From Apostichopus japonicus (lineage: Eukaryota; Echinodermata; Holothuroidea; Aspidochirotida; Stichopodidae): a DNA stretch of 64,000 nucleotides. Position 1 is the stretch's first letter, and the number at the start of each line of letters is the position of its first letter. Shown one piece after another: positions 1 through 64,000 of this stretch. Position numbers and translations under genes: made by a program. The notes beneath the pieces were generated by a model that made no database searches, was not told the origin of the DNA, and saw nothing but the letters and a program-made list of their open reading frames with translations. The stretch spans positions 9,847,499 to 9,911,498 of the forward strand of contig NC_092565.1 in assembly GCF_037975245.1 (NCBI RefSeq). Reading direction: 5' to 3'.

Positions 1-465
1 TCTGCATTACAAAGTTAGCAAAATGTGACATATTCAGCAATACCTGCACTAAAACTTATTACTTCAACCCACGTATCGGTCCTAACGTCAACAGAGCTTA
101 CTATATGCAACGATGTCAGTATGACCACAGGATTTTAGTGTCTGTTGTGACATGATTTTTTCCCCCTTGCCCTTTCCTTTTTGTACAATACATCAATGCA
201 CACAGACTAAAATAACATCATTAGAAGATTCCTCTTGCATTTTGATGTATTCTTGACTTCAGAGAACACTAACAGAGCTCTAGTTAGAAGCAAACATTCA
301 AATTGTATCGTTTATGAAAGAGAAGTATATTGTTCGAAAGGCTTCTTCGGATGTCTACCTGATTGTGATGCATTTCCTGATCTACTGTACTACTGTGGAA
401 CAGTTTTGTTTATACAAGTGCAGCATTAATATCCTTTACAGGAATAAGCATTTGGTTAAACTTAC
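1..465. other. No recognised feature (probable PEBP intron)
   Basis: AT-rich DNA downstream of the last visible PEBP exon on the minus strand. I looked for the next expected PEBP exon (the Tyr/Gly-Pro-Pro segment leading to the His-Arg-Tyr motif) and did not see it, so this is most likely part of an intron that continues past the left edge. Confidence 0.4.
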
Positions 466-3010
<2,545 letters not shown>

Positions 3011-5356
3011 TTTGGAGTGGTAACAATGACTTGACTCGACTGTTTTCAGATCAGGGCATTTAACAATCTAGTTGACGCTGATTGTTGCCAGTCTCCTGGA
3101 ATGCCTCAGCTGTAAAGCAAGGATGGCGAAAACAGTGGGGTAGGAAGGTACTTTTGAGTTGGGGAGTTGAAGACTGATGGCTGGCCTGGGGGACCGGTTT
3201 AAGGGAAGGGGGTGCCCCCCTCCCCTTTGGAATTTTTTGGCATTTCCAGGTGGCCTCAGATGCAATTTGGTGCAATGTAGCACACTTCAACACCCACTCC
3301 ATCTTGTAAAAACTTGCATTTTCACATGGCCTTAGATGCAATTTGGTGCTCCAAATGATATTTTTTTCTCATTTGGAAATGAAAAAGGGGTTTTCTGACT
3401 TGCAAAGCAGGGGGGGAAGAATGATACTTCCGCCCCTCCATATTTTTCACCTGGGGGGCTGGCGTCCCCCAGGTTCCTATGCCCTTGTGGCAAAACACTA
3501 AAAATGTTACACTCGACACGAGTCGACAGGGTTGGTGCCAACTCAATAATTCTTGGAGTGATTTCCCATCCTTGACTCAATGAAAAAATAGGGAGATTTA
3601 CAAACCTTTGAAGGGATGTTCCTTCATTGGGCTGATAAGCAAAGAGGGATTTAAGTTTTAACTCTTGATCTGGAAACACTACTGTACACATGATAACTTC
3701 AGGTTGTGTCTTAAAAATATAACAATATAGTACGACATTTAACCCAGAATGTCTACATTCGGTATTCACTGTAGCGCGGAAGAATAATTACGTGCAATAT
3801 CTCTGTGTGGGGGCTTAGCCTATTCACGAGTCACCACCCACGGGGAACGATGCTGGCTCTAATTTAGGATAGCAAGGTTAAGGTCGATAGACACCTATAC
3901 TTCCAGTCACTAATTCTAAATAAATACCGATAGATCATAAACAATATAAAAACAAAAACAATCAAAGCGTATCAACATACCTGTAAAGATGCGAGCACAG
4001 CGAAGCATAAAGATTGATGTGCGACACGACACAGAAATTTCTGTTCTAAATATTGTTATTGATTTAAAGTATGCCCACAATGTCGGTCACGAAACTTTCC
4101 AAAATGAATATGCCAGACAAGTTAATAACTTTAGGTCAGCTGGAAGCTTTCAGTTGAGCTACACCGACCTAGTTCGATCGATGTCATTCTCTGTAAAAAG
4201 GACTAATTGGTAGATTTGAGCTATTCCGCAGTTTATGTTTTGGAATACGACATGAGAGAATGAGATATATTGTTGGAGCCGATTCCGATTATACCTCTTT
4301 AACGTTTCTCTGTTGTGCGTCGATTGTAGACAAGTTGCATGTCGTTTTATTTGCGTATAAGTGAGAATAAAAATAAAACAAAACTGTTAGCAAACTGCTT
4401 ATCCACTAAAGAGCCTGTTTAAGAGAATGTGTAAAAGTAAGGGGGCCCTGAACGGAAACACATAAATAAGTGAGTGCAGTTTTCGTGAGCTCTTTTGGGG
4501 CAGCACAATACAAAAGTACAAACAAAGGTCAAGAGTATGCCATATCTGAATTCAAAGGGATAAAACAGTGAAAACATTGTACCTACCTTATCTCAAGAAC
4601 AGAAACATATGTAAAGGTTACCCATTCTGAGTTGGACAACATAAGTTGAGGCCAAATTTAAGTCAACTGGCTCAAATATGCAAAGGTTGTGACGTCCACC
4701 ATAGCTAAGGAAATCGGTAACCGTCATTGACAAGCCTTTTTCCATGAGGTGTGAGTAGGCCTATATTGAATATATGTAGGCCTATGTTAATTTTTGTGTC
4801 TTACAAGTCACAAGGATCACATTGGCTCATACCCTATAGCTGTTCCGATAAAGTCATCCATCAATCTCAATAGTTTTGTATTCTGGTTTAAAGATACTAC
4901 AAATGCAGCTCTGCATTCTAAGTATTCAAGAACAGAACTTAGAGGTAATGATAGCTTTTTGACTTTTTAAATCTATTTTAAACTTTCATCATTGTTTATT
5001 TCAATAAAAAATCAAAATATTACTTAAATCTTTATGTCTTTTTTCAAAACAAATGTTTAAAACTATCTTACATTGTTACAAACTATATATGTCTGTTAAG
5101 AAGGTATATGACGCAAGGGGGGAAAGGGAGATGGGAGGTAATTAGGACATGACACCGTTATCCTTGCTTTGTCTTAAATAATTTGCACAAACATACGCCA
5201 ATCAAAATAAATTTCTCCAATAGAAGTTTACCTGAGCTATTGTTTTCATGTATGCCTATAGCTATACGTAGTTGTTTCCTGACATGAGATCTAAAACTCG
5301 CGGGGAAGTTTGCGGCGCTATTTAAACTCCGTCAGCATTAATAGAGTCTTTTCAAG
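3011..5356. other. Divergent intergenic region between PEBP (minus) and LMAN2 (plus)
   Basis: The two genes point away from each other, so both promoters should lie here. A canonical minus-strand donor (GTATGT) at about 3982-3977 could end a 5' untranslated exon of PEBP, but this is weak. G/C-runs with AT spacers at 3180-3235 and 3380-3480 look like old repeat DNA. The 80 bp before the lectin start are locally GC-richer. Open frames here, including a 145-codon one at 3332-3769, show no domain and overlap low-complexity sequence, so I do not call them genes. Confidence 0.5.
3245..3350. repeat. Diverged tandem duplication, about 80 bp unit
   Basis: The phrase GATGCAATTTGGTG preceded by a GGCCT(C/T)A block occurs at about 3251-3273 and again at 3330-3349, with related flanks (TGGCATTTCCAGG versus TTGCATTTTCACA). 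This is a two-copy diverged tandem repeat in intergenic DNA. Confidence 0.5.
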
Positions 5357-8300
5357 ATGGCAGCCTACAGGTCGGGCACGCAGTGCCTTTTTCTTTTTGC
5401 AGTGATTACCCTCGTCTCCGGGTCTGATGAGAAGCCGAAAAATCCAAGAGATTATCTTAAAAAGGAACACTCTTTAATGAGACCATACACTGGTAAATTT
5501 TCAATGCTTAGCCTTAAATTAACTGCCAGTCTTGTGTCTGTCATTCGCCTTACCGAGTAGCCTAACACCGTGGCACACCTGACGTTAGTGTATTGGCCTA
5601 GCTTTTCGTATGCTACGCAACAATGCTAGGCTAGTTTATTAGAAAAAAGGATCAGGAGGGACACTCAAGTCCCATCAAGGACCCTATAGGAGAGGGGAAA
5701 CTACTGAAGACACAAACACTCAGACCCGATTACAATGCTTAAAGTGCTTGTCCAAAGCATTCTTAAACCCATTCACACTACTTGCAAGTATAGTAAAGGC
5801 TTAATATTTGACGCACCCCCGTAATTGACGCACCTTCAATTATTACTAGCAACGATACAGCAGGCCACCTAAACTTTTTGCAGTTAAGTAGAATTACATA
5901 TTTCATATGTTTTAATTTATTTCAGCTATTTGCTGACCAAATTGTGGTATTTTTTAAGCTTTTAAATTTAACACCCTCCTCCCAGTTTTACACAATTTGT
6001 TGACATGACCTGACCTGTCTGAGCTTAGAGGTCCAGAGCATAGCAAACAGCATACAAAGTCAATGGATGTATACTTAGGCCTACACTACAGTTAGCTTAT
6101 CGACGAATGTGTCAATTTAGGGGTATGAAAGAACTTGACACAGCAGACATTTTGTGGTCAAATTCTTCTCAATTGTACGTTGCATAGACACAGAACAATA
6201 AATATTTTGAGATCATTACATTTCTGAGTAACGAAACATATGAAACATGCATGCAGTTCAGTGATTTGGATTTTATGTTGACAGACATCGTCAATCCAAT
6301 CCTTAAGTGCGTCAATTATGAGCCCACCATGCTACAACTTTCTCAGGCAAACCGTTCCACTCATTCACAACCCTATTAGAAAAAGAAATAAATGCCGAGT
6401 ATTAATCCTACTTTGTGACTTTTGGAGTTTAAAGCTATGACCTCTGTTACAAACCCTGTACTATTAGCAAAAGTCAGTGAAGGATAACTTGTCAAAACCA
6501 TACACAATCTTGATATCTCCCAAATGGAAACAAGGTTTCCCTTAGCTGTTTGGGAAAGTCGTTCAGGCTATCACATAGACCAACAATGATGGTTGGGTTT
6601 TGGGTCTTCTTTGACATTAGCACATTTTCGTAAACGCTCACCTCACATGACCTTGAATTTTGCAACCTGGGAAACTTGAAAGAAACCACCATAGCCACTT
6701 AGTCAAAAGTGTGTGAATGTGAAGTTGAACTTGAGTTATATTCTCTAAATTTGAAACATGAATTGGCTATTTTTCTCCTGTAAGATCAGCTGTAAGATCA
6801 ACTGTAAGATCAAAGACCAACTATAAATTTGAGAGAAATGTGACTTAGTTCTTACAGAGCCAACATGTTTCTCTCAGTTTTTTTCACCTCTTTAATGCAT
6901 CAATTGAAGACTCGCCCCAAACCGCGTGCGGCCATCTGAAAAAGTTAACTTTCTGTTGCTTGCAAGTGACGTTTTGTCGTGTTGCTACAAAATGCAGACA
7001 GTAATGAATCGTGATACCTTGTTATCTTTAGCTGGACCTGAGATGTCCGTCGCTGTATCGTTTGTATACTGTGCTGTGGGTATTGACCGCAGCTGTATGT
7101 ACTGACTGTACACTAGTGTCTAATTACCGACGGTAGCAAGCTGTGTGTGTATTTTCTGGGATCAATGGTGGTGTTTAACACTTCTGTTACACCTCATTCG
7201 AAACTAGGTCAGATTACCGGCATTAGACGTTTCTTTTTGCACACCCTTTAATGGGAACTATCTTTTTTCAATGTACAAATGTGTTTGTATTTTGCAGGTG
7301 CAGGAGCGAGTCTACCCATGTGGGATATCCAGGGTAATACCATGGTTACCAACTCTTACATCAGACTAACACCAGACAAGCAGAGCAGACAAGGTGCCAT
7401 CTGGAATAAAGTGGTATTTGTTTTTTCAGTAACACATTTGTTTTAGGACATGTACTGTACTATACTGGAGGTCTATTTACATAGTAGTGCTTTAAATATA
7501 TCATAAAAACTTACTGTACCCTGCAATTTGTTCCTTTGCCATCTGGAGCTAATCCAACATCCGACCAGAAGGCCATGTAGCATCTATGCTGTTGCTGGGG
7601 TGGATGATGTACTATACTGTAGGTCTATTTAGATTGTAGTGCTTTAAATATCTCATAAATCTTATTGTACCCTGCAGTTTGTTCCTTTGCCAGAAGGCCA
7701 TGCAGCATATGCTGTTGGTTGGGTGGATGATGTCACCAAAACTTGTAAAGCTCTCTCACAGATATATCAACATTATGTACAAGCTACATTAGGGTTTGGA
7801 AAATATTCATCACAAACCGGGAAAACAACCTTGAAAGAACAGGGAAAACAACCTTGAAGGCCAGTCTGAAATATGTAGAGCATATTTATATAGATGAAGA
7901 GAGAGAGAGAGCGTTGTGGTCAAGTGGTTAAGGCAGCAGACTTGTGATCTAAGGATTGCAGGTTCAAGTCCTGGCCAGATCGTTACGTTGTGTCCTTGGG
8001 CAAGGCACTTTATCTCCATTGCCTATCTTCACCCAGGTGTATAAATGGGGACCTGTGAGATAAAACTGTCAGTTGGACGCTGCTTAGCTGCTGCCATGTG
8101 GATGGATTGTCTCTATATTTGACAGGTTATCATTGACCGGGGTAATATTGTGATGCGCCTTGAGCACCGTTACAGTATCGGTGGATATGTCTGCGCTTTA
8201 TAAAAAATCCTATTATGAAGAACAGCATTTTGAACATGTGCACAATGGATCCTGAGGATAACAAGGATCTCTTAGTTATATGAAACCTACGCAACAGCAC

Positions 8301-9940
8301 TTCAGAGCTTGTCATGGTACATTTTAAATGGTCAACCTTGTATGACTAATTAAAAGTGTGAACAAACGTTATTTTTTGGATATATATACAGACAATGCAA
8401 AAATCTCTATTAAACCCAAATAATTAAATGAGCCCAGGATAAGTCATGAGCCTTACATGATTCCTATGTCAGTTCCTTTGTGAAAACATGGACTACTGTG
8501 TCATGTCTGTTACACATTTGTCCTGATCACTACATTTCGCACAGACTGATAATGACATGAAATTTTATTGTTGAGCCTTTTATTAGCGTAACAGATCTTC
8601 TTTCCAAACATTTGGATGAAGAAAAATTTGATGTTGTAAGTATTATACAACATCTACATGTTCAACAGAAAAATGAGCCAAATTTGATCTTTAATTCATT
8701 CACTAATTAATGTTCATTTGATTAAGAACTAATTGGAGTCTAAGTTTGAACAATAGCAGTCATCTAGCAAAACGAACCTCTATAAGTCAAAGGTTAAACC
8801 AAGGCAGTACATTAGCTTTAGTATCAACCTGTTTTTTTTTTTTCTTGTAGGCTAACCGCTGTCCACACTGGGAGATGCACGTTCACTTCAAGGTTCATGG
8901 TCAGGGACGGACGCTCTTTGGAGACGGATTTGCTCTCTGGTACACCAAGGAAAGAATGAAAAAAGGTTTGTTATCAGACTTTTTGTCTTGGCAACGATGG
9001 TATGTTTGGTAAAATTACCAATCAGGAAAAAAGGAAATCAGAACCATTTACAAAACGTTTGTTACAGATTTTCTAAGTTTCCACGTAAATACCTCTTGAT
9101 GTAACACGATTTGTTGATTTCTGACTATGAATCTACTTGAAAAGCATAAACAGCCCTTTGTGTGTTCCACTCACTGTTCATGCAAAGATTATATCTGGTA
9201 GAGTAACAAGATTCTGCAATTAGGTCGGATAAGTAGCTTCCTCAGTTGAGAGACAGTGACTGTAACCCAGTGGATCAGTGAGTTTCTTACAAAGTTTGTT
9301 CTGGTAACAGTGAAACTAGTGTTACTGTATATATATGCCACTTTGCGGAAACACATTGTGGCGTTATATGATGTTCAGCGCATAAACTTGCAGATCAAAT
9401 TCAGAACCTAGCACTACTCTCGTTGTCAACGGATCATTGGACCTCTACCGTAATGATGCATACTTTGGGATCACCTATTTGAACATGAAAACATCGTCAG
9501 TGGAGAATTAATTCATGAAGTACAGCATCCAATATGTGTAATTCTTGAAAATCATGATACACAGAGGTAAAAAAAAATTCCGGGTATCCGGATACCCAAC
9601 AGGTAACGGCCTTGGGGTACCCTGTTCCTGATTTTTGGACCCATGTAAACACTAATATATATATGTATGCATATATATATATATGTATATAAATGAAAAT
9701 CGTAATGAGTTGGAAAATCAAGAACAGTGAAAACACTTTCAGCCTCCACCGGGATTCGAACCACGGGCCTCCCGCTCTGTACGCGGACACCCTAACCACT
9801 AGGCTATGGACGCTGATTGTATGTCCAGAGGTTCGAAACCGGTAAGGAAGATCGTAATTCCACTGTAGGCGTTTGTCACCTATATCGAACAATACTAGTT
9901 CTGTTTTTGGTGACATATTTTGCCCTACTCTAGAGATCAA

Positions 9941-9971
<31 letters not shown>

Positions 9972-10431
9972 AATGAAAATCTTAATGAGTTGGAAAATCA
10001 AGAACAGTGAAAAAACTTTCAGCCTCCACCGGGATTCAAACCACGGGCCTCCCTCTCTGTACGCGGACACCCTAACCACTAGGCTATGGATGCTGATTGT
10101 ATGTCCAGAGGTTCGAAACGGGTAAGGAAGGTCGTAATTCCACTGTAGGCGTTTGTCACCTGTATCGAACAATACTAGTTCTGTTTTTGGTGACATATTT
10201 TGCCTTACTCTAGAGATCAAACATGATGATGCTAACCAACTCGAAAATCATTTGTGATTCCTAAAGCCGGATCTCGAATGAGATACTTTGAACAGACTTT
10301 ATGTTAATGCAATGGAGGTAAACGACAAAGGCAAATGAATATATATAAATGAAAATCGTAATGAGTTGGAAAATCAAGAACAGTGAAAAAACTTTCAGCC
10401 TCCACCGGGATTCGAACCACAGGCCTCCCGC

Positions 10432-10477
<46 letters not shown>

Positions 10478-13400
10478 TATATATATATACACATATATAT
10501 ATATATACATTTGTAAATATATAATTTTAATGTGTTTTTGTTGTATCTGCTCTACCTGCAGGTGATGTCTTTGGTGGTGCGGATTACCATACAGGATTGG
10601 GTTTGTTCTTCGATACATACAGTAACCACAATGGACCTCATAATGTGAGTGATGTTCTTTTCAAATTTTGACATTCACAGAAGTTGTTTCTGTCATTAAT
10701 TGCATTGAAATTTCCTGCGAACTTTGTTTATATCAGCTGTAAGTAAACATTTATGCCTACGACCCAGGAGCTTCCTTGAGAACCGAGCCACGACTAACCA
10801 GACCCCCACATCTCTGAAAACTAGATGAATTTTCTGACAATTGGCCAAATTCAATGACCCACTGCGGACTGTCAGTTTACACTGCATGTCTGATGTCACT
10901 GTAACATGAATAGAGTATAAACCAGGAATCATACCCCAGTGTCACAGACTGTAGCACGGAAGCAATGTCAAGAGAAAATTCAAAACTATTGTGAATATGC
11001 AAATCATGGACCGAACACGGACTGGCCATATGGGGATTACCAATAACGTATTACTGTTGCGAGAGCACAGGATTTGTTTTCTGGTGGTCACTGGTCTGTA
11101 TCATCACATTTGAAAGACAATAAATTTTTTTCTCTTTCCAAGAATTTTCTTATTAAGTTTCGCTTTATACAAAGATTACAATGTTCCAACCTTTCGTCAG
11201 TTTTGAAATTAGGTCACTTTTTATCGAAGTACAAGATTTTCATGTCGTATTCAGTTCTACTGTCTAATCTGAGAAGAAAATAGCTCAACAGATTATCTCA
11301 GAAATTAGTGGGAAATTTTACCTTCTTTGCTTTCTTTTCCTTCTTCGAACAGCATCAACATCCTTACATATCAGCCCAAATAAATAACGGCACTTTACAC
11401 TATGACCACGACAGAGATGGAACCCACACAGAGCTTGCTGGATGTCACGCTCCGTTCAGAAATAAACCTCACGACACCCACATAGCCATGAGATACTATG
11501 CACAGAGGCTAACAGTGAGTAAAGTTCCATTCAAGCCACTATAGCTTGGCTGGAAATGTCTTCTGTTTAATTACTTAAAGGATGACTTTTAGCCACAAAA
11601 TTAAGTTTGATATGTTCTAGACTGAGGAAAGAACTGCTGTCCTTGCCAGGTTGCTTATCTACGACACTCTTTAATGAACCGTTAGACAGCTGTGGGTTTA
11701 TCGATTAATGTGTTAACTGGACTGTATATTCTAATACACAGACCATTTTGTCAGTACCTCAGATGCAGCATTAACAAAAAGAGTCTTTATGAATGCGTAA
11801 TACTTGTATGGCATCAAATGACATTTTGACCTTAAAACTTTGTCAAGGAGAGACAGTGATGAATGTCACCCAAGGGTAGCTCTGTTTTTAGCGTGAAGCA
11901 AATTTCAACAGGTTTTGATTGAATCGTGAGAATTTAGAAAATGATGGATTAACATTTGGATGTGTACTGAGGAGCCAACATCATCATCATCATCATCAAT
12001 TCTGCTTTAGAGGAGCATTTCAGAAAATTGGCGTATATTAACGATGAATATCTTTGCAAACCAGAACAGGTGTAGAAACATAACCAGCACTCAAATTGTT
12101 CCAGTTTTCCTTGGACTATATATAACAATTGAAAGGCTAAAACTCTGCCTGAAGTAATTTGTTAAGATTTGATGCTTACTGTTCCCAACTAACTAGACGG
12201 TAGCTATGTATCACAGAATGGTTCATCTAATGACACCCTCCCAATGTCCCCCCCCCCCACAGAACCTTTTAACCCCCCCAACACCACCCTGTCAATGTTA
12301 AATGATTGATGGTATCTGTACATCTCTTCTAATAGGTTATGATAGATATAGACGGCCAGAGTAATTGGAAGGAGTGTTTTGATGTGGATCGAATTCGACT
12401 TCCCACCGGTTACTTCTTTGGTGCCTCAGCGATAACTGGAGATTTGGCTGGTAAGTGATATCTTGCCTAAGTTGCCACCTTTATTGATAAATTCATTGAA
12501 GTAACTGCTCAGGTTGTGATACTTTCTTTAATATCTGTTCATAATTTCACTTCATATTTATGCAAAAGTAAAGAGTGGCCAATAGACAAGTTTTCATCTT
12601 AGTGCGGAATCTGCTTCAAGGGTGAACTAAACTAAAAAACATAAGGAGGACAAAAAACATATGGAGGCTTGTGTCAAATAGATGGACGGATGAAAAGAGA
12701 AATTAGACAGATAGTAATGCATGAGAATGAAATGATTGCAGAGATGGAAGTGTTTCTGTGAAGGTGGATGTAACGAAGCATAATGCATATTGTACTCTGT
12801 GCTGTGGGTCTTATGTGTGTGTGTGTGTCATCAAGTGAATATGCTATTATTATAGATTGCCTTCACCAAAGAAACAATGAGCAATGCTGTTTTTTGAGAT
12901 TTCCATTGGTTAACAATTTTAGTCATTGACTCAAGTAGTTGCTTTAACAGGTTTCTAGCAATATGATTTTGCTGTGTGGATGAGTGATTTAAATATTATT
13001 AAGAAAAACAGGCATCATGTTCATTCTGGTACTGCTAGATGTTGTACAAATTTTCACTCAAGTTGAAAAATTGATTTTTTTTTTAGTGATACAAAATATA
13101 GTGCTATGAGAATGTCATTTTGAATGCAGAAAGTTTTCCTGTAATTGTTGCTAGGCTATCAACATCAGTTACTTCTTACTTAAATGTCCCCACACAACCA
13201 TTCACTCTGAATACTAGAAGTTAACTTTTGGAGCCTATTTTTCTCTTCAGTTTAATTTTGACAATGTCACCAGAGAATTTTTTATTTTTTTATAACAGTG
13301 GTCGAAAACATGAAAATAATGTGTCCAATGTCAACATAAGCCCTTTCATTGAGCAAAATGTCAGTACACCTGTAGAATTTTCTGACCTAACCAATCTAGT

Positions 13401-15649
13401 GGCCTATGGGTCTAGTCCTTGACATGTCTATTTGATTTTCTCTATCACATTTGCAGATAATCATGACATCGTAGCAATAAAAGTGTTTGAATTGACGCTA
13501 GAAGGTGGTCAAGATGAAACTGTAGATTATGCAGATATTTTGCCATCGGCAGATTTCTTTGCCCCACCAAGAGGTAAGATGAACAAGATGATACATTTTT
13601 GTCATTCAAGCTGATTTTACAGGTTGACTTCCCTGTAACTTTTTGCAAGGTTCTATTCACAATAAAAAATCCAATAACCTTGCAGTACAATAACTTGAAC
13701 ACTTTCAGTTCAGTTCAATTCAGTTCAGTTCAATTCAGTTCATTTCAGTTCAATTCAGTTCAATTCAATCCAATTCAATCCAATTCAAATAAACATAACA
13801 CACAGTACATTAGACATATGTAGCAACATATGAAGGGCACTGAAAAACAGAGATACTGTTAACGAGAAGTTGTGACCATAAAGAGACAGGGAAAAAATTA
13901 ATAAGTTTCATTTAAATTATTAGAAGTTATCAAGTTAAAATTGTGATTTTGTGGAATATTTTACGATATGCTTTTCTAATCTGGTTGATACTGAAATGGA
14001 AAAGCAATCTCATAGAGTAGTTTTAAGTTTAAGTCATGACCCTATTATTTGGGTGAAAACGAAATATAGTTGGTAAAGCTGCTGTTAGAAAGCCGGACCC
14101 TCAGAGATAAACTGATAATTAATTCTGTCATGTCAAAGGTAAGCTTATGATCATGCCACAGTTACTGTCTTTCTCTTCCTGAAACTGAAACTACATTGTC
14201 GTAAAGAAAAAATCCAATTTATAAACGTGGCGAAGAGCAATCCATGACAAAGAACTCTCTTGACATCTGCTCCTCGTTGTGTTTTCAAAAGAAATGTGTT
14301 TGAAAACTTGATCGTTTCGGTCCAGTGAACCAGTATCTACCATCGGTAGAAATATTGTCAGTCTCTCTGTCACATCAGGAAAGGCATCCTCGAAATTGGT
14401 CGTCTCAGTTTGCAATCTGCCTAACCCTAACCACAGATAATTGTGATGAAAGCACGACCTCGGCAAATCGTTGACTTGGTTTTCATCGTTGATTTCTTCA
14501 CCTTGCATTAAGGGGGTATAAAGTTCCTTTAGAAGCGCAACTATCATGCCCTGTAAATGGCCTGGCAAATATGTTCAATATAATCTGCAAAAAATCACCC
14601 AAAATAGAAAACGTTGTACACGGACAGCTTGAAAACAATTTGGTTTAGTCACTTGATAGTAAGAGGAATTGAAATATATTTCTACCGGTGTGCAAACTTA
14701 TTTAGGACAAGTCCTTAACTCGATGTTGTTGTTTTCTCCTGGAGGAGTTAAGGCTGCCGTCAAGATAAATTCGTTGGCTGTTATTGTAAGTGGGTGCAGT
14801 AATGCTAACTGCATTTCCACTATTCAAGTGAATATAATCTCATTTCTATTCTGATCTCCCCTCCCCCACCCCACTCCACCCATCTTCGAGGCCGACATAT
14901 GCCACTCCTGTCCCTTAAGTTTACCCCGCCTCTTTCACTCTTGAAAAGGGAAAGATGCCTTGGCACTGTGCTTTCTTTTCTTTCTCATGACTTCCAAAAC
15001 TTGATGACAAGCATGACAGATAAATTCTGATATCATCCATTACTGGAATGTCAACTGGATGCTAGCCAGCCTTCAACCGCACGCATTTGCTTGCACTGCA
15101 CATGACAATGACAGATTTTTTTAATTTGTTTGCTCCGAGTGTGAGTAGAGTACAAAGTCTAACCCAAGTATCAGTAAGGGAAGATGGACTTGAGTACAGG
15201 ATCCAGTACGAGTACGTACTCCAGTCCAACAATTTTACCTCATAGTATGGTGGATCCACCTTATTGAGTAATCCTGTCCGTTACGCATTTTCGTCCGTCC
15301 ACCTGATTCCTCATTGGATTCCTTACGTCTTAATTCACCAGGTGCACAACAGGATGCCGTTGTACGTAATATTAAAGGTTTTTAAAATTCAGAGAGTCAC
15401 CAATCGGTAAATGCTTCCCCCTCTGAACCTGTAGTTTTCTTGTCAAGTACAAATCGCTCTTCCTTTCATGTTTATTTTTTTTTAGATCATGTGGACGACC
15501 CTCAGGGAGCCTTTAAAAATATCTCTCTGAGCTGGAGAAAGATGTTCCTAATCACGTTCTGCGTCGTACTCGGTGCCCTCGTCTGCGTAATCGTCGGATT
15601 TCTAGTCTTTCGAAAAAAGCAGGATTATAACAAAAAGAGATTTTATTGA
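5357..15649 (+). CDS. LMAN2: Vesicular integral-membrane lectin VIP36 / LMAN2-type cargo receptor, complete, 8 exons
   Basis: Exons: 5357-5492, 7298-7413, 8851-8965, 10562-10644, 11353-11514, 12336-12450, 13457-13573 and 15486-15649. All introns are GT-AG and phases agree, giving 1008 bp (335 aa; vertebrate LMAN2 is about 350 aa). Signal peptide at residues 1 to about 22. L-type lectin domain from YLKKEHSL (about 33) to about 265, including PMWDIQGNTMVT, WEMHVHFKVHG, DGFALWY and LPTGYFFGAS. The sugar/calcium residues known from VIP36 are all present: Asp109, Asp140-x-Tyr142-x-Asn144, His169 and Asp172, with the same spacing as mammalian D131/D162/N166/H190 apart from one inserted residue. A single TM lies at about 301-322, followed by a short cytosolic tail ending KKRFY, as in VIP36. 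The family binds high-mannose N-glycans on cargo between ER, ERGIC and Golgi. It could be LMAN2 or the common ancestor of LMAN2/LMAN2L. The start is the first ATG before the signal peptide. Confidence 0.95.
5493..7297. other. LMAN2 intron 1 with a TTAA-type MITE
   Basis: Phase 1 intron (donor GTAAAT, acceptor TTTGCAG). Apart from the MITE at 6892-7252 I see no gene, only AT-rich DNA and three short TGTAAGATCA repeats around 6779-6812. Confidence 0.7.
6892..7252 (+). mobile_element. TTAA-ended MITE, family 2, copy 1 (361 bp)
   Basis: Starts TTAATGCATCAATTGAAGAC and ends CACACCCTTTAA. A second copy lies in inverted orientation at 53851-54214, 46 kb away. Shared blocks include ACTCGCCCCAAACCGCGTG, CTTGCAAGTGA and CTGGGATC. 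The termini share a TTAAAGG-like inverted repeat, stronger in the second copy where GAAGACTCGC is found at both ends. No coding capacity, so it is non-autonomous. TTAA ends are typical of piggyBac and Kolobok-type elements; which applies is not decided. Confidence 0.7.
7906..8216 (+). mobile_element. tRNA-derived SINE in LMAN2 intron 2
   Basis: A tRNA-like head has a pol III A box (TGGTCAAGTGGTTAAGGC) at about 7917-7934 and a B box (GGTTCAAGTCC) at about 7962-7972. A body follows with CCTTGGGCAAGGCACTTTAT and a 3' part reading GCGCCTTGAGCACCG and TGCGCTTTATAAAAAATCC before an AT-rich tail. Head, conserved body and tail is the SINE layout; body motifs of this kind recur in deuterostome SINEs. 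It is not a functional tRNA gene because the acceptor and anticodon stems do not pair properly. Confidence 0.75.
9691..9940 (-). mobile_element. tRNA-like SINE-type repeat, copy 1
   Basis: A 250 bp unit in LMAN2 intron 3 whose minus strand carries a tRNA-like block at 9742-9814: A box TAGCCTAGTGGTTAGGGTG and B box GGTTCGAATCC. It is flanked by a 5' part with CTAGAGTAGGGC and a 3' tail that runs into a (TA)n tract, the usual SINE end. A nearly identical unit follows 280 bp downstream. Open frames on the minus strand through this unit are read-through of the tRNA-like block and not a protein gene. Confidence 0.7.
9971..10220 (-). mobile_element. tRNA-like SINE-type repeat, copy 2
   Basis: Same 250 bp unit as 9691-9940, offset 280 bp, with only scattered substitutions (for example CGAACCACGG to CAAACCACGG in the B box). 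The close match and tandem spacing, with (TA)n between, suggest local duplication rather than two independent insertions. Confidence 0.7.
10347..10432 (-). mobile_element. tRNA-like SINE-type repeat, copy 3, truncated
   Basis: Carries the 3' tail and the B-box half of the same repeat (AAATGAAAATCGTAATGAG through GGCCTCCCGCT). It is then cut and replaced by a long (TA)n tract at about 10434-10505, just 56 bp before LMAN2 exon 4. The A-box half is missing. Confidence 0.65.
10434..10510. repeat. (TA)n microsatellite
   Basis: Near-perfect TA/CATA tract at the truncated end of the third tRNA-like repeat, directly upstream of the acceptor of LMAN2 exon 4. Confidence 0.85.
11575..12166 (+). mobile_element. 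TTAA-ended MITE, family 1, copy in LMAN2 intron 5 (about 590 bp)
   Basis: Begins TTAAAGGATGAC, the same 12 bp that forms a perfect terminal inverted repeat on the copy at 52831-53409. Collinear landmarks shared with that copy include ACACAGACCATT, CAGATGCA, TCAAATGACAT, GAATATCTT, ACCAG and the AACTCTG/ATTCTG block near the end. The right terminus has decayed here (GTAATTTGTTAAG for GTCATCCTTTAA). It has no open frame, so it is non-autonomous. Confidence 0.65.
13706..13792 (+). repeat. TTCAGTTCAAT-type short tandem repeat
   Basis: A run of about 85 bp built from TTCAG, TTCAAT and TTCAATCC units in LMAN2 intron 7, degenerating to the right. The frame running through it is repeat-encoded, not a gene. 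Confidence 0.8.
14191..14568 (-). other. Unrecognised 125-codon open frame within LMAN2 intron 7
   Basis: An uninterrupted antisense frame of 125 codons with mixed composition, unlike the AT-rich flanks. I recognise no domain, signal peptide or membrane segment. No splice partners are evident. It could be a fragment of a mobile element or an old retrocopy, or chance. I would not call it a gene without homology or transcript evidence. Confidence 0.2.
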
Positions 15650-18236
15650 CCCCATGCAACGATTAAAAGTTTCATCTAGGAGGAGATAAGAGGCAGGGGA
15701 GCAGTGAGAAAGGCCACAGCTACTCCGCTCGTTAGAATCGGAATTATGGCTCGCAAAGGAAAACCAAAAAAAGAAAGAAATAGGCAGAGTGAGAGGTAGG
15801 GTTAAGCTTGTGTGGCAGAGCAGAAATAAAAGTAACAGATAAACGTAGCACAAAGCAGCCTTTTTTGATACCTCGCAACGTGATAAGAGGAGCACACTTG
15901 AATGTCATTTGTGTATCACAGACACTTACTTCAAAGAAACTGTTCAATTGATTGATATGAACTTTTTTTTTATATAGTTGCAATTAGGTGTGATTAACAT
16001 CGGTGAGAACAAGATTTCTTGCGGGTTTTATGCCAAACTGCTTTACAGAGTTGCAGTGTCATGAAAGTAATCTTCTCTAAAGGATAGGGTATATTGTTTA
16101 CAAGGAAAACGCATTGTCTATTCCCCAGGTCAAGTGTCAACTGTTACGAACAATTTCAAAACAAACTTTTTTTTAAATAACTAAATAATAAAAATGACCC
16201 TTTTTTTTTTTAAGAATTCTTTTTCAAAAAGATCTCAAAGCTGGTACAAATAGTAGTAAGATCCGACAAAAGAAAACGTTTAATAAAATGACCACTAACT
16301 GAAACTGAAAATGACCACCTAAAAAAGTTTCTTCCGACGTGTGCACTGTCTAGTGACGGTAAAACTAACATATTGTATCGGCTAATTCTACTTGTAGTGC
16401 ATTGTGTGGCAAAGATGTGTAATCACCTTAAGCTTGTATTAATATCAACACAGGTCGAACTTGTTACCAAATGTTAGGAACCATGAATAGCTGTGTTCAG
16501 ACAAAAGGTAAATGGTTGAGATACCCCTTAATATATCATCATTCTAGCCTTCCACCTAAGACCCAAGTATTATCTATTTCTTACTTATCCATAAGGTAGA
16601 AATTAAAGAAGATTTATTGGCACTTCTTTCATCAACAGTAATCAAAAGACTCTACTTTGGATGTGTTTTGACAGTTTAATAGCAATCTCTGTAAAACCTC
16701 CATTAGTGTGTCAACCAACAAATGTTCAAGAAAGAAGAAAATAAAAATTACATACGAAAAACTTGATTGTAATTCCCTTGTAACTTGTCTCACCATTAAA
16801 AGACGATTGAACATATTATGCAATGTTTTACAGTACATTAAACAAGGTTTAGTTCATTTAATGTTATGACAGATGTAATAAGTTTGGAGAAAGCTAAAAG
16901 CAAATGTTTACAGTTTTAGCCTCGACCTACCACTCTTTTATAACAGAACTTACTCTTTTTTTTTTTTTTTACTATAAGAGAACAGACTGAAGTTGTTTTC
17001 AGGAATCGTTAACGGAAAGTTAAATGCAAAGCTAATTTAATCTTTTAAAGGAGAAGAAGATATACTTGATTAGTGATGTTACAGATAATACAGACCATTG
17101 CACTAGTAATGAAAACCGAATTTGATCGCAAAAAGAAATAAATAAAATTGAACCAGCAATTGTAAATCTTTGGTTGATTGGTTTATGGTAGAGAAAAGTC
17201 TGGCTTGTGTAGGTCAAATTTGTTGCAACTCAAACATGAGAATATTTATCACCATTTTATGGTCATCTTTACCATTTCAATTTTGTTTCCTTCTTCTTTT
17301 CTTGTTGGCCAGTAAAATCCCTCTTTAACTAAGTAAATAAGAGAAGTGCGGTTACAATTTCTTGCCTATTTGTACTACCTTGCCCTTAGCTAAGAAACTA
17401 TCAATGATTCCTTAAATAGGGATTGCACCCCCCCCCCCCTTACCCAAAAAAAAAAAGAATTCATAATAAAACACAAAATTAACACATTGGTCTTCCATCT
17501 TAATTGTTTCAATTGTTGATGAAATGGAATATTTGGAATATATTTCCATTTTTATTTGGATAAGTACAATATACAAGAATTTGTGATTTCCTACGTAGAC
17601 AACACATCAAAGTATCTCTGCTCCCCCCCCCCTCCAAGGAATTAAGACCCCCTTCCCCTGCTTAAAATCACTTCCATTTTTGGTTAAGTTCGATGATACC
17701 TTGGCAAGGTACAATTATATCCCATGATTTCCACCATTTTCAGTTTTAAACTGCAACCGAAGCAGTTGTAGGTATAGTTCATGTATGACATTGCAGATTA
17801 ATTGGCAGGGCCTGCATCCAAATTGACAATGCATAGGTTTTTAGTATTTTCACAACGCAACGATTGAACAGACCTATGGTGCTAGACATTGTGTCAATGT
17901 ACGTTGATTCACAAGCTCTGTTTTATGTGTGTAGTTTTAAATCTTAGTGACAAATCTTGGATATTTGTTCTTCTACAACCAGATCTAACCAGGTGAAAGA
18001 GTCGTATTTTGGGTGACGTGTTGGTGATAAGTACTTACAGCTCTTTAATAAATAAAGCAAGAAATCATATAACTTTATATTGAAAATAACATAATATACG
18101 GAGCCCACTTCAGATTAGGACCTTGTACCACATTAGAAGATATAAGCGTTTCTTTTAGGCTTCTTGTTTGTTTTCCATGTTATTTTAACAGATTTTTTGT
18201 ATATTTGATATGACAATTTCATACTTTTATTTTGGG

Positions 18237-18860
18237 TTTCAATCATAATTGAAACAACCAGACATACTGAGACTGTTTGCTGGCTTCATATCTGTGCCTG
18301 ATGACCTGTACAAGATACAATTGTCAAAAAAACACTCATTATTTTAATTAATTTTACTCATTTTAATTATATTCATATATGTTACAACGACAATAACATA
18401 TTTGATATGTTCATATTTAAAGATAGATTCCATAGTTTGTTTTCTCAATCATAATTGAAGCAATTGGACTGTTTGATATCTGTAACTGAAGACCATACAA
18501 GATACAATCATCACAAAACTCTATTTTTTTTTGTATTTCACTTATGTTATTATATTTATATAGGGCAATATTCTCGATAGTGTCTACTTGGGTCATAAAC
18601 CAATCAATTTCATTTTGTGAAGTTATAGTTAAATGCAACTCTTTACATAATGTTTACTTTAGTCACAAACCAATCACTTTTGTACCCAGTTAAGCTACGA
18701 ATAATCGAGTCAGTTTCTTCTTAGTTCACAACGAAATATTCTCGGTAGCTAATTAGATGAAACTATAGTTTACTTATATATTTTGATACTCAAGTCACAA
18801 ACTAATCACTTTTTATACCCAGTCTAATTATGAACAATCTTGTACAATTATGACTATAAA
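18237..18860. repeat. Decayed tandem duplications
   Basis: The block TTTCAATCATAATTGAA... to ACAAGATACAATTGTC at about 18237-18330 recurs diverged at about 18442-18520 (TCAATCATAATTGAAGC..., ATACAAGATACAATCATC). A second motif, TCACAAACCAATCACTTTT, recurs at about 18596-18614, 18663-18681 and 18796-18814 with related flanks. These look like old local duplications with no coding content. Confidence 0.55.
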
Positions 18861-20260
18861 TTAAGGCTACACGAAAGGTTATGCGCCCTTTTTATAATGG
18901 TTTTTTTTATGGGCAGGGGGGGGGGGTACACAACCCTCCTTTGGCATCTGCACATGGTTCACAGATATTTGGTATAGAATAATTGCATCTTACATTTTTA
19001 TAATCACTATCATAAGAAAATCATTTTGAGAAGTGTTGATTGTAATTAGTGGTGGCAGTGGTTTGGAGGGAAGTCTGCACCTTTCGCTTTCATTATTGAT
19101 ATTTATAAATGCATTCGAAATCAACTGTTTCTTTTATTACATAAGTATGTTTTTTTTACTCTTTTCCCCTAATTTACTAAAACAAACAAAAAACAATTAT
19201 CAGGGATCCACTCTGAAACATTTCTTCTTCTTTGGCTTCCATCCAAAATCAACATCGAGTTCACAAAATCTTTGTCATTTGCATGCAATTTATATTTCTT
19301 CCTGGGAAGACAATTTTTCTCCTCAATAGGTGTTAGATATATTCTCTATCATTCCCTAATGGCTATTGGATATTGATTCTAGATTAACTTAAAAAAAGCT
19401 TCTTGAATCTGATTGTCAAATTTTCACTTTGTTAAATTAACCTTCATGAGCTGTATTGCATAGAAGTTTCGAAAAGCTTCGGATTTTTTTTCTTCAAAAT
19501 TTTCCCAGAAAGATGCTGTAATTTGATATCATTATCTCTAATATATTGGTGGTGAAAAAAAAAAAATTTGCTATGCTTCTAAATTGCGGCTATTCTCACT
19601 CGGACAACGTTTACATGGGTTTCGTAAATAAAACGACAGGAATCAATTTAAACTACAATCTGTGCAATGTCTTTGGATATTTTTTTCAATCTGAGACTGA
19701 ATTGAAGATATGGTTCACAGCTAGGTGAGGATCCAGGGGGGGGGGGGCTGCGTGGCTCTGACATTGTCGAAACCGATACCCAAATGTGCGTGTTAGGGGT
19801 GAGTGGGTTTGGTGAGACACCCAAGACAAAATTTTATGAATTCTAAGGCATACATAAGCTATGAGTTAGGTCTTAAGTAATGGTTTACACAAAAGGTTGT
19901 GCTAATAACTTTTTGTTGTTGGTATGTGTGTTGGAAGGGGAGAGGGTAAAATGGGGATGTACAGGCCCACTTCACCCCCTGGATTCTGGTTCAGTAATAA
20001 CCCTTCCTTGGCATAATGCTTAAAAAAAAAAAAAACATAAACAAGTTAAAGGAAGAGAGTTCAAATTCTGACAAGAATATCAATATTTTCATATTAATGT
20101 CATTCAATCATTCCCTACATTCAAGATGTAAATAGCAAGAGATATCGAACACATAATTATAAGTGAAAACAAAAACTAAACAAGAAGTCAAAGTAATAAG
20201 TTCAGTCACAAACTTTCTCTATATTCGGCATTTATTCCTTGATTATACTATCCATAAACC

Positions 20261-20362
20261 TATATATATATATATATATATATACATATATACATATATT
20301 ATATTTCCATTTACTCATAAACTAATGGAATAGAATGTGGCGATATTAATATATTTTCCATA

Positions 20363-20393
<31 letters not shown>

Positions 20394-20656
20394 TTTCAAT
20401 TCTCAATGTACATAATACAGATAAAATTGACTATATAAAGCATGACAGGTCTCAACGACCGCAGCTAGCAGAAAGCCACACTAAGGATAATAAAGGATAA
20501 AGGGATTAAAACGACAGACAATACCAAGCAACCAAGAACTTAAGAGAACGACAAGTACAAATCTAAATGCGATCAAAAAAAAAAAAAAACTGCTGAAAAA
20601 AATCTACTCTATATATCTACAATATGTGTGAGGCAAGTGTCAGCATCATCCCGAAG

Positions 20657-20713
<57 letters not shown>
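20261..20713. repeat. Cluster of (TA)n microsatellites
   Basis: Three TA tracts at 20261-20300, 20360-20385 and 20660-20713 within 450 bp, separated by A/T-rich DNA with poly-T and poly-A runs. Frames encoding Tyr-Ile repeats here are products of the TA tract. Confidence 0.9.
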
Positions 20714-20715
<2 letters not shown>

Positions 20716-21714
20716 AATTTTCAATTTTTTTTTTCTCAAAAATATGGTCTCTTTTAAATTGAAGAGCTTAAATCTGACGATGTACTTCAATTTCCATTTA
20801 GTCGCCTTGCGCATGGTCCTTTGGACATTCTGTTTCTGTTAAATAGGAAGGGGTGGGGGGGGGGGGTTAAGTTAATATCCTCTCCTATGCAGAAGTTATT
20901 TTTATATACAGCTGATGTTAAGCCTTGGTAATGATACCGTTATCATTAGATACATGATCTAAAATATGAGTAAAGTACAAGTTCATAAATGCATTTAAAC
21001 AGTGAACAAAAATACGAATTAAGATATATCGAGTGGAATTGTGCAATGTAGTCATAAAGCAGTGTTTTCATAAAGCAAAAATAAAAAATAAAAATTACAA
21101 AACCGTTAAAGGTGCGTCACACAATATATATGTGGAAACTGAACACTTCTCAAAATCACTACCGCACGTATATATAAGAGAACAAAATTAAGTTAACACG
21201 TGTAGAACTTCGCTATGTTACCAACGAAGGCACACGCGCGGACCATAATAGTTTTATCGTTAGTAAAGTACTAATTTTATGTAACATTAAATGCAAGACG
21301 ATTTATGGTTAAAGTTGGCACATTCCCTTTCTTAGATATCATAATTAACGTCTATGAATATGATATAATCAAATGATAATTTACTCTATATCCAATTTTT
21401 TAATAATTCTTTAACAATGACTTCTTTTGTTATGAATATGGTCATAATCTTGTTAGCGCGGCTTTTGTTTACATTTTATTAATTTAAATTGACGTTACCA
21501 GTAGCCTATCAATAATTAACTTCAATCGACTTTGAGAAGTATGCCTGCACATCCTAAGCTGGAAACCATGGCAAATGGCTGCCAAAGTGTGGTATATATT
21601 TCATTCATCTTAAATTTGTAACGCTTTTTGATCGATGATGCATCAAACTACAACTGCGCGATACCAACTTTTGCTGGGAGAAGTATATGCTTCCATCTGT
21701 CGGCCTTTCCCCCA

Positions 21715-22015
21715 CTACCATAATAAAACGAGTGCCCTACTACAACCAGAGAGGTGGGTGAACACACCATCATTATAACCAAGTTGGCACCCACTATCAC
21801 AAGAAGCGAGTAACAGTCCATGCCATCATAAATGGTCACCCACTAGAAGGAGGTCATCCACTACCGCCACAAGTTTGAAGTGGGTGACCCACTTACACCA
21901 CACGGGTGACCCACTGCCATCGCAATTGAGATATGCACTACCACCAAACAGGTGGGTGAACCACTACCGTTCCCATTTCGGGAGATGCACTTACTATCAC
22001 AAATGGATGACTCTG
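21715..22015. repeat. Degenerate minisatellite built on GTGGGTGACCCACTACCAC
   Basis: About ten variants of a 20-30 bp motif, roughly (G)GTGGGTGA(C)CCACTACCA, for example at 21751, 21843, 21879, 21903 and 21950. It ends within about 30 bp of the point where homology with the other GPCR units begins (about 22022). The motif is partly self-complementary (GTGGGTGACCCAC), so hairpins are possible. Confidence 0.6.
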
Positions 22016-22041
22016 GATGTTGCACGATAAGAGCATATGCA

Positions 22042-23532
22042 TTAATGTTTAACTAGTTTCATTACTGCTTTTCGGAAACCTAAATTGGTGACAACGTATA
22101 AGATAGGATTGACTGCGGAATTCGCACACAGAAGAACAAAGAATGCCAAATCAAGCAACGGAGGTAACTGGATCAGTCCCAGAGCGTGTAGTACAACCCC
22201 TATGTAAAATGGCAACCAACAAACTAGGAACACTGATACCAATATGACGACCACCTTGACAGCTTTTGTGCATCCAAACAGCTCATTCTTTTTTTGTTTT
22301 CTTCTTTCACATGTGGCACATTTTGGAGTTTGCGAAATTATACTGATATCATTCCTAGCCACTAGTCCTTTACTTCTCGATGATGATAAGTCCGTTGTTG
22401 AAGTTTGTTGCATTTTAACAATAGAATTAGATACGGACACATTTTGATCATCACTAGTAAGATTATAATCCACGCTACTAACACTGATGCCAATTCTTGA
22501 CGAGACTTCTGAAAGATCACAGTTTTGACCGCGTTTGCCCGTTGTTTCACTTAGTTATCTCTCTGTAACATCATCGAGTTGCGATGATATATTTGGTATC
22601 TCTTTGTCTCCTTTCCTCTCAATATTGTTGTTTTCCAGTTGTCTGCTCGATGCCATCGACGATGTTCCCATTTCGAAATGATCTTTGATATTATCTCGCA
22701 AATCCTTGCTTTTCAAGAGGTCGGTGTCTAAAGTATTAGATGAATCTTCGTGCTGACCACTGTCGTGTAGATGTTGGGTTGTATTGTCACCATGGTGATG
22801 TACCACTTTCTTGTTTCTGGATGTGATTTTATGCTCATTCCTACAAGGAGTCGCAACAATATCAAGGAACTCGCGCCTTCTTTGTATCAAGTGTTTGAGC
22901 ATAAGCGTGTTATAACCCACGAGATGGGAAACGGGTAGAAGAATGTCGAGAGAAAAATTCACCCATACAAACACTGCGTCTGTGACAATTTCATTATTAC
23001 TGCAGAAAGACATAAATTGGTCTCTTTGATCTAGCCAAACATAAAACATGACCGAAATTATTAGTATGACGAAATAAGTGATTAAAACCAGTTTTTTAGC
23101 CATTCTTGGTGTCTGTGTTTTCTTGTGATGTATCACGTCTTTTACCATAAGATATCGATCACGTGATATCAATAGAACCATGTAAATGGATGCAAGAAAA
23201 GCGAAAAATGAAGCCCAAAATGACAAATGGCAAAGTAAATAATTGCTTGACAAATCCGGTGAAATCATGCTTGCAATGCTAACTGGTATGATTATAATTC
23301 CAACCAAAAAATCGGCTATAGCTAAATTGAAAATATAGCAGTTAACTCCAGTTTGCCGAAGTTTTCCGTCTTTACAAAATGCAACTATTGTCACAAAATT
23401 TCCGAAGACAATTATTAGGCCTACTGCAATGAAAGATCCACTAATTAAAAAAGAATAAATAATACCATCGTGTAATACGAAACTGGTCTCGTTTGGTTTC
23501 TCCGTTCGAGAAAGTGATTCACTTTGATCCAT
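22042..23532 (-). pseudogene. Class A GPCR, array copy A, interrupted by a nonsense codon
   Basis: Intronless, 496 codons plus stop if read through. Codon 326 (22557-22555) is TAA where the intact copies have GAA (context ACxGAGAGA then TAA versus GAA), a single base change in the third intracellular loop. Downstream, the frame stays open through TM6, TM7 and the same stop as the other copies, so this is the only lesion. An unsuppressed product would keep TM1-TM5 and part of loop 3 but lose the CWLP and NPxxY motifs. TM1 has two extra residues (AVGLIIVF versus AVIIVL). All other landmarks match copy B. It could be a young pseudogene, a polymorphic allele, a truncated receptor or a sequencing error. 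It is the leftmost copy and lacks the shared 3' spacer. Confidence 0.88.
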
Positions 23533-23712
23533 GATTTACAAAGAAAATATTCAATCTCAGCAGACGACGAGAAGTTAACCAAAATTGATCGATTTACACA
23601 ATGATGAACTGGAGGCTGAAATATACCACCATTACATATCCATTCACCGTGACTATAGGACACATTTATAGAGCTGTTTTGATGCTGTGATTTAGTCTTG
23701 TAATTGAAAGAA

Positions 23713-23772
23713 GTGACGTAAAAATAAGTTCGAATAGTAACGTTTTTAGTAACGACCTCGTGGTCACGTGAC
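23713..23772 (-). promoter_or_regulatory. CRE-like site and CACGTG palindrome upstream of copy A
   Basis: GTGACGTA at 23713-23720 (about 181 bp before the start codon) and the 10 bp palindrome GTCACGTGAC at 23763-23772. Both are kept at matching places upstream of all four copies. GTGACGTA resembles a CREB/ATF half-site and CACGTG is a bHLH E-box; function is inferred. Confidence 0.4.
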
Positions 23773-26297
23773 TGTTAAACATCTTAAAATAATTGAACTC
23801 CATATATGGATGATAATAATGACCATTGTTATGTCCATTACGCTTGTTATTTGAAAATACGAGCTCTTGTAACGAGAAATGAAAAAAAAATCATGCGAGC
23901 ATAAAATCCTCTTCAGGAAGCACTTATAGCTCCTCTCGTGTTTCTCTTGATTGTTTGGGATCGTTGGTTAAAAGCCTCGTGTTTGATCTGCAGGTTTATA
24001 ATGGACCCAATAACCTAAGAATATTAATAAAATACGTTTTACTTTTGACTGAATCACGGTGTAGATTAACTGTTTCATGAAATGTGTTATATAATTGAAA
24101 TAGTGGTGGAGCGATAAAAGCTAGACTCTTCTAATGGATTAACGTCTACGTTTGTTTTAAAAAAAAAGTAATTACAAACAACAAGGATCAGATAAAATAT
24201 AATCACGCAATTTTGTAAATGTGGAAGTGGGCTGGTTGGGGCCAGGGGTCCACCCGGGACGCAATTTTTTCCCAACTAACTGACACTGAAATTATTTCCT
24301 CGATTCTAAGGCCCGCTGACTTTTTTTTACTCGGCTCACGACTCCGTTGGGAAAACACGATCAGGTCTGGAAACTAAAGGATAATATCAGACAGTCTTAG
24401 ACAAACTTATAAATGATTCTCCCCTACCTCCACCCCTACCTCCACCCCTTTCCTTCTCGAAATGTACACAATCCTGGAGACAACCTTTCGGGGGATTTTC
24501 TTTCTAGACATGTTCGAACAAATTTTTAGCTGAATAGCTTAGTAGCTAACAATTTAAATCGTCTGCCAATCAAATTAACAGTGCTTGCTCAGGTTTTGAT
24601 CCATTTTAATATTTTTTAAGGCTATATGTCAAATGGTGAAAATAACGAATAATTCCAGCTGAATAAAGACATGTTTATTCTTTCAGTAACTCACATTAGA
24701 AACTTTGGACCTCTTATAGTCTAGTGTGTTCAACTGTCAAACGGTGTCAATACATCTGCGGAGATTGCTTAGAAGATTATGCAATTAATAAAAATCATTA
24801 GTCAATCATTGTTCAGGTGAGATGAAAAATGTACCTCCTAGAAAACTTACAGCGGAGGAGATTGCAATGATATGCACTTCAAATAGCAACATCACGTGAC
24901 ATACCGGATTTCAAATTATTTGAGGATTCGCTGAATATCGTCCAATTGAAATAGGGAGCTCTTTTTTTTTTCTTTGGCCGTGATCAAACCCACATCTGAA
25001 GAGATCATTTTCTGCTTTATGTGTTAAATTGTACGTAACTATGTTTATATACATATATATTAATATCTTTGCCTATATATTGTCTAAAACGTACAGTATC
25101 TTTCTTGGATTTTGGCCGCATTGCCAACTGATTTTTTTCCCTCAGAACTATGGCTGTATAGTAAACTGGCGAATTGGATGTCCAGAACTTCATATTCCTG
25201 AAAATAATATTAAACTGATGATTATGGAAAGATATGATATCACCGCTTAGAATAAAAAGTACCGTACGATTTTCTATAGGTACATCCTACAACTGGTATA
25301 GACCGCGATATAAAGAGACAAAGGAAATAAATTGGTGTAATGTATGTGCGTATCTATATATCCTTTCCTTTTTTCCAGTAGCATCTATAAATTTCGCTAA
25401 TCTGCATTACACACCGCAGCTCATAAAGCCAGTATATTTCATATTGCCAACAACATGTCACTGTATGATTGGATGACATGTATGGAGACGTTTTTCAGGG
25501 ACCAGGCCGATAAGAACCCGTAATCCATTGGTAAATATTACGAAACAACTGGGCACATATCTGGTTTTGTTGTTTTGTTTCTCTACTACATACGGAATAC
25601 CATTGCGCTGTACACGCAATCGTGCAGCAGTAATGGAAACCGGCTTAAAATTCCAGCTTGTTTTAAAGGATTACAGGTGCTTTAATTGGTACATTTTTCT
25701 TTCTTTCTAATATTGTGATCGTGTATAGGAAATTTTGTTGTTCACCGTGTGATGTATGTTACAGCAATGGATCGATCCTTGACGCGGTTTCACCCAATCA
25801 TAATTATTAGTCGAAATCATTATGATTTAAATCAGTTACTGGAAAAAGAGACAACTGAACGACAGTTGTATTGTTAACTAACTTGTTTCAGCATGTTGCT
25901 TGTTTAAGCCCTGTGGAACGCACCACTGATTTATTGAAGCGGCATTGTTTTAAAAGCTTTGTTATGGTTGTAATGGAAACTGGATCGGTTGTATTAATAG
26001 CACACCTGAACACAGCTTGGTAAGCAAGATGAAACTTTATATCAATGATTTGCGCGACAATTGTGTATATGCAGTCGTTTTGTCGAATACTTCATTACTC
26101 GAGAATACCACGTCATGGCATTTTGACGGCTAATGGTGATTAGAATCTGTTAAGACATTTACATTTTGATGATCTGCGGTGGATTATACATGAATTTTGG
26201 AAGTATGTGCTAGGAAATCGGTATTGTGGAATTAAATTTACCTTGGTTGAAATGTAAGAACAGTGAATGTCTCTGGACGTGGATAAGAGCGTATGCA
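23773..26297. other. Spacer between GPCR copies A and B
   Basis: Homologous to the B-C and C-D spacers but lacking two of their blocks, of about 100 and 150 bp. No gene seen. A frame at 25528-25710 resembling a signal peptide recurs in the other spacers, but it begins with TTG here and its similarity is explained by recent duplication. Confidence 0.6.
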
Positions 26298-27782
26298 TTA
26301 ATGTTTAACTAGTTTCATTACTGCTTTTCGGAAACCTAAATTGGTGACAACGTATAAGATAGGATTGACTGCGGAATTCGCACACAGAAGAACAAAGAAT
26401 GCCAAATCAAGCAACGGAGGTAACTGGATCAGTCCCAGGGCTTGTAGTACAACCCCTATGTAAAATGGCAACCAACAGACTAGGAACACTGATACCAATA
26501 TGACGACCACCTTGACAGCTTTTGTGCATCCAAACAGCTCATTCTTTTTTTGTTTTCTTCTTTCACATGTGGCACATTTTGGAGTTTGCGAAATTATACT
26601 GACATCATTCCTAGCCACTAGTCCTTTACTTCTCGATGATGATAAGTCCGTTGTTGACTTTTGTTGCATTTTAACAATAGAATTAGATACGGACACATTT
26701 TGATCATCACTAGTAAGATTATAATCCACGCTACTAACACTGATGCCAATTCTTGACGAGACTTCTGAAAGATCACAGTTTTGACCGCGTTTGCCCGTTG
26801 TTTCACTTAGTTCTCTCTCAGTAACATCATCGAGTTGCGATGATATTTTTGGTATCTCTTTGTCTCCTTTCCTCTCAATATTGTTGTTTTCCAGTTGTCT
26901 GCTCGATGCCATTGACGAAGTTCCCATTTCGAAATGATCTTTGATATTATCTCGCAAATCCTTGCTATTCAAGAGGTCGGTGTCTAAAGTATTAGATGGA
27001 TCTTCGTGCTGACCACTGTCTTGTAGATGTTGGGTTGTATTGTCACCATGGTGATGCACCACTTTCTTGTTTCTGGATGTGATTTTATGCTCATTCCTAC
27101 AAGGAGTCGCAACAATATCAAGGAACTCGCGCCTTCTTTGTTTCAAGTGTTTGAGCATAAGCGTGTTATAACCCACGAGATGGGAAACGGGTAGAAGAAC
27201 GTCGACAGAAAACGCCACCACTGTATACAATGCGTCTGTGCCAATTTCATCACTACTGCAGTAAGACATAAATCTGCCACTTTGATCTAGCCAAACATAA
27301 ATCATGACCGAAAATATCAGTATGACGAAATAAGTGATTAAAACCATTTTTTTAGCCATTCTTGGTGTCTGCGTTTTCTTGTGATGTATCACGTCTTTTA
27401 CCATAAGATATCGATCACGTGATATCAGTAGAACCATGTAAATGGATGCAAGTAAAGCTAAAAATGAAGGCCAAAATGACAAATGGCAAAATAATAAATT
27501 GCTTGACAAATCCGGTGAAATTATGCTTGCAATGCTAACTGGCATGATTATAATTCCAACCAAAAAATCGGCTATAGCTAAATTGAAAATATAGCAGTTA
27601 ACTCCAGTTTGCCGAAGTTTTCCGTCTTTACAAAATGCAACTATTGTCACAAAATTTCCTAAGACAATTATTACTGCAATGAAAGATCCAATAACTAAAA
27701 AAGAATAAATAATACCATCGTGTAATTCGAAACTGGTCTCGTTTGGTTTCTCCGTTCGAGAAAGTGATTCACTTTGATCCAT
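26298..27782 (-). CDS. Class A (rhodopsin-type) GPCR, array copy B, intact, single exon
   Basis: 494 aa. N-terminus without signal peptide but with an N-glycosylation site (NETS, 14-17). TM1 about 24-50 with GN (Asn43, 1.50); TM2 with LAIADFLVG (Asp72, 2.50); TM3 with Cys99 (3.25) and DRY 123-125; TM4 about 145-165; Cys175 in ECL2; TM5 with Pro198; TM6 with CWLP 436-439; TM7 with NPILY 473-477; then FRKAV of helix 8. Loop 3 is very long (about 200 residues, Ser/Thr- and charge-rich) and ends in CATCERRKQKK before TM6. Position 3.32 is Ser106, not the Asp of amine receptors, and the usual Trp 4.50 is absent, so I do not assign a ligand. Layout recalls muscarinic/histamine-like receptors, but intronless tandem copies suit a lineage-specific, possibly chemosensory, expansion. 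It should couple to G proteins at the plasma membrane. Confidence 0.93.
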   Translation of the reverse strand: MDQSESLSRTEKPNETSFELHDGIIYSFLVIGSFIAVIIVLGNFVTIVAFCKDGKLRQTGVNCYIFNLAIADFLVGIIIMPVSIASIISPDLSSNLLFCHLSFWPSFLALLASIYMVLLISRDRYLMVKDVIHHKKTQTPRMAKKMVLITYFVILIFSVMIYVWLDQSGRFMSYCSSDEIGTDALYTVVAFSVDVLLPVSHLVGYNTLMLKHLKQRRREFLDIVATPCRNEHKITSRNKKVVHHHGDNTTQHLQDSGQHEDPSNTLDTDLLNSKDLRDNIKDHFEMGTSSMASSRQLENNNIERKGDKEIPKISSQLDDVTERELSETTGKRGQNCDLSEVSSRIGISVSSVDYNLTSDDQNVSVSNSIVKMQQKSTTDLSSSRSKGLVARNDVSIISQTPKCATCERRKQKKNELFGCTKAVKVVVILVSVFLVCWLPFYIGVVLQALGLIQLPPLLDLAFFVLLCANSAVNPILYVVTNLGFRKAVMKLVKH

Positions 27783-27962
27783 GATTTACAAGAAAAATGT
27801 CAATCTCAGCATACGACGAGAAGTTAACCAAAACTGATCAATTTACACAATGATGAACTGGAGGCTGAAATATACCACCATTACATATCCATTCACCGCG
27901 ACTAGTAGGAAACATTTATAGAGCTGTTTTGATGCTGTGATTTAGTCTTGTAATTGAAAGAA

Positions 27963-28028
27963 GTGACGTAAAAATAAGTTCGAATAGTAACGTTTAATGG
28001 AAGTAATCCGACCTCGTGGTCACGTGAC
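27963..28028 (-). promoter_or_regulatory. CRE-like site and CACGTG palindrome upstream of copy B
   Basis: GTGACGTA at 27963-27970 (181 bp before the start) and GTCACGTGAC at 28019-28028. Unit B carries an extra 6 bp between them compared with A (AATGGAAGTAATCCG in place of a shorter stretch), yet both motifs are unchanged. Confidence 0.4.
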
Positions 28029-30757
28029 TGTTAAACATCTTAAAATAATTGAACTCCATATATGGATGATAATAATGACCATTGTTATGTCCATTACGCT
28101 TGTTTTTTGAAAATACCAGCTCTTGTAACGAGAAATGAAGAAAAGTCATGCGAACATAAAATCCTCTTCAGAAAACACTTAGCTCCTTTCGTGTTTCTCT
28201 TGATTGTTTGGGATCGTTGGTTAAAAGCCTCGTGTTTGATCTGCAGGTTTATAATGGACACAATAACCTATGTAATATTAATAAAAAACAACGTTTTACT
28301 TTTGACTGAATCACGGTGTAGATTAACTGTTTCATGAAATGTGTTTTATAATTGATATAGTGGTGGAGCGATAAAAGCTAGACTCTTCTAATGGATTAAC
28401 GTCTACGTTTGTTTAAGAAAAAAGTAATAACAAACAACAAGGATCAGATAAAATATAATCACGCAATTTTGTAAATGTGGAAAGTGGGCTGGTTGGGGCC
28501 AGGGGTCCACCCGGGACCCGGCTCAATTAGGTGGTTTGGTGAAACATGAACTGAATAACAATTTATACTAATTAAATAATATGGCCTTCTTACGGATAAA
28601 TGAAGATCAACGAGAGACCCGCTGACTTTTTTTACTCGGCTCACGACTCAGTTGGGAAAACACGATCAGGTCTGGAAACTAAAGGATAATATTAGACAGT
28701 CTTAGACAAACTTATGAATGATTCTCCTCTACCTCCACCCCTACCTTCATCCCTTTCCTTTTCGAAAGGTACACAATCCTGGGGACAACCCTTCGGGGGA
28801 TTTTCTTTCTAGACATGTTTGAACATATTTTTAGCTGAATAGCTTAGTGTTTGAACATATTTTTAGCTGAATAGCTTAGTAGCTAACAATTTAAATCGAC
28901 TGCCAATCAAATTAACAGTGCTTGCTCAGGCTTTGATCCATTTAAATATTTTTTAAGGCTATATGTCAAATGATGAAAATAACGAATAATTCCAGCTGAA
29001 TAAAGACATGTTTTTTCTTTCAGTAACTCACATTGGAAACTTTGGACCTCTTATAGTCTAGTGTTTTAAACTCGCCGTTTCTTGATAAAATAAAAGCTCC
29101 CTGATTAAAGGAAAGAAGCTATATTGGTTATCCACTTTACTTTACCTCCAGCGACAGGATTATAATTACTTGGATGACGCATGCAGCCTTATATGGAAAA
29201 TGAAGATTGAAAAGCAAATGGTCAATACATCTGCGGAGATTGCTTAGAAGATTATGTAATTAATAAAAATCATTAGTCAATCATTGTTCAGGTGAGATGA
29301 AAAATGTACCTCCTAGAAAATTACAGCGGGGGAGATTTCAATGATATGCACTTCAAATAGCAACATCACGTGACATACCGGATTTCAAATTATTTGAGGA
29401 TTCGCTGAATATCGTCCAAATGAAATAGTGAGCCCTTTTTTTTCTTTGGACGTGATCAAACCTTCACCTGAAGAGATCAGTTTCTGCTTTATGTATTTAA
29501 TTGTACATATCTATATTTATATACATATATATTTATATCTAGGCCTATATATTGTCTCTAAAACGTACGGCATCTTTCTTGGATTTTGGCTGCATTACCA
29601 GAAATAATATGGCTGTATAGTAAACTGGCGAATCAGATGTCCAGAACTTCATATTCCTGAAGATAATATTAACCTGATGATTATGGAAAGATATGATATC
29701 ACCGCTTAGAATAAAAAGTACCGTACGGTTTGCTATAGGTGCATCCTACAACTGGTGTAGACCGCGATATAAAGAGACAAAGGAAATTTATTGGTGTAAT
29801 GTATGTGCGTATCTATACTTTCTTTTTTTCCAGTAGCATCAATAAATTTCGTTAATCTGCATTATATACCGCAGCTCATATAGCCAGTATATTCCATATT
29901 GCCAACAACATGTCATTGTATGATTGGATGACATGTATACGGAGGACGTTTATCATGGACAAGGCCTATAAGAACCCGTAATCCATTGGTAAATATTAGG
30001 AAACAATTGGGCACATATCTGGTTTTGTTGTTTTGTTTCTCTATTACATACGGAATACCATTGCGCTGTACATGTAATCGTACAGCTGTAATAGAAACCG
30101 GCTTAAAATTCCAGCTTGTTTTAAAGGATTACAGGTGAATTAATTGGTACATTTTTCTTTCTTTCTAATATTGTGATCATGTAGAGGAAATTTGTTGTTC
30201 ACCGTGTGATGTATCTTACAGCAATGGATCGATCCTTGACGCGGTTTCACGCAGTCATAATTATAAGTCGAAATCATTATGATTTAAATCAGTTACTGGA
30301 AAAAGAGACAACTGAACGACAGTTTTATAGTTAACTTGTTTCAGCATGTTGCCTGTTTAAGTCCTGTGGAATGCACCACTTATTTATTGAAGCGGCATTG
30401 TTTTAAAAGCTTTTTTATGGTTGCCATGGAAATTCGGTCGTTTGTACTGATAGGACACCTGAACACAGCTTGGTAAGCAAGATGAAACTTTATATCAATG
30501 ATTTGCGCGACAATTGTGTATATGCAGTCGTTTTGTCGAAAACTTCATTACTCGAGAATACCACGTCGTTGCATTTTGACGGCATAATGGTGATTAGAAT
30601 CTATTAAGACATTTACATATTGATGATCTGCGGTGGATTATACATGAATTTTGGAAGTATGTGCTAGGAAATCGGTATTGTGGAATTAAATTTACCTTCA
30701 AGTTGGTTGAAATGTAAGAACAGTGAATGTCTCTGGACGTGGATAAGAGCGTATGCA
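28029..30757. other. Spacer between GPCR copies B and C
   Basis: Full-length spacer of the tandem unit. Contains a fresh 32 bp tandem duplication (GTTTGAACATATTTTTAGCT...) at about 28818-28881 not seen in the other spacers. No gene seen; short frames here are shared only through duplication. Confidence 0.6.
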
Positions 30758-32239
30758 TTAATGTTTAACTAGTTTCATTACTGCTTTTCGGAAACCTAAA
30801 TTGGTGACAACGTATAAGATAGGATTGACTGCGGAATTCGCACACAGAAGAACAAAGAATGCCAAATCAAGCAACGGAGGTAACTGGATCAGTCCCAGAG
30901 CGTGTAGTACAAGCCCTATGTAAAATGGCAACCAACAGACTAGGAACACTGATACCAATATGACGACCACCTTGACAGCTTTTGTGCATCCAAACAGCTC
31001 ATTCTTTTTTTGTTTTCTTCTTTCACATGTGGCACATTTTGGAGTTGGCGAAATTATACTGATATCATTCCTAGCCACTAGTCCATTACTTCTCGATGGT
31101 GATAAGTCCGTTGTTGAATTTTGTATTTTAACATTAGAATTAGATACGGACACATTTTGATCATCACTAGTAAGATGATAACCCACGCTACTAACACTGT
31201 TGCCAATTCTTGACGAGTCTTCTGAAAGATCACAGTTTTGACCGCGTTTGCCAGTTGTTTCACTTAGTTCTCTCTCTGTAGCATCACCGAGTTGCGATGT
31301 TATATTTGGTACCTCTTTGTCTCCTTTCCTCTCAATGTTGTTGTTTTCCAGTTGTCTGCTCGATGCCATCGACGATGTTCCCATTTCGAAATGATCTTTG
31401 ATATTATCTCGCAAATCCTTGCTTTTCAAGAGGTCGGTGTCTAAAGTATTAGATGAATCTTCGTGCTGACCACTGTCGTGTAGTTGTTGGGTTGTATTGT
31501 CACCATGGTGATGTACCACTTTCTTGTTTCTGGATGTGATTTTATGCTCATTCCTACAAGGAGTCGCAACAATATCAAGGAACTGGCGCCTTCTTTGTAT
31601 CAAGTGTTTGAGCATAAGCGTGTTATAACCCACGAGATGGGAAACGGGTAGAAGAACGTCGACAGAAAAATTCACCCCTACAAACACTGCGTCTGTGACA
31701 ATTTCATTACTACTGCAGTAAGACATAAATCTGTCACTTTGATCTAGCAAAACATAAAACATGACCGAAAATATCAGTATGACGAAATAAGTGATTAAAA
31801 CCAGTTTTTTAGCCATTCTTGGTGTCTGCGTTTTCTTGTGATGTATCACGTCTTTTACCATAAGATATCGATCACGTGATATCAGTAGAACCATGTAAAT
31901 GGATGCATGTAAAGCGAAATATGAAGGCCAAAATGACAAATGACAAAATAAATAATTGCTTGGCAAATCCGGTGAAATCATGCTTGCAATGCTAACTGGC
32001 ATGGTTATAATTCCAACCAAAAAATCGGCTATAGCTAAATTGAAAATATAGCAGTTAACTCCAGTTTGCCGAAGTTTTCCGTCTTTACAAAATGCAACTA
32101 TTGTCACAAAATTTCCTAAGACAATTATTACTACAATGAAAGATCCAATAACTGAAAAAGAATAAATAATACCACCGTGTAATACGAAACTGGTCTCGTT
32201 TGGTTTCTCCGTTCGAGAAAGTGATTCACTTTGATCCAT
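30758..32239 (-). CDS. Class A GPCR, array copy C, intact, single exon
   Basis: 493 aa, collinear with copy B and with all class A landmarks (GN, LAIADFLVG, Cys 3.25, DRY, ECL2 Cys, LLP in TM5, CWLP, NPILY). Distinct residues cluster in TM1 (YSFSVIGSFIVV), TM3 (WPSYFALHAS), the end of TM4 (FYVLLDQ) and the start of TM5 (DAVFVGVNFS). TM5 matches copy A rather than its neighbours B and D. Loop 3 is one residue shorter (VKIQNSTT), with a few private changes (DATEREL, VPNITSQLG). The promoter block is as in the other units. Ligand unknown. A start at this ATG fits all copies, and no upstream exon is needed. Confidence 0.93.
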   Translation of the reverse strand: MDQSESLSRTEKPNETSFVLHGGIIYSFSVIGSFIVVIIVLGNFVTIVAFCKDGKLRQTGVNCYIFNLAIADFLVGIITMPVSIASMISPDLPSNYLFCHLSFWPSYFALHASIYMVLLISRDRYLMVKDVIHHKKTQTPRMAKKLVLITYFVILIFSVMFYVLLDQSDRFMSYCSSNEIVTDAVFVGVNFSVDVLLPVSHLVGYNTLMLKHLIQRRRQFLDIVATPCRNEHKITSRNKKVVHHHGDNTTQQLHDSGQHEDSSNTLDTDLLKSKDLRDNIKDHFEMGTSSMASSRQLENNNIERKGDKEVPNITSQLGDATERELSETTGKRGQNCDLSEDSSRIGNSVSSVGYHLTSDDQNVSVSNSNVKIQNSTTDLSPSRSNGLVARNDISIISPTPKCATCERRKQKKNELFGCTKAVKVVVILVSVFLVCWLPFYIGLVLHALGLIQLPPLLDLAFFVLLCANSAVNPILYVVTNLGFRKAVMKLVKH

Positions 32240-32419
32240 GATTTACAAGAAAAATATTCAATCTCAGCATACGACGAGAAGTTAACCAAAATTGATCGAT
32301 TTACACAATGATGAACTGGAGGCTGAAATATACCACCATTACATATCCATTCACCGTGACTATAGGACACATTTATAGAGCTGTTTTGATGCTGTGATTT
32401 AGTCTTGTAATTGAAAGAA

Positions 32420-32485
32420 GTGACGTAAAAATAAGTTCGAATAGTAATGTTTAATGGATGTGATCCGACCTCGTGGTCACGTGAC
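32420..32485 (-). promoter_or_regulatory. CRE-like site and CACGTG palindrome upstream of copy C
   Basis: GTGACGTA at 32420-32427 (181 bp before the start) and GTCACGTGAC at 32476-32485, at the same spacing as in units B and D. Confidence 0.4.
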
Positions 32486-35190
32486 TGTTAAACATCTTAA
32501 AATAATTGAACTCCATATATGGATGATAATAATGACCATTGTTATGTCCATTACGCTTGTTTTTTGAAAATACCAGCTCTTGTAACGAGAAATGAAGAAA
32601 AGTCATGCGAACATAAAATCCTCTTCAGAAAACACTTAGCTCCTTTCGTGTTTCTCTTGATTGTTTGGGTCGTTTGGTTAAAAGCCTCGTGTTTGATCTG
32701 CAGGTTTATAATGACCCAATAACCTATGTAATATTAATAAAAAACAACGTTTTACTTTTGACTGAATCACGGTGTAGATCAACTGTTTCATGAAATGTGT
32801 TTTATAATTGATATAGTGGTGGAGCGATAAAAGCTAGACTCTTCTAATGGATTAACGTCTACGTTTGTTTAAGAAAAAAGTAATAACAAACAACAAGGAT
32901 CAGATAAAATATAATCACGCAATTTTGTAAATGTGGAAAGTGGGCTGGATGGGGCCAGGGGTCCACCCGGGACACGGCTCAATTAGGTGGTTAGGTGAAA
33001 CATGAACTGAATAACAATTTATACTAATTAAATAATATGGCCTTCTTACGGATAAATGAAGATCAACGAGAGATCCGCTGACTTTTTTTACTCGGCTCAC
33101 GACTCAGTTGGGAAAACACGATCAGGTCTGGAAACTAAAGGATAATATAAGACAGTCTTAGACAAACTTATGAATGATTCTCCCCTACCTCCACCCCTAC
33201 CTTCACCCCTTTCCTTTTCGAAAGGTACACAATCCTGGGGACAACCTTTCGGGGGATTTTCTTTCTAGACATGTTGGAACATATTTTTAGCTGAATAGCT
33301 TAGTAGCTAACAATTTAAATCGACTGCCAATCAAATTAACAGTGCTTGCTCAGGCTTTGATCCATTTAAATATTTTTTAAGGCTATATGTCAAATGATGA
33401 AAATAACGTATAATTCCAGCTGAATAAAGACATGTTTATTCTTTCAGTAACTCACATTGGAAACTTTGGACCTCTTATAGTCTAGTGAGTTCAACTCGCC
33501 GTTTCTTGATAAAATAAAATCTCCCTGATTAAAGGAAAGAAGCTTATTTGTTATCCACTCTACTTTACCTCCAGCGACAGGATTATAATTACTTGGATGA
33601 CGCATACAGCTTTATATGGAAAATGAAGATTGAAATGCAAATGGTCAATACATCTGCGGAGATTGCTTAGAAGATTATGTAATTAATAAAAATCATTAGT
33701 CAATCAATTGTTCAGGTGAGATGAAAAATGTACCTCCTAAAAACTTACAGCGGAGGAGATTGCAATGATATGCACTTCAAATAGCAACATCGCGTGACAT
33801 ACCGGATTTCAAATTATTTGAGGATTCGCTGAATATCGTCCAACTGAAATAGGGAGCTCTTTTTTTTCTTTGGACGTGATCAACCCCACATCTGAAGAGA
33901 CCATTTTCTGCTTTATGTGTTTAATTGTACATAACTATGTTTATATACATATATATTTATATCTTTGCCTATTTATTGTCTAAAACGCACAGTATCTTTC
34001 TTGGATCTTGGACGCATTACAAACTGATTTTTTTTTCCTCAGAACTATGGCTGTATAGTAAACTGGCGAATTGGACGTCTAGAACTTCATATTCCTGAAG
34101 ATAATATTAAACTGATGATTATGGAAAGATATGATATCACCGCGTAGAATAAAAAGTACCGTACGATTTGCTACAGGTGCATCCTACAACTGGTATAGAC
34201 CGCGATATAAAGAGACAAAGGAAATAAATTGGTGTAATGTATGTGCGTATCAATACTTTTTTTCCAGTAGCATCTATAAATTTCGTTAATCTGCATTATA
34301 TACCGCAGCTCATATAGCCAGTATATTCCATATTGCCAACAACATGTCATTGTATGATTGGATGACATGTATACGGAGGACGTTTATCAGGGACTAGGCC
34401 TATATATAAGAACCCGTAATCCATTGGTAAATATTACGAAACAATTGGGCACATATCTGGTTTTGTTGTTTGGTTTCTCTACTACATACGGAATACCATT
34501 GCGCTGTACATGCAATCATGCAGCAGTAATAGAAACCGGCTTAAAATTCCAGCTTGTTTTAAAGGATTACAGGTGCTTTAATTGGTACATTTTTCTTCCT
34601 TTCTAATATTGTGATCGTGTATAGGAAATTTTGTTGTTCACCGTGTGATGTATGTTACAGCAATGGATCGATCCTTGACGCGGTTTCACCCAATCATAAT
34701 TATTAGTCGAAATCTTTATGATTTAAATCAGTTACTGGAAAAAGAGACAACTGAACGACAGTTTTATTGGTAACTTGTTTCAGCATGTTGCCTGTTTAAG
34801 TCCTGTGGAATGCACCACTTATTTATTGAAGCGGCATTGTTTTAATAGCTTTGTTATGGTTGTAATGGAAACTGGATCGGTTGTATTAATAGCACACCTG
34901 AACACAGCTTGGTAAGCAAGATGAAACTTTATATCAATGATTTGCGCGACAATTGTGTATATGCAGTCGTTTTGTCGAATACTTCATTACTCGAGAATAC
35001 CACGTCGTTGCATTTTGACGGCATAATGGTGATTAGAATCTGTTAAGACATTTACATTTTGATGATCTGCGGTGGATTATACATGAATTTTGGAAGTATG
35101 TGCTAGGAAATCGGTATTGTGGAATTAAATTGACTGTGGTTGAAATGTAAGAACATTGAATGTCTCTGGACGTGGATAAGAGCGTATGCA
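32486..35190. other. Spacer between GPCR copies C and D
   Basis: Full-length spacer aligned with the B-C spacer, including the 100 and 150 bp blocks missing from A-B. A frame at 34358-34606 has an ATG and a hydrophobic stretch, but the matching frames in the other spacers lack the ATG, so I do not call a gene. Confidence 0.6.
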
Positions 35191-36675
35191 TTAATATTTA
35201 ACCAGTTTCATTACTGCTTTTCGGAAACCTAAATTGGTGACAACGTATAAGATAGGATTGACTGCGGAATTCGCACACACAAGAACAAAGAATGCCAAAT
35301 CAAGCAACGGAGGTAACTCGATCATTCCCAGAGCGTGTAGTACAAGCCCTATGTAAAATGGCAACCAACAGACTAGGAACACTGATACCAATATGACGAC
35401 CACCTTGACAGCTTTTGTGCATCCAAACAGCTCATTCTTTTTTTGTTTTCTTCTTTCACATGTGGCACATTTTAGAGTTGGCGAAATTATACTGATATTC
35501 CTAGCCACTAGTCCATTACTTCTCGATGATGAGAAGTCCGTTGTTGAATTTTGTTGTATTTTAACATTAAAATTAGATACGGACACATTTTGATCATCAC
35601 TAGTAAGATGATAACCCACGCTACTAACACTGTTGCCAATTCTTGACGAGACTTCTGAAAGATCACAGTTTTGACCGCGTTTGCCCGTTGTTTCACTTAG
35701 TTCTCTCTCTGTAACATCATCGATTAGCGATGATATTTTTGTTATCTCTTTGTCTCCTTTCCTCTCAATATTGTTGTTTTCCAGTTGTCTGCTCGATGCC
35801 ATCGACGATGTTCCCATTTCGAAATGATCTTTGATATTATCTCGCAAATCCTTGCTTTTCAAGAGGTCGGTGTCTAAAGTATTAGATGAATCTTCGTGCT
35901 GACCACTGTCGTGTAGATGTTGGGTTGTATACTTGTCACCATGGTGATGTACCACTTTCTTGTTTCTGGATGTGATTTTATGCTCATTCCTACAAGGAGT
36001 CGCAACAATATCAAGGAACTCGCGCCTTCTTTGTATCAAGTGTTTGAGCATAAGCGTGTTATAACCCACGAGATGGGAAACGGGTAGAAGAACGTCGACA
36101 GAAAACGTCACCACTGTATACAATGCGTCTGTGACAATTTCATTATTACTGCAGAAAGACATAAATCTGTCACTTTGATCCAGCCAAACATAAATCATGA
36201 CCGAAAATATCAGTATGACGAAATAAGTGATTGAAACCAGTTTTTTAGCCATTCTTGGTGTCTGCGTTTTCTTGTGATGTATCACGTCTTTTACCATAAG
36301 ATATCGATCACGTGATATCAGTAGAACCATGTAAATGGATGCAAGTAAAGCTAAAAATGAAGCCCAAAATGACAAATGGCAAAATAAATAATTGCCTGAC
36401 AAATCCGGTGAAATTATGCTCGCAATGCTAACTGGCATGATTATAATTCCCACCAAAAAATCGGCTATAGCTAAATTGAAAATATAGCAGTTAACTCCAG
36501 TTTGCCGAAGTTTTCCGTCTTTACAAAATGCAACTATTGTCACAAAATTTCCTAAGACAATTATTACTGCAATAAAAGATCCAATAACTAAAAAAGAATA
36601 AATAATACCATCGTGTATTACGAAACTGGTCTCGTTTGGTTTCTCCGTTCGAGAAAGTGATTCACTTTGATTCAT
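35191..36675 (-). CDS. Class A GPCR, array copy D, intact, single exon
   Basis: 494 aa, collinear with copies B and C; N-terminus MNQSES instead of MDQSES. All class A landmarks are present, including DRY, CWLP and NPILY. TM5 starts DALYTVVTFS like copy B, whereas ECL2 (MSFCSNNEI) matches copy A, a mosaic of features. Private changes include LVSITYF in TM4, LGMIELPP in ECL3 and FVLVCANS in TM7, and the protein ends VKY rather than VKH. Loop 3 has one inserted residue (HGDKYTTQ, 3 bp) and one deleted (ARNISII). It is the most upstream copy, next to the array boundary and the SDR gene. Ligand unknown. Confidence 0.93.
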   Translation of the reverse strand: MNQSESLSRTEKPNETSFVIHDGIIYSFLVIGSFIAVIIVLGNFVTIVAFCKDGKLRQTGVNCYIFNLAIADFLVGIIIMPVSIASIISPDLSGNYLFCHLSFWASFLALLASIYMVLLISRDRYLMVKDVIHHKKTQTPRMAKKLVSITYFVILIFSVMIYVWLDQSDRFMSFCSNNEIVTDALYTVVTFSVDVLLPVSHLVGYNTLMLKHLIQRRREFLDIVATPCRNEHKITSRNKKVVHHHGDKYTTQHLHDSGQHEDSSNTLDTDLLKSKDLRDNIKDHFEMGTSSMASSRQLENNNIERKGDKEITKISSLIDDVTERELSETTGKRGQNCDLSEVSSRIGNSVSSVGYHLTSDDQNVSVSNFNVKIQQNSTTDFSSSRSNGLVARNISIISPTLKCATCERRKQKKNELFGCTKAVKVVVILVSVFLVCWLPFYIGLVLHALGMIELPPLLDLAFFVLVCANSAVNPILYVVTNLGFRKAVMKLVKY

Positions 36676-36856
36676 GATTTACAAAGAAAATATTCAATCT
36701 CAGCAGACGACGAGAAGTTAACCAAAACTGATCAATTTACACAATGATAAACTGGAGGCTGAAATATACCACCATTACATATCCATTCACCGCGACTAGT
36801 AGGAAACATTTATAGAGCTGTTTTGATGCTGTGATTTAGTCTTGTAATTGAAAGAA

Positions 36857-36922
36857 GTGACGTAAAAATAAGTTCGAATAGTGACGTTTAATGGATGTAA
36901 TCCGACCTCGTGGTCACGTGAC
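36857..36922 (-). promoter_or_regulatory. CRE-like site and CACGTG palindrome upstream of copy D
   Basis: GTGACGTA at 36857-36864 (182 bp before the start) and GTCACGTGAC at 36913-36922, as in the other units. Confidence 0.4.
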
Positions 36923-37668
36923 TGTTAAACATCTTAAAATAATTGAACTCCATATATGGATGATAATAATGACCATTATTATGTCCATTACCCTTGTTAT
37001 TTGAAAATACGAGCTCTTGTAACGAGAAATGAAAAACTTCATGCGAGCGTAAACTCCTCTTCAAAAAGCACTTAGCTCCTTTCATGTTTCTCTTGATATG
37101 CTGTTGTTGAGGTTGTTTGGTAAAAAGCTTCGTGTTGGATCTGCAGGTTTATAATGACCTAATAACCTATGTATTATAAGAAAACAACGTTTTGCTTTTG
37201 ACTGAATCACGGTGTAGATTAACTGTTTCATGAAATGTGTTTTATAATTGAAATAGTGGTGGAGCGATAAAAGCTAGACTCTTCTAATGGATGAACGTCT
37301 ACGTTTGTTTAAAAAAGAAGTAATAGCAAACAACAAGGATCAGATTAAATATAATCACGCAATTTCGTGATGTGGAAAGTGGGCTGGATGGGGCCAGGGG
37401 TCCACCCGGGACCCGGCTCAATTAGGTGGTTTGGTGAAACATGAACTGAATAACAATTTATACTTATTAAATAATATGGCCTTCTTACAGATAAATGAAG
37501 ATCAACGAGAGGCCCGCTGACTTTTTTTACTCGGCTCACGACTCAGTTGGAAAAACACGATCAGGTCTGGAAACTAAAGGATAATATTAGACAGTCTTAG
37601 ACAAACTTCTGAATGATTCTCCCCTACCTCCACCCTTTCCTTTTTGAAATCCGTAGCATGACATAATG

Positions 37669-38587
37669 TTACTTAAGAAATTCCGCAGAGGTTGCAGCCA
37701 TTTGGTTCCCTGTCGGATCCACGAGCACCGTCCTCACTGAAGACTCGACGTGAAGACTGGTTTGGATACATACATCAGGCTTTTCCTCCTTAACGCATTC
37801 CTTTATCACCTCTGCGACATCTTTACCCGTTTGCAGTTGTTTCTCGTACAGAGGGGCGTAGTTTGCCATGAACTGCTCCTGGAGGGCTTTAGCCAGCGGA
37901 TCTGTCGCGGTACTTTCTTCTTTAGTCATGCCTTGAACGGATCCTAGCTTGTTACTCGAAACGTTCGTTGCAAAAGCAGTCTCCACTGGACCAGGTTGAA
38001 TACTGGTCACGCTAAAATAATATAAAGATAAATAAGGGTATAAGGAAGAGAGAAACATGGAGCGAGAATGATCAGAGTCGGTGATCCCGGGGATCAAAAG
38101 GGGCACGTTACCCCAACCCTTCCCTATCAGGTTTTTGAAAACCATGAAAGTTCCCCATTTCATAAATTTGTAGATGAAACTTAACTCTTTTTTGATGTTG
38201 CTATTTTGGTAATTTTAAAAATGGCATTTTTGTTACTTCATATGCCTTTGTTGATAATGTAAGGAAAAGTGTAAATAAAATGTACCCTGATGTCATCTAA
38301 ACAATGTTGCTTTGTTGAAAAACATTCAGATAGAGGGGTTTGTAGTAGAGAATACCCGAGGATCACTTTTGTCGGGAAGTTTTAAGGTAATTTTGTGCAT
38401 TGCCGATTCAAATCGAAGTCAAATGTCCGACTGCCTCTTAGAGGTTGGAAACTACAACAACAACAAAATGAAAAAACTAAAAAAGGAGCTCACCTGATAT
38501 TAAATTGACGAAGATAAGGCGCCAAACACCCGACTAAGCCTTCTATAGCAAACTTAGAGGCTGCGTAGAAATCACAGAACATGGGAG
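37669..38587 (-). CDS. Short-chain dehydrogenase/reductase, RDH8 / HSD17B1-like, last two exons only
   Basis: Exons on the minus strand: 38587-38494 (94 bp) and 38011-37669 (343 bp with stop), joined by a GT-AG intron in phase 2. The first encodes DFYAASKFAIEGLVGCLAPY, which holds the SDR catalytic Tyr-x-x-x-Lys. The second continues VTSIQPGPVETAF, the PGPV/T motif following strand 6 that contacts the cofactor, then a C-terminal region with QTGKDVAEVIKECV and IQTS. Sequence after the catalytic motif resembles retinol dehydrogenase 8 and 17-beta-hydroxysteroid dehydrogenase 1, enzymes that use NADP(H) to interconvert retinoids or steroids. The Rossmann N-terminus (TGxxxGIG) and the Ser of the triad are not found in the 2 kb upstream (38588-40768), beyond which lies a large transposon. 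The gene may have distant exons or be a truncated remnant. The stop lies only about 20 bp from the GPCR array boundary. Confidence 0.8.
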
Positions 38588-40768
38588 CTGAAATGAAAAA
38601 AAAGAAACATTGAATTCACAGATGCATCAAGATTTAATCCAAGATTCAAGAATTGTACAGTTAGCATTAAGAATCATTCCTGAATGCAGCTGTCAGTGTA
38701 ATCAAGCCAGAAAATATTTATGTATTTCAATGACAGATACTTCCGCTTAAAATAGTAAACTTGGAAATCCAAGCATGTTTATAAGAGATAGTACTTTATC
38801 TTATACTTTATTGTTAGCCTATATAGTACAACCATCAAATGTTCCAAATTTAGGCTATTTTTTCTTCTCTATATAGAGGAAAAGACAAAGTTAAAAAGGA
38901 GCCCCCAAAAAAATATTATTACAAATATATTTAAATAAATTGCCCACAGAAATTATTAAACCAAAGACCAAGAGTGGGCTGTGGGTTGGTATGGAGCGCC
39001 GAAAGGGTAATGTATTATGTTGTTTACTTCTATGCTGTCTGTTATTCATTATTGTCTACTTCAACGTTGTTGACGGCGTTGTTCATATTTATGACGTCAA
39101 AATACGTATACACTTTCAAAGAATTTAGTCTGCTTCAGAACTAGCCAAAATGTCAGAGAGAGCCAACTATCTCAATCTGTAGGATTAGGTTATGCGAACA
39201 AAATGATAGCAGAAATGAAAGAAAACTCCGTATAAACTAAAAACTAAAGGCTATGTGATGTCTTGTTTCATGATGGTTTGTATCTTATTCTTGCAGCTGT
39301 GTTCTGTTAGGCTACATTATAATGGTCGGGCTTAAGTGTCTCCAATTCATATCACGTGACTACATGAACCTTTGTTAATGCGAGTGTTATACAGCTCTTT
39401 AAACAATACCACCACGACATCTCATTGCAAGGTCAAATAATTAATATAATAGTAATAATAATAACAAAAAATTGCCTGATGTGGAAACGGGTTATGGATG
39501 CGGCTTAAAAAAAGTATAATATTACTCCGTGAATAAGTTGAAAGATAATTGAGAGGACTTGGGTAGGTTGAACTGTTATATGCTGTCGTCGTCAAGGTGT
39601 TGGCTTCTACACTGTAGACGTCTAAAGCCATCGATTGAAGCATTCACTCCTCTTTTGTGGTTTGACAGTACCGTCAATTCATTAGCTTTTTGTACGATCA
39701 GTACAATGGACAATCCTTTGATCGTTTTACTTACACTCACATCGTTCAGTTTAACTCTTCTCCTAAGCCCCAAACTCTGTTTCGATTTATCGGGGGAAAA
39801 TCAATTTGTAAGGTATGGTGTGAACAGTGGATCAAATCCCCTTCTATGTTCCGTTAATGCGAATATTCGGCACGCGCCAGTGAACTGCAATATAGCTTTG
39901 TTACATGTTTTTTGTCAACTAGACTGACTCTCTAGTTGACATAAGAAGAAGAAGAAGGAAATCAAAGTCTGCAGGATTTATCAATGACATGGATACGTGT
40001 ATAACGTTTCCTGAAAGATTAAAATGCTTTCGGATGTTTGATTTGATACTTTACGAGCTTGCTGTTGTAAACTGATCTGATATGTAAGCCAAGTATCAAG
40101 TCTTTGAAATTATCTATATTCCAGTAGAAATAAATCTCTCGAAGATTGTCAAAGCCTGATTTGGAAAGCCCTTAATGGAATACCATAACAATGATGGAAA
40201 TATAACTGACAACAGACTTACTCAGGTAAATATTTTATATTCAGCTAGTTGTTTGACGGAGTCTGTGTGGGTGTGTGTGTGTATGTGAAGGGGGTGGGGG
40301 TATGGGTAGGTGTGCGAAGTAGAGCATATATGAGACGAAGGAAACATATTGAGCTATACGGACGGTAAAGACACATTTAGAATTGGGGCATATCTATCAT
40401 ACTCTTAATTACAGTAATAAAATTTGCTTTTTCAAAATCATTGTGAAGAGAGAAAGACAATCATGAAGGCAATTGTGTCTATACTTTATCGAAAGTTTGA
40501 ACATTTTTCCCCCCCAAAAAACTACTCTTGCCAACGCCCTGGGGATTCCCCCATGCATATCCATGTTTAGTTGCTTGAAAGTGTGTAGTGTAGGCCTATG
40601 TGTCTATCGACGTTTGTTTACAATATATGCTTACGGCTTCATTTACAGGTAAACGACCTCAAGACCGTTTATAAATACGGTAGTATTTTGAGTGAATCAT
40701 TTTGTTCCAAATTCTTTGTTATATATATATATATATATCTATATATATAAAATCACAAATTCTCCACG
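38588..40768. other. Intergenic or SDR-intron DNA, no recognised exon
   Basis: AT-rich sequence with a possible retroelement fragment at 39559-39957. GT-rich tracts occur around 40263-40315 and a (TA)n tract at about 40721-40750. I looked on the minus strand for exons encoding the upstream half of an SDR and did not find one. Confidence 0.5.
39559..39957 (+). mobile_element. Possible retroelement fragment with 3' hairpin and (AAG)n tail
   Basis: An open stretch of 122 codons ends 14 bp into a perfect hairpin, GTCAACTAGA (39914-39923) with TCTAGTTGAC (39931-39940). Immediately after comes ATAAGAAGAAGAAGAAGG. A stem-loop followed by a simple-repeat tail is how many LINE and SINE 3' ends look. 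The open stretch has no domain I recognise on either strand, so the call is tentative. Confidence 0.35.
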
Positions 40769-41690
40769 TAGTCAGGTGGCTTAGCAACAATTTTTAGGCT
40801 TAACGTTACCGGCCGGACAAAAGTACCAAATTTGGCATGGAGTTTCTTTTCGACCTATCTATCGAATTTATCCGTGGAACCCACTTTATCGGTTCCGATT
40901 TTTCAAGATGGCGGCCAAAATCCAAGATGGCCGCCAGAAAAAAAGGAAATGTCATATATCTGGCTGTAAAAATCGGAGATGAACAAATGAGGGGTCAATT
41001 CAGGTGTTTCCGGGGTCACTGAAACAGATGATGATCATGGCATGTTGCTTGAGTAACCCACTTCCAAGATGGCGGCCAAAATCCAAGATGGCCGCCAGAA
41101 AAAAACGAATATATCTGGCTGTAAAAATCGGAGATGAACAAATGAGGGGTCAATTAAGGTGTTTCCGAGCTCACTGAAACAGATGATGGTCATGGTATGT
41201 TGCTTGGGCCACCCACTTCCAAGATGGCGGCCAGAATCCAAGATGGCCCCCTGGAAAAAAAAAGGAAATTTCATATATATTCAATCCCCAGACCCCCTGT
41301 GCCCTTTTCTGATCGGGACCATCAAACCTTCCGTCCTCAAACATGTAAATGAAACCGGGCTTGCACCCTGACTATATGTTATGGCTGGTATTCTAATTGT
41401 GTCACTTTGGCTCAGGAAGCCACTTAGGACTTATTGGGGAACTTTGAGGTGTGATCGACCGTGGATAGACACTGCCGCAAACCCGTTATTATATGGGAGT
41501 TACGAGTGTCATGTAAGACTGATTACATTGAGTTAACTATATAATAGGGTAACTTGAGGGAAAACAGACCAGATGTGAATACCGACTCATTGAGAGATTT
41601 TGTAGGATTGTGCACCCTTCATAAACACAACTTCAATTGTGCGAACAACACATGCTAAGTCAGGTCACTAGTCATCTGAGGTATTTAGGT
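40769..41690 (+). mobile_element. Left arm of a palindromic DNA transposon-like element
   Basis: Begins TAGTCAGGTGGCTTAGCAAC at 40769; the mirror sequence ends the right arm at 44526. The two arms are inverted copies over about 0.9 kb, including CCGGCCGGAC, the AACCCACTTTATCGGTTCCG block and several AAGATGGCGGCC / AAGATGGCCGCC blocks repeated at about 230-240 bp intervals. A TA at each outer edge would fit a TA target-site duplication. It has no transposase frame; the frames in each arm are reverse-complement mirror copies, not genes. Confidence 0.8.
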
Positions 41691-41857
41691 CGTTCTTTTC
41701 GAACCTGTACTCCAGGGCTGCTATTAGCAAGGATCTCCTGGAAGACTTGTTGTCTGGTATAGACAAGCCCCCCCCCCCCCCTTCATAAACACATATCACA
41801 TCTGCGAACAACACACGCTAAGTCGGGTCACTAGTCATCTGAGGTCAACCAATAACA
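41671..41857 (+). mobile_element. Extra inner duplication in the left arm
   Basis: After the shared arm segment (to CATCTGAGG at about 41690) comes a stretch of about 90 bp (to AGACAAGCCCC at 41772) that is the inverted copy of 43520-43625, the 5' end of the LINE. A second direct copy of the arm segment TTCATAAACAC...CATCTGAGG follows at 41783-41857. So a short 5' LINE piece in plus orientation sits here, cut at a poly-C run, opposite the main minus-strand LINE. Confidence 0.6.
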
Positions 41858-43625
41858 CTAATAACCAAAACAACAACAATAACAACCAATAACACCAATA
41901 ATGAAGGCGTGAAACCATCATTCCCACACCAACCGGACAAAGGGACACTCCAGCAAAAGGTGTTGCATAGTCCTAATGGCTTTACAGCCCACACAGGGAC
42001 AAATCCCATAACCTAATCGCCACCTGACTAGGCGAAAATGGTTAGTGATGAGGACCCCTTGTGCAATCCTCCTCGCGAAGTCCCGGAGACGGCTATCTAG
42101 TGACTTACAACACACAGAACACCACACATCTGGAGAGATGGCGGTTTGGCAAGCCGAGGGGGCCACGTTAAGCAGAACATCTGGCCCACCCTCCTCTTTG
42201 ATTCTACAAAGTGAGTCACCAATCTGAGTATATACACCCCGAAGAGCGTGTCGCCTTTGGCCGGTTATTGGAAAAGGATCTGGGCCAGTAGTGGCGAAAA
42301 AGAAAACCACCCCAGAACCTAACAAAAAAGGCAAACGAGGGATTCTCAAACGCAACGAAAAAACCTTTCAAAAGGAGTTAGCGCAGTTAAGATGGTAGGT
42401 GGACCAAACCATGCCCACCCGCTCAAGGGGGTCATTTACAGAACAGTCCTTTTGAGAAGGTTTGGTTTGCACGTTCCCCAAATGAAATAAAAAATGATCC
42501 TCTCCAATCGCACCAAGGAATAATCTGGTGCAGCGATCAACGTACCAGGATACCAAAGGAGAGGAAAAAATAAAACGATTGACAACTGTAACCTTCCCAT
42601 GGAGGGAGAGTCACCTCCAATTGAATGTGTCGAGCCTTGCCTCCACCTGATCAGCCTTCTCGGCCTAAGTGGTGGCCTCCGGGGCACCATAACCTAGCCA
42701 GATGCCGATTACCCTGATCATGACATCTGACCAAGTAACATGGAACGGGAGGGATTGGCCGCACAAACCTCCTGAATGCAGCCCTTCGGTCTTGGACTTG
42801 TTAAGCCTGGCACCATAGCCTCTTAGAAGGTGGCCAAAACCTTCGATAAAGGCTTGAAGGAGACGAGGTCCGACACAATACAAGTGACGTCATCGGCATA
42901 TTGCACGCATTTAACTCTAGCCCCACCCGGTACATTGAAAGGTCGAAACCCCAAGCATCTGTCCAGCGAGGTACTGAGCGTTTCGCTGAAGAGAACATAC
43001 AACAACGGGGAGAGGGGACAACCCTGACGGACTCCCCTTCGAACCGGGGAGGGACCAGAAGTAAATCCGTTAACAGTGACCATGCTCGTGACGTCCTTAT
43101 ATAGTAACGAGAACCAACGAATAAACACTGAGCTCAATCCGAAGGACTCGCACAGCGCAAGTCTGGAGAGGACCTACAATATCCGGCATCACATTCGCTA
43201 AGCGATTTCCTAATGCTTTGGCCAGGATTTTGTAGTCCAGATTTAACAGCGTTATTGTACGCCTATTAGGGTTCAAAGGGTCTCCCGACTTTGGGAGGAG
43301 AACAATATTTCCAGCCCTCTGTGTTTGGCTCATGTAACTCAACTGGAAAGCGTTAGCGAACACGTCTCTAAAGTCCCCACCGAGAACCTCCCAGAAGTCC
43401 TATATAACTCAGCAGGGAGGCCATCGGGACCGGGGACTTTCCCTTCTTCATCGCTGCTACCGCTGTCCAGAGCTCACCAACGGAGAGATTCGAACCCAAG
43501 CTATCGTTTTACTATGAGGGGGGGGGGGGGGGCTTGTCTATACCAGACAACAAGTCTTCCTGGAGATCCTCGCAAACAGTAGCCCTGGGGTACAGGTTCA
43601 AAAAGAACGAGTTAAATGCCTCAGA
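41858..43625 (-). mobile_element. Decayed non-LTR retrotransposon (Tx1/L1-like) reverse transcriptase remnant
   Basis: Minus-strand frames, broken by several frameshifts, follow the order of a LINE reverse transcriptase. First is NIVLLPKSGDP with ITLLNLDYKILAKALGNRL (about 43150-43310). Then comes GVRQGCPLSPLLYVLF and the catalytic-type YADD in KCVQYADDVTCIV (about 42870-43030), then GARLNKSKTEGL and IGIWLGYG (about 42690-42800), LLWYPGTLI...ERIIFYFIWG (about 42470-42580), and near the end a Cys-His stretch (CPCVGCKA...HLLLECPF, about 41930-42000) like the zinc-binding domain after such RTs. The 3' end runs into a TTATTG/TTG-rich tail (41902-41848), as LINE tails do. YADDVT and LNxSKT are typical of the Tx1 group. 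No endonuclease was seen, and it is inactive in this form. Confidence 0.8.
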
Positions 43626-44526
43626 TGCCTAGTGACCTGCTTAGCACGTGTTGTTCGCACAATTGACGTTGTGTTTATGAAGGGTGCACAATCCTACAAA
43701 ATCTCTCAATGAGTCGGTATTCACATCTGGTCTGTTTTCCCTCAAGTTACCCTATTATATAGTTAACTCAATGTAATCAGTCTTACATGACACTCGTAAC
43801 TCCCATATAATAACGGGTTTGCGACAGTGTCTATCCACGGTCGATCACACCTCAAAGTTCCCCAATAAGTCCTAAGTGGCTTCCTGAACCAAAGTGACAC
43901 AATTAGAATACCAGCCATAACATATAGTCAGGGTGCAAGCCCGGTTTCATTTACACGTTTGAGGACGGAAGGTTTGATGGTCCCGATCAGAAAAGGGCAC
44001 AGGGGGTCTGGGGATTGAATATATATGAAATTTCCTTTTTTTTTCCAGGGGGCCATCTTGGATTCTGGCCGCCATCTTGGAAGTGGGTGGCCCAAGCAAC
44101 ATACCATGACCATCATCTGTTTCAGTGAGCTCGGAAACACCTTAATTGACCCCTCATTTGTTCATCTCCGATTTTTACAGCCAGATATATGACATTTCGT
44201 TTTTTTCTGGCGGCCATCTTGGATTTTGGCCGCCATCTTGGAAGTGGGTTACTCAAGCAACATGCCATGATCATCATCTGTTTCAGTGACCCCGGAAACA
44301 CCTGAATTGACCCCTCATTTGTTCATCTCCGATTTTTACAGCCAGATATATGACATTTCCTTTTTTTCTGGCGGCCATCTTGGATTTTGGCCGCCATCTT
44401 GAAAAATCGGAACCGATAAAGTGGGTTCCACGGATGAAATCGATAGATAGGTCGAAAAGAAACTCCATGCCAAATTTGGTACTTTTGTCCGGCCGGTAAC
44501 GTTAAAGTTGCTAAGCCACCTGACTA
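43626..44526 (-). mobile_element. Right arm of the palindromic DNA transposon-like element
   Basis: Inverted copy of 40769-41690, ending GTTGCTAAGCCACCTGACTA. The 70-codon frame at 43928-44140 is the same frame as 41159-41371 on the other arm with one residue different, which shows how alike the arms are. The repeated GATGGCGGCC blocks are at 44047-44080, 44212-44243 and 44373-44401. Confidence 0.8.
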
Positions 44527-45659
44527 TGAACCACCGAATGTGTAGAGAATGATGAGGCGAATTTCAAAATATGACAGATTAAAGTGCTCAGAGTCGGGGT
44601 CAAATTAGCCTAAATTTCGCGAACTCCTCCTAAAGAGTAAGTCCGATCAAGTCGAAACTTGGTGTGTAGGTACCATGCATTGCCCTCCTGCTTAATATTT
44701 CGAAAGGAAAGTTGAATCATTACCGGTACGGTAACTAAATAAACTATTCGTTCAGTTCAAACGCAGATTTATTTTTGAAAAGAAAATATCTCCAATGACT
44801 ACAAATCAGACTAGCGTCCTCCCTCGGCTGGAAGTGAACATCAAAAACTTTACGAAAGTGACAGTAAGCCTTTAATAGGTTTATAAGGTACCTTTTGTGG
44901 TTTAGGTTGGCAAGGTTGCCAAAGAGCGACGCTATGGAGAGGCACGGTAGCTCTAACTAAGGTAACAGTGAAGCGTTAGGGAGCAAAAACCCGTCAGTCT
45001 CCTCTGTAAACATACTGAGTAGGCTACTCTTTAAATCACAAAACTGACATGGGGCATCTATCTTGCGCAAGATTAATGTTAAACTGAAAGGTATGATGTG
45101 AATTGTGTTTCATATCAAAGTTATCCCGGGTGTAGCCTGTCGTGCAAATGTCATTCAAAGAGTTTGTTATTGTCTTACAAAGTTAATGTAGGCTAGACTA
45201 AGTTAGTCTGTTGAATGATAGAGAATCCTAGGCCTAGGTTAGACAACATCTCTTACTAGGCCTAGGTTACGACTTCTAAGTAAGTGCACTGTGCACCAAG
45301 ATTTGTCCAGTTTGTCCGAAAGTTGACAAACCGAAGGTTTACTTTAGCAGCTTGGCTCACTATTTAACACAGTTTAATTTGAGTTCCCAGCCTAATTACA
45401 GTTACAAGTACAATGTACAGTAGCACTAGCAGGATGGGTGGAAGGAAAGACAAAAATAAAGATACAGCTACCCAAAACATCGATGAATCACTGTCAAGTA
45501 TTTTGTGTTTTCTTATTGTTTTCCATAATAGTATATCACAGATTTTTACTGAAGCAAGTTGCATACAAATCAGGCAGCTAGAAGTTCTTGAAAAGGCTGA
45601 TAATTAAAATGGATGGACAGTATATCCAAGGAGTTTCGACTCGTGTGAATACATGAGCA
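44527..45659. other. KNDC1 upstream region / 5' UTR
   Basis: Between the transposon arm and the KNDC1 start codon. A short stretch at 44640-44680 (GTCCGATCAAGTCGAAACTT) looks repeat-like. A TGA at 45654-45656 lies in frame just before the chosen start, so the coding region cannot extend upstream without splicing. A 64-codon frame at 45413-45607 would be an upstream ORF if transcribed; no other support. Confidence 0.5.
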
Positions 45660-47503
45660 ATGATGGCTTTCTCCCCAAAATTTGACCCTTTACCAACCCT
45701 TGAAGAGGAGGAAGAACTGATCACTTTGACTGACATCTTGCGGTTACGAGATCGTTACTTAAACGATGATGAGCTTTGGTCTGTCTGCCACGAAACATGT
45801 CTTGCCCTCCTGTCACTGGAAAAGACGTCTCCAGAGCTCTTTTCAAACCTATGTCTGAACACAGAAACCCTGTTATTCAATTCTTCTGGTGGGGTGAACT
45901 TCTTGGACAAAGGTAATGTATAAATTCAGTCCTAGAATTTTTCACAAGTTTGCTTTTAAAAGATGTAAGTGCATAAAAGAATCTATTGGCTAAAATCAAG
46001 TTCCCACCAATTACGTAGTAGCATTTTCTTAAAACAGTCCACATTACCAGTAACTGTACAATAAATAGCAGCAGTCCAATAATATTTGCTGTGCAGTTTA
46101 TAACCAGCAGTAATATGGTGCTTAAATGTGAGGAACAGACATCATGCCCAAAAATTTTTGACTGGTGATTGTTTATGATCTAAATGTCTACCGGCCGAAA
46201 ATTTCTTTCTTTTGATCCACTGGCAAGTGGCAATATCCACTGGCATTTAGCCAGTAAATAACCCCAATTTTGAGGCTTATAAATTCTTTTCTTAACCTTT
46301 ATTTACTCATAGTTCTCACAAGATATGGAAAATGTAAGGAGAAGGAAATTTCCTCCTCTTGTCTTTGTCTTCAAGAATGTCTTTGAATTTTGAAGTTATG
46401 TCTGGAAAAGTGATGATAATCCTCATTTGATCACTTCCCCTAAAAGATAAGACTTATGCCCTCAAGATTTCTAAGTGAAGAAAAGTGTGGGAGGGGGGGG
46501 GGGGGGGAAGAGATTCTATTCCCTGATTTTGATAGTCATATTTACCTCACTTCCTTGTACAGCCAGTTGTGCAAAATAAAATAGTCTTACACAGTATCGT
46601 CCCACTACTATTTTACTGCTAATTTCCCCTGGAGACAGGCACTATGGGGATAATTTACCCAGTATCAAAACATTTTGCAAAACATGCTCTGCAAAATGGA
46701 CAAAATTTTGTATAATATTTGGTATATATAAGTCCAAAGATAGAGCAATTTTTCTCACATAGGAACCATAGCATAAGTTTGATAAGACACAAACTTCAGA
46801 CATTTAAAGCCTTCAAAACTGAGTTACACAAACTTTGATCATAAACTGATTTCCTGGCACTGTAGCCCATCACAGTTATTGCACTAATCCCATTGACAAT
46901 TGACAACCATAAACAGTAATTAGATATACACATTACTTGTCACTGATATACACAGAAATATCATACATACAGATAGGGCAGGTCAAGAACGTGATAAAAA
47001 ATCTCATTATGTAGATTCATTACATTATCAGACAAGTATACAGCTCGAGTTATATGGGAATTCTGATATTCAATCTGGAGATTTCTGAATGTTAATAGTT
47101 TGTCTGTTTGTCAGTTACAACCCATTCAGCTTCCACCACATATACATATATCTATGTGGCTGCTTAGCAGATAGCTACAGTATATTAGCATTACCCACTG
47201 TACAATCACCGTGTAAAGTAGAAGCATTTAAGTACAGTACATGGATGTGTCTAACCAGTTCTAGGGTAGAGTGCATGCTAATACTGTATGTGAACACATA
47301 CTGAAAGTCGATTGAAAACTACAATATTAGGTGACATGTGAACCCCTATTCCCTGCCCATAACCTCCCCCACCTCCTCTCAAGAATGATAAAAAGTAATA
47401 GGTCTACTTATCATGGCCGTAATAATATTAGATCATAATATATTTATGTGGTACTCATGCAGAGCACAACATTCAGTCTTTCAGATTGGCCGTTTAGTGT
47501 ACA

Positions 47504-47543
<40 letters not shown>

Positions 47544-50500
47544 TATATATATAGATATATATATGCAGTTTTGAAACATCACATTATAACACTACATACA
47601 TAGTGAAGGTCAACTTTGGAATTTCACAAATTATATAATATAAAGCCAAGTTAATCCTATAGCTCACAAGACTACCAATGTACTCATGGTGTCAGTTTAA
47701 TTCCTTGGTTAAGATACCAGAGATGTTCCTCTTGCACTTAAACCTATTTAGAAGGTCATCCCAACGATTGATCCACAGTTGAAATCAATACTCTGACCAC
47801 CATTGTCCCTACCAGCCTCGTCTCCCGCTACTGGATGGCGAATTTGTTTGAGAGTGAAAAGAGCAAGAGAATGGAATATGTAGGCCTTTAAAGCATTGAT
47901 GATGTAATAAGTGTGTTTACCTCAATTTGTCTTTTACTGGTTGTGTTGAGAATTCACAGAGAAACAGAAAGACCAATAGTGAGAGAATATTGGCGAGCAA
48001 ATTAACTCAGAGCGAAAGAGTGTTAAAGTAAACACTTTTTAAACTGACAATGCAACTAACTGCCTCAAATGCATACTTATTTTGGACAAAGCATTGTATG
48101 GTAGCCGAGTACATTGAGATGGGTACATTGCAGTCATTGTGTAGCAAAACTGACAGAAAACGTGATAGAAAGTAAATGTGTGAGCTGCTATTTTACTAAT
48201 GAGTGATGATCAATGATTAGAGCTAAATGTCATGTACTTTAGCTGAAAAAATTGGTGATTTTAAATAATGGGAGATTTGGTGATTTTAAATAATAGGATA
48301 TTTGGTGATTTTAAATAATGGGATATTTGGTGATTTTAAGCAATGGTAGATTTAGTGATTTTAAATATATTGGGAATGGGAGATTTGTCGATTTAAATAA
48401 TTTGAGATTTGGTGATTTTAAATAATGGGATATTTGGTGATTTTAAATAATGGGATATTTGGTGATTTTAAATAATGGGATATTTGGTGATTTTAAGCAA
48501 TGGTAGATTTAGTGATTTTAAATAATTTGAGATTTGGTGATTTTAAATAATGGGAGATTTGGTGGCATTGCCAAGGACATATACTCTAGTAGGTTCTTTT
48601 GGTAGGGGGAAGGGAGGTTGATGGAAAACTCCTTTGCACTGTAAAGTATATTATTCTGTTTGCCGTGCCATTGCAGAGGGTGGTTTTGATTGGTAGACCA
48701 TTTTTTCTTCAACCAGAACATTCAGTGAAAGAAATAATTAATTTTTGTTAAATCCATATAAATTTGTGAATTGCCACATTTAATAATGGTCTTCAAAGTT
48801 CACTTTTGACGCTTTATAGGTCATCAATATTGTCTTCAAATATTAGGATAAATTGCTCATAAGTTTTCCTGGAGGGTCTGATTCGTATTTTCCCCAGAGA
48901 TAAAGGAGCAATATAGAAGAATAAGTACACTGTAAGTGAAGAGAAGTGATTTCAGACTTTGTGTCTACAAAATGTGTAAGTGGTATATATATATATATGC
49001 TTTCTACAGAACTAGGTATGTGCAATACTGGTGACTCTAAGAAAAATACACTTTTATGTACAGTAGTCTGACGGTTAACCTCAACTTCAGACTCAGTACT
49101 GTAACTCCCACAGACTAAAGATTTCTTCCGTTAAGAAACTCGCCACATGTTTTGAGGAAATAAAACACTGATCAGCCTGATATTTTGGCAACATTTCATT
49201 CTCAAAAGACAACTTTTGTGATGCTTGCTTTATCTTAGTCTCCATGTTGTCTCAAGATAAAAAGTGGAAAAAAAAAATTGTATATTGGATTTTTGAATTT
49301 TTGCTTTTATTTGGATGCCAGAATATTGTATGTTGAGATTAACATAGAATTTTAATCATCCATGTGTACAATAACAACTGCTATACATATTTGCACTTGT
49401 ATAGCATTTTGCCCATATTGCGATGCAATTTACTGGATGAATTATTTCCCTGCATTACTGCTGCTTGCTTCAAGTTTAATTTTGATACATAATGCATATT
49501 TCAAAAGCATGTGAACTATACATAAAAATTTACTGAAATTTCACCCAGATGCTTCTAAAGATTAAGGTCTTTTATTAAATACCAAAAATATATATTACCT
49601 TTGAATCATTCCTTTAAAAGACATATTTTTTGTCAAAGCTACTTGAACACATATACAGTAAATCTAGTACCCCCTCCACCACCTCATTCCACCCCATCCC
49701 ACCCCATCCCATCCCATCCCACTCCATCCCCACCCTTCCAATCAATATCATGTTAGACATGTAACAAAAACATAAGATAAATGTGTGTCCAAAACAAAAT
49801 TACTGTAATTCACTTCGTTGTTAAATGTCATCTTCTGCGTTAACACTACAAAGTCTTCTGTGGCCCCCAGAAGGTGAGGTATGACTTTACCTTATCATTT
49901 GAGCAAGATCTTTAGTGAATGATATACATGTACAATAGATACAGAAATGTGATCATTTTGTACAAGTTTGTTTAGAAACTTAATTTGCTAATATGGATCT
50001 GTTGCATTGGTCCCAGGGCCCTGCCCCAAAGTAACTTGAATAAATAGTTAATTCAGCCAGAAAAGCTTGTTAGATTGACACCAGTGGTGGTTATCCTTTG
50101 CTCTTTGGTAAGCTGAGAACCACTTAAAAGACTCTCATAGCACATGGTTAGACATTTATTAGTGTCCACTACATGTAGAGAATGTGATTGTATACATCTA
50201 AATACCAAAGCACTACAAGATCTTACTGATAAATTTGTAAAGCTAGACAGAACTTGTTGTTAAACTAGTTTTTGTAGCCTCATTTGTAAATCTAAAATAT
50301 TTCTTTGCTTCATGCCATCATGCCATTTACTGTGGAAACTATATCTATTATTCTTTTCAGATGCTGCAAGCGATAGTTTCTTGCCACCCGAGTACAAGGA
50401 AGGGGCAGCGACGATCCAGGTGTGTAAACATACTGTACCAGTCATTGTTTTAATATTGGGCATTATACAGACTTTATGCATAGTTTTCTTAACTTTTTGC

Positions 50501-53500
50501 TTTACTTAAACCCCTTAGCAAACTAATTTAAAGAAAAACCTTTCTCACCCGATCTACCAGCTGTGGTGTTTATCTCCCACCAGATCATCCCTCTATTGAA
50601 ACAGGTTTGCCAATTGGCCAAGAAACAGTTTAAATTTACGGAAAAAAATTAACCACAGCTGCTTCTCCTAATTAATATTGGTAACTAGATCTTTGACTGG
50701 AAGCAACAATCTCTGTCAATTCCCTCTATCTATGGACTTGTACGGGACTATTTTCCAGATACCCAAAATATAGAACAAACTTTCAGCAATGCATTACTCA
50801 AACGGATTGGGAAACCTTGCAAACCATCCAAACCAGATTCGCAGGAAATTAACAGTCCTCATGGAAAACTTACCTGACGAAATTTAAAGCAGAGAGGAGG
50901 GGGGAAAAAAATGTTTGCAATCAGGATAGAAGGAAACAGGAGATTGTTCATATAATTTTTTTAATATTAAGTACCTTTCATCTTTTTAGTGGTGCTTGTT
51001 TGCCCACTTTACGAGCAATAGCAGCAGGTCTCTTGAAGTGGCAAACAAGTCCACATGAAACTCAGCAAGGCTTTCCAACCCTGTTGCCTAGCCAGCAATC
51101 TGCCGGCTGATTTGAATAGTAAAACTGTTAAACCTGTTCACTGACAAGAAAAAGAATATGTACTACAAATTGGTTGATTTGAACTGGAACCTTGGAAGTT
51201 GTAGCCTCCAGTGAACATCTATCTTGACTGTGTTAATAGTTAACTTGGAATAAGAAGTGTGAACTGAAGTGACTTTATATCTATCATCTATGAATAGATC
51301 TAGTCCTATCATACAGATAAATATTTACAAAGCCTTTCACTATTAATTGAAAACGTTCTAACCGTTAAACTGGGGGAAAAGTAATCTTAGTAGCTAGATT
51401 TTTGGATAATGCAGTGATGCTGGTCACTGATCTAGGGTATTCTGGACTTTTGAGCTGTATTCAAGTTTTTGTTTTTAAAGACCATCCAGGGACTTTGTCT
51501 GTAGATTCTGTCTCATTATATCGTCTTTTCAATTAGATCCTGATAAGTGGGATTCTTTAAAATCTGTTACCGTTTGCGGTACTTTTCAAGTCTCTGTGAT
51601 TGTTCCTGTCATCAGATGATAGCTGAACAAAAATATAGAAAAATATCTCTTTGCTACCATTATCAAAGTCCCCATGTCTCGCCCCTCCCCCTCCCCCCTC
51701 TCTATATGCACTAAAGGTATCATGCTACTTCCGTACCATTCAGTAGACCCACATGTTTGAAGTTTGCATCAGAGCGTTATGGAATATTACATAGTTCTTC
51801 TCTTCCTACTCAATGTCTCACTCTGCCACTGGAAAGGAAAATGTGTCCTCTCCCTTTCTGAAATGTCGCCATCATTTCCTTAATATTACGTTAGCTTTGT
51901 CTCGAGCAAATTTCTGTTTGCTGCCATCATCCGGTTCACCACTTGTTTGCTCCCAGACTGAGATAAGATTGGTAATGATCTGTCCACTGTTCCCAGATCA
52001 ATGGGTATAACAAAGCCCTCCCCGGGTCCAATCAGTGGAACAATGAGACCACCTGCTGGCAATCCTACTGTTGCACATTCCCCGGGGATTACTGGCTTCT
52101 GTTCTCATTATTGTAATAGATCTAGTTAGAGGTCATATCACATCAAATTTCTCTGCTTGTGGTGGAAAACTTTCTCTTTCATCTCCCTATCAAATTTTAA
52201 AATCCTCAAAAACAGTTTGTGTAAACTCCTCTTATTCGAAGTATCAACAACGTCAATATATTATTCACAAGGATATGGAAGAGAACAGGATTTTTATGTG
52301 GAATATGTAGCAATAGTACATGTGGTTGCCTTTTGTACTTTGGCGGACACAACATTTGTTGAATAAATGCAGATCAATTTGTGGATTATTTGGTAGGGGA
52401 GTTGCACACATAACTTAGACTAAAGGTAAGTGAGTTTATTTGTAAATTTGGTTTAATTCTGTGAATTTCTTATAAGTTTTATTATTCTGTAGAAATCAAA
52501 GCAGATACACTGAGTTGTGTCAAGTAAATAAACATGGGCAAGCTAGCATTGTAGTATGATTTTCCCCGTTTCAAGGTTTTGTCTGTACAATAATTTCATC
52601 CGATTAATTGACAAGCACACAAGCAGCTTCTAAGCCATTCTCTTTACAGTGTACCTACAATAGTTTACATTCTATTTTGCAAAGTTGTACATCCATAAAG
52701 TGAAGATGGGGGAGGGGGGGGGGGAGGGGGCGGGGAAGGTTTAGATTTGAAAGTTTTGTAATTAAAATTAAAATTAATGTAATTAATGATGCTAAACTTT
52801 AATGTGCAATTTTTCATGTCCTTGACTAATTTAAAGGATGACGTAATATAAGCACAAAAATTATTTTGATAAGTTACATAATGGTCACAATGCACTAGGA
52901 ATTTTCAGTCAAGACCTTAATACTTTCCACTTTTGAGGAATGCCCCTTTAAAACTGCTGAGATTCATCAGTTAAAGTGACTGGACTATATAGTTTAATAC
53001 ATACACAGACCATTAGGTCAGTTCCTCAGATGCAACACATAACTCAATGGGAAACATAAAACTTCATGGCCTCAAATGACATGCTTATTTATAGCTTGTG
53101 AAAAGTTTGCCTGGGACAAATGATGTTGATTGTCATCCAAGTATGTGCTGTTGTATATATGTATTGAATCAATTATTAATATTTCTTAAAATAAAAATGG
53201 AATAACCTAAACATTGAAACCTACACCGAGAAGACAACGATATCATTATTAATTTACCCTTAAAGGAGCATTATAGAGATTTATCAGATTGTAAGGTGAA
53301 TATCTTGAAAACCAGGATAGAAACATGACTAGCACTCAATTTTTGTTCTTGTTTTTTTTGGTTACTATAAAATATGAATACTAAAATTCTGTCTAAGGTC
53401 ATCCTTTAATCCTCTTCAATATCTGATAATCAGTTGGCACTTTATGAGCTGAAATAGCTCCTTTAGAGGATGAAACACCTATAGGAAAGTATAGGGAAAC

Positions 53501-56500
53501 TTTAAGCATACTAAAATTTGAGCCCGATATTTAGGACAAAAGTTACTTTAAAGGAAGACTTAAGGCCCAAAACAATAATTGTGGTATTTTGTTGACCGAA
53601 AGAAAGGACTGCTATCAATCCAGGTGAGATTTTTTTCTAACACTTTCAGTTTTTGTGGAATGACTCTTTTAACTAAGGGATGGAAATCAACTAAAGTGAC
53701 TGGACTATGAAGTCTAATACACAGACCATTACCTACAGTACTGTAGGTCAGTTCCTCAAATTTATGCAACACAAAATCTCAATGGGAAAACATTGAGACT
53801 TTTATGTCCTCAGATGACATGTGTACAATGCATTAGAAATTTGTCATGGATTAAGGGAGTGAAGACTCGCGCACAAAGAAACGTCTCATGCCGGTAATCT
53901 GACCTAGTTTTGAATGAGGTGTAACAGAAGTGTTAGACACCATCATCGATCCCAGAAAATACACACACAGCTTGCTACCGTCAGTAATAAGACACTAGTG
54001 TATAGTCAATACATGCAACTACGGTCAATACCCACAACACAGTGTACATAGCAGCGTGGACATCTCAGGTCTAGATAAAAGATGAAAGGGTATCACGTTT
54101 AATTACCATCTGCATTTTGTAGCGACAAGAAGAAAACTTCACTTGCAAGCAACGGAAAGTAAACTTTTTTGAGAGGGCGACACGCGGTTTGGGGCGAGTC
54201 TTCAATGCCTTTAATGGTATGCATCCTCATGTTAAAAACACAAAAGAGCACATTTACTAACCTACTATTTCCCCTTTCTTTTAAGAGACTGTCAATTTAA
54301 ATAAACCATTACAAAGTATACACTAGCTCCCTCTGCTAACTGTTAAGTACTGTAAACCAGAAAGAATAATAACCCATAATTACATGTTTATCTAAGATTG
54401 TCTTTCACAATTTAAGGCTCTCTTTTGAAAGTTGTGCTTTTGTAGTGTGACCTGTATATATATACTGCATGTAGAGACTAAGTGTGTATACAACAGTTTT
54501 ATTGATTTGGTGCAGTGCAGACCTTCGCATCTCAGTCACAAGAACATATTTTACCGACGATGAAACAGTCATGATACTCTGTGTAAAAGTGGTGTAGTGC
54601 TTAGCTGTTCCCCCTGTAGAGGCCAAACTGATACACTAGATCAATACGGTAGAAGAATTGGCTGAAGGAACATAGGGGACAACAAACTGAATGGATTGTA
54701 TAAATATATACAATGCTCTTATTAACAATGGTAGATGATTAAAAATTAATGGTTTGTGATTGCACCAATTAAAACTAGTACTGTGTGGGGTTGTGTGCTG
54801 AATGACTGCAGCGGAGTAGTTAGTTGTACAGGCAGAGGGTGCAATGATTGTAGTAACGACGAGCTTACACCTATCAAGTGAGATCAAGACTGCAGGACAC
54901 AACACAGTGGGCCGAGAGGTGGCACTGCTCAGTTAAATCAATAAGAAAAAGTGGAAAAAAAGGGAAAAACATATTTAAAAACAATATGTCAGATATGACT
55001 CGCCGCCCCTCAAGAGTCACTGATTATAGAAATGTACTATGAGAAAGGTTGAATTGAGGCAGACTTAAATGAAATCAAGAACAAATGACCACATTGCAGG
55101 GGGGTGGACCCCAATGGTAGTTGATAGGGAATGCTCAGTTAAAACCACCAATGGAGGAACACACTGTGTGGCTGGGCTCAGTGGTATATATGGATCATAT
55201 AGAAGAAAGTTAACATTTCAAGATTTCTTTTAATATACCTCCTGTAAGAAAAAACCATATATGACTGAGGTCAGTGGAAGATAGACTATGTAAAGGAAAC
55301 AGTTGGTGGCACATTGTCACTAGAGACTGCATACTCTCAGCCACTAATACCACAGATATGCACTAACCAGTAAGGTAAACATGTCATGCCACAAATCAGT
55401 AGCCTAATGTCACAGTCTAAGCATCTTCTTGCAATGAATGAAATATATACACCTCTTGTACCACCCTCAATACCATTGCTTTTGTACTTCTCTAATCATT
55501 CTGTCCTAATTGACGACAGAAGAACTCTGAAATTTTAGAATGCGACAATGAATGTGGTATTGTGTTCATGCCTATTTAGTTTTTACACACTTCAAATGGT
55601 GGAACCACTCTTGGCAACCCTTCTTGATGACAAGTTATGAAAAAAACAAACTTGCAAGCCATGGGATCAAATGATAATGAATAATAATTTAGGCAGGCGG
55701 GATTTTCTTCTCGATTTGTCATAGTCCATGAAAAAAGAAAACTGAGCACTAGTCAGTCATGTTTCTAGGTAGCCATTTTAGAGGTATTCATTTTTCAAAT
55801 ATGCTAAATCTCTGGAAAGCTCCTTTAAGGCTAAACTGATGATGTCGCCGGCTCCTTAGTGTTAATGTTAGTGTTCATCCAATGTTGTTTTATGAATATG
55901 AATAACTAGATCAAACCATGTTTTAACTTCAGATAATCAACCAAACACCTTTGTATGACACACAATATCATTTGTCCATGAAAAATTGTAAATTGTAAGC
56001 ATGTCATTTTAGGCCATAGATAGATGTCCCCCCCCCACCCCGTTGAGGTCTGTGTTGCACCTGAGGAACAGACCTAATGGTGTGTTTATTATATATACTT
56101 TATCATCCAGTCGCTTTAATTGATGAACTGCAGTCGTTTAAAGGAACATTTCTCAAGAATTAAATGTGTTAATTATAGAGATACAACCTGGACAGATACT
56201 GTAGCTGAGTGTTTCGTATAGAGCTTTTACAACGTATATGGGATTTAATGTTGTGCCTACAGTATATCCTTTCAAGGTATTTAAATATTGTGGATGCCAC
56301 ACCATGAGCATAATGGTTAAATGCACTGCAGTAGCCCAAACCTGTTACTCTCTTGAAAAATTTGATAATCCTTTTTTTAAACTCTCTTTTTATCCAACCA
56401 GGGACACATCTTCTCGCTCGGTAAAACTCTGTTGGAAGCTCTTGTTACTGCAGACGAAAATGGAAATGGTCACTTCGGGAAAGATCACCCTTCAGAATTT

Positions 56501-59500
56501 TTCAATCAGATGTGTTCCAAGGATCCTGATGATAGGCCCATGGTTCTAGAGGTCATCAGGAGATGCAAAGGACATTTACAGAAACACACAAGCCCGTCCT
56601 CATCAAAAGTTGTTTGTTCAAAGCTAACTGCCTGGAGTCGAAGGAAGCTTTCCTTAGAACTGACCCAGTTGATTGGTTTGTACATTCAGTGATTTTTAAG
56701 TAAAAATTACGTTTAATGAAGTTCTATGAAGTGAATTTTAGCAAATTGCCTGATGCACCACTAAATATCATGTTAAATCTCTATCCAAAATACCTTGTCA
56801 TATTGTTCAGTGGAAGCTTTCCTTAGAACTGACCCAGTTGAATGGTTTGTACATTCTGTGATTTTTAAGTAAAAGTTATGTTTAATGAAGTTCTATGAAG
56901 TGAATTTTAGCAATTGCCTGATGCACCACTAAGTATCATGTAAAATCTCTATCGAATATACCTTGTCATATCGGTCAGTGGAAATTGACAAGGGTAAGAA
57001 TACATACTATGTACAGTCTTATGTGAAAGCCTTCCGAGCTGTCAAACCTTTTTCTTAGACACATCTTGTCATGTGACTGTCTCTCCAATTTGAATGCATA
57101 CAGTACCTGTAGGATGTGGTGAAATTAAAATCTTGTCAAAGTGAAACATGTATAGATAGTCTCAGATAATAGTTGTCAACAGTTGTTGAGGGGGTCACAA
57201 AAAGTAAGATGAGATGTTAGTTAGTTGTCCTTTAATTCTGTAAACCCTGTTTTTGATGTACTGGGATGTTTTAGTGCTAACATTTTCATTCTTTGATTAG
57301 CGTTCTCTATAGAAGTAACTTCACAACAAAAGAAATTAGCTCCTATTGATTATTTCCCCGGACGATTGAATAATTATCCTTCTCAATCTGAATAGTATTG
57401 ATATCTTATCTTTCCTTTCATTGTACCGTGTAAAGTAGCTATATCATGTAGCTTCTCCCTGGCTTGTCTCTATTGTACAAATCATGCACCTCAAATTCTA
57501 TGTACCCGTGCAATGCACCCTAATCAAAATTGTTACGTTATAACATATATAAGATATCCTATATTCATTATAGCATCGCAGAGTACTGTGCAAAGTGTGG
57601 AAATTGCTATAAGAATGCAAAGATGTATACAGCAGTGTATGTATGTATGTATGTATGTGTGTATGTATGTATGTATGTATGTATGTATGTGTGTATGTAT
57701 GTATGTATGTATGTATGTATATGTGATCTTCCCGCAAGCAGGAACTTGCGAAAGAAGCCATGGAGGCTATGAAGCCATGGAGGCAGTGTTGTACACTCTG
57801 AACCATAGGATCTTTCAATATTCTATCAGAATCAAAATTTATAAATGGCCCACATAGCTATATACTGTATTTGCAAACTGGAAACATCGAATTATTCCGG
57901 CTTGTCATGCTCAAGTAAACAATATACTTAGGTTAGAATTTGAACAGAGGAAGGTGCCTTCAAACTCTACCATTTTAAGGAAAAGCTTGAACTAATCTCA
58001 TATTTAGTATGTAGTTGTGACATGTTGAGTTCAAGACCCTTATTATATTTAGTGGAGATCAAAGGCCATTTGGCATTACCAGGGATCAAATTGTGGAAAT
58101 CTTGTTATACTTGGCATGTGCATGAATCACACTTAGAAGAAGTTTAACGTGGAGGTTAAAGGTCATCTGAGGTCACCAGATATCAAACACTGAAAACCTT
58201 GTAAACACGGTATCTCAAGTTAGGAAGCATGGAGATTTTTTATAAGTGGCATGCAGATGTGTTATATATTGAATAGAAAAACTCAATTGCTTTTGGTAGA
58301 GGTCAAAGGTCATCTGGGTCACCAGCAGTCAAACTCTGGAAACCATGTAAACATGATATAGTATCTCATGGTAGAAATCAGGACATTTATATGATAATAT
58401 TCTGATGTAATATGAAGAAAATTTTTTTAAATTAAAATTTAACCAAACGTTGTTCTTTTAACGATTCATAAAGGAAGTGAGAATCCCAGCTGGATGACAT
58501 TCAACATTGTTTTTCAATTGAGTTTTGTGCTGAGAACTGACCTAAGGGTCTGTGTGTTAGACTATAAGTTGTTCAGCCACTTTAATGGATGGCTTCAGAT
58601 GTTTAAAGGATCTTTTCTCAATAATCAAATGGTATTCAAACCTGACCTGATAGCAGTGTTGTTTTATAGTGGTCTGCAGCGTTATCAAAATTAATTTTGT
58701 GCATTAAGTCATTTTTGAATGGAAATTAAAAATTACAGCCTTGACTTAAAGTAGATCTATGGTATTAACTAAAGTGTTGCTTCATGAAACTCCTATCTGG
58801 TTTGTGTCTAACTATAAATCTTTGCATTTATTTTGGCAGATTTCACTCACCTGAAGGAGTTGAGTTCAATCAATGGAGATCAAAGCGACAGTAGTACAAC
58901 CACAACATCTTCATCGACGAGTGACAACAGAAAGAAACGATTATCGTCCAGAAGAGCAGCAGATCTGGGAAAACGCAAGAGATCTCTCCCCAAATTGCCA
59001 GATGACAACTTATCAAAGTCCCATCGGCATTTGAACGGAAAGAACAAAACCGAAGGTATCGACGCCAACATGGATCGTTCAACCCTGAGTCCTCCAAATT
59101 TAGATGCGTTCGGTAACTTATCTGAGCGTGCTCAGGAGATTCTAAGGAAGATTTACGATACATCGGAACAAGAGGCGAAGAAGAGGGATGATTCAGAGGG
59201 AGAATTTGAGACGGAGACGGGACAAGAGAGGAATAAGGAGAGCTCACCATCCAGGAAGAACAATATTCTCATTGAGAAGCCTCATTTGTTGAAAAGGAAT
59301 TCTATAGCGTCCGTCGGTACGTCGTTTAGCTCGCAGTGGCTTCACAGGAGCGTACACGAAACAAACAATTATAGGAGAACCGATAAGTCCAACAGTGAAG
59401 GGAACATAAAGGAGTCAATCAAAGGACTTGGTGCGGATCTGTCAGGTGGTAGCGATGACTCGTCCCTCGTCCCAGACAGGAAGTACGGCATCTCGCATCA

Positions 59501-62500
59501 TGGAGAGGATGTAGATGCGATCAGTAATCTAGCTAACATTTTGAAATCAAGAACAACAGGGTATGGTTGTCAAGAGAGGGTCTCTAATCCATCGATTAGT
59601 TCTTCACCGGGTAATTTTGATCTGATGGAGCAGACGGACAGAGAAGGACCGGTAGAAAATATCTTGCAGCTTGATGAAGATTTCATTTTAGACGACCCTT
59701 GGTCGGAGGAATCGGATGTAGACGCCGCCCGGATCATCAAGCCAAAGCTGCGATCTCACAGCATCGCCGCCTTCAACGCACTGGACCCTCGATCGTCAGC
59801 GTTTAAGACCCCCAGGCAGAGCCGGTCGAGTCAGTGTAACAAGAGTGCTCAAAGCAGCACGGAAAGACTGAGCGTCGAGTCAAATTCAGAAAGCCAGGAA
59901 GGCGACCCATCTTCAGAGCCAGGTAGCGAGATAAGTAACAGCAAAGGCCACGAAACCAACAGATCTCTGCAGCTGAACGGAGCAGTGGACAAATCTCGCA
60001 GGCATTCTCATAGTTTTGAAGGTGCTAAAGCTGTCAACTCTTCTCAGATGAGCAAAAGGAGGAATACCGTCTCAGACATTGGGGATGTCCCTTCGAACTA
60101 TACCTCCAGTGCCACGCACTTTACGCCAATTATCGTGGCAGGTGAAAACTTCGTTTCAAACCCGTCGTCAAAGTCGATCAGTTCAAATGCAGACACCAAA
60201 CTGAAAGCGAAGATGGCGTTTGAAGCAATAAAGAAGTCCTCGAAGAAGGAACGACCCCCCAAGACAATGGTGTCTGATATAGAGAAGGATGCCATGAGTG
60301 ATCTTGACGTACCCACGGTGGGAAACAACGAAGACTGGAACCCATCGGAATCGACAAAGATCGATGATCCAAAGGGATCAGATAATCCCAAGGGATCAGA
60401 CAAATTCACAACCAGTAGCAAAGCAGATGAAAGTAACAAATGTACTATCAAGGAGACAGGAGAGGACAGGAATGTCCAAGAGGGAGAAGTAACAGGTTTA
60501 AAAACTCAAATGGAAAAATCATCACCTATATCACATGAAATACCAAATGAGAAGGTGTCGCCTAAGAATGCATCTAGCTCTTCTGTTTCTGAAGTGGAGA
60601 GTTCTGGTAAGCAAGATGGAAGATTAAGTGCAAGAAATGAAAATAGAGACAGATTGGTTAGTGATTTGACTCTTAAAGGTGTCAGAAAGGTTTCGTCACC
60701 TAACGTAGCGACTTTGACAGACATTTCTAAGCTGCAGACCGCGAAGGTGACCGTTGTTGCAGGATCTCCTCTCCCAGATAGCTCATTGTTTTCCCCGATT
60801 GATAAACCAAAGGGAACCGACTACCAACCAGAGAAACAAGTACCTTTGAACCCATGTCCAGTTGTGCCATCCATTAGTGGAACTGTGGACAAACCAGATC
60901 GGTTGGATCTGTTATCCGCAATCACAAATGAACGAGATCATTTGTCTCCCACCACGGAGCCAGTCGTATCGAGTGATATTATTGACCAGCAATCTATAAA
61001 TGTAACAAAGTCAAACTCATTAAATATTGCATCAGCTGCCGGTAGCCCTGCTATCACCCGGTCCTCTCCATCTTTGCACGGTGTCACACAGCAGCAGGAG
61101 CAAACAGTGCTAGGTAGCAACAGCAATGCCGCCATGACATCTCCCCACGATGCTGTTGGTAGTATGCCATTTACAGTCGGAGCTCCGGTTAGTCCCAGTC
61201 AGCAATCCCCAGGGGTCTTTTCAATGCAAGTCCAGTTTCAGCAGGATCCCCAAACTGGGTTGTTTAGGATGATACCAATTGGGACACCAGCATTTAGTCC
61301 TTCCCCAGCTTTGAGCGGTAGCCCATTGTTGTACTCACCGAGCCATCCGATGTCTTCGCCACAACAACACTCCAGCCCGTTCTATCCCATCAATTCTTCG
61401 TTAAGCAGTCCGCAAAGACAAGTTGATACGAGCAGTGACCCAGAGAACGGGGATGTCTATCGTAATGTCGCGATACCGGACACGAGGAGGGATCCGCACA
61501 GGCGTACTGCTGCCCCATCCAACAAGAAAAGTGCCAACTCAAAGAGACTCGAGAGGAGGTTACTGAGTGACTCGGAGAGCAGCGAATCGTCAGTGTTCAC
61601 TCCGAAACCGTCCGGAATCAACTCAGATAAATTTCCTTCCAAACCTGGTAGATTGAAGACGAGGTCCCAAAGTAGCACCAACTTAGAGAAGAACAAGAAA
61701 CATTCCAAACGGAGTAGTGCCGACCCTGTCTTGGGTCACAGAGAAGGTGGTAGATTAATCGACAAATCTAGCAACCATTCTAGCAGATCATCTAAAAGTA
61801 CCGAGAGAGGGAAGCTAAAGGCATCGTCTGCTTCAAAGTCGAGTGATGTGAGAGGACTGAAACAAGCTGCTGCCCCCGCCTCCTCACCGATGACTGTATC
61901 TTCACCATCCAGGGACAGTGGGGTTCACATGAGGTACAGTATGTCCAGTGGAGAGGAACTCCCTGTCACCAAGGAGGTGTCAGAACCCTCCCTGGTCCTA
62001 AAGAGGGTGATAAGACACATCAGACATGCTTTTGCTTTTGACGGGTACCTTGAGAACGGTGTTGAAGCACTTCAGATGGGTGAGTATCATTACCATTAAA
62101 AGGATTCTCTGGTGAAAAGCAATGTGGAACTTATGATTGATATATCATAATAAAAAACAAAGACATTTCAGCTGAAGTGCCCCGATGACATCACTCATTC
62201 CCATGTTGCCAGATTCATTTAGAAATATAAAAAAAAAAAATGAAAAATTCATATCTTTGCGGTATAAAATGCTATGAGGATGTGGGGGTTTTTTTGCCGA
62301 AAGATTCAGAAGGCATACAAGAAACCTCTTACAGACTCCAAGAATTACCATTTCAATTTTTAGCACTGGAGAAGTGTTTCACATGTAGTGATATGCACAC
62401 CTACCAACACCAGACAGTCATTTTCAGCATGTTGGAGGATTCTTGAATAGATGGATTTATGTGACCTTGCATGAGATATTTTAAAATAGGTGTTTATTTA

Positions 62501-63516
62501 TGGAAGAGTGAAACGATTAGCTACTGTACCAGTGGGACTTGTAGTACTTGAGTCTGTACTCATACATAATATTGAGTACAATTATCTATACATATGGCTG
62601 TGTACTCATACTGGTACTCAGGACATTGTACTCACATTGCAAGTATGTACCTTCACTAATGGAATGAAAATAAACAAGAAAGAAAGTATTCTGACTATCA
62701 GGTTTGACTTTGGATGTTCTTCTTGCATGTTTCAGCGGAGTACATCACTGCTCTAGCCCATCTTAGTTGGTCGACCTTCTCGAGCGCTGTCACCGAGAAG
62801 TATTGCGATCTCTACTGGGAGGAGGAACTGCTCGAAAGCCTGTACGAAGAAATCAACTGCAAGAAGGTGGACAAGCCGAACCTCAAATTGTCCAATGACC
62901 TCTCAGACAGGTAAGACATGTTGTCAGGCTCTGAAGAAAAGCCTAATGATCTGATATCCTGAATTTATTTAGGTAAAAGTATGAATTTAGTCTCGTTATC
63001 GTATTGCCCAAGAAAAAAAGATAAATATGAGTGATGGTATTGTTTCTATCACTATTCTGGTTTTCAAGATATTCAGCATGAACTTCAGTTAAGTAGTCTG
63101 GAATGCTCCTTTAAGGCTAAATTGTTGAAGACCTTTACTCCTTAGCCCAGGCCTTATTGTTAATGTTCGTACAAAATTCAAATAACTTGAGCAAAACATT
63201 TTCTTTTAACTTCGTTTCAACAACAAGTTCAGCAGAACTAGATTTGACTGTGCCCCCTGTTGATTTTGTGCATGGTAGGAGAGGCAAATTTGGATGGCTG
63301 TATTTATGAATGACTCATCTATAATATTACTTTAGAACTTTGCCGTTACTTTTTCTTTTTCAGTCCAAAGAGAGAGACGAAACATTCTCTAAAGAAGTCA
63401 CACGTAAAGAGTAAGAAAAGTCTGGCTGCGTCCGTGACAGAAAAGACTTCTGCAGAGATACGAACATCAAATGACAAAGAAAATGCTTTGGACAGCGAGA
63501 AGAGTCACACAGCTCG
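45660..63516 (+). CDS. KNDC1: KNDC1 (very-KIND, RasGEF) orthologue, 5' six exons, partial
   Basis: Exons: 45660-45912, 50361-50419, 56402-56675, 58840-62079, 62736-62910 and 63364-63516, all GT-AG with matching phases; 4154 bp in frame (1384 codons) and open to the right. Exons 1-3 encode one KIND domain (about residues 19-185): DPLPTLEEEE and TLTDILRLRDRYLNDDELW, LFNSSGGVNFLDKG, FLPPEYKEG, HIFSLGKTLLEAL, MCSKDPDDRPMVLEVIRRCK and LTAWSRRKLSLE. The PLPTL start and HI(F/Y)SLG match vertebrate KNDC1, a neuronal RasGEF that binds MAP2 through KIND. Exon 4 (1080 codons) is almost all Ser/Pro/Lys-rich, disordered sequence. It ends in VIRHIRHAFAFDGYLENG and joins exon 5 (EYITALAHLSWSTFSSAV, EKYCDLYWEEELLESLYEE). 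No second KIND domain is seen. The RasGEF-N/RasGEF region should follow past 64000. The last donor (CG|GTAGGA) is needed to avoid a TAG. Confidence 0.88.
47504..47565. repeat. (TA)n microsatellite
   Basis: About 60 bp of TA interrupted by CAGTA and GATA units, in KNDC1 intron 1. Confidence 0.9.
48251..48564 (+). repeat. 25 bp minisatellite (TTTGGTGATTTTAAATAATGGGATA)n
   Basis: About twelve copies of a 25 bp unit built on TTGGTGATTTTAAATAATGG plus GA(G/T)A-type ends, with variants (AAGCAATGGTAG, AAATATATTGGG, AATTTGAG). A block of variant units appears twice in the same order, so higher-order duplication occurred. Intronic, non-coding. Confidence 0.9.
49685..49735 (+). repeat. CCCAT/CCCAC short tandem repeat
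   Basis: Pyrimidine-rich run of about ten CC(A/C)ATCC/CACCC units in KNDC1 intron 1. Confidence 0.8.
52831..53409 (+). mobile_element. TTAA-ended MITE, family 1, full copy with perfect 12 bp TIR (579 bp)
   Basis: Left end TTAAAGGATGAC (52831-52842) and right end GTCATCCTTTAA (53398-53409) are exact inverted repeats. The interior matches 11575-12166 in LMAN2 intron 5 in the same order (ACACAGACCATT, CTCAGATGCAA, TCAAATGACAT, GTCA(C/T)CCAAG, GAATATCTT, AACATGACTAGCACTCAA). No coding capacity. TTAA at the very ends fits a TTAA target-site preference. Confidence 0.8.
53550..53825 (+). mobile_element. Partial family-1 MITE
   Basis: Starts TTTAAAGGAAGACTTAAGGCCC and carries AAGTGACTGGACTATGAAGTC, ACACAGACCATTA, GGTCAGTTCCTCA and CTCAGATGACAT in family-1 order, then stops about 25 bp before the family-2 MITE. 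The 70-codon minus-strand frame here is repeat DNA. Confidence 0.6.
53851..54214 (-). mobile_element. TTAA-ended MITE, family 2, copy 2 (364 bp)
   Basis: Inverted relative to the copy at 6892-7252. Terminal inverted repeat: TTAAGGGAGTGAAGACTCGC at the left and the complement of TTAAAGGCATTGAAGACTCG at the right. Interior blocks such as ATCTGACCTAGTTTTGAATG, GATCCCAGAAAATACACACA and CTTGCAAGCAACGGAAAGT are the complement of copy 1. Confidence 0.75.
55800..56150 (-). mobile_element. Inverted family-1 MITE fragments
   Basis: The complement of 56035-56125 reads AAAGCGACTGGATGATAAAG... ACCATTAGGTCTGTTCCTCA, the family-1 core. The piece at about 55800-55880 (GCTCCTTTAAGGCTAAACTG, CTCCTTAGTGTTAATGTTA) matches 63095-63165. 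Together they look like one or two decayed minus-orientation copies. Confidence 0.5.
56643..56980 (+). repeat. 169 bp tandem duplication across the 3' end of KNDC1 exon 3
   Basis: Unit 1 (56643-56811) covers the last 33 bp of exon 3, its donor and 136 bp of intron. Unit 2 (56812-56980) repeats it with few changes: GGAAGCTTTCCTTAGAACTG, then CAGTTGATTGGTTTG versus CAGTTGAATGGTTTG at the splice site. Unit 2 thus holds a second, near-identical donor and exon tail but lacks an acceptor. Confidence 0.9.
57635..57724 (+). repeat. (GTAT)n microsatellite
   Basis: About 90 bp of GTAT units with two GTGT interruptions, in KNDC1 intron 3. Met-Tyr-Val-Cys repeats in frames here come from the microsatellite. 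Confidence 0.92.
58510..58630 (-). mobile_element. Inverted family-1 MITE fragment in KNDC1 intron 3
   Basis: GAACTGACCTAAGGGTCTGTGTGTTAGACTATAAG... GCCACTTTAATGGATG is the complement of the family-1 core (AAGTGACTGGACTATAtAGT, ACACAGACCATTAGGTCAGT). Short and decayed. Confidence 0.5.
63040..63215 (-). mobile_element. Inverted family-1 MITE fragment in KNDC1 intron 5
   Basis: Contains GTTTCTATCACTATTCTGG, TTTTCAAGATATTCAGC and GCTCCTTTAAGGCTAAATTG, complementary to the family-1 right half (GAATATCTTGAAAACCAGGA, AAAGGAGCATTATAG). Confidence 0.5.
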
Positions 63517-64000
63517 GTAGGAAACCATTTTGATTTCCTTAAAGTTAGATTTTTTGTGGAGTTTAAAGACATTTTTGTGACTGTGACCATGCCTTGTATT
63601 ACTTTCAAATAAAGAGATAGATGCCCCTCAAGAGATTTATGTGGAGACTATCAGTGTCCCGAACCTCCTAATTATCAAGTTTTGGAGGTAGAATATCAAG
63701 GTGGGTGGTAGAAGGAAAAAGGCCGGCCATTTGACAGGAAGTGAACTGCCGTTAAGGCTAAACTGGTTATCAGTTCACTCTAGATATGGTACAGTGAGTG
63801 TGCTATTGTTGTGTGGAGACAGGTAATGTTGTGGCTTATTAATAGCCAAACCTGGTAAATTTTAAGAATTCATTAACCATTTAGTCCAATGCAGCCATTT
63901 TTTTACTAAAAATGAATGTAATGTATTCCTTTCATCGTTGGCAAACCTTGGATGTTTATGTCTAATTTCCTTCATTCTTCATGTGACGTAACACATGATG
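63517..64000. other. KNDC1 intron 6, running off the window
   Basis: AT-rich intronic DNA after donor GTAGGA at 63517. No further exon seen before the right edge. Confidence 0.5.

Follow-up and report, generated by a model that had tools for sequence, protein, structure and literature searches.

A minus-strand tandem array of probable orphan class A receptors with amino-acid replacements concentrated in the outer half

The DNA analysed here, referred to below as the window, is a 64-kb stretch (G000:C5:9847499-9911498) from a 671.6-Mb, 35-contig genome. Self-BLASTN of the window reveals a tandem receptor array at 22004-37642 on the minus strand, with four units in one orientation. The features of the array are as follows:

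22004..37642, minus strand: full extent of the array, made up of a partial unit and three larger ones (self-BLASTN blocks 22004-24735, 24746-28747 and 24746-33203 against their partners)
22042..23532, minus strand: copy A, receptor CDS interrupted by a single stop, at codon 326 (Pfam 7tm_1 on the open part, 1.9e-25)
22555..22557, minus strand: codon 326 of copy A, a premature stop within loop 3
23533..24740, minus strand: upstream (promoter-side) spacer of A; the portion next to the ATG is common to all four copies
24746..26297, minus strand: downstream spacer of B (self-alignment, spacer divergence, genome search)
26298..27782, minus strand: copy B, intact 494-aa class A GPCR (ORF and Pfam)
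27783..29215, minus strand: upstream spacer of B (self-alignment)
29221..30757, minus strand: downstream spacer of C (self-alignment, spacer divergence, genome search)
30758..32239, minus strand: copy C, intact 493-aa class A GPCR (ORF, Pfam, matches to solved structures)
32240..33640, minus strand: upstream spacer of C (self-alignment)
33644..35190, minus strand: downstream spacer of D (self-alignment, spacer divergence, genome search)
35191..36675, minus strand: copy D, intact 494-aa class A GPCR (ORF and Pfam)
36676..37642, minus strand: upstream spacer of D, truncated where the array ends (self-alignment)

The first-pass annotation described a young array of four intronless receptor genes in units of about 4.3-4.5 kb. 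The four minus-strand class A units are present, but only B, C and D are intact, copy A being interrupted at codon 326; the start-to-start offsets, 4475 and 4423 bases, agree with the proposed unit length. The repeat matches score thousands of bits, and the array is therefore not a product of chance. The coding sequences are 96.2-96.8% identical in nucleotides, the intact receptors B, C and D are 91-92% mutually identical, and all four coding indels are multiples of three; the earlier reading of recent tandem duplication is supported. In every copy the ATG is preceded by an in-frame TAA whose first base lies six bases upstream; the coding sequence is therefore single-exon, as had been proposed, while the 5' UTR may contain introns. 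The frame of copy A is open before and after its stop codon, and the product would end after TM5; copy A is a probable pseudogene or segregating null. The further claim, that the spacers align over their full length, does not hold. The self-match of copy A stops at 22004, 38 bases beyond its final stop codon, so that A has no downstream spacer, and the upstream match of copy D extends 967 bases from its ATG, to 37642. Where spacers are present, they diverge by 2.5-9.0%.

Beyond copy D, the array stops 27 bases before reaching the stop codon of an SDR gene, the last two exons of which, 38494-38587 and 37669-38011, match PF00106 at 6.3e-9 when joined. With the exception of these joined exons, the flanking ORFs (one large and ten smaller) show no host Pfam domain. 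A tblastn search of the 64-kb window with copy C, at E values up to 10, yields the four copies and no additional remnant. When copy C is searched against the six-frame translated genome, four loci match at 91-100% identity, followed by relatives at 21-44%, the longest relative match among those listed being L005 (26% over residues 23-491). Among these best 87 of 603 candidates, the only close copies are the four in the array; for large families the counts are minimum values. Searched against the genome, the downstream spacer gives three matches, all inside the array (B, C and D).

The mitochondrial contig of the assembly (C35; 16,099 bases) reads best with genetic code 9, which points to an echinoderm origin, in line with the phylum first guessed: cox1 scores 504.2 bits with code 9 and 490.7, 486.9, 482.7 and 473.4 bits with codes 24, 21, 4 and 5, respectively, and for nad5, too, code 9 gives the highest score of the three codes tried. 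The 12S, nad1, nad2 and 16S genes lie on the same strand as cox1; gene names besides cox1, nad5 and the rRNAs and tRNAs were assigned by reading the translations. Asteroid mitochondria carry an inversion, and the strand order of 12S, nad1, nad2 and 16S here is unlike it; a starfish origin is accordingly rejected, and a sea urchin or sea cucumber is likelier.

The array receptors belong to class A: 7tm_1 matches across the bundle (B 2.6e-39, C 1e-40, D 6.5e-40, each covering profile positions 1-260; A 1.9e-25 on its 325 open residues), and N1.50, D2.50, DRY, CWxP and NPxxY are present. With residue numbers assigned from sequence motifs, position 3.32 is Ser in all four copies and position 4.50 is Thr, which bears out the earlier observation that Asp 3.32 and Trp 4.50 are absent; Asp 5.46 is fixed in all four copies, and positions 7.39 and 7.43 are Phe and Cys. 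Loop 3, previously noted as long, spans about 184 codons under the partition used. The best match among solved structures is histamine H3 (81.9 bits, E 4.2e-22). In aminergic receptors, Asp 3.32 holds the amine. A midpoint-rooted tree of 44 rows separates a 7-row branch, five rows of which have Asp 3.32, from a 37-row branch that includes the array (split 99/95). Amine receptor identity is ruled out by Ser 3.32 in all four copies and by a position in the tree outside the Asp 3.32 branch. The array stands alone in the tree, on a stem of 1.8 changes per column, and support for its exact place among the 37 rows is weak (88/59). None of the 33 fetched single-exon non-amine relatives has Asp 3.32, and their residues at position 5.46 are Asp (13), Asn (15), Glu (2) and other (3); the 7 amine-side rows have Glu at 5.46 once. 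The genome contains at least 149 matches to 7tm_1, several of them clustered (best 147 of 892 candidates), and all 40 relatives fetched from it have one ORF each, 300 aa or longer, in agreement with the lineage-rich, intronless setting that had been suggested. The array thus lies within a large lineage-specific class A expansion, as do the echinoderm receptors of the surreal-GPCR/ApOR/OR-like kind.

The most informative feature of the array, missed by the first-pass annotation, is that amino-acid replacements are concentrated in the outer half of the receptor. Codons that vary in amino acid number 37 of 124 in the outer (extracellular) half and 6 of 166 in the inner (intracellular) half (Fisher 4.3e-10). 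The boundary between halves was chosen after the protein alignment had been inspected; the contrast persists when the boundary is shifted by up to 4 residues either way (p 2.7e-10 to 2.8e-8). Over the four copies, amino-acid differences occur at 76 codons and purely synonymous ones at 17, with replacement and synonymous-only codons distributed as 37 and 6 in the outer half, 6 and 5 in the inner half, 29 and 6 in loop 3, and 4 and 0 in the N-terminus. Mean pN and pS are 0.082 and 0.043 for the outer half and 0.008 and 0.022 for the inner half. The variable positions include 2.57, 2.58, 2.65, 3.33, 3.36, 3.37, 5.38, 5.39, 5.40, 5.42, 6.55 and 6.58; the inner-half changes are at 1.48, 4.46, 4.48, 5.47, 5.66 and the last residue. 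Variation affects 9 of the 28 pocket positions given in PMC3162937 and 18 of the remaining 143 TM positions (p 0.02); when the outer half is taken alone, the excess at pocket positions is not significant (9/24 vs. 14/56, p 0.29). Positions 3.33 and 5.42, which PMC3478154 includes in a four-residue core pocket, both vary between copies.

The copies are mosaics of one another. Up to codon 315, the informative sites all reject the topology AB|CD (14 of 14) and favour AC|BD or AD|BC; from codon 350 onwards, all 8 support AB|CD (p 3.1e-6 for the contrast). The upstream spacer switches topology too. Because the favoured topology switches both along the gene and along the upstream spacer, gene conversion or unequal crossing-over between copies is indicated. 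TM5 positions 5.37-5.42 carry two different haplotypes, one in A and C and the other in B and D.

The outer half evolves faster than a neutral expectation under a pooled codon model, in which branch lengths are shared across partitions and synonymous changes are pooled over the gene. For the four sequences and three topologies, this model gives omega values of 3.54-4.19 for the outer half, 0.32-0.33 for the inner half and 1.55-1.86 for loop 3, and omega = 1 is rejected for the outer half with p 4.9e-8 to 3.5e-6. Because the gene is a mosaic, neutral data were simulated on mosaic trees, with kappa set to 1.6 when simulated data were fitted and left free for the real data. None of 400 simulations reaches omega 3.54 or 2dl 21.5, and p <0.05 with omega >1 is obtained in 10 of 200 simulations at the lower rate, in 1 of 200 at a spacer-like rate and in 1 of 60 in a smaller run. 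Model M2a is preferred over M1a on two topologies (p 1.5e-5 and 1.4e-7). On AB|CD, M2a assigns posterior >0.9 to three sites, 5.39, 5.40 and 5.42; on AC|BD, all variable codons exceed the threshold, and no site is singled out.

The signal is weaker when spacers serve as the yardstick. The pS of the CDS, about 0.028, is low relative to the spacer divergence of 0.025-0.090, and with the spacer rate taken as neutral, omega for the outer half is 1.51-1.94 (p 1.3e-5 to 0.0096). Removal of codons 187-192, in TM5, lowers this value to 1.27-1.45 (p 0.03-0.17), so that much of the signal measured against spacers comes from the TM5 patch; the pooled test remains significant upon the same removal (omega 2.98-3.11, p 4.6e-5 to 1.1e-4). 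Raw site counts compared with spacers give p 0.11, or 0.006 when one badly aligned spacer block is omitted, or 0.03 for B-D only. A test confined to the outer half gives p 0.006-0.024, with 7 false positives in 60 runs on mosaic trees. Diversifying selection on the outer half thus appears likely but is not proven: the spacer yardstick and the removal of TM5 weaken the signal, and the pocket is not enriched within the outer half.

The array also stands apart from other young receptor groups in the same genome. The 80 sequences compared were chosen from top matches and visible clusters, not from the genome at large, and contain 12 groups of young paralogues with identities of at least 85%. For the ratio of outer pN to total pS, the array ranks first of the 12 with 2.93, followed by L026/L034 with 2.21 and the other ten with 0.04-0.85. 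The outer half is significantly above the inner half in 4 of the 11 other young groups; Pro 5.50 is aligned in 66 of the 80 rows, making the partition unsure for some comparison groups. Two of 78 fetched GPCR loci, L086 and L087, had no ORF by the rule used and were left out before these counts. In a separate, smaller comparison, 4 of 6 other young groups have the outer half above the inner half at p <0.05; the L017/L036 pair (p 2.3e-4 there, in the same direction) is removed from the larger comparison by the 85% identity cut-off.

We consider that the locus probably, although by no means certainly, is a young tandem array of orphan class A GPCRs of the expanded, chemoreceptor-like echinoderm kind that is diversifying locally. 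One receptor unit was copied in tandem, the copies are mosaics of one another, and three of them retain a full frame; copy A would be a recent casualty. According to this hypothesis, each receptor would bind a small molecule in a pocket formed by TM2, TM3, TM5 and TM6, and all copies would signal through one shared G-protein interface; unequal crossing-over and gene conversion would supply new pocket combinations, and selection would retain combinations that widen or retune ligand recognition. The sequences suggest that the copies may be tuned to different chemicals, and the site of action would most likely be sensory (tube feet, pedicellariae, tentacles). Loop 3, which does not bind ligand, also has omega >1 in the shared model, a finding that counts against a ligand-driven reading. 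It is distinctly doubtful that short cassettes of the pocket, in particular TM5 5.37-5.42, are exchanged between the tandem copies by gene conversion while Asp or Asn at 5.46 replaces Asp 3.32 as the ligand anchor of the family; Asp or Asn occupies 5.46 in all four copies (Asp) and in 28 of the 33 non-amine relatives (30 of 33 counting Glu).

Relaxed constraint, that is, redundant copies with an outer half tolerant of change in a decaying array, would fit the stop in copy A and a loop 3 that drifts near the neutral rate (omega 0.66-0.88 on spacer-fixed branches). It would fit also the small outer excess over spacers, which loses significance at the higher spacer rate once the TM5 patch is removed. 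However, the inner half is strongly conserved on the same branches (omega 0.14-0.15, p below 1e-10), all coding indels are in frame, and the pooled model and simulations reject neutrality in the outer half. Outer pN/pS, moreover, is below 1 in 10 of the 11 other young groups, and tolerance alone therefore seldom gives such a pattern. We regard relaxed constraint as rather unlikely. The replacements at 3.33, 3.36, 3.37, 5.38, 5.39, 5.42 and 6.55 are hard to fit to one shared small ligand, and no close single-copy relative is present among the genome matches listed (best 87 of 603 candidates). Both findings make it improbable that the array serves dosage or regulation, with duplication raising or partitioning expression of a receptor for one conserved endogenous ligand (peptide, lipid or amine-like), even though the promoter-side spacers and coupling surfaces are nearly identical and Asp 5.46 is fixed. 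An assembly artefact, in which haplotypes or reads were wrongly joined in tandem, is highly improbable: the copies differ by 3-4% in CDS, with many spacer indels and a mosaic pattern, the assembly has 35 contigs, and the sharp edges and flanks not duplicated within the window make haplotype duplication unlikely.

Local diversification of chemoreceptor-like genes would place the array beside rapidly expanded rhodopsin-type GPCRs of echinoderms: the sea urchin surreal-GPCRs, the crown-of-thorns ApORs and the holothurian OR-like clades OR-l1 to OR-l4, as described in PMC5442662, PMC7042368 and PMC10855541. The likeness extends to class A, tandem arrangement, length (493-494 aa here; an average of 522 aa for 63 ApORs in PMC5442662) and aminergic receptors as the nearest solved structures, the ApORs being by BLAST most like adrenergic-type receptors in the same source. 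PMC7042368 reports tandem arrays in Apostichopus too and gives an OR motif, LxxPxYxxxxxLxxxDxxxxxxxxP, with LxxxD alone as the pattern for OR-l3 and OR-l4. Copy C has three of the six residues of that motif (L68, D72 and P81), with R57, G60 and N62 in place of L, P and Y. The array is best read, from its sequence, as a probable member of this expanded kind. The new element is the location of the differences: replacements in the outer half vs. a near-frozen inner half. PMC5442662 raises the possibility of positive selection in ApORs; site models in four holothurian clades, in PMC7042368, indicate purifying selection (omega 0.12-0.25), whereas the outer half of the array has omega >1. The comparison suggests that diversifying selection acting on the youngest tandem copies can go unseen when site models are fitted to whole clades. 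Among the papers listed in literature searches, none by its listing reports outer-half selection in young echinoderm receptor arrays. Copies B, C and D constitute a ready-made set for ligand finding and specificity mapping, with a shared coupling half and differences that fall for the most part on named pocket positions.

Aminergic receptors (histamine H3/H4, beta-1 adrenergic, D2, 5-HT1) provide the best structure matches, and DRY, CWxP and NPxxY are kept; the array differs from them in Ser 3.32, in Cys rather than Tyr or Trp at 7.43, in Phe 7.39, and in its separate branch of the tree. Vertebrate odorant receptors are single-exon, tandem and fast-evolving on the binding face. The array resembles them in all three respects and differs from them in its long loop 3, in having half of the OR motif, and in being nearest to amine-receptor rather than odorant-receptor structures (best 60 of 591 matches).

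The array's pattern of variation, with the outer (extracellular) half of the receptor bundle varying more than the inner (intracellular) half, is also exhibited by a second young receptor pair in the same genome, L026 and L034:

G000:C20, about 10.21 and about 10.32 Mb: L026 and L034, young receptor pair

In this two-sequence comparison, variable codons number 17 of 123 in the outer half vs. 1 of 183 in the inner half. A young receptor gene array of at least eight genes (L054-L061), with open frames of about 340-385 aa, lies at G000:C8:3.57-3.72 Mb.

Within the window, the edge of the GPCR array is directly adjoined by part of another gene, and a large open reading frame lies at 58833-62099:

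37669-38587: short-chain dehydrogenase gene, final two exons
58833-62099, + strand: serine-rich single ORF, 1088 aa

The ORF product had no match in a Pfam search (E up to 1) or in a solved-structure search (E up to 0.1).

At 9659-10224, a 280-base unit occurs twice in tandem, each copy containing a tRNA-like stretch, and the units are probably a tRNA-derived short repeat:

9741-9813, - strand: Rfam tRNA match, first unit
10021-10093, - strand: Rfam tRNA match, second unit

At 40769-44526, an inverted pair of 1-kb repeats (96.4% identical) lies either side of LINE-like reverse transcriptase pieces (- strand), which were recognized by two Pfam matches:

41921-42367, - strand: zf-RVT, score under its cut-off
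42826-43173, - strand: RVT_1
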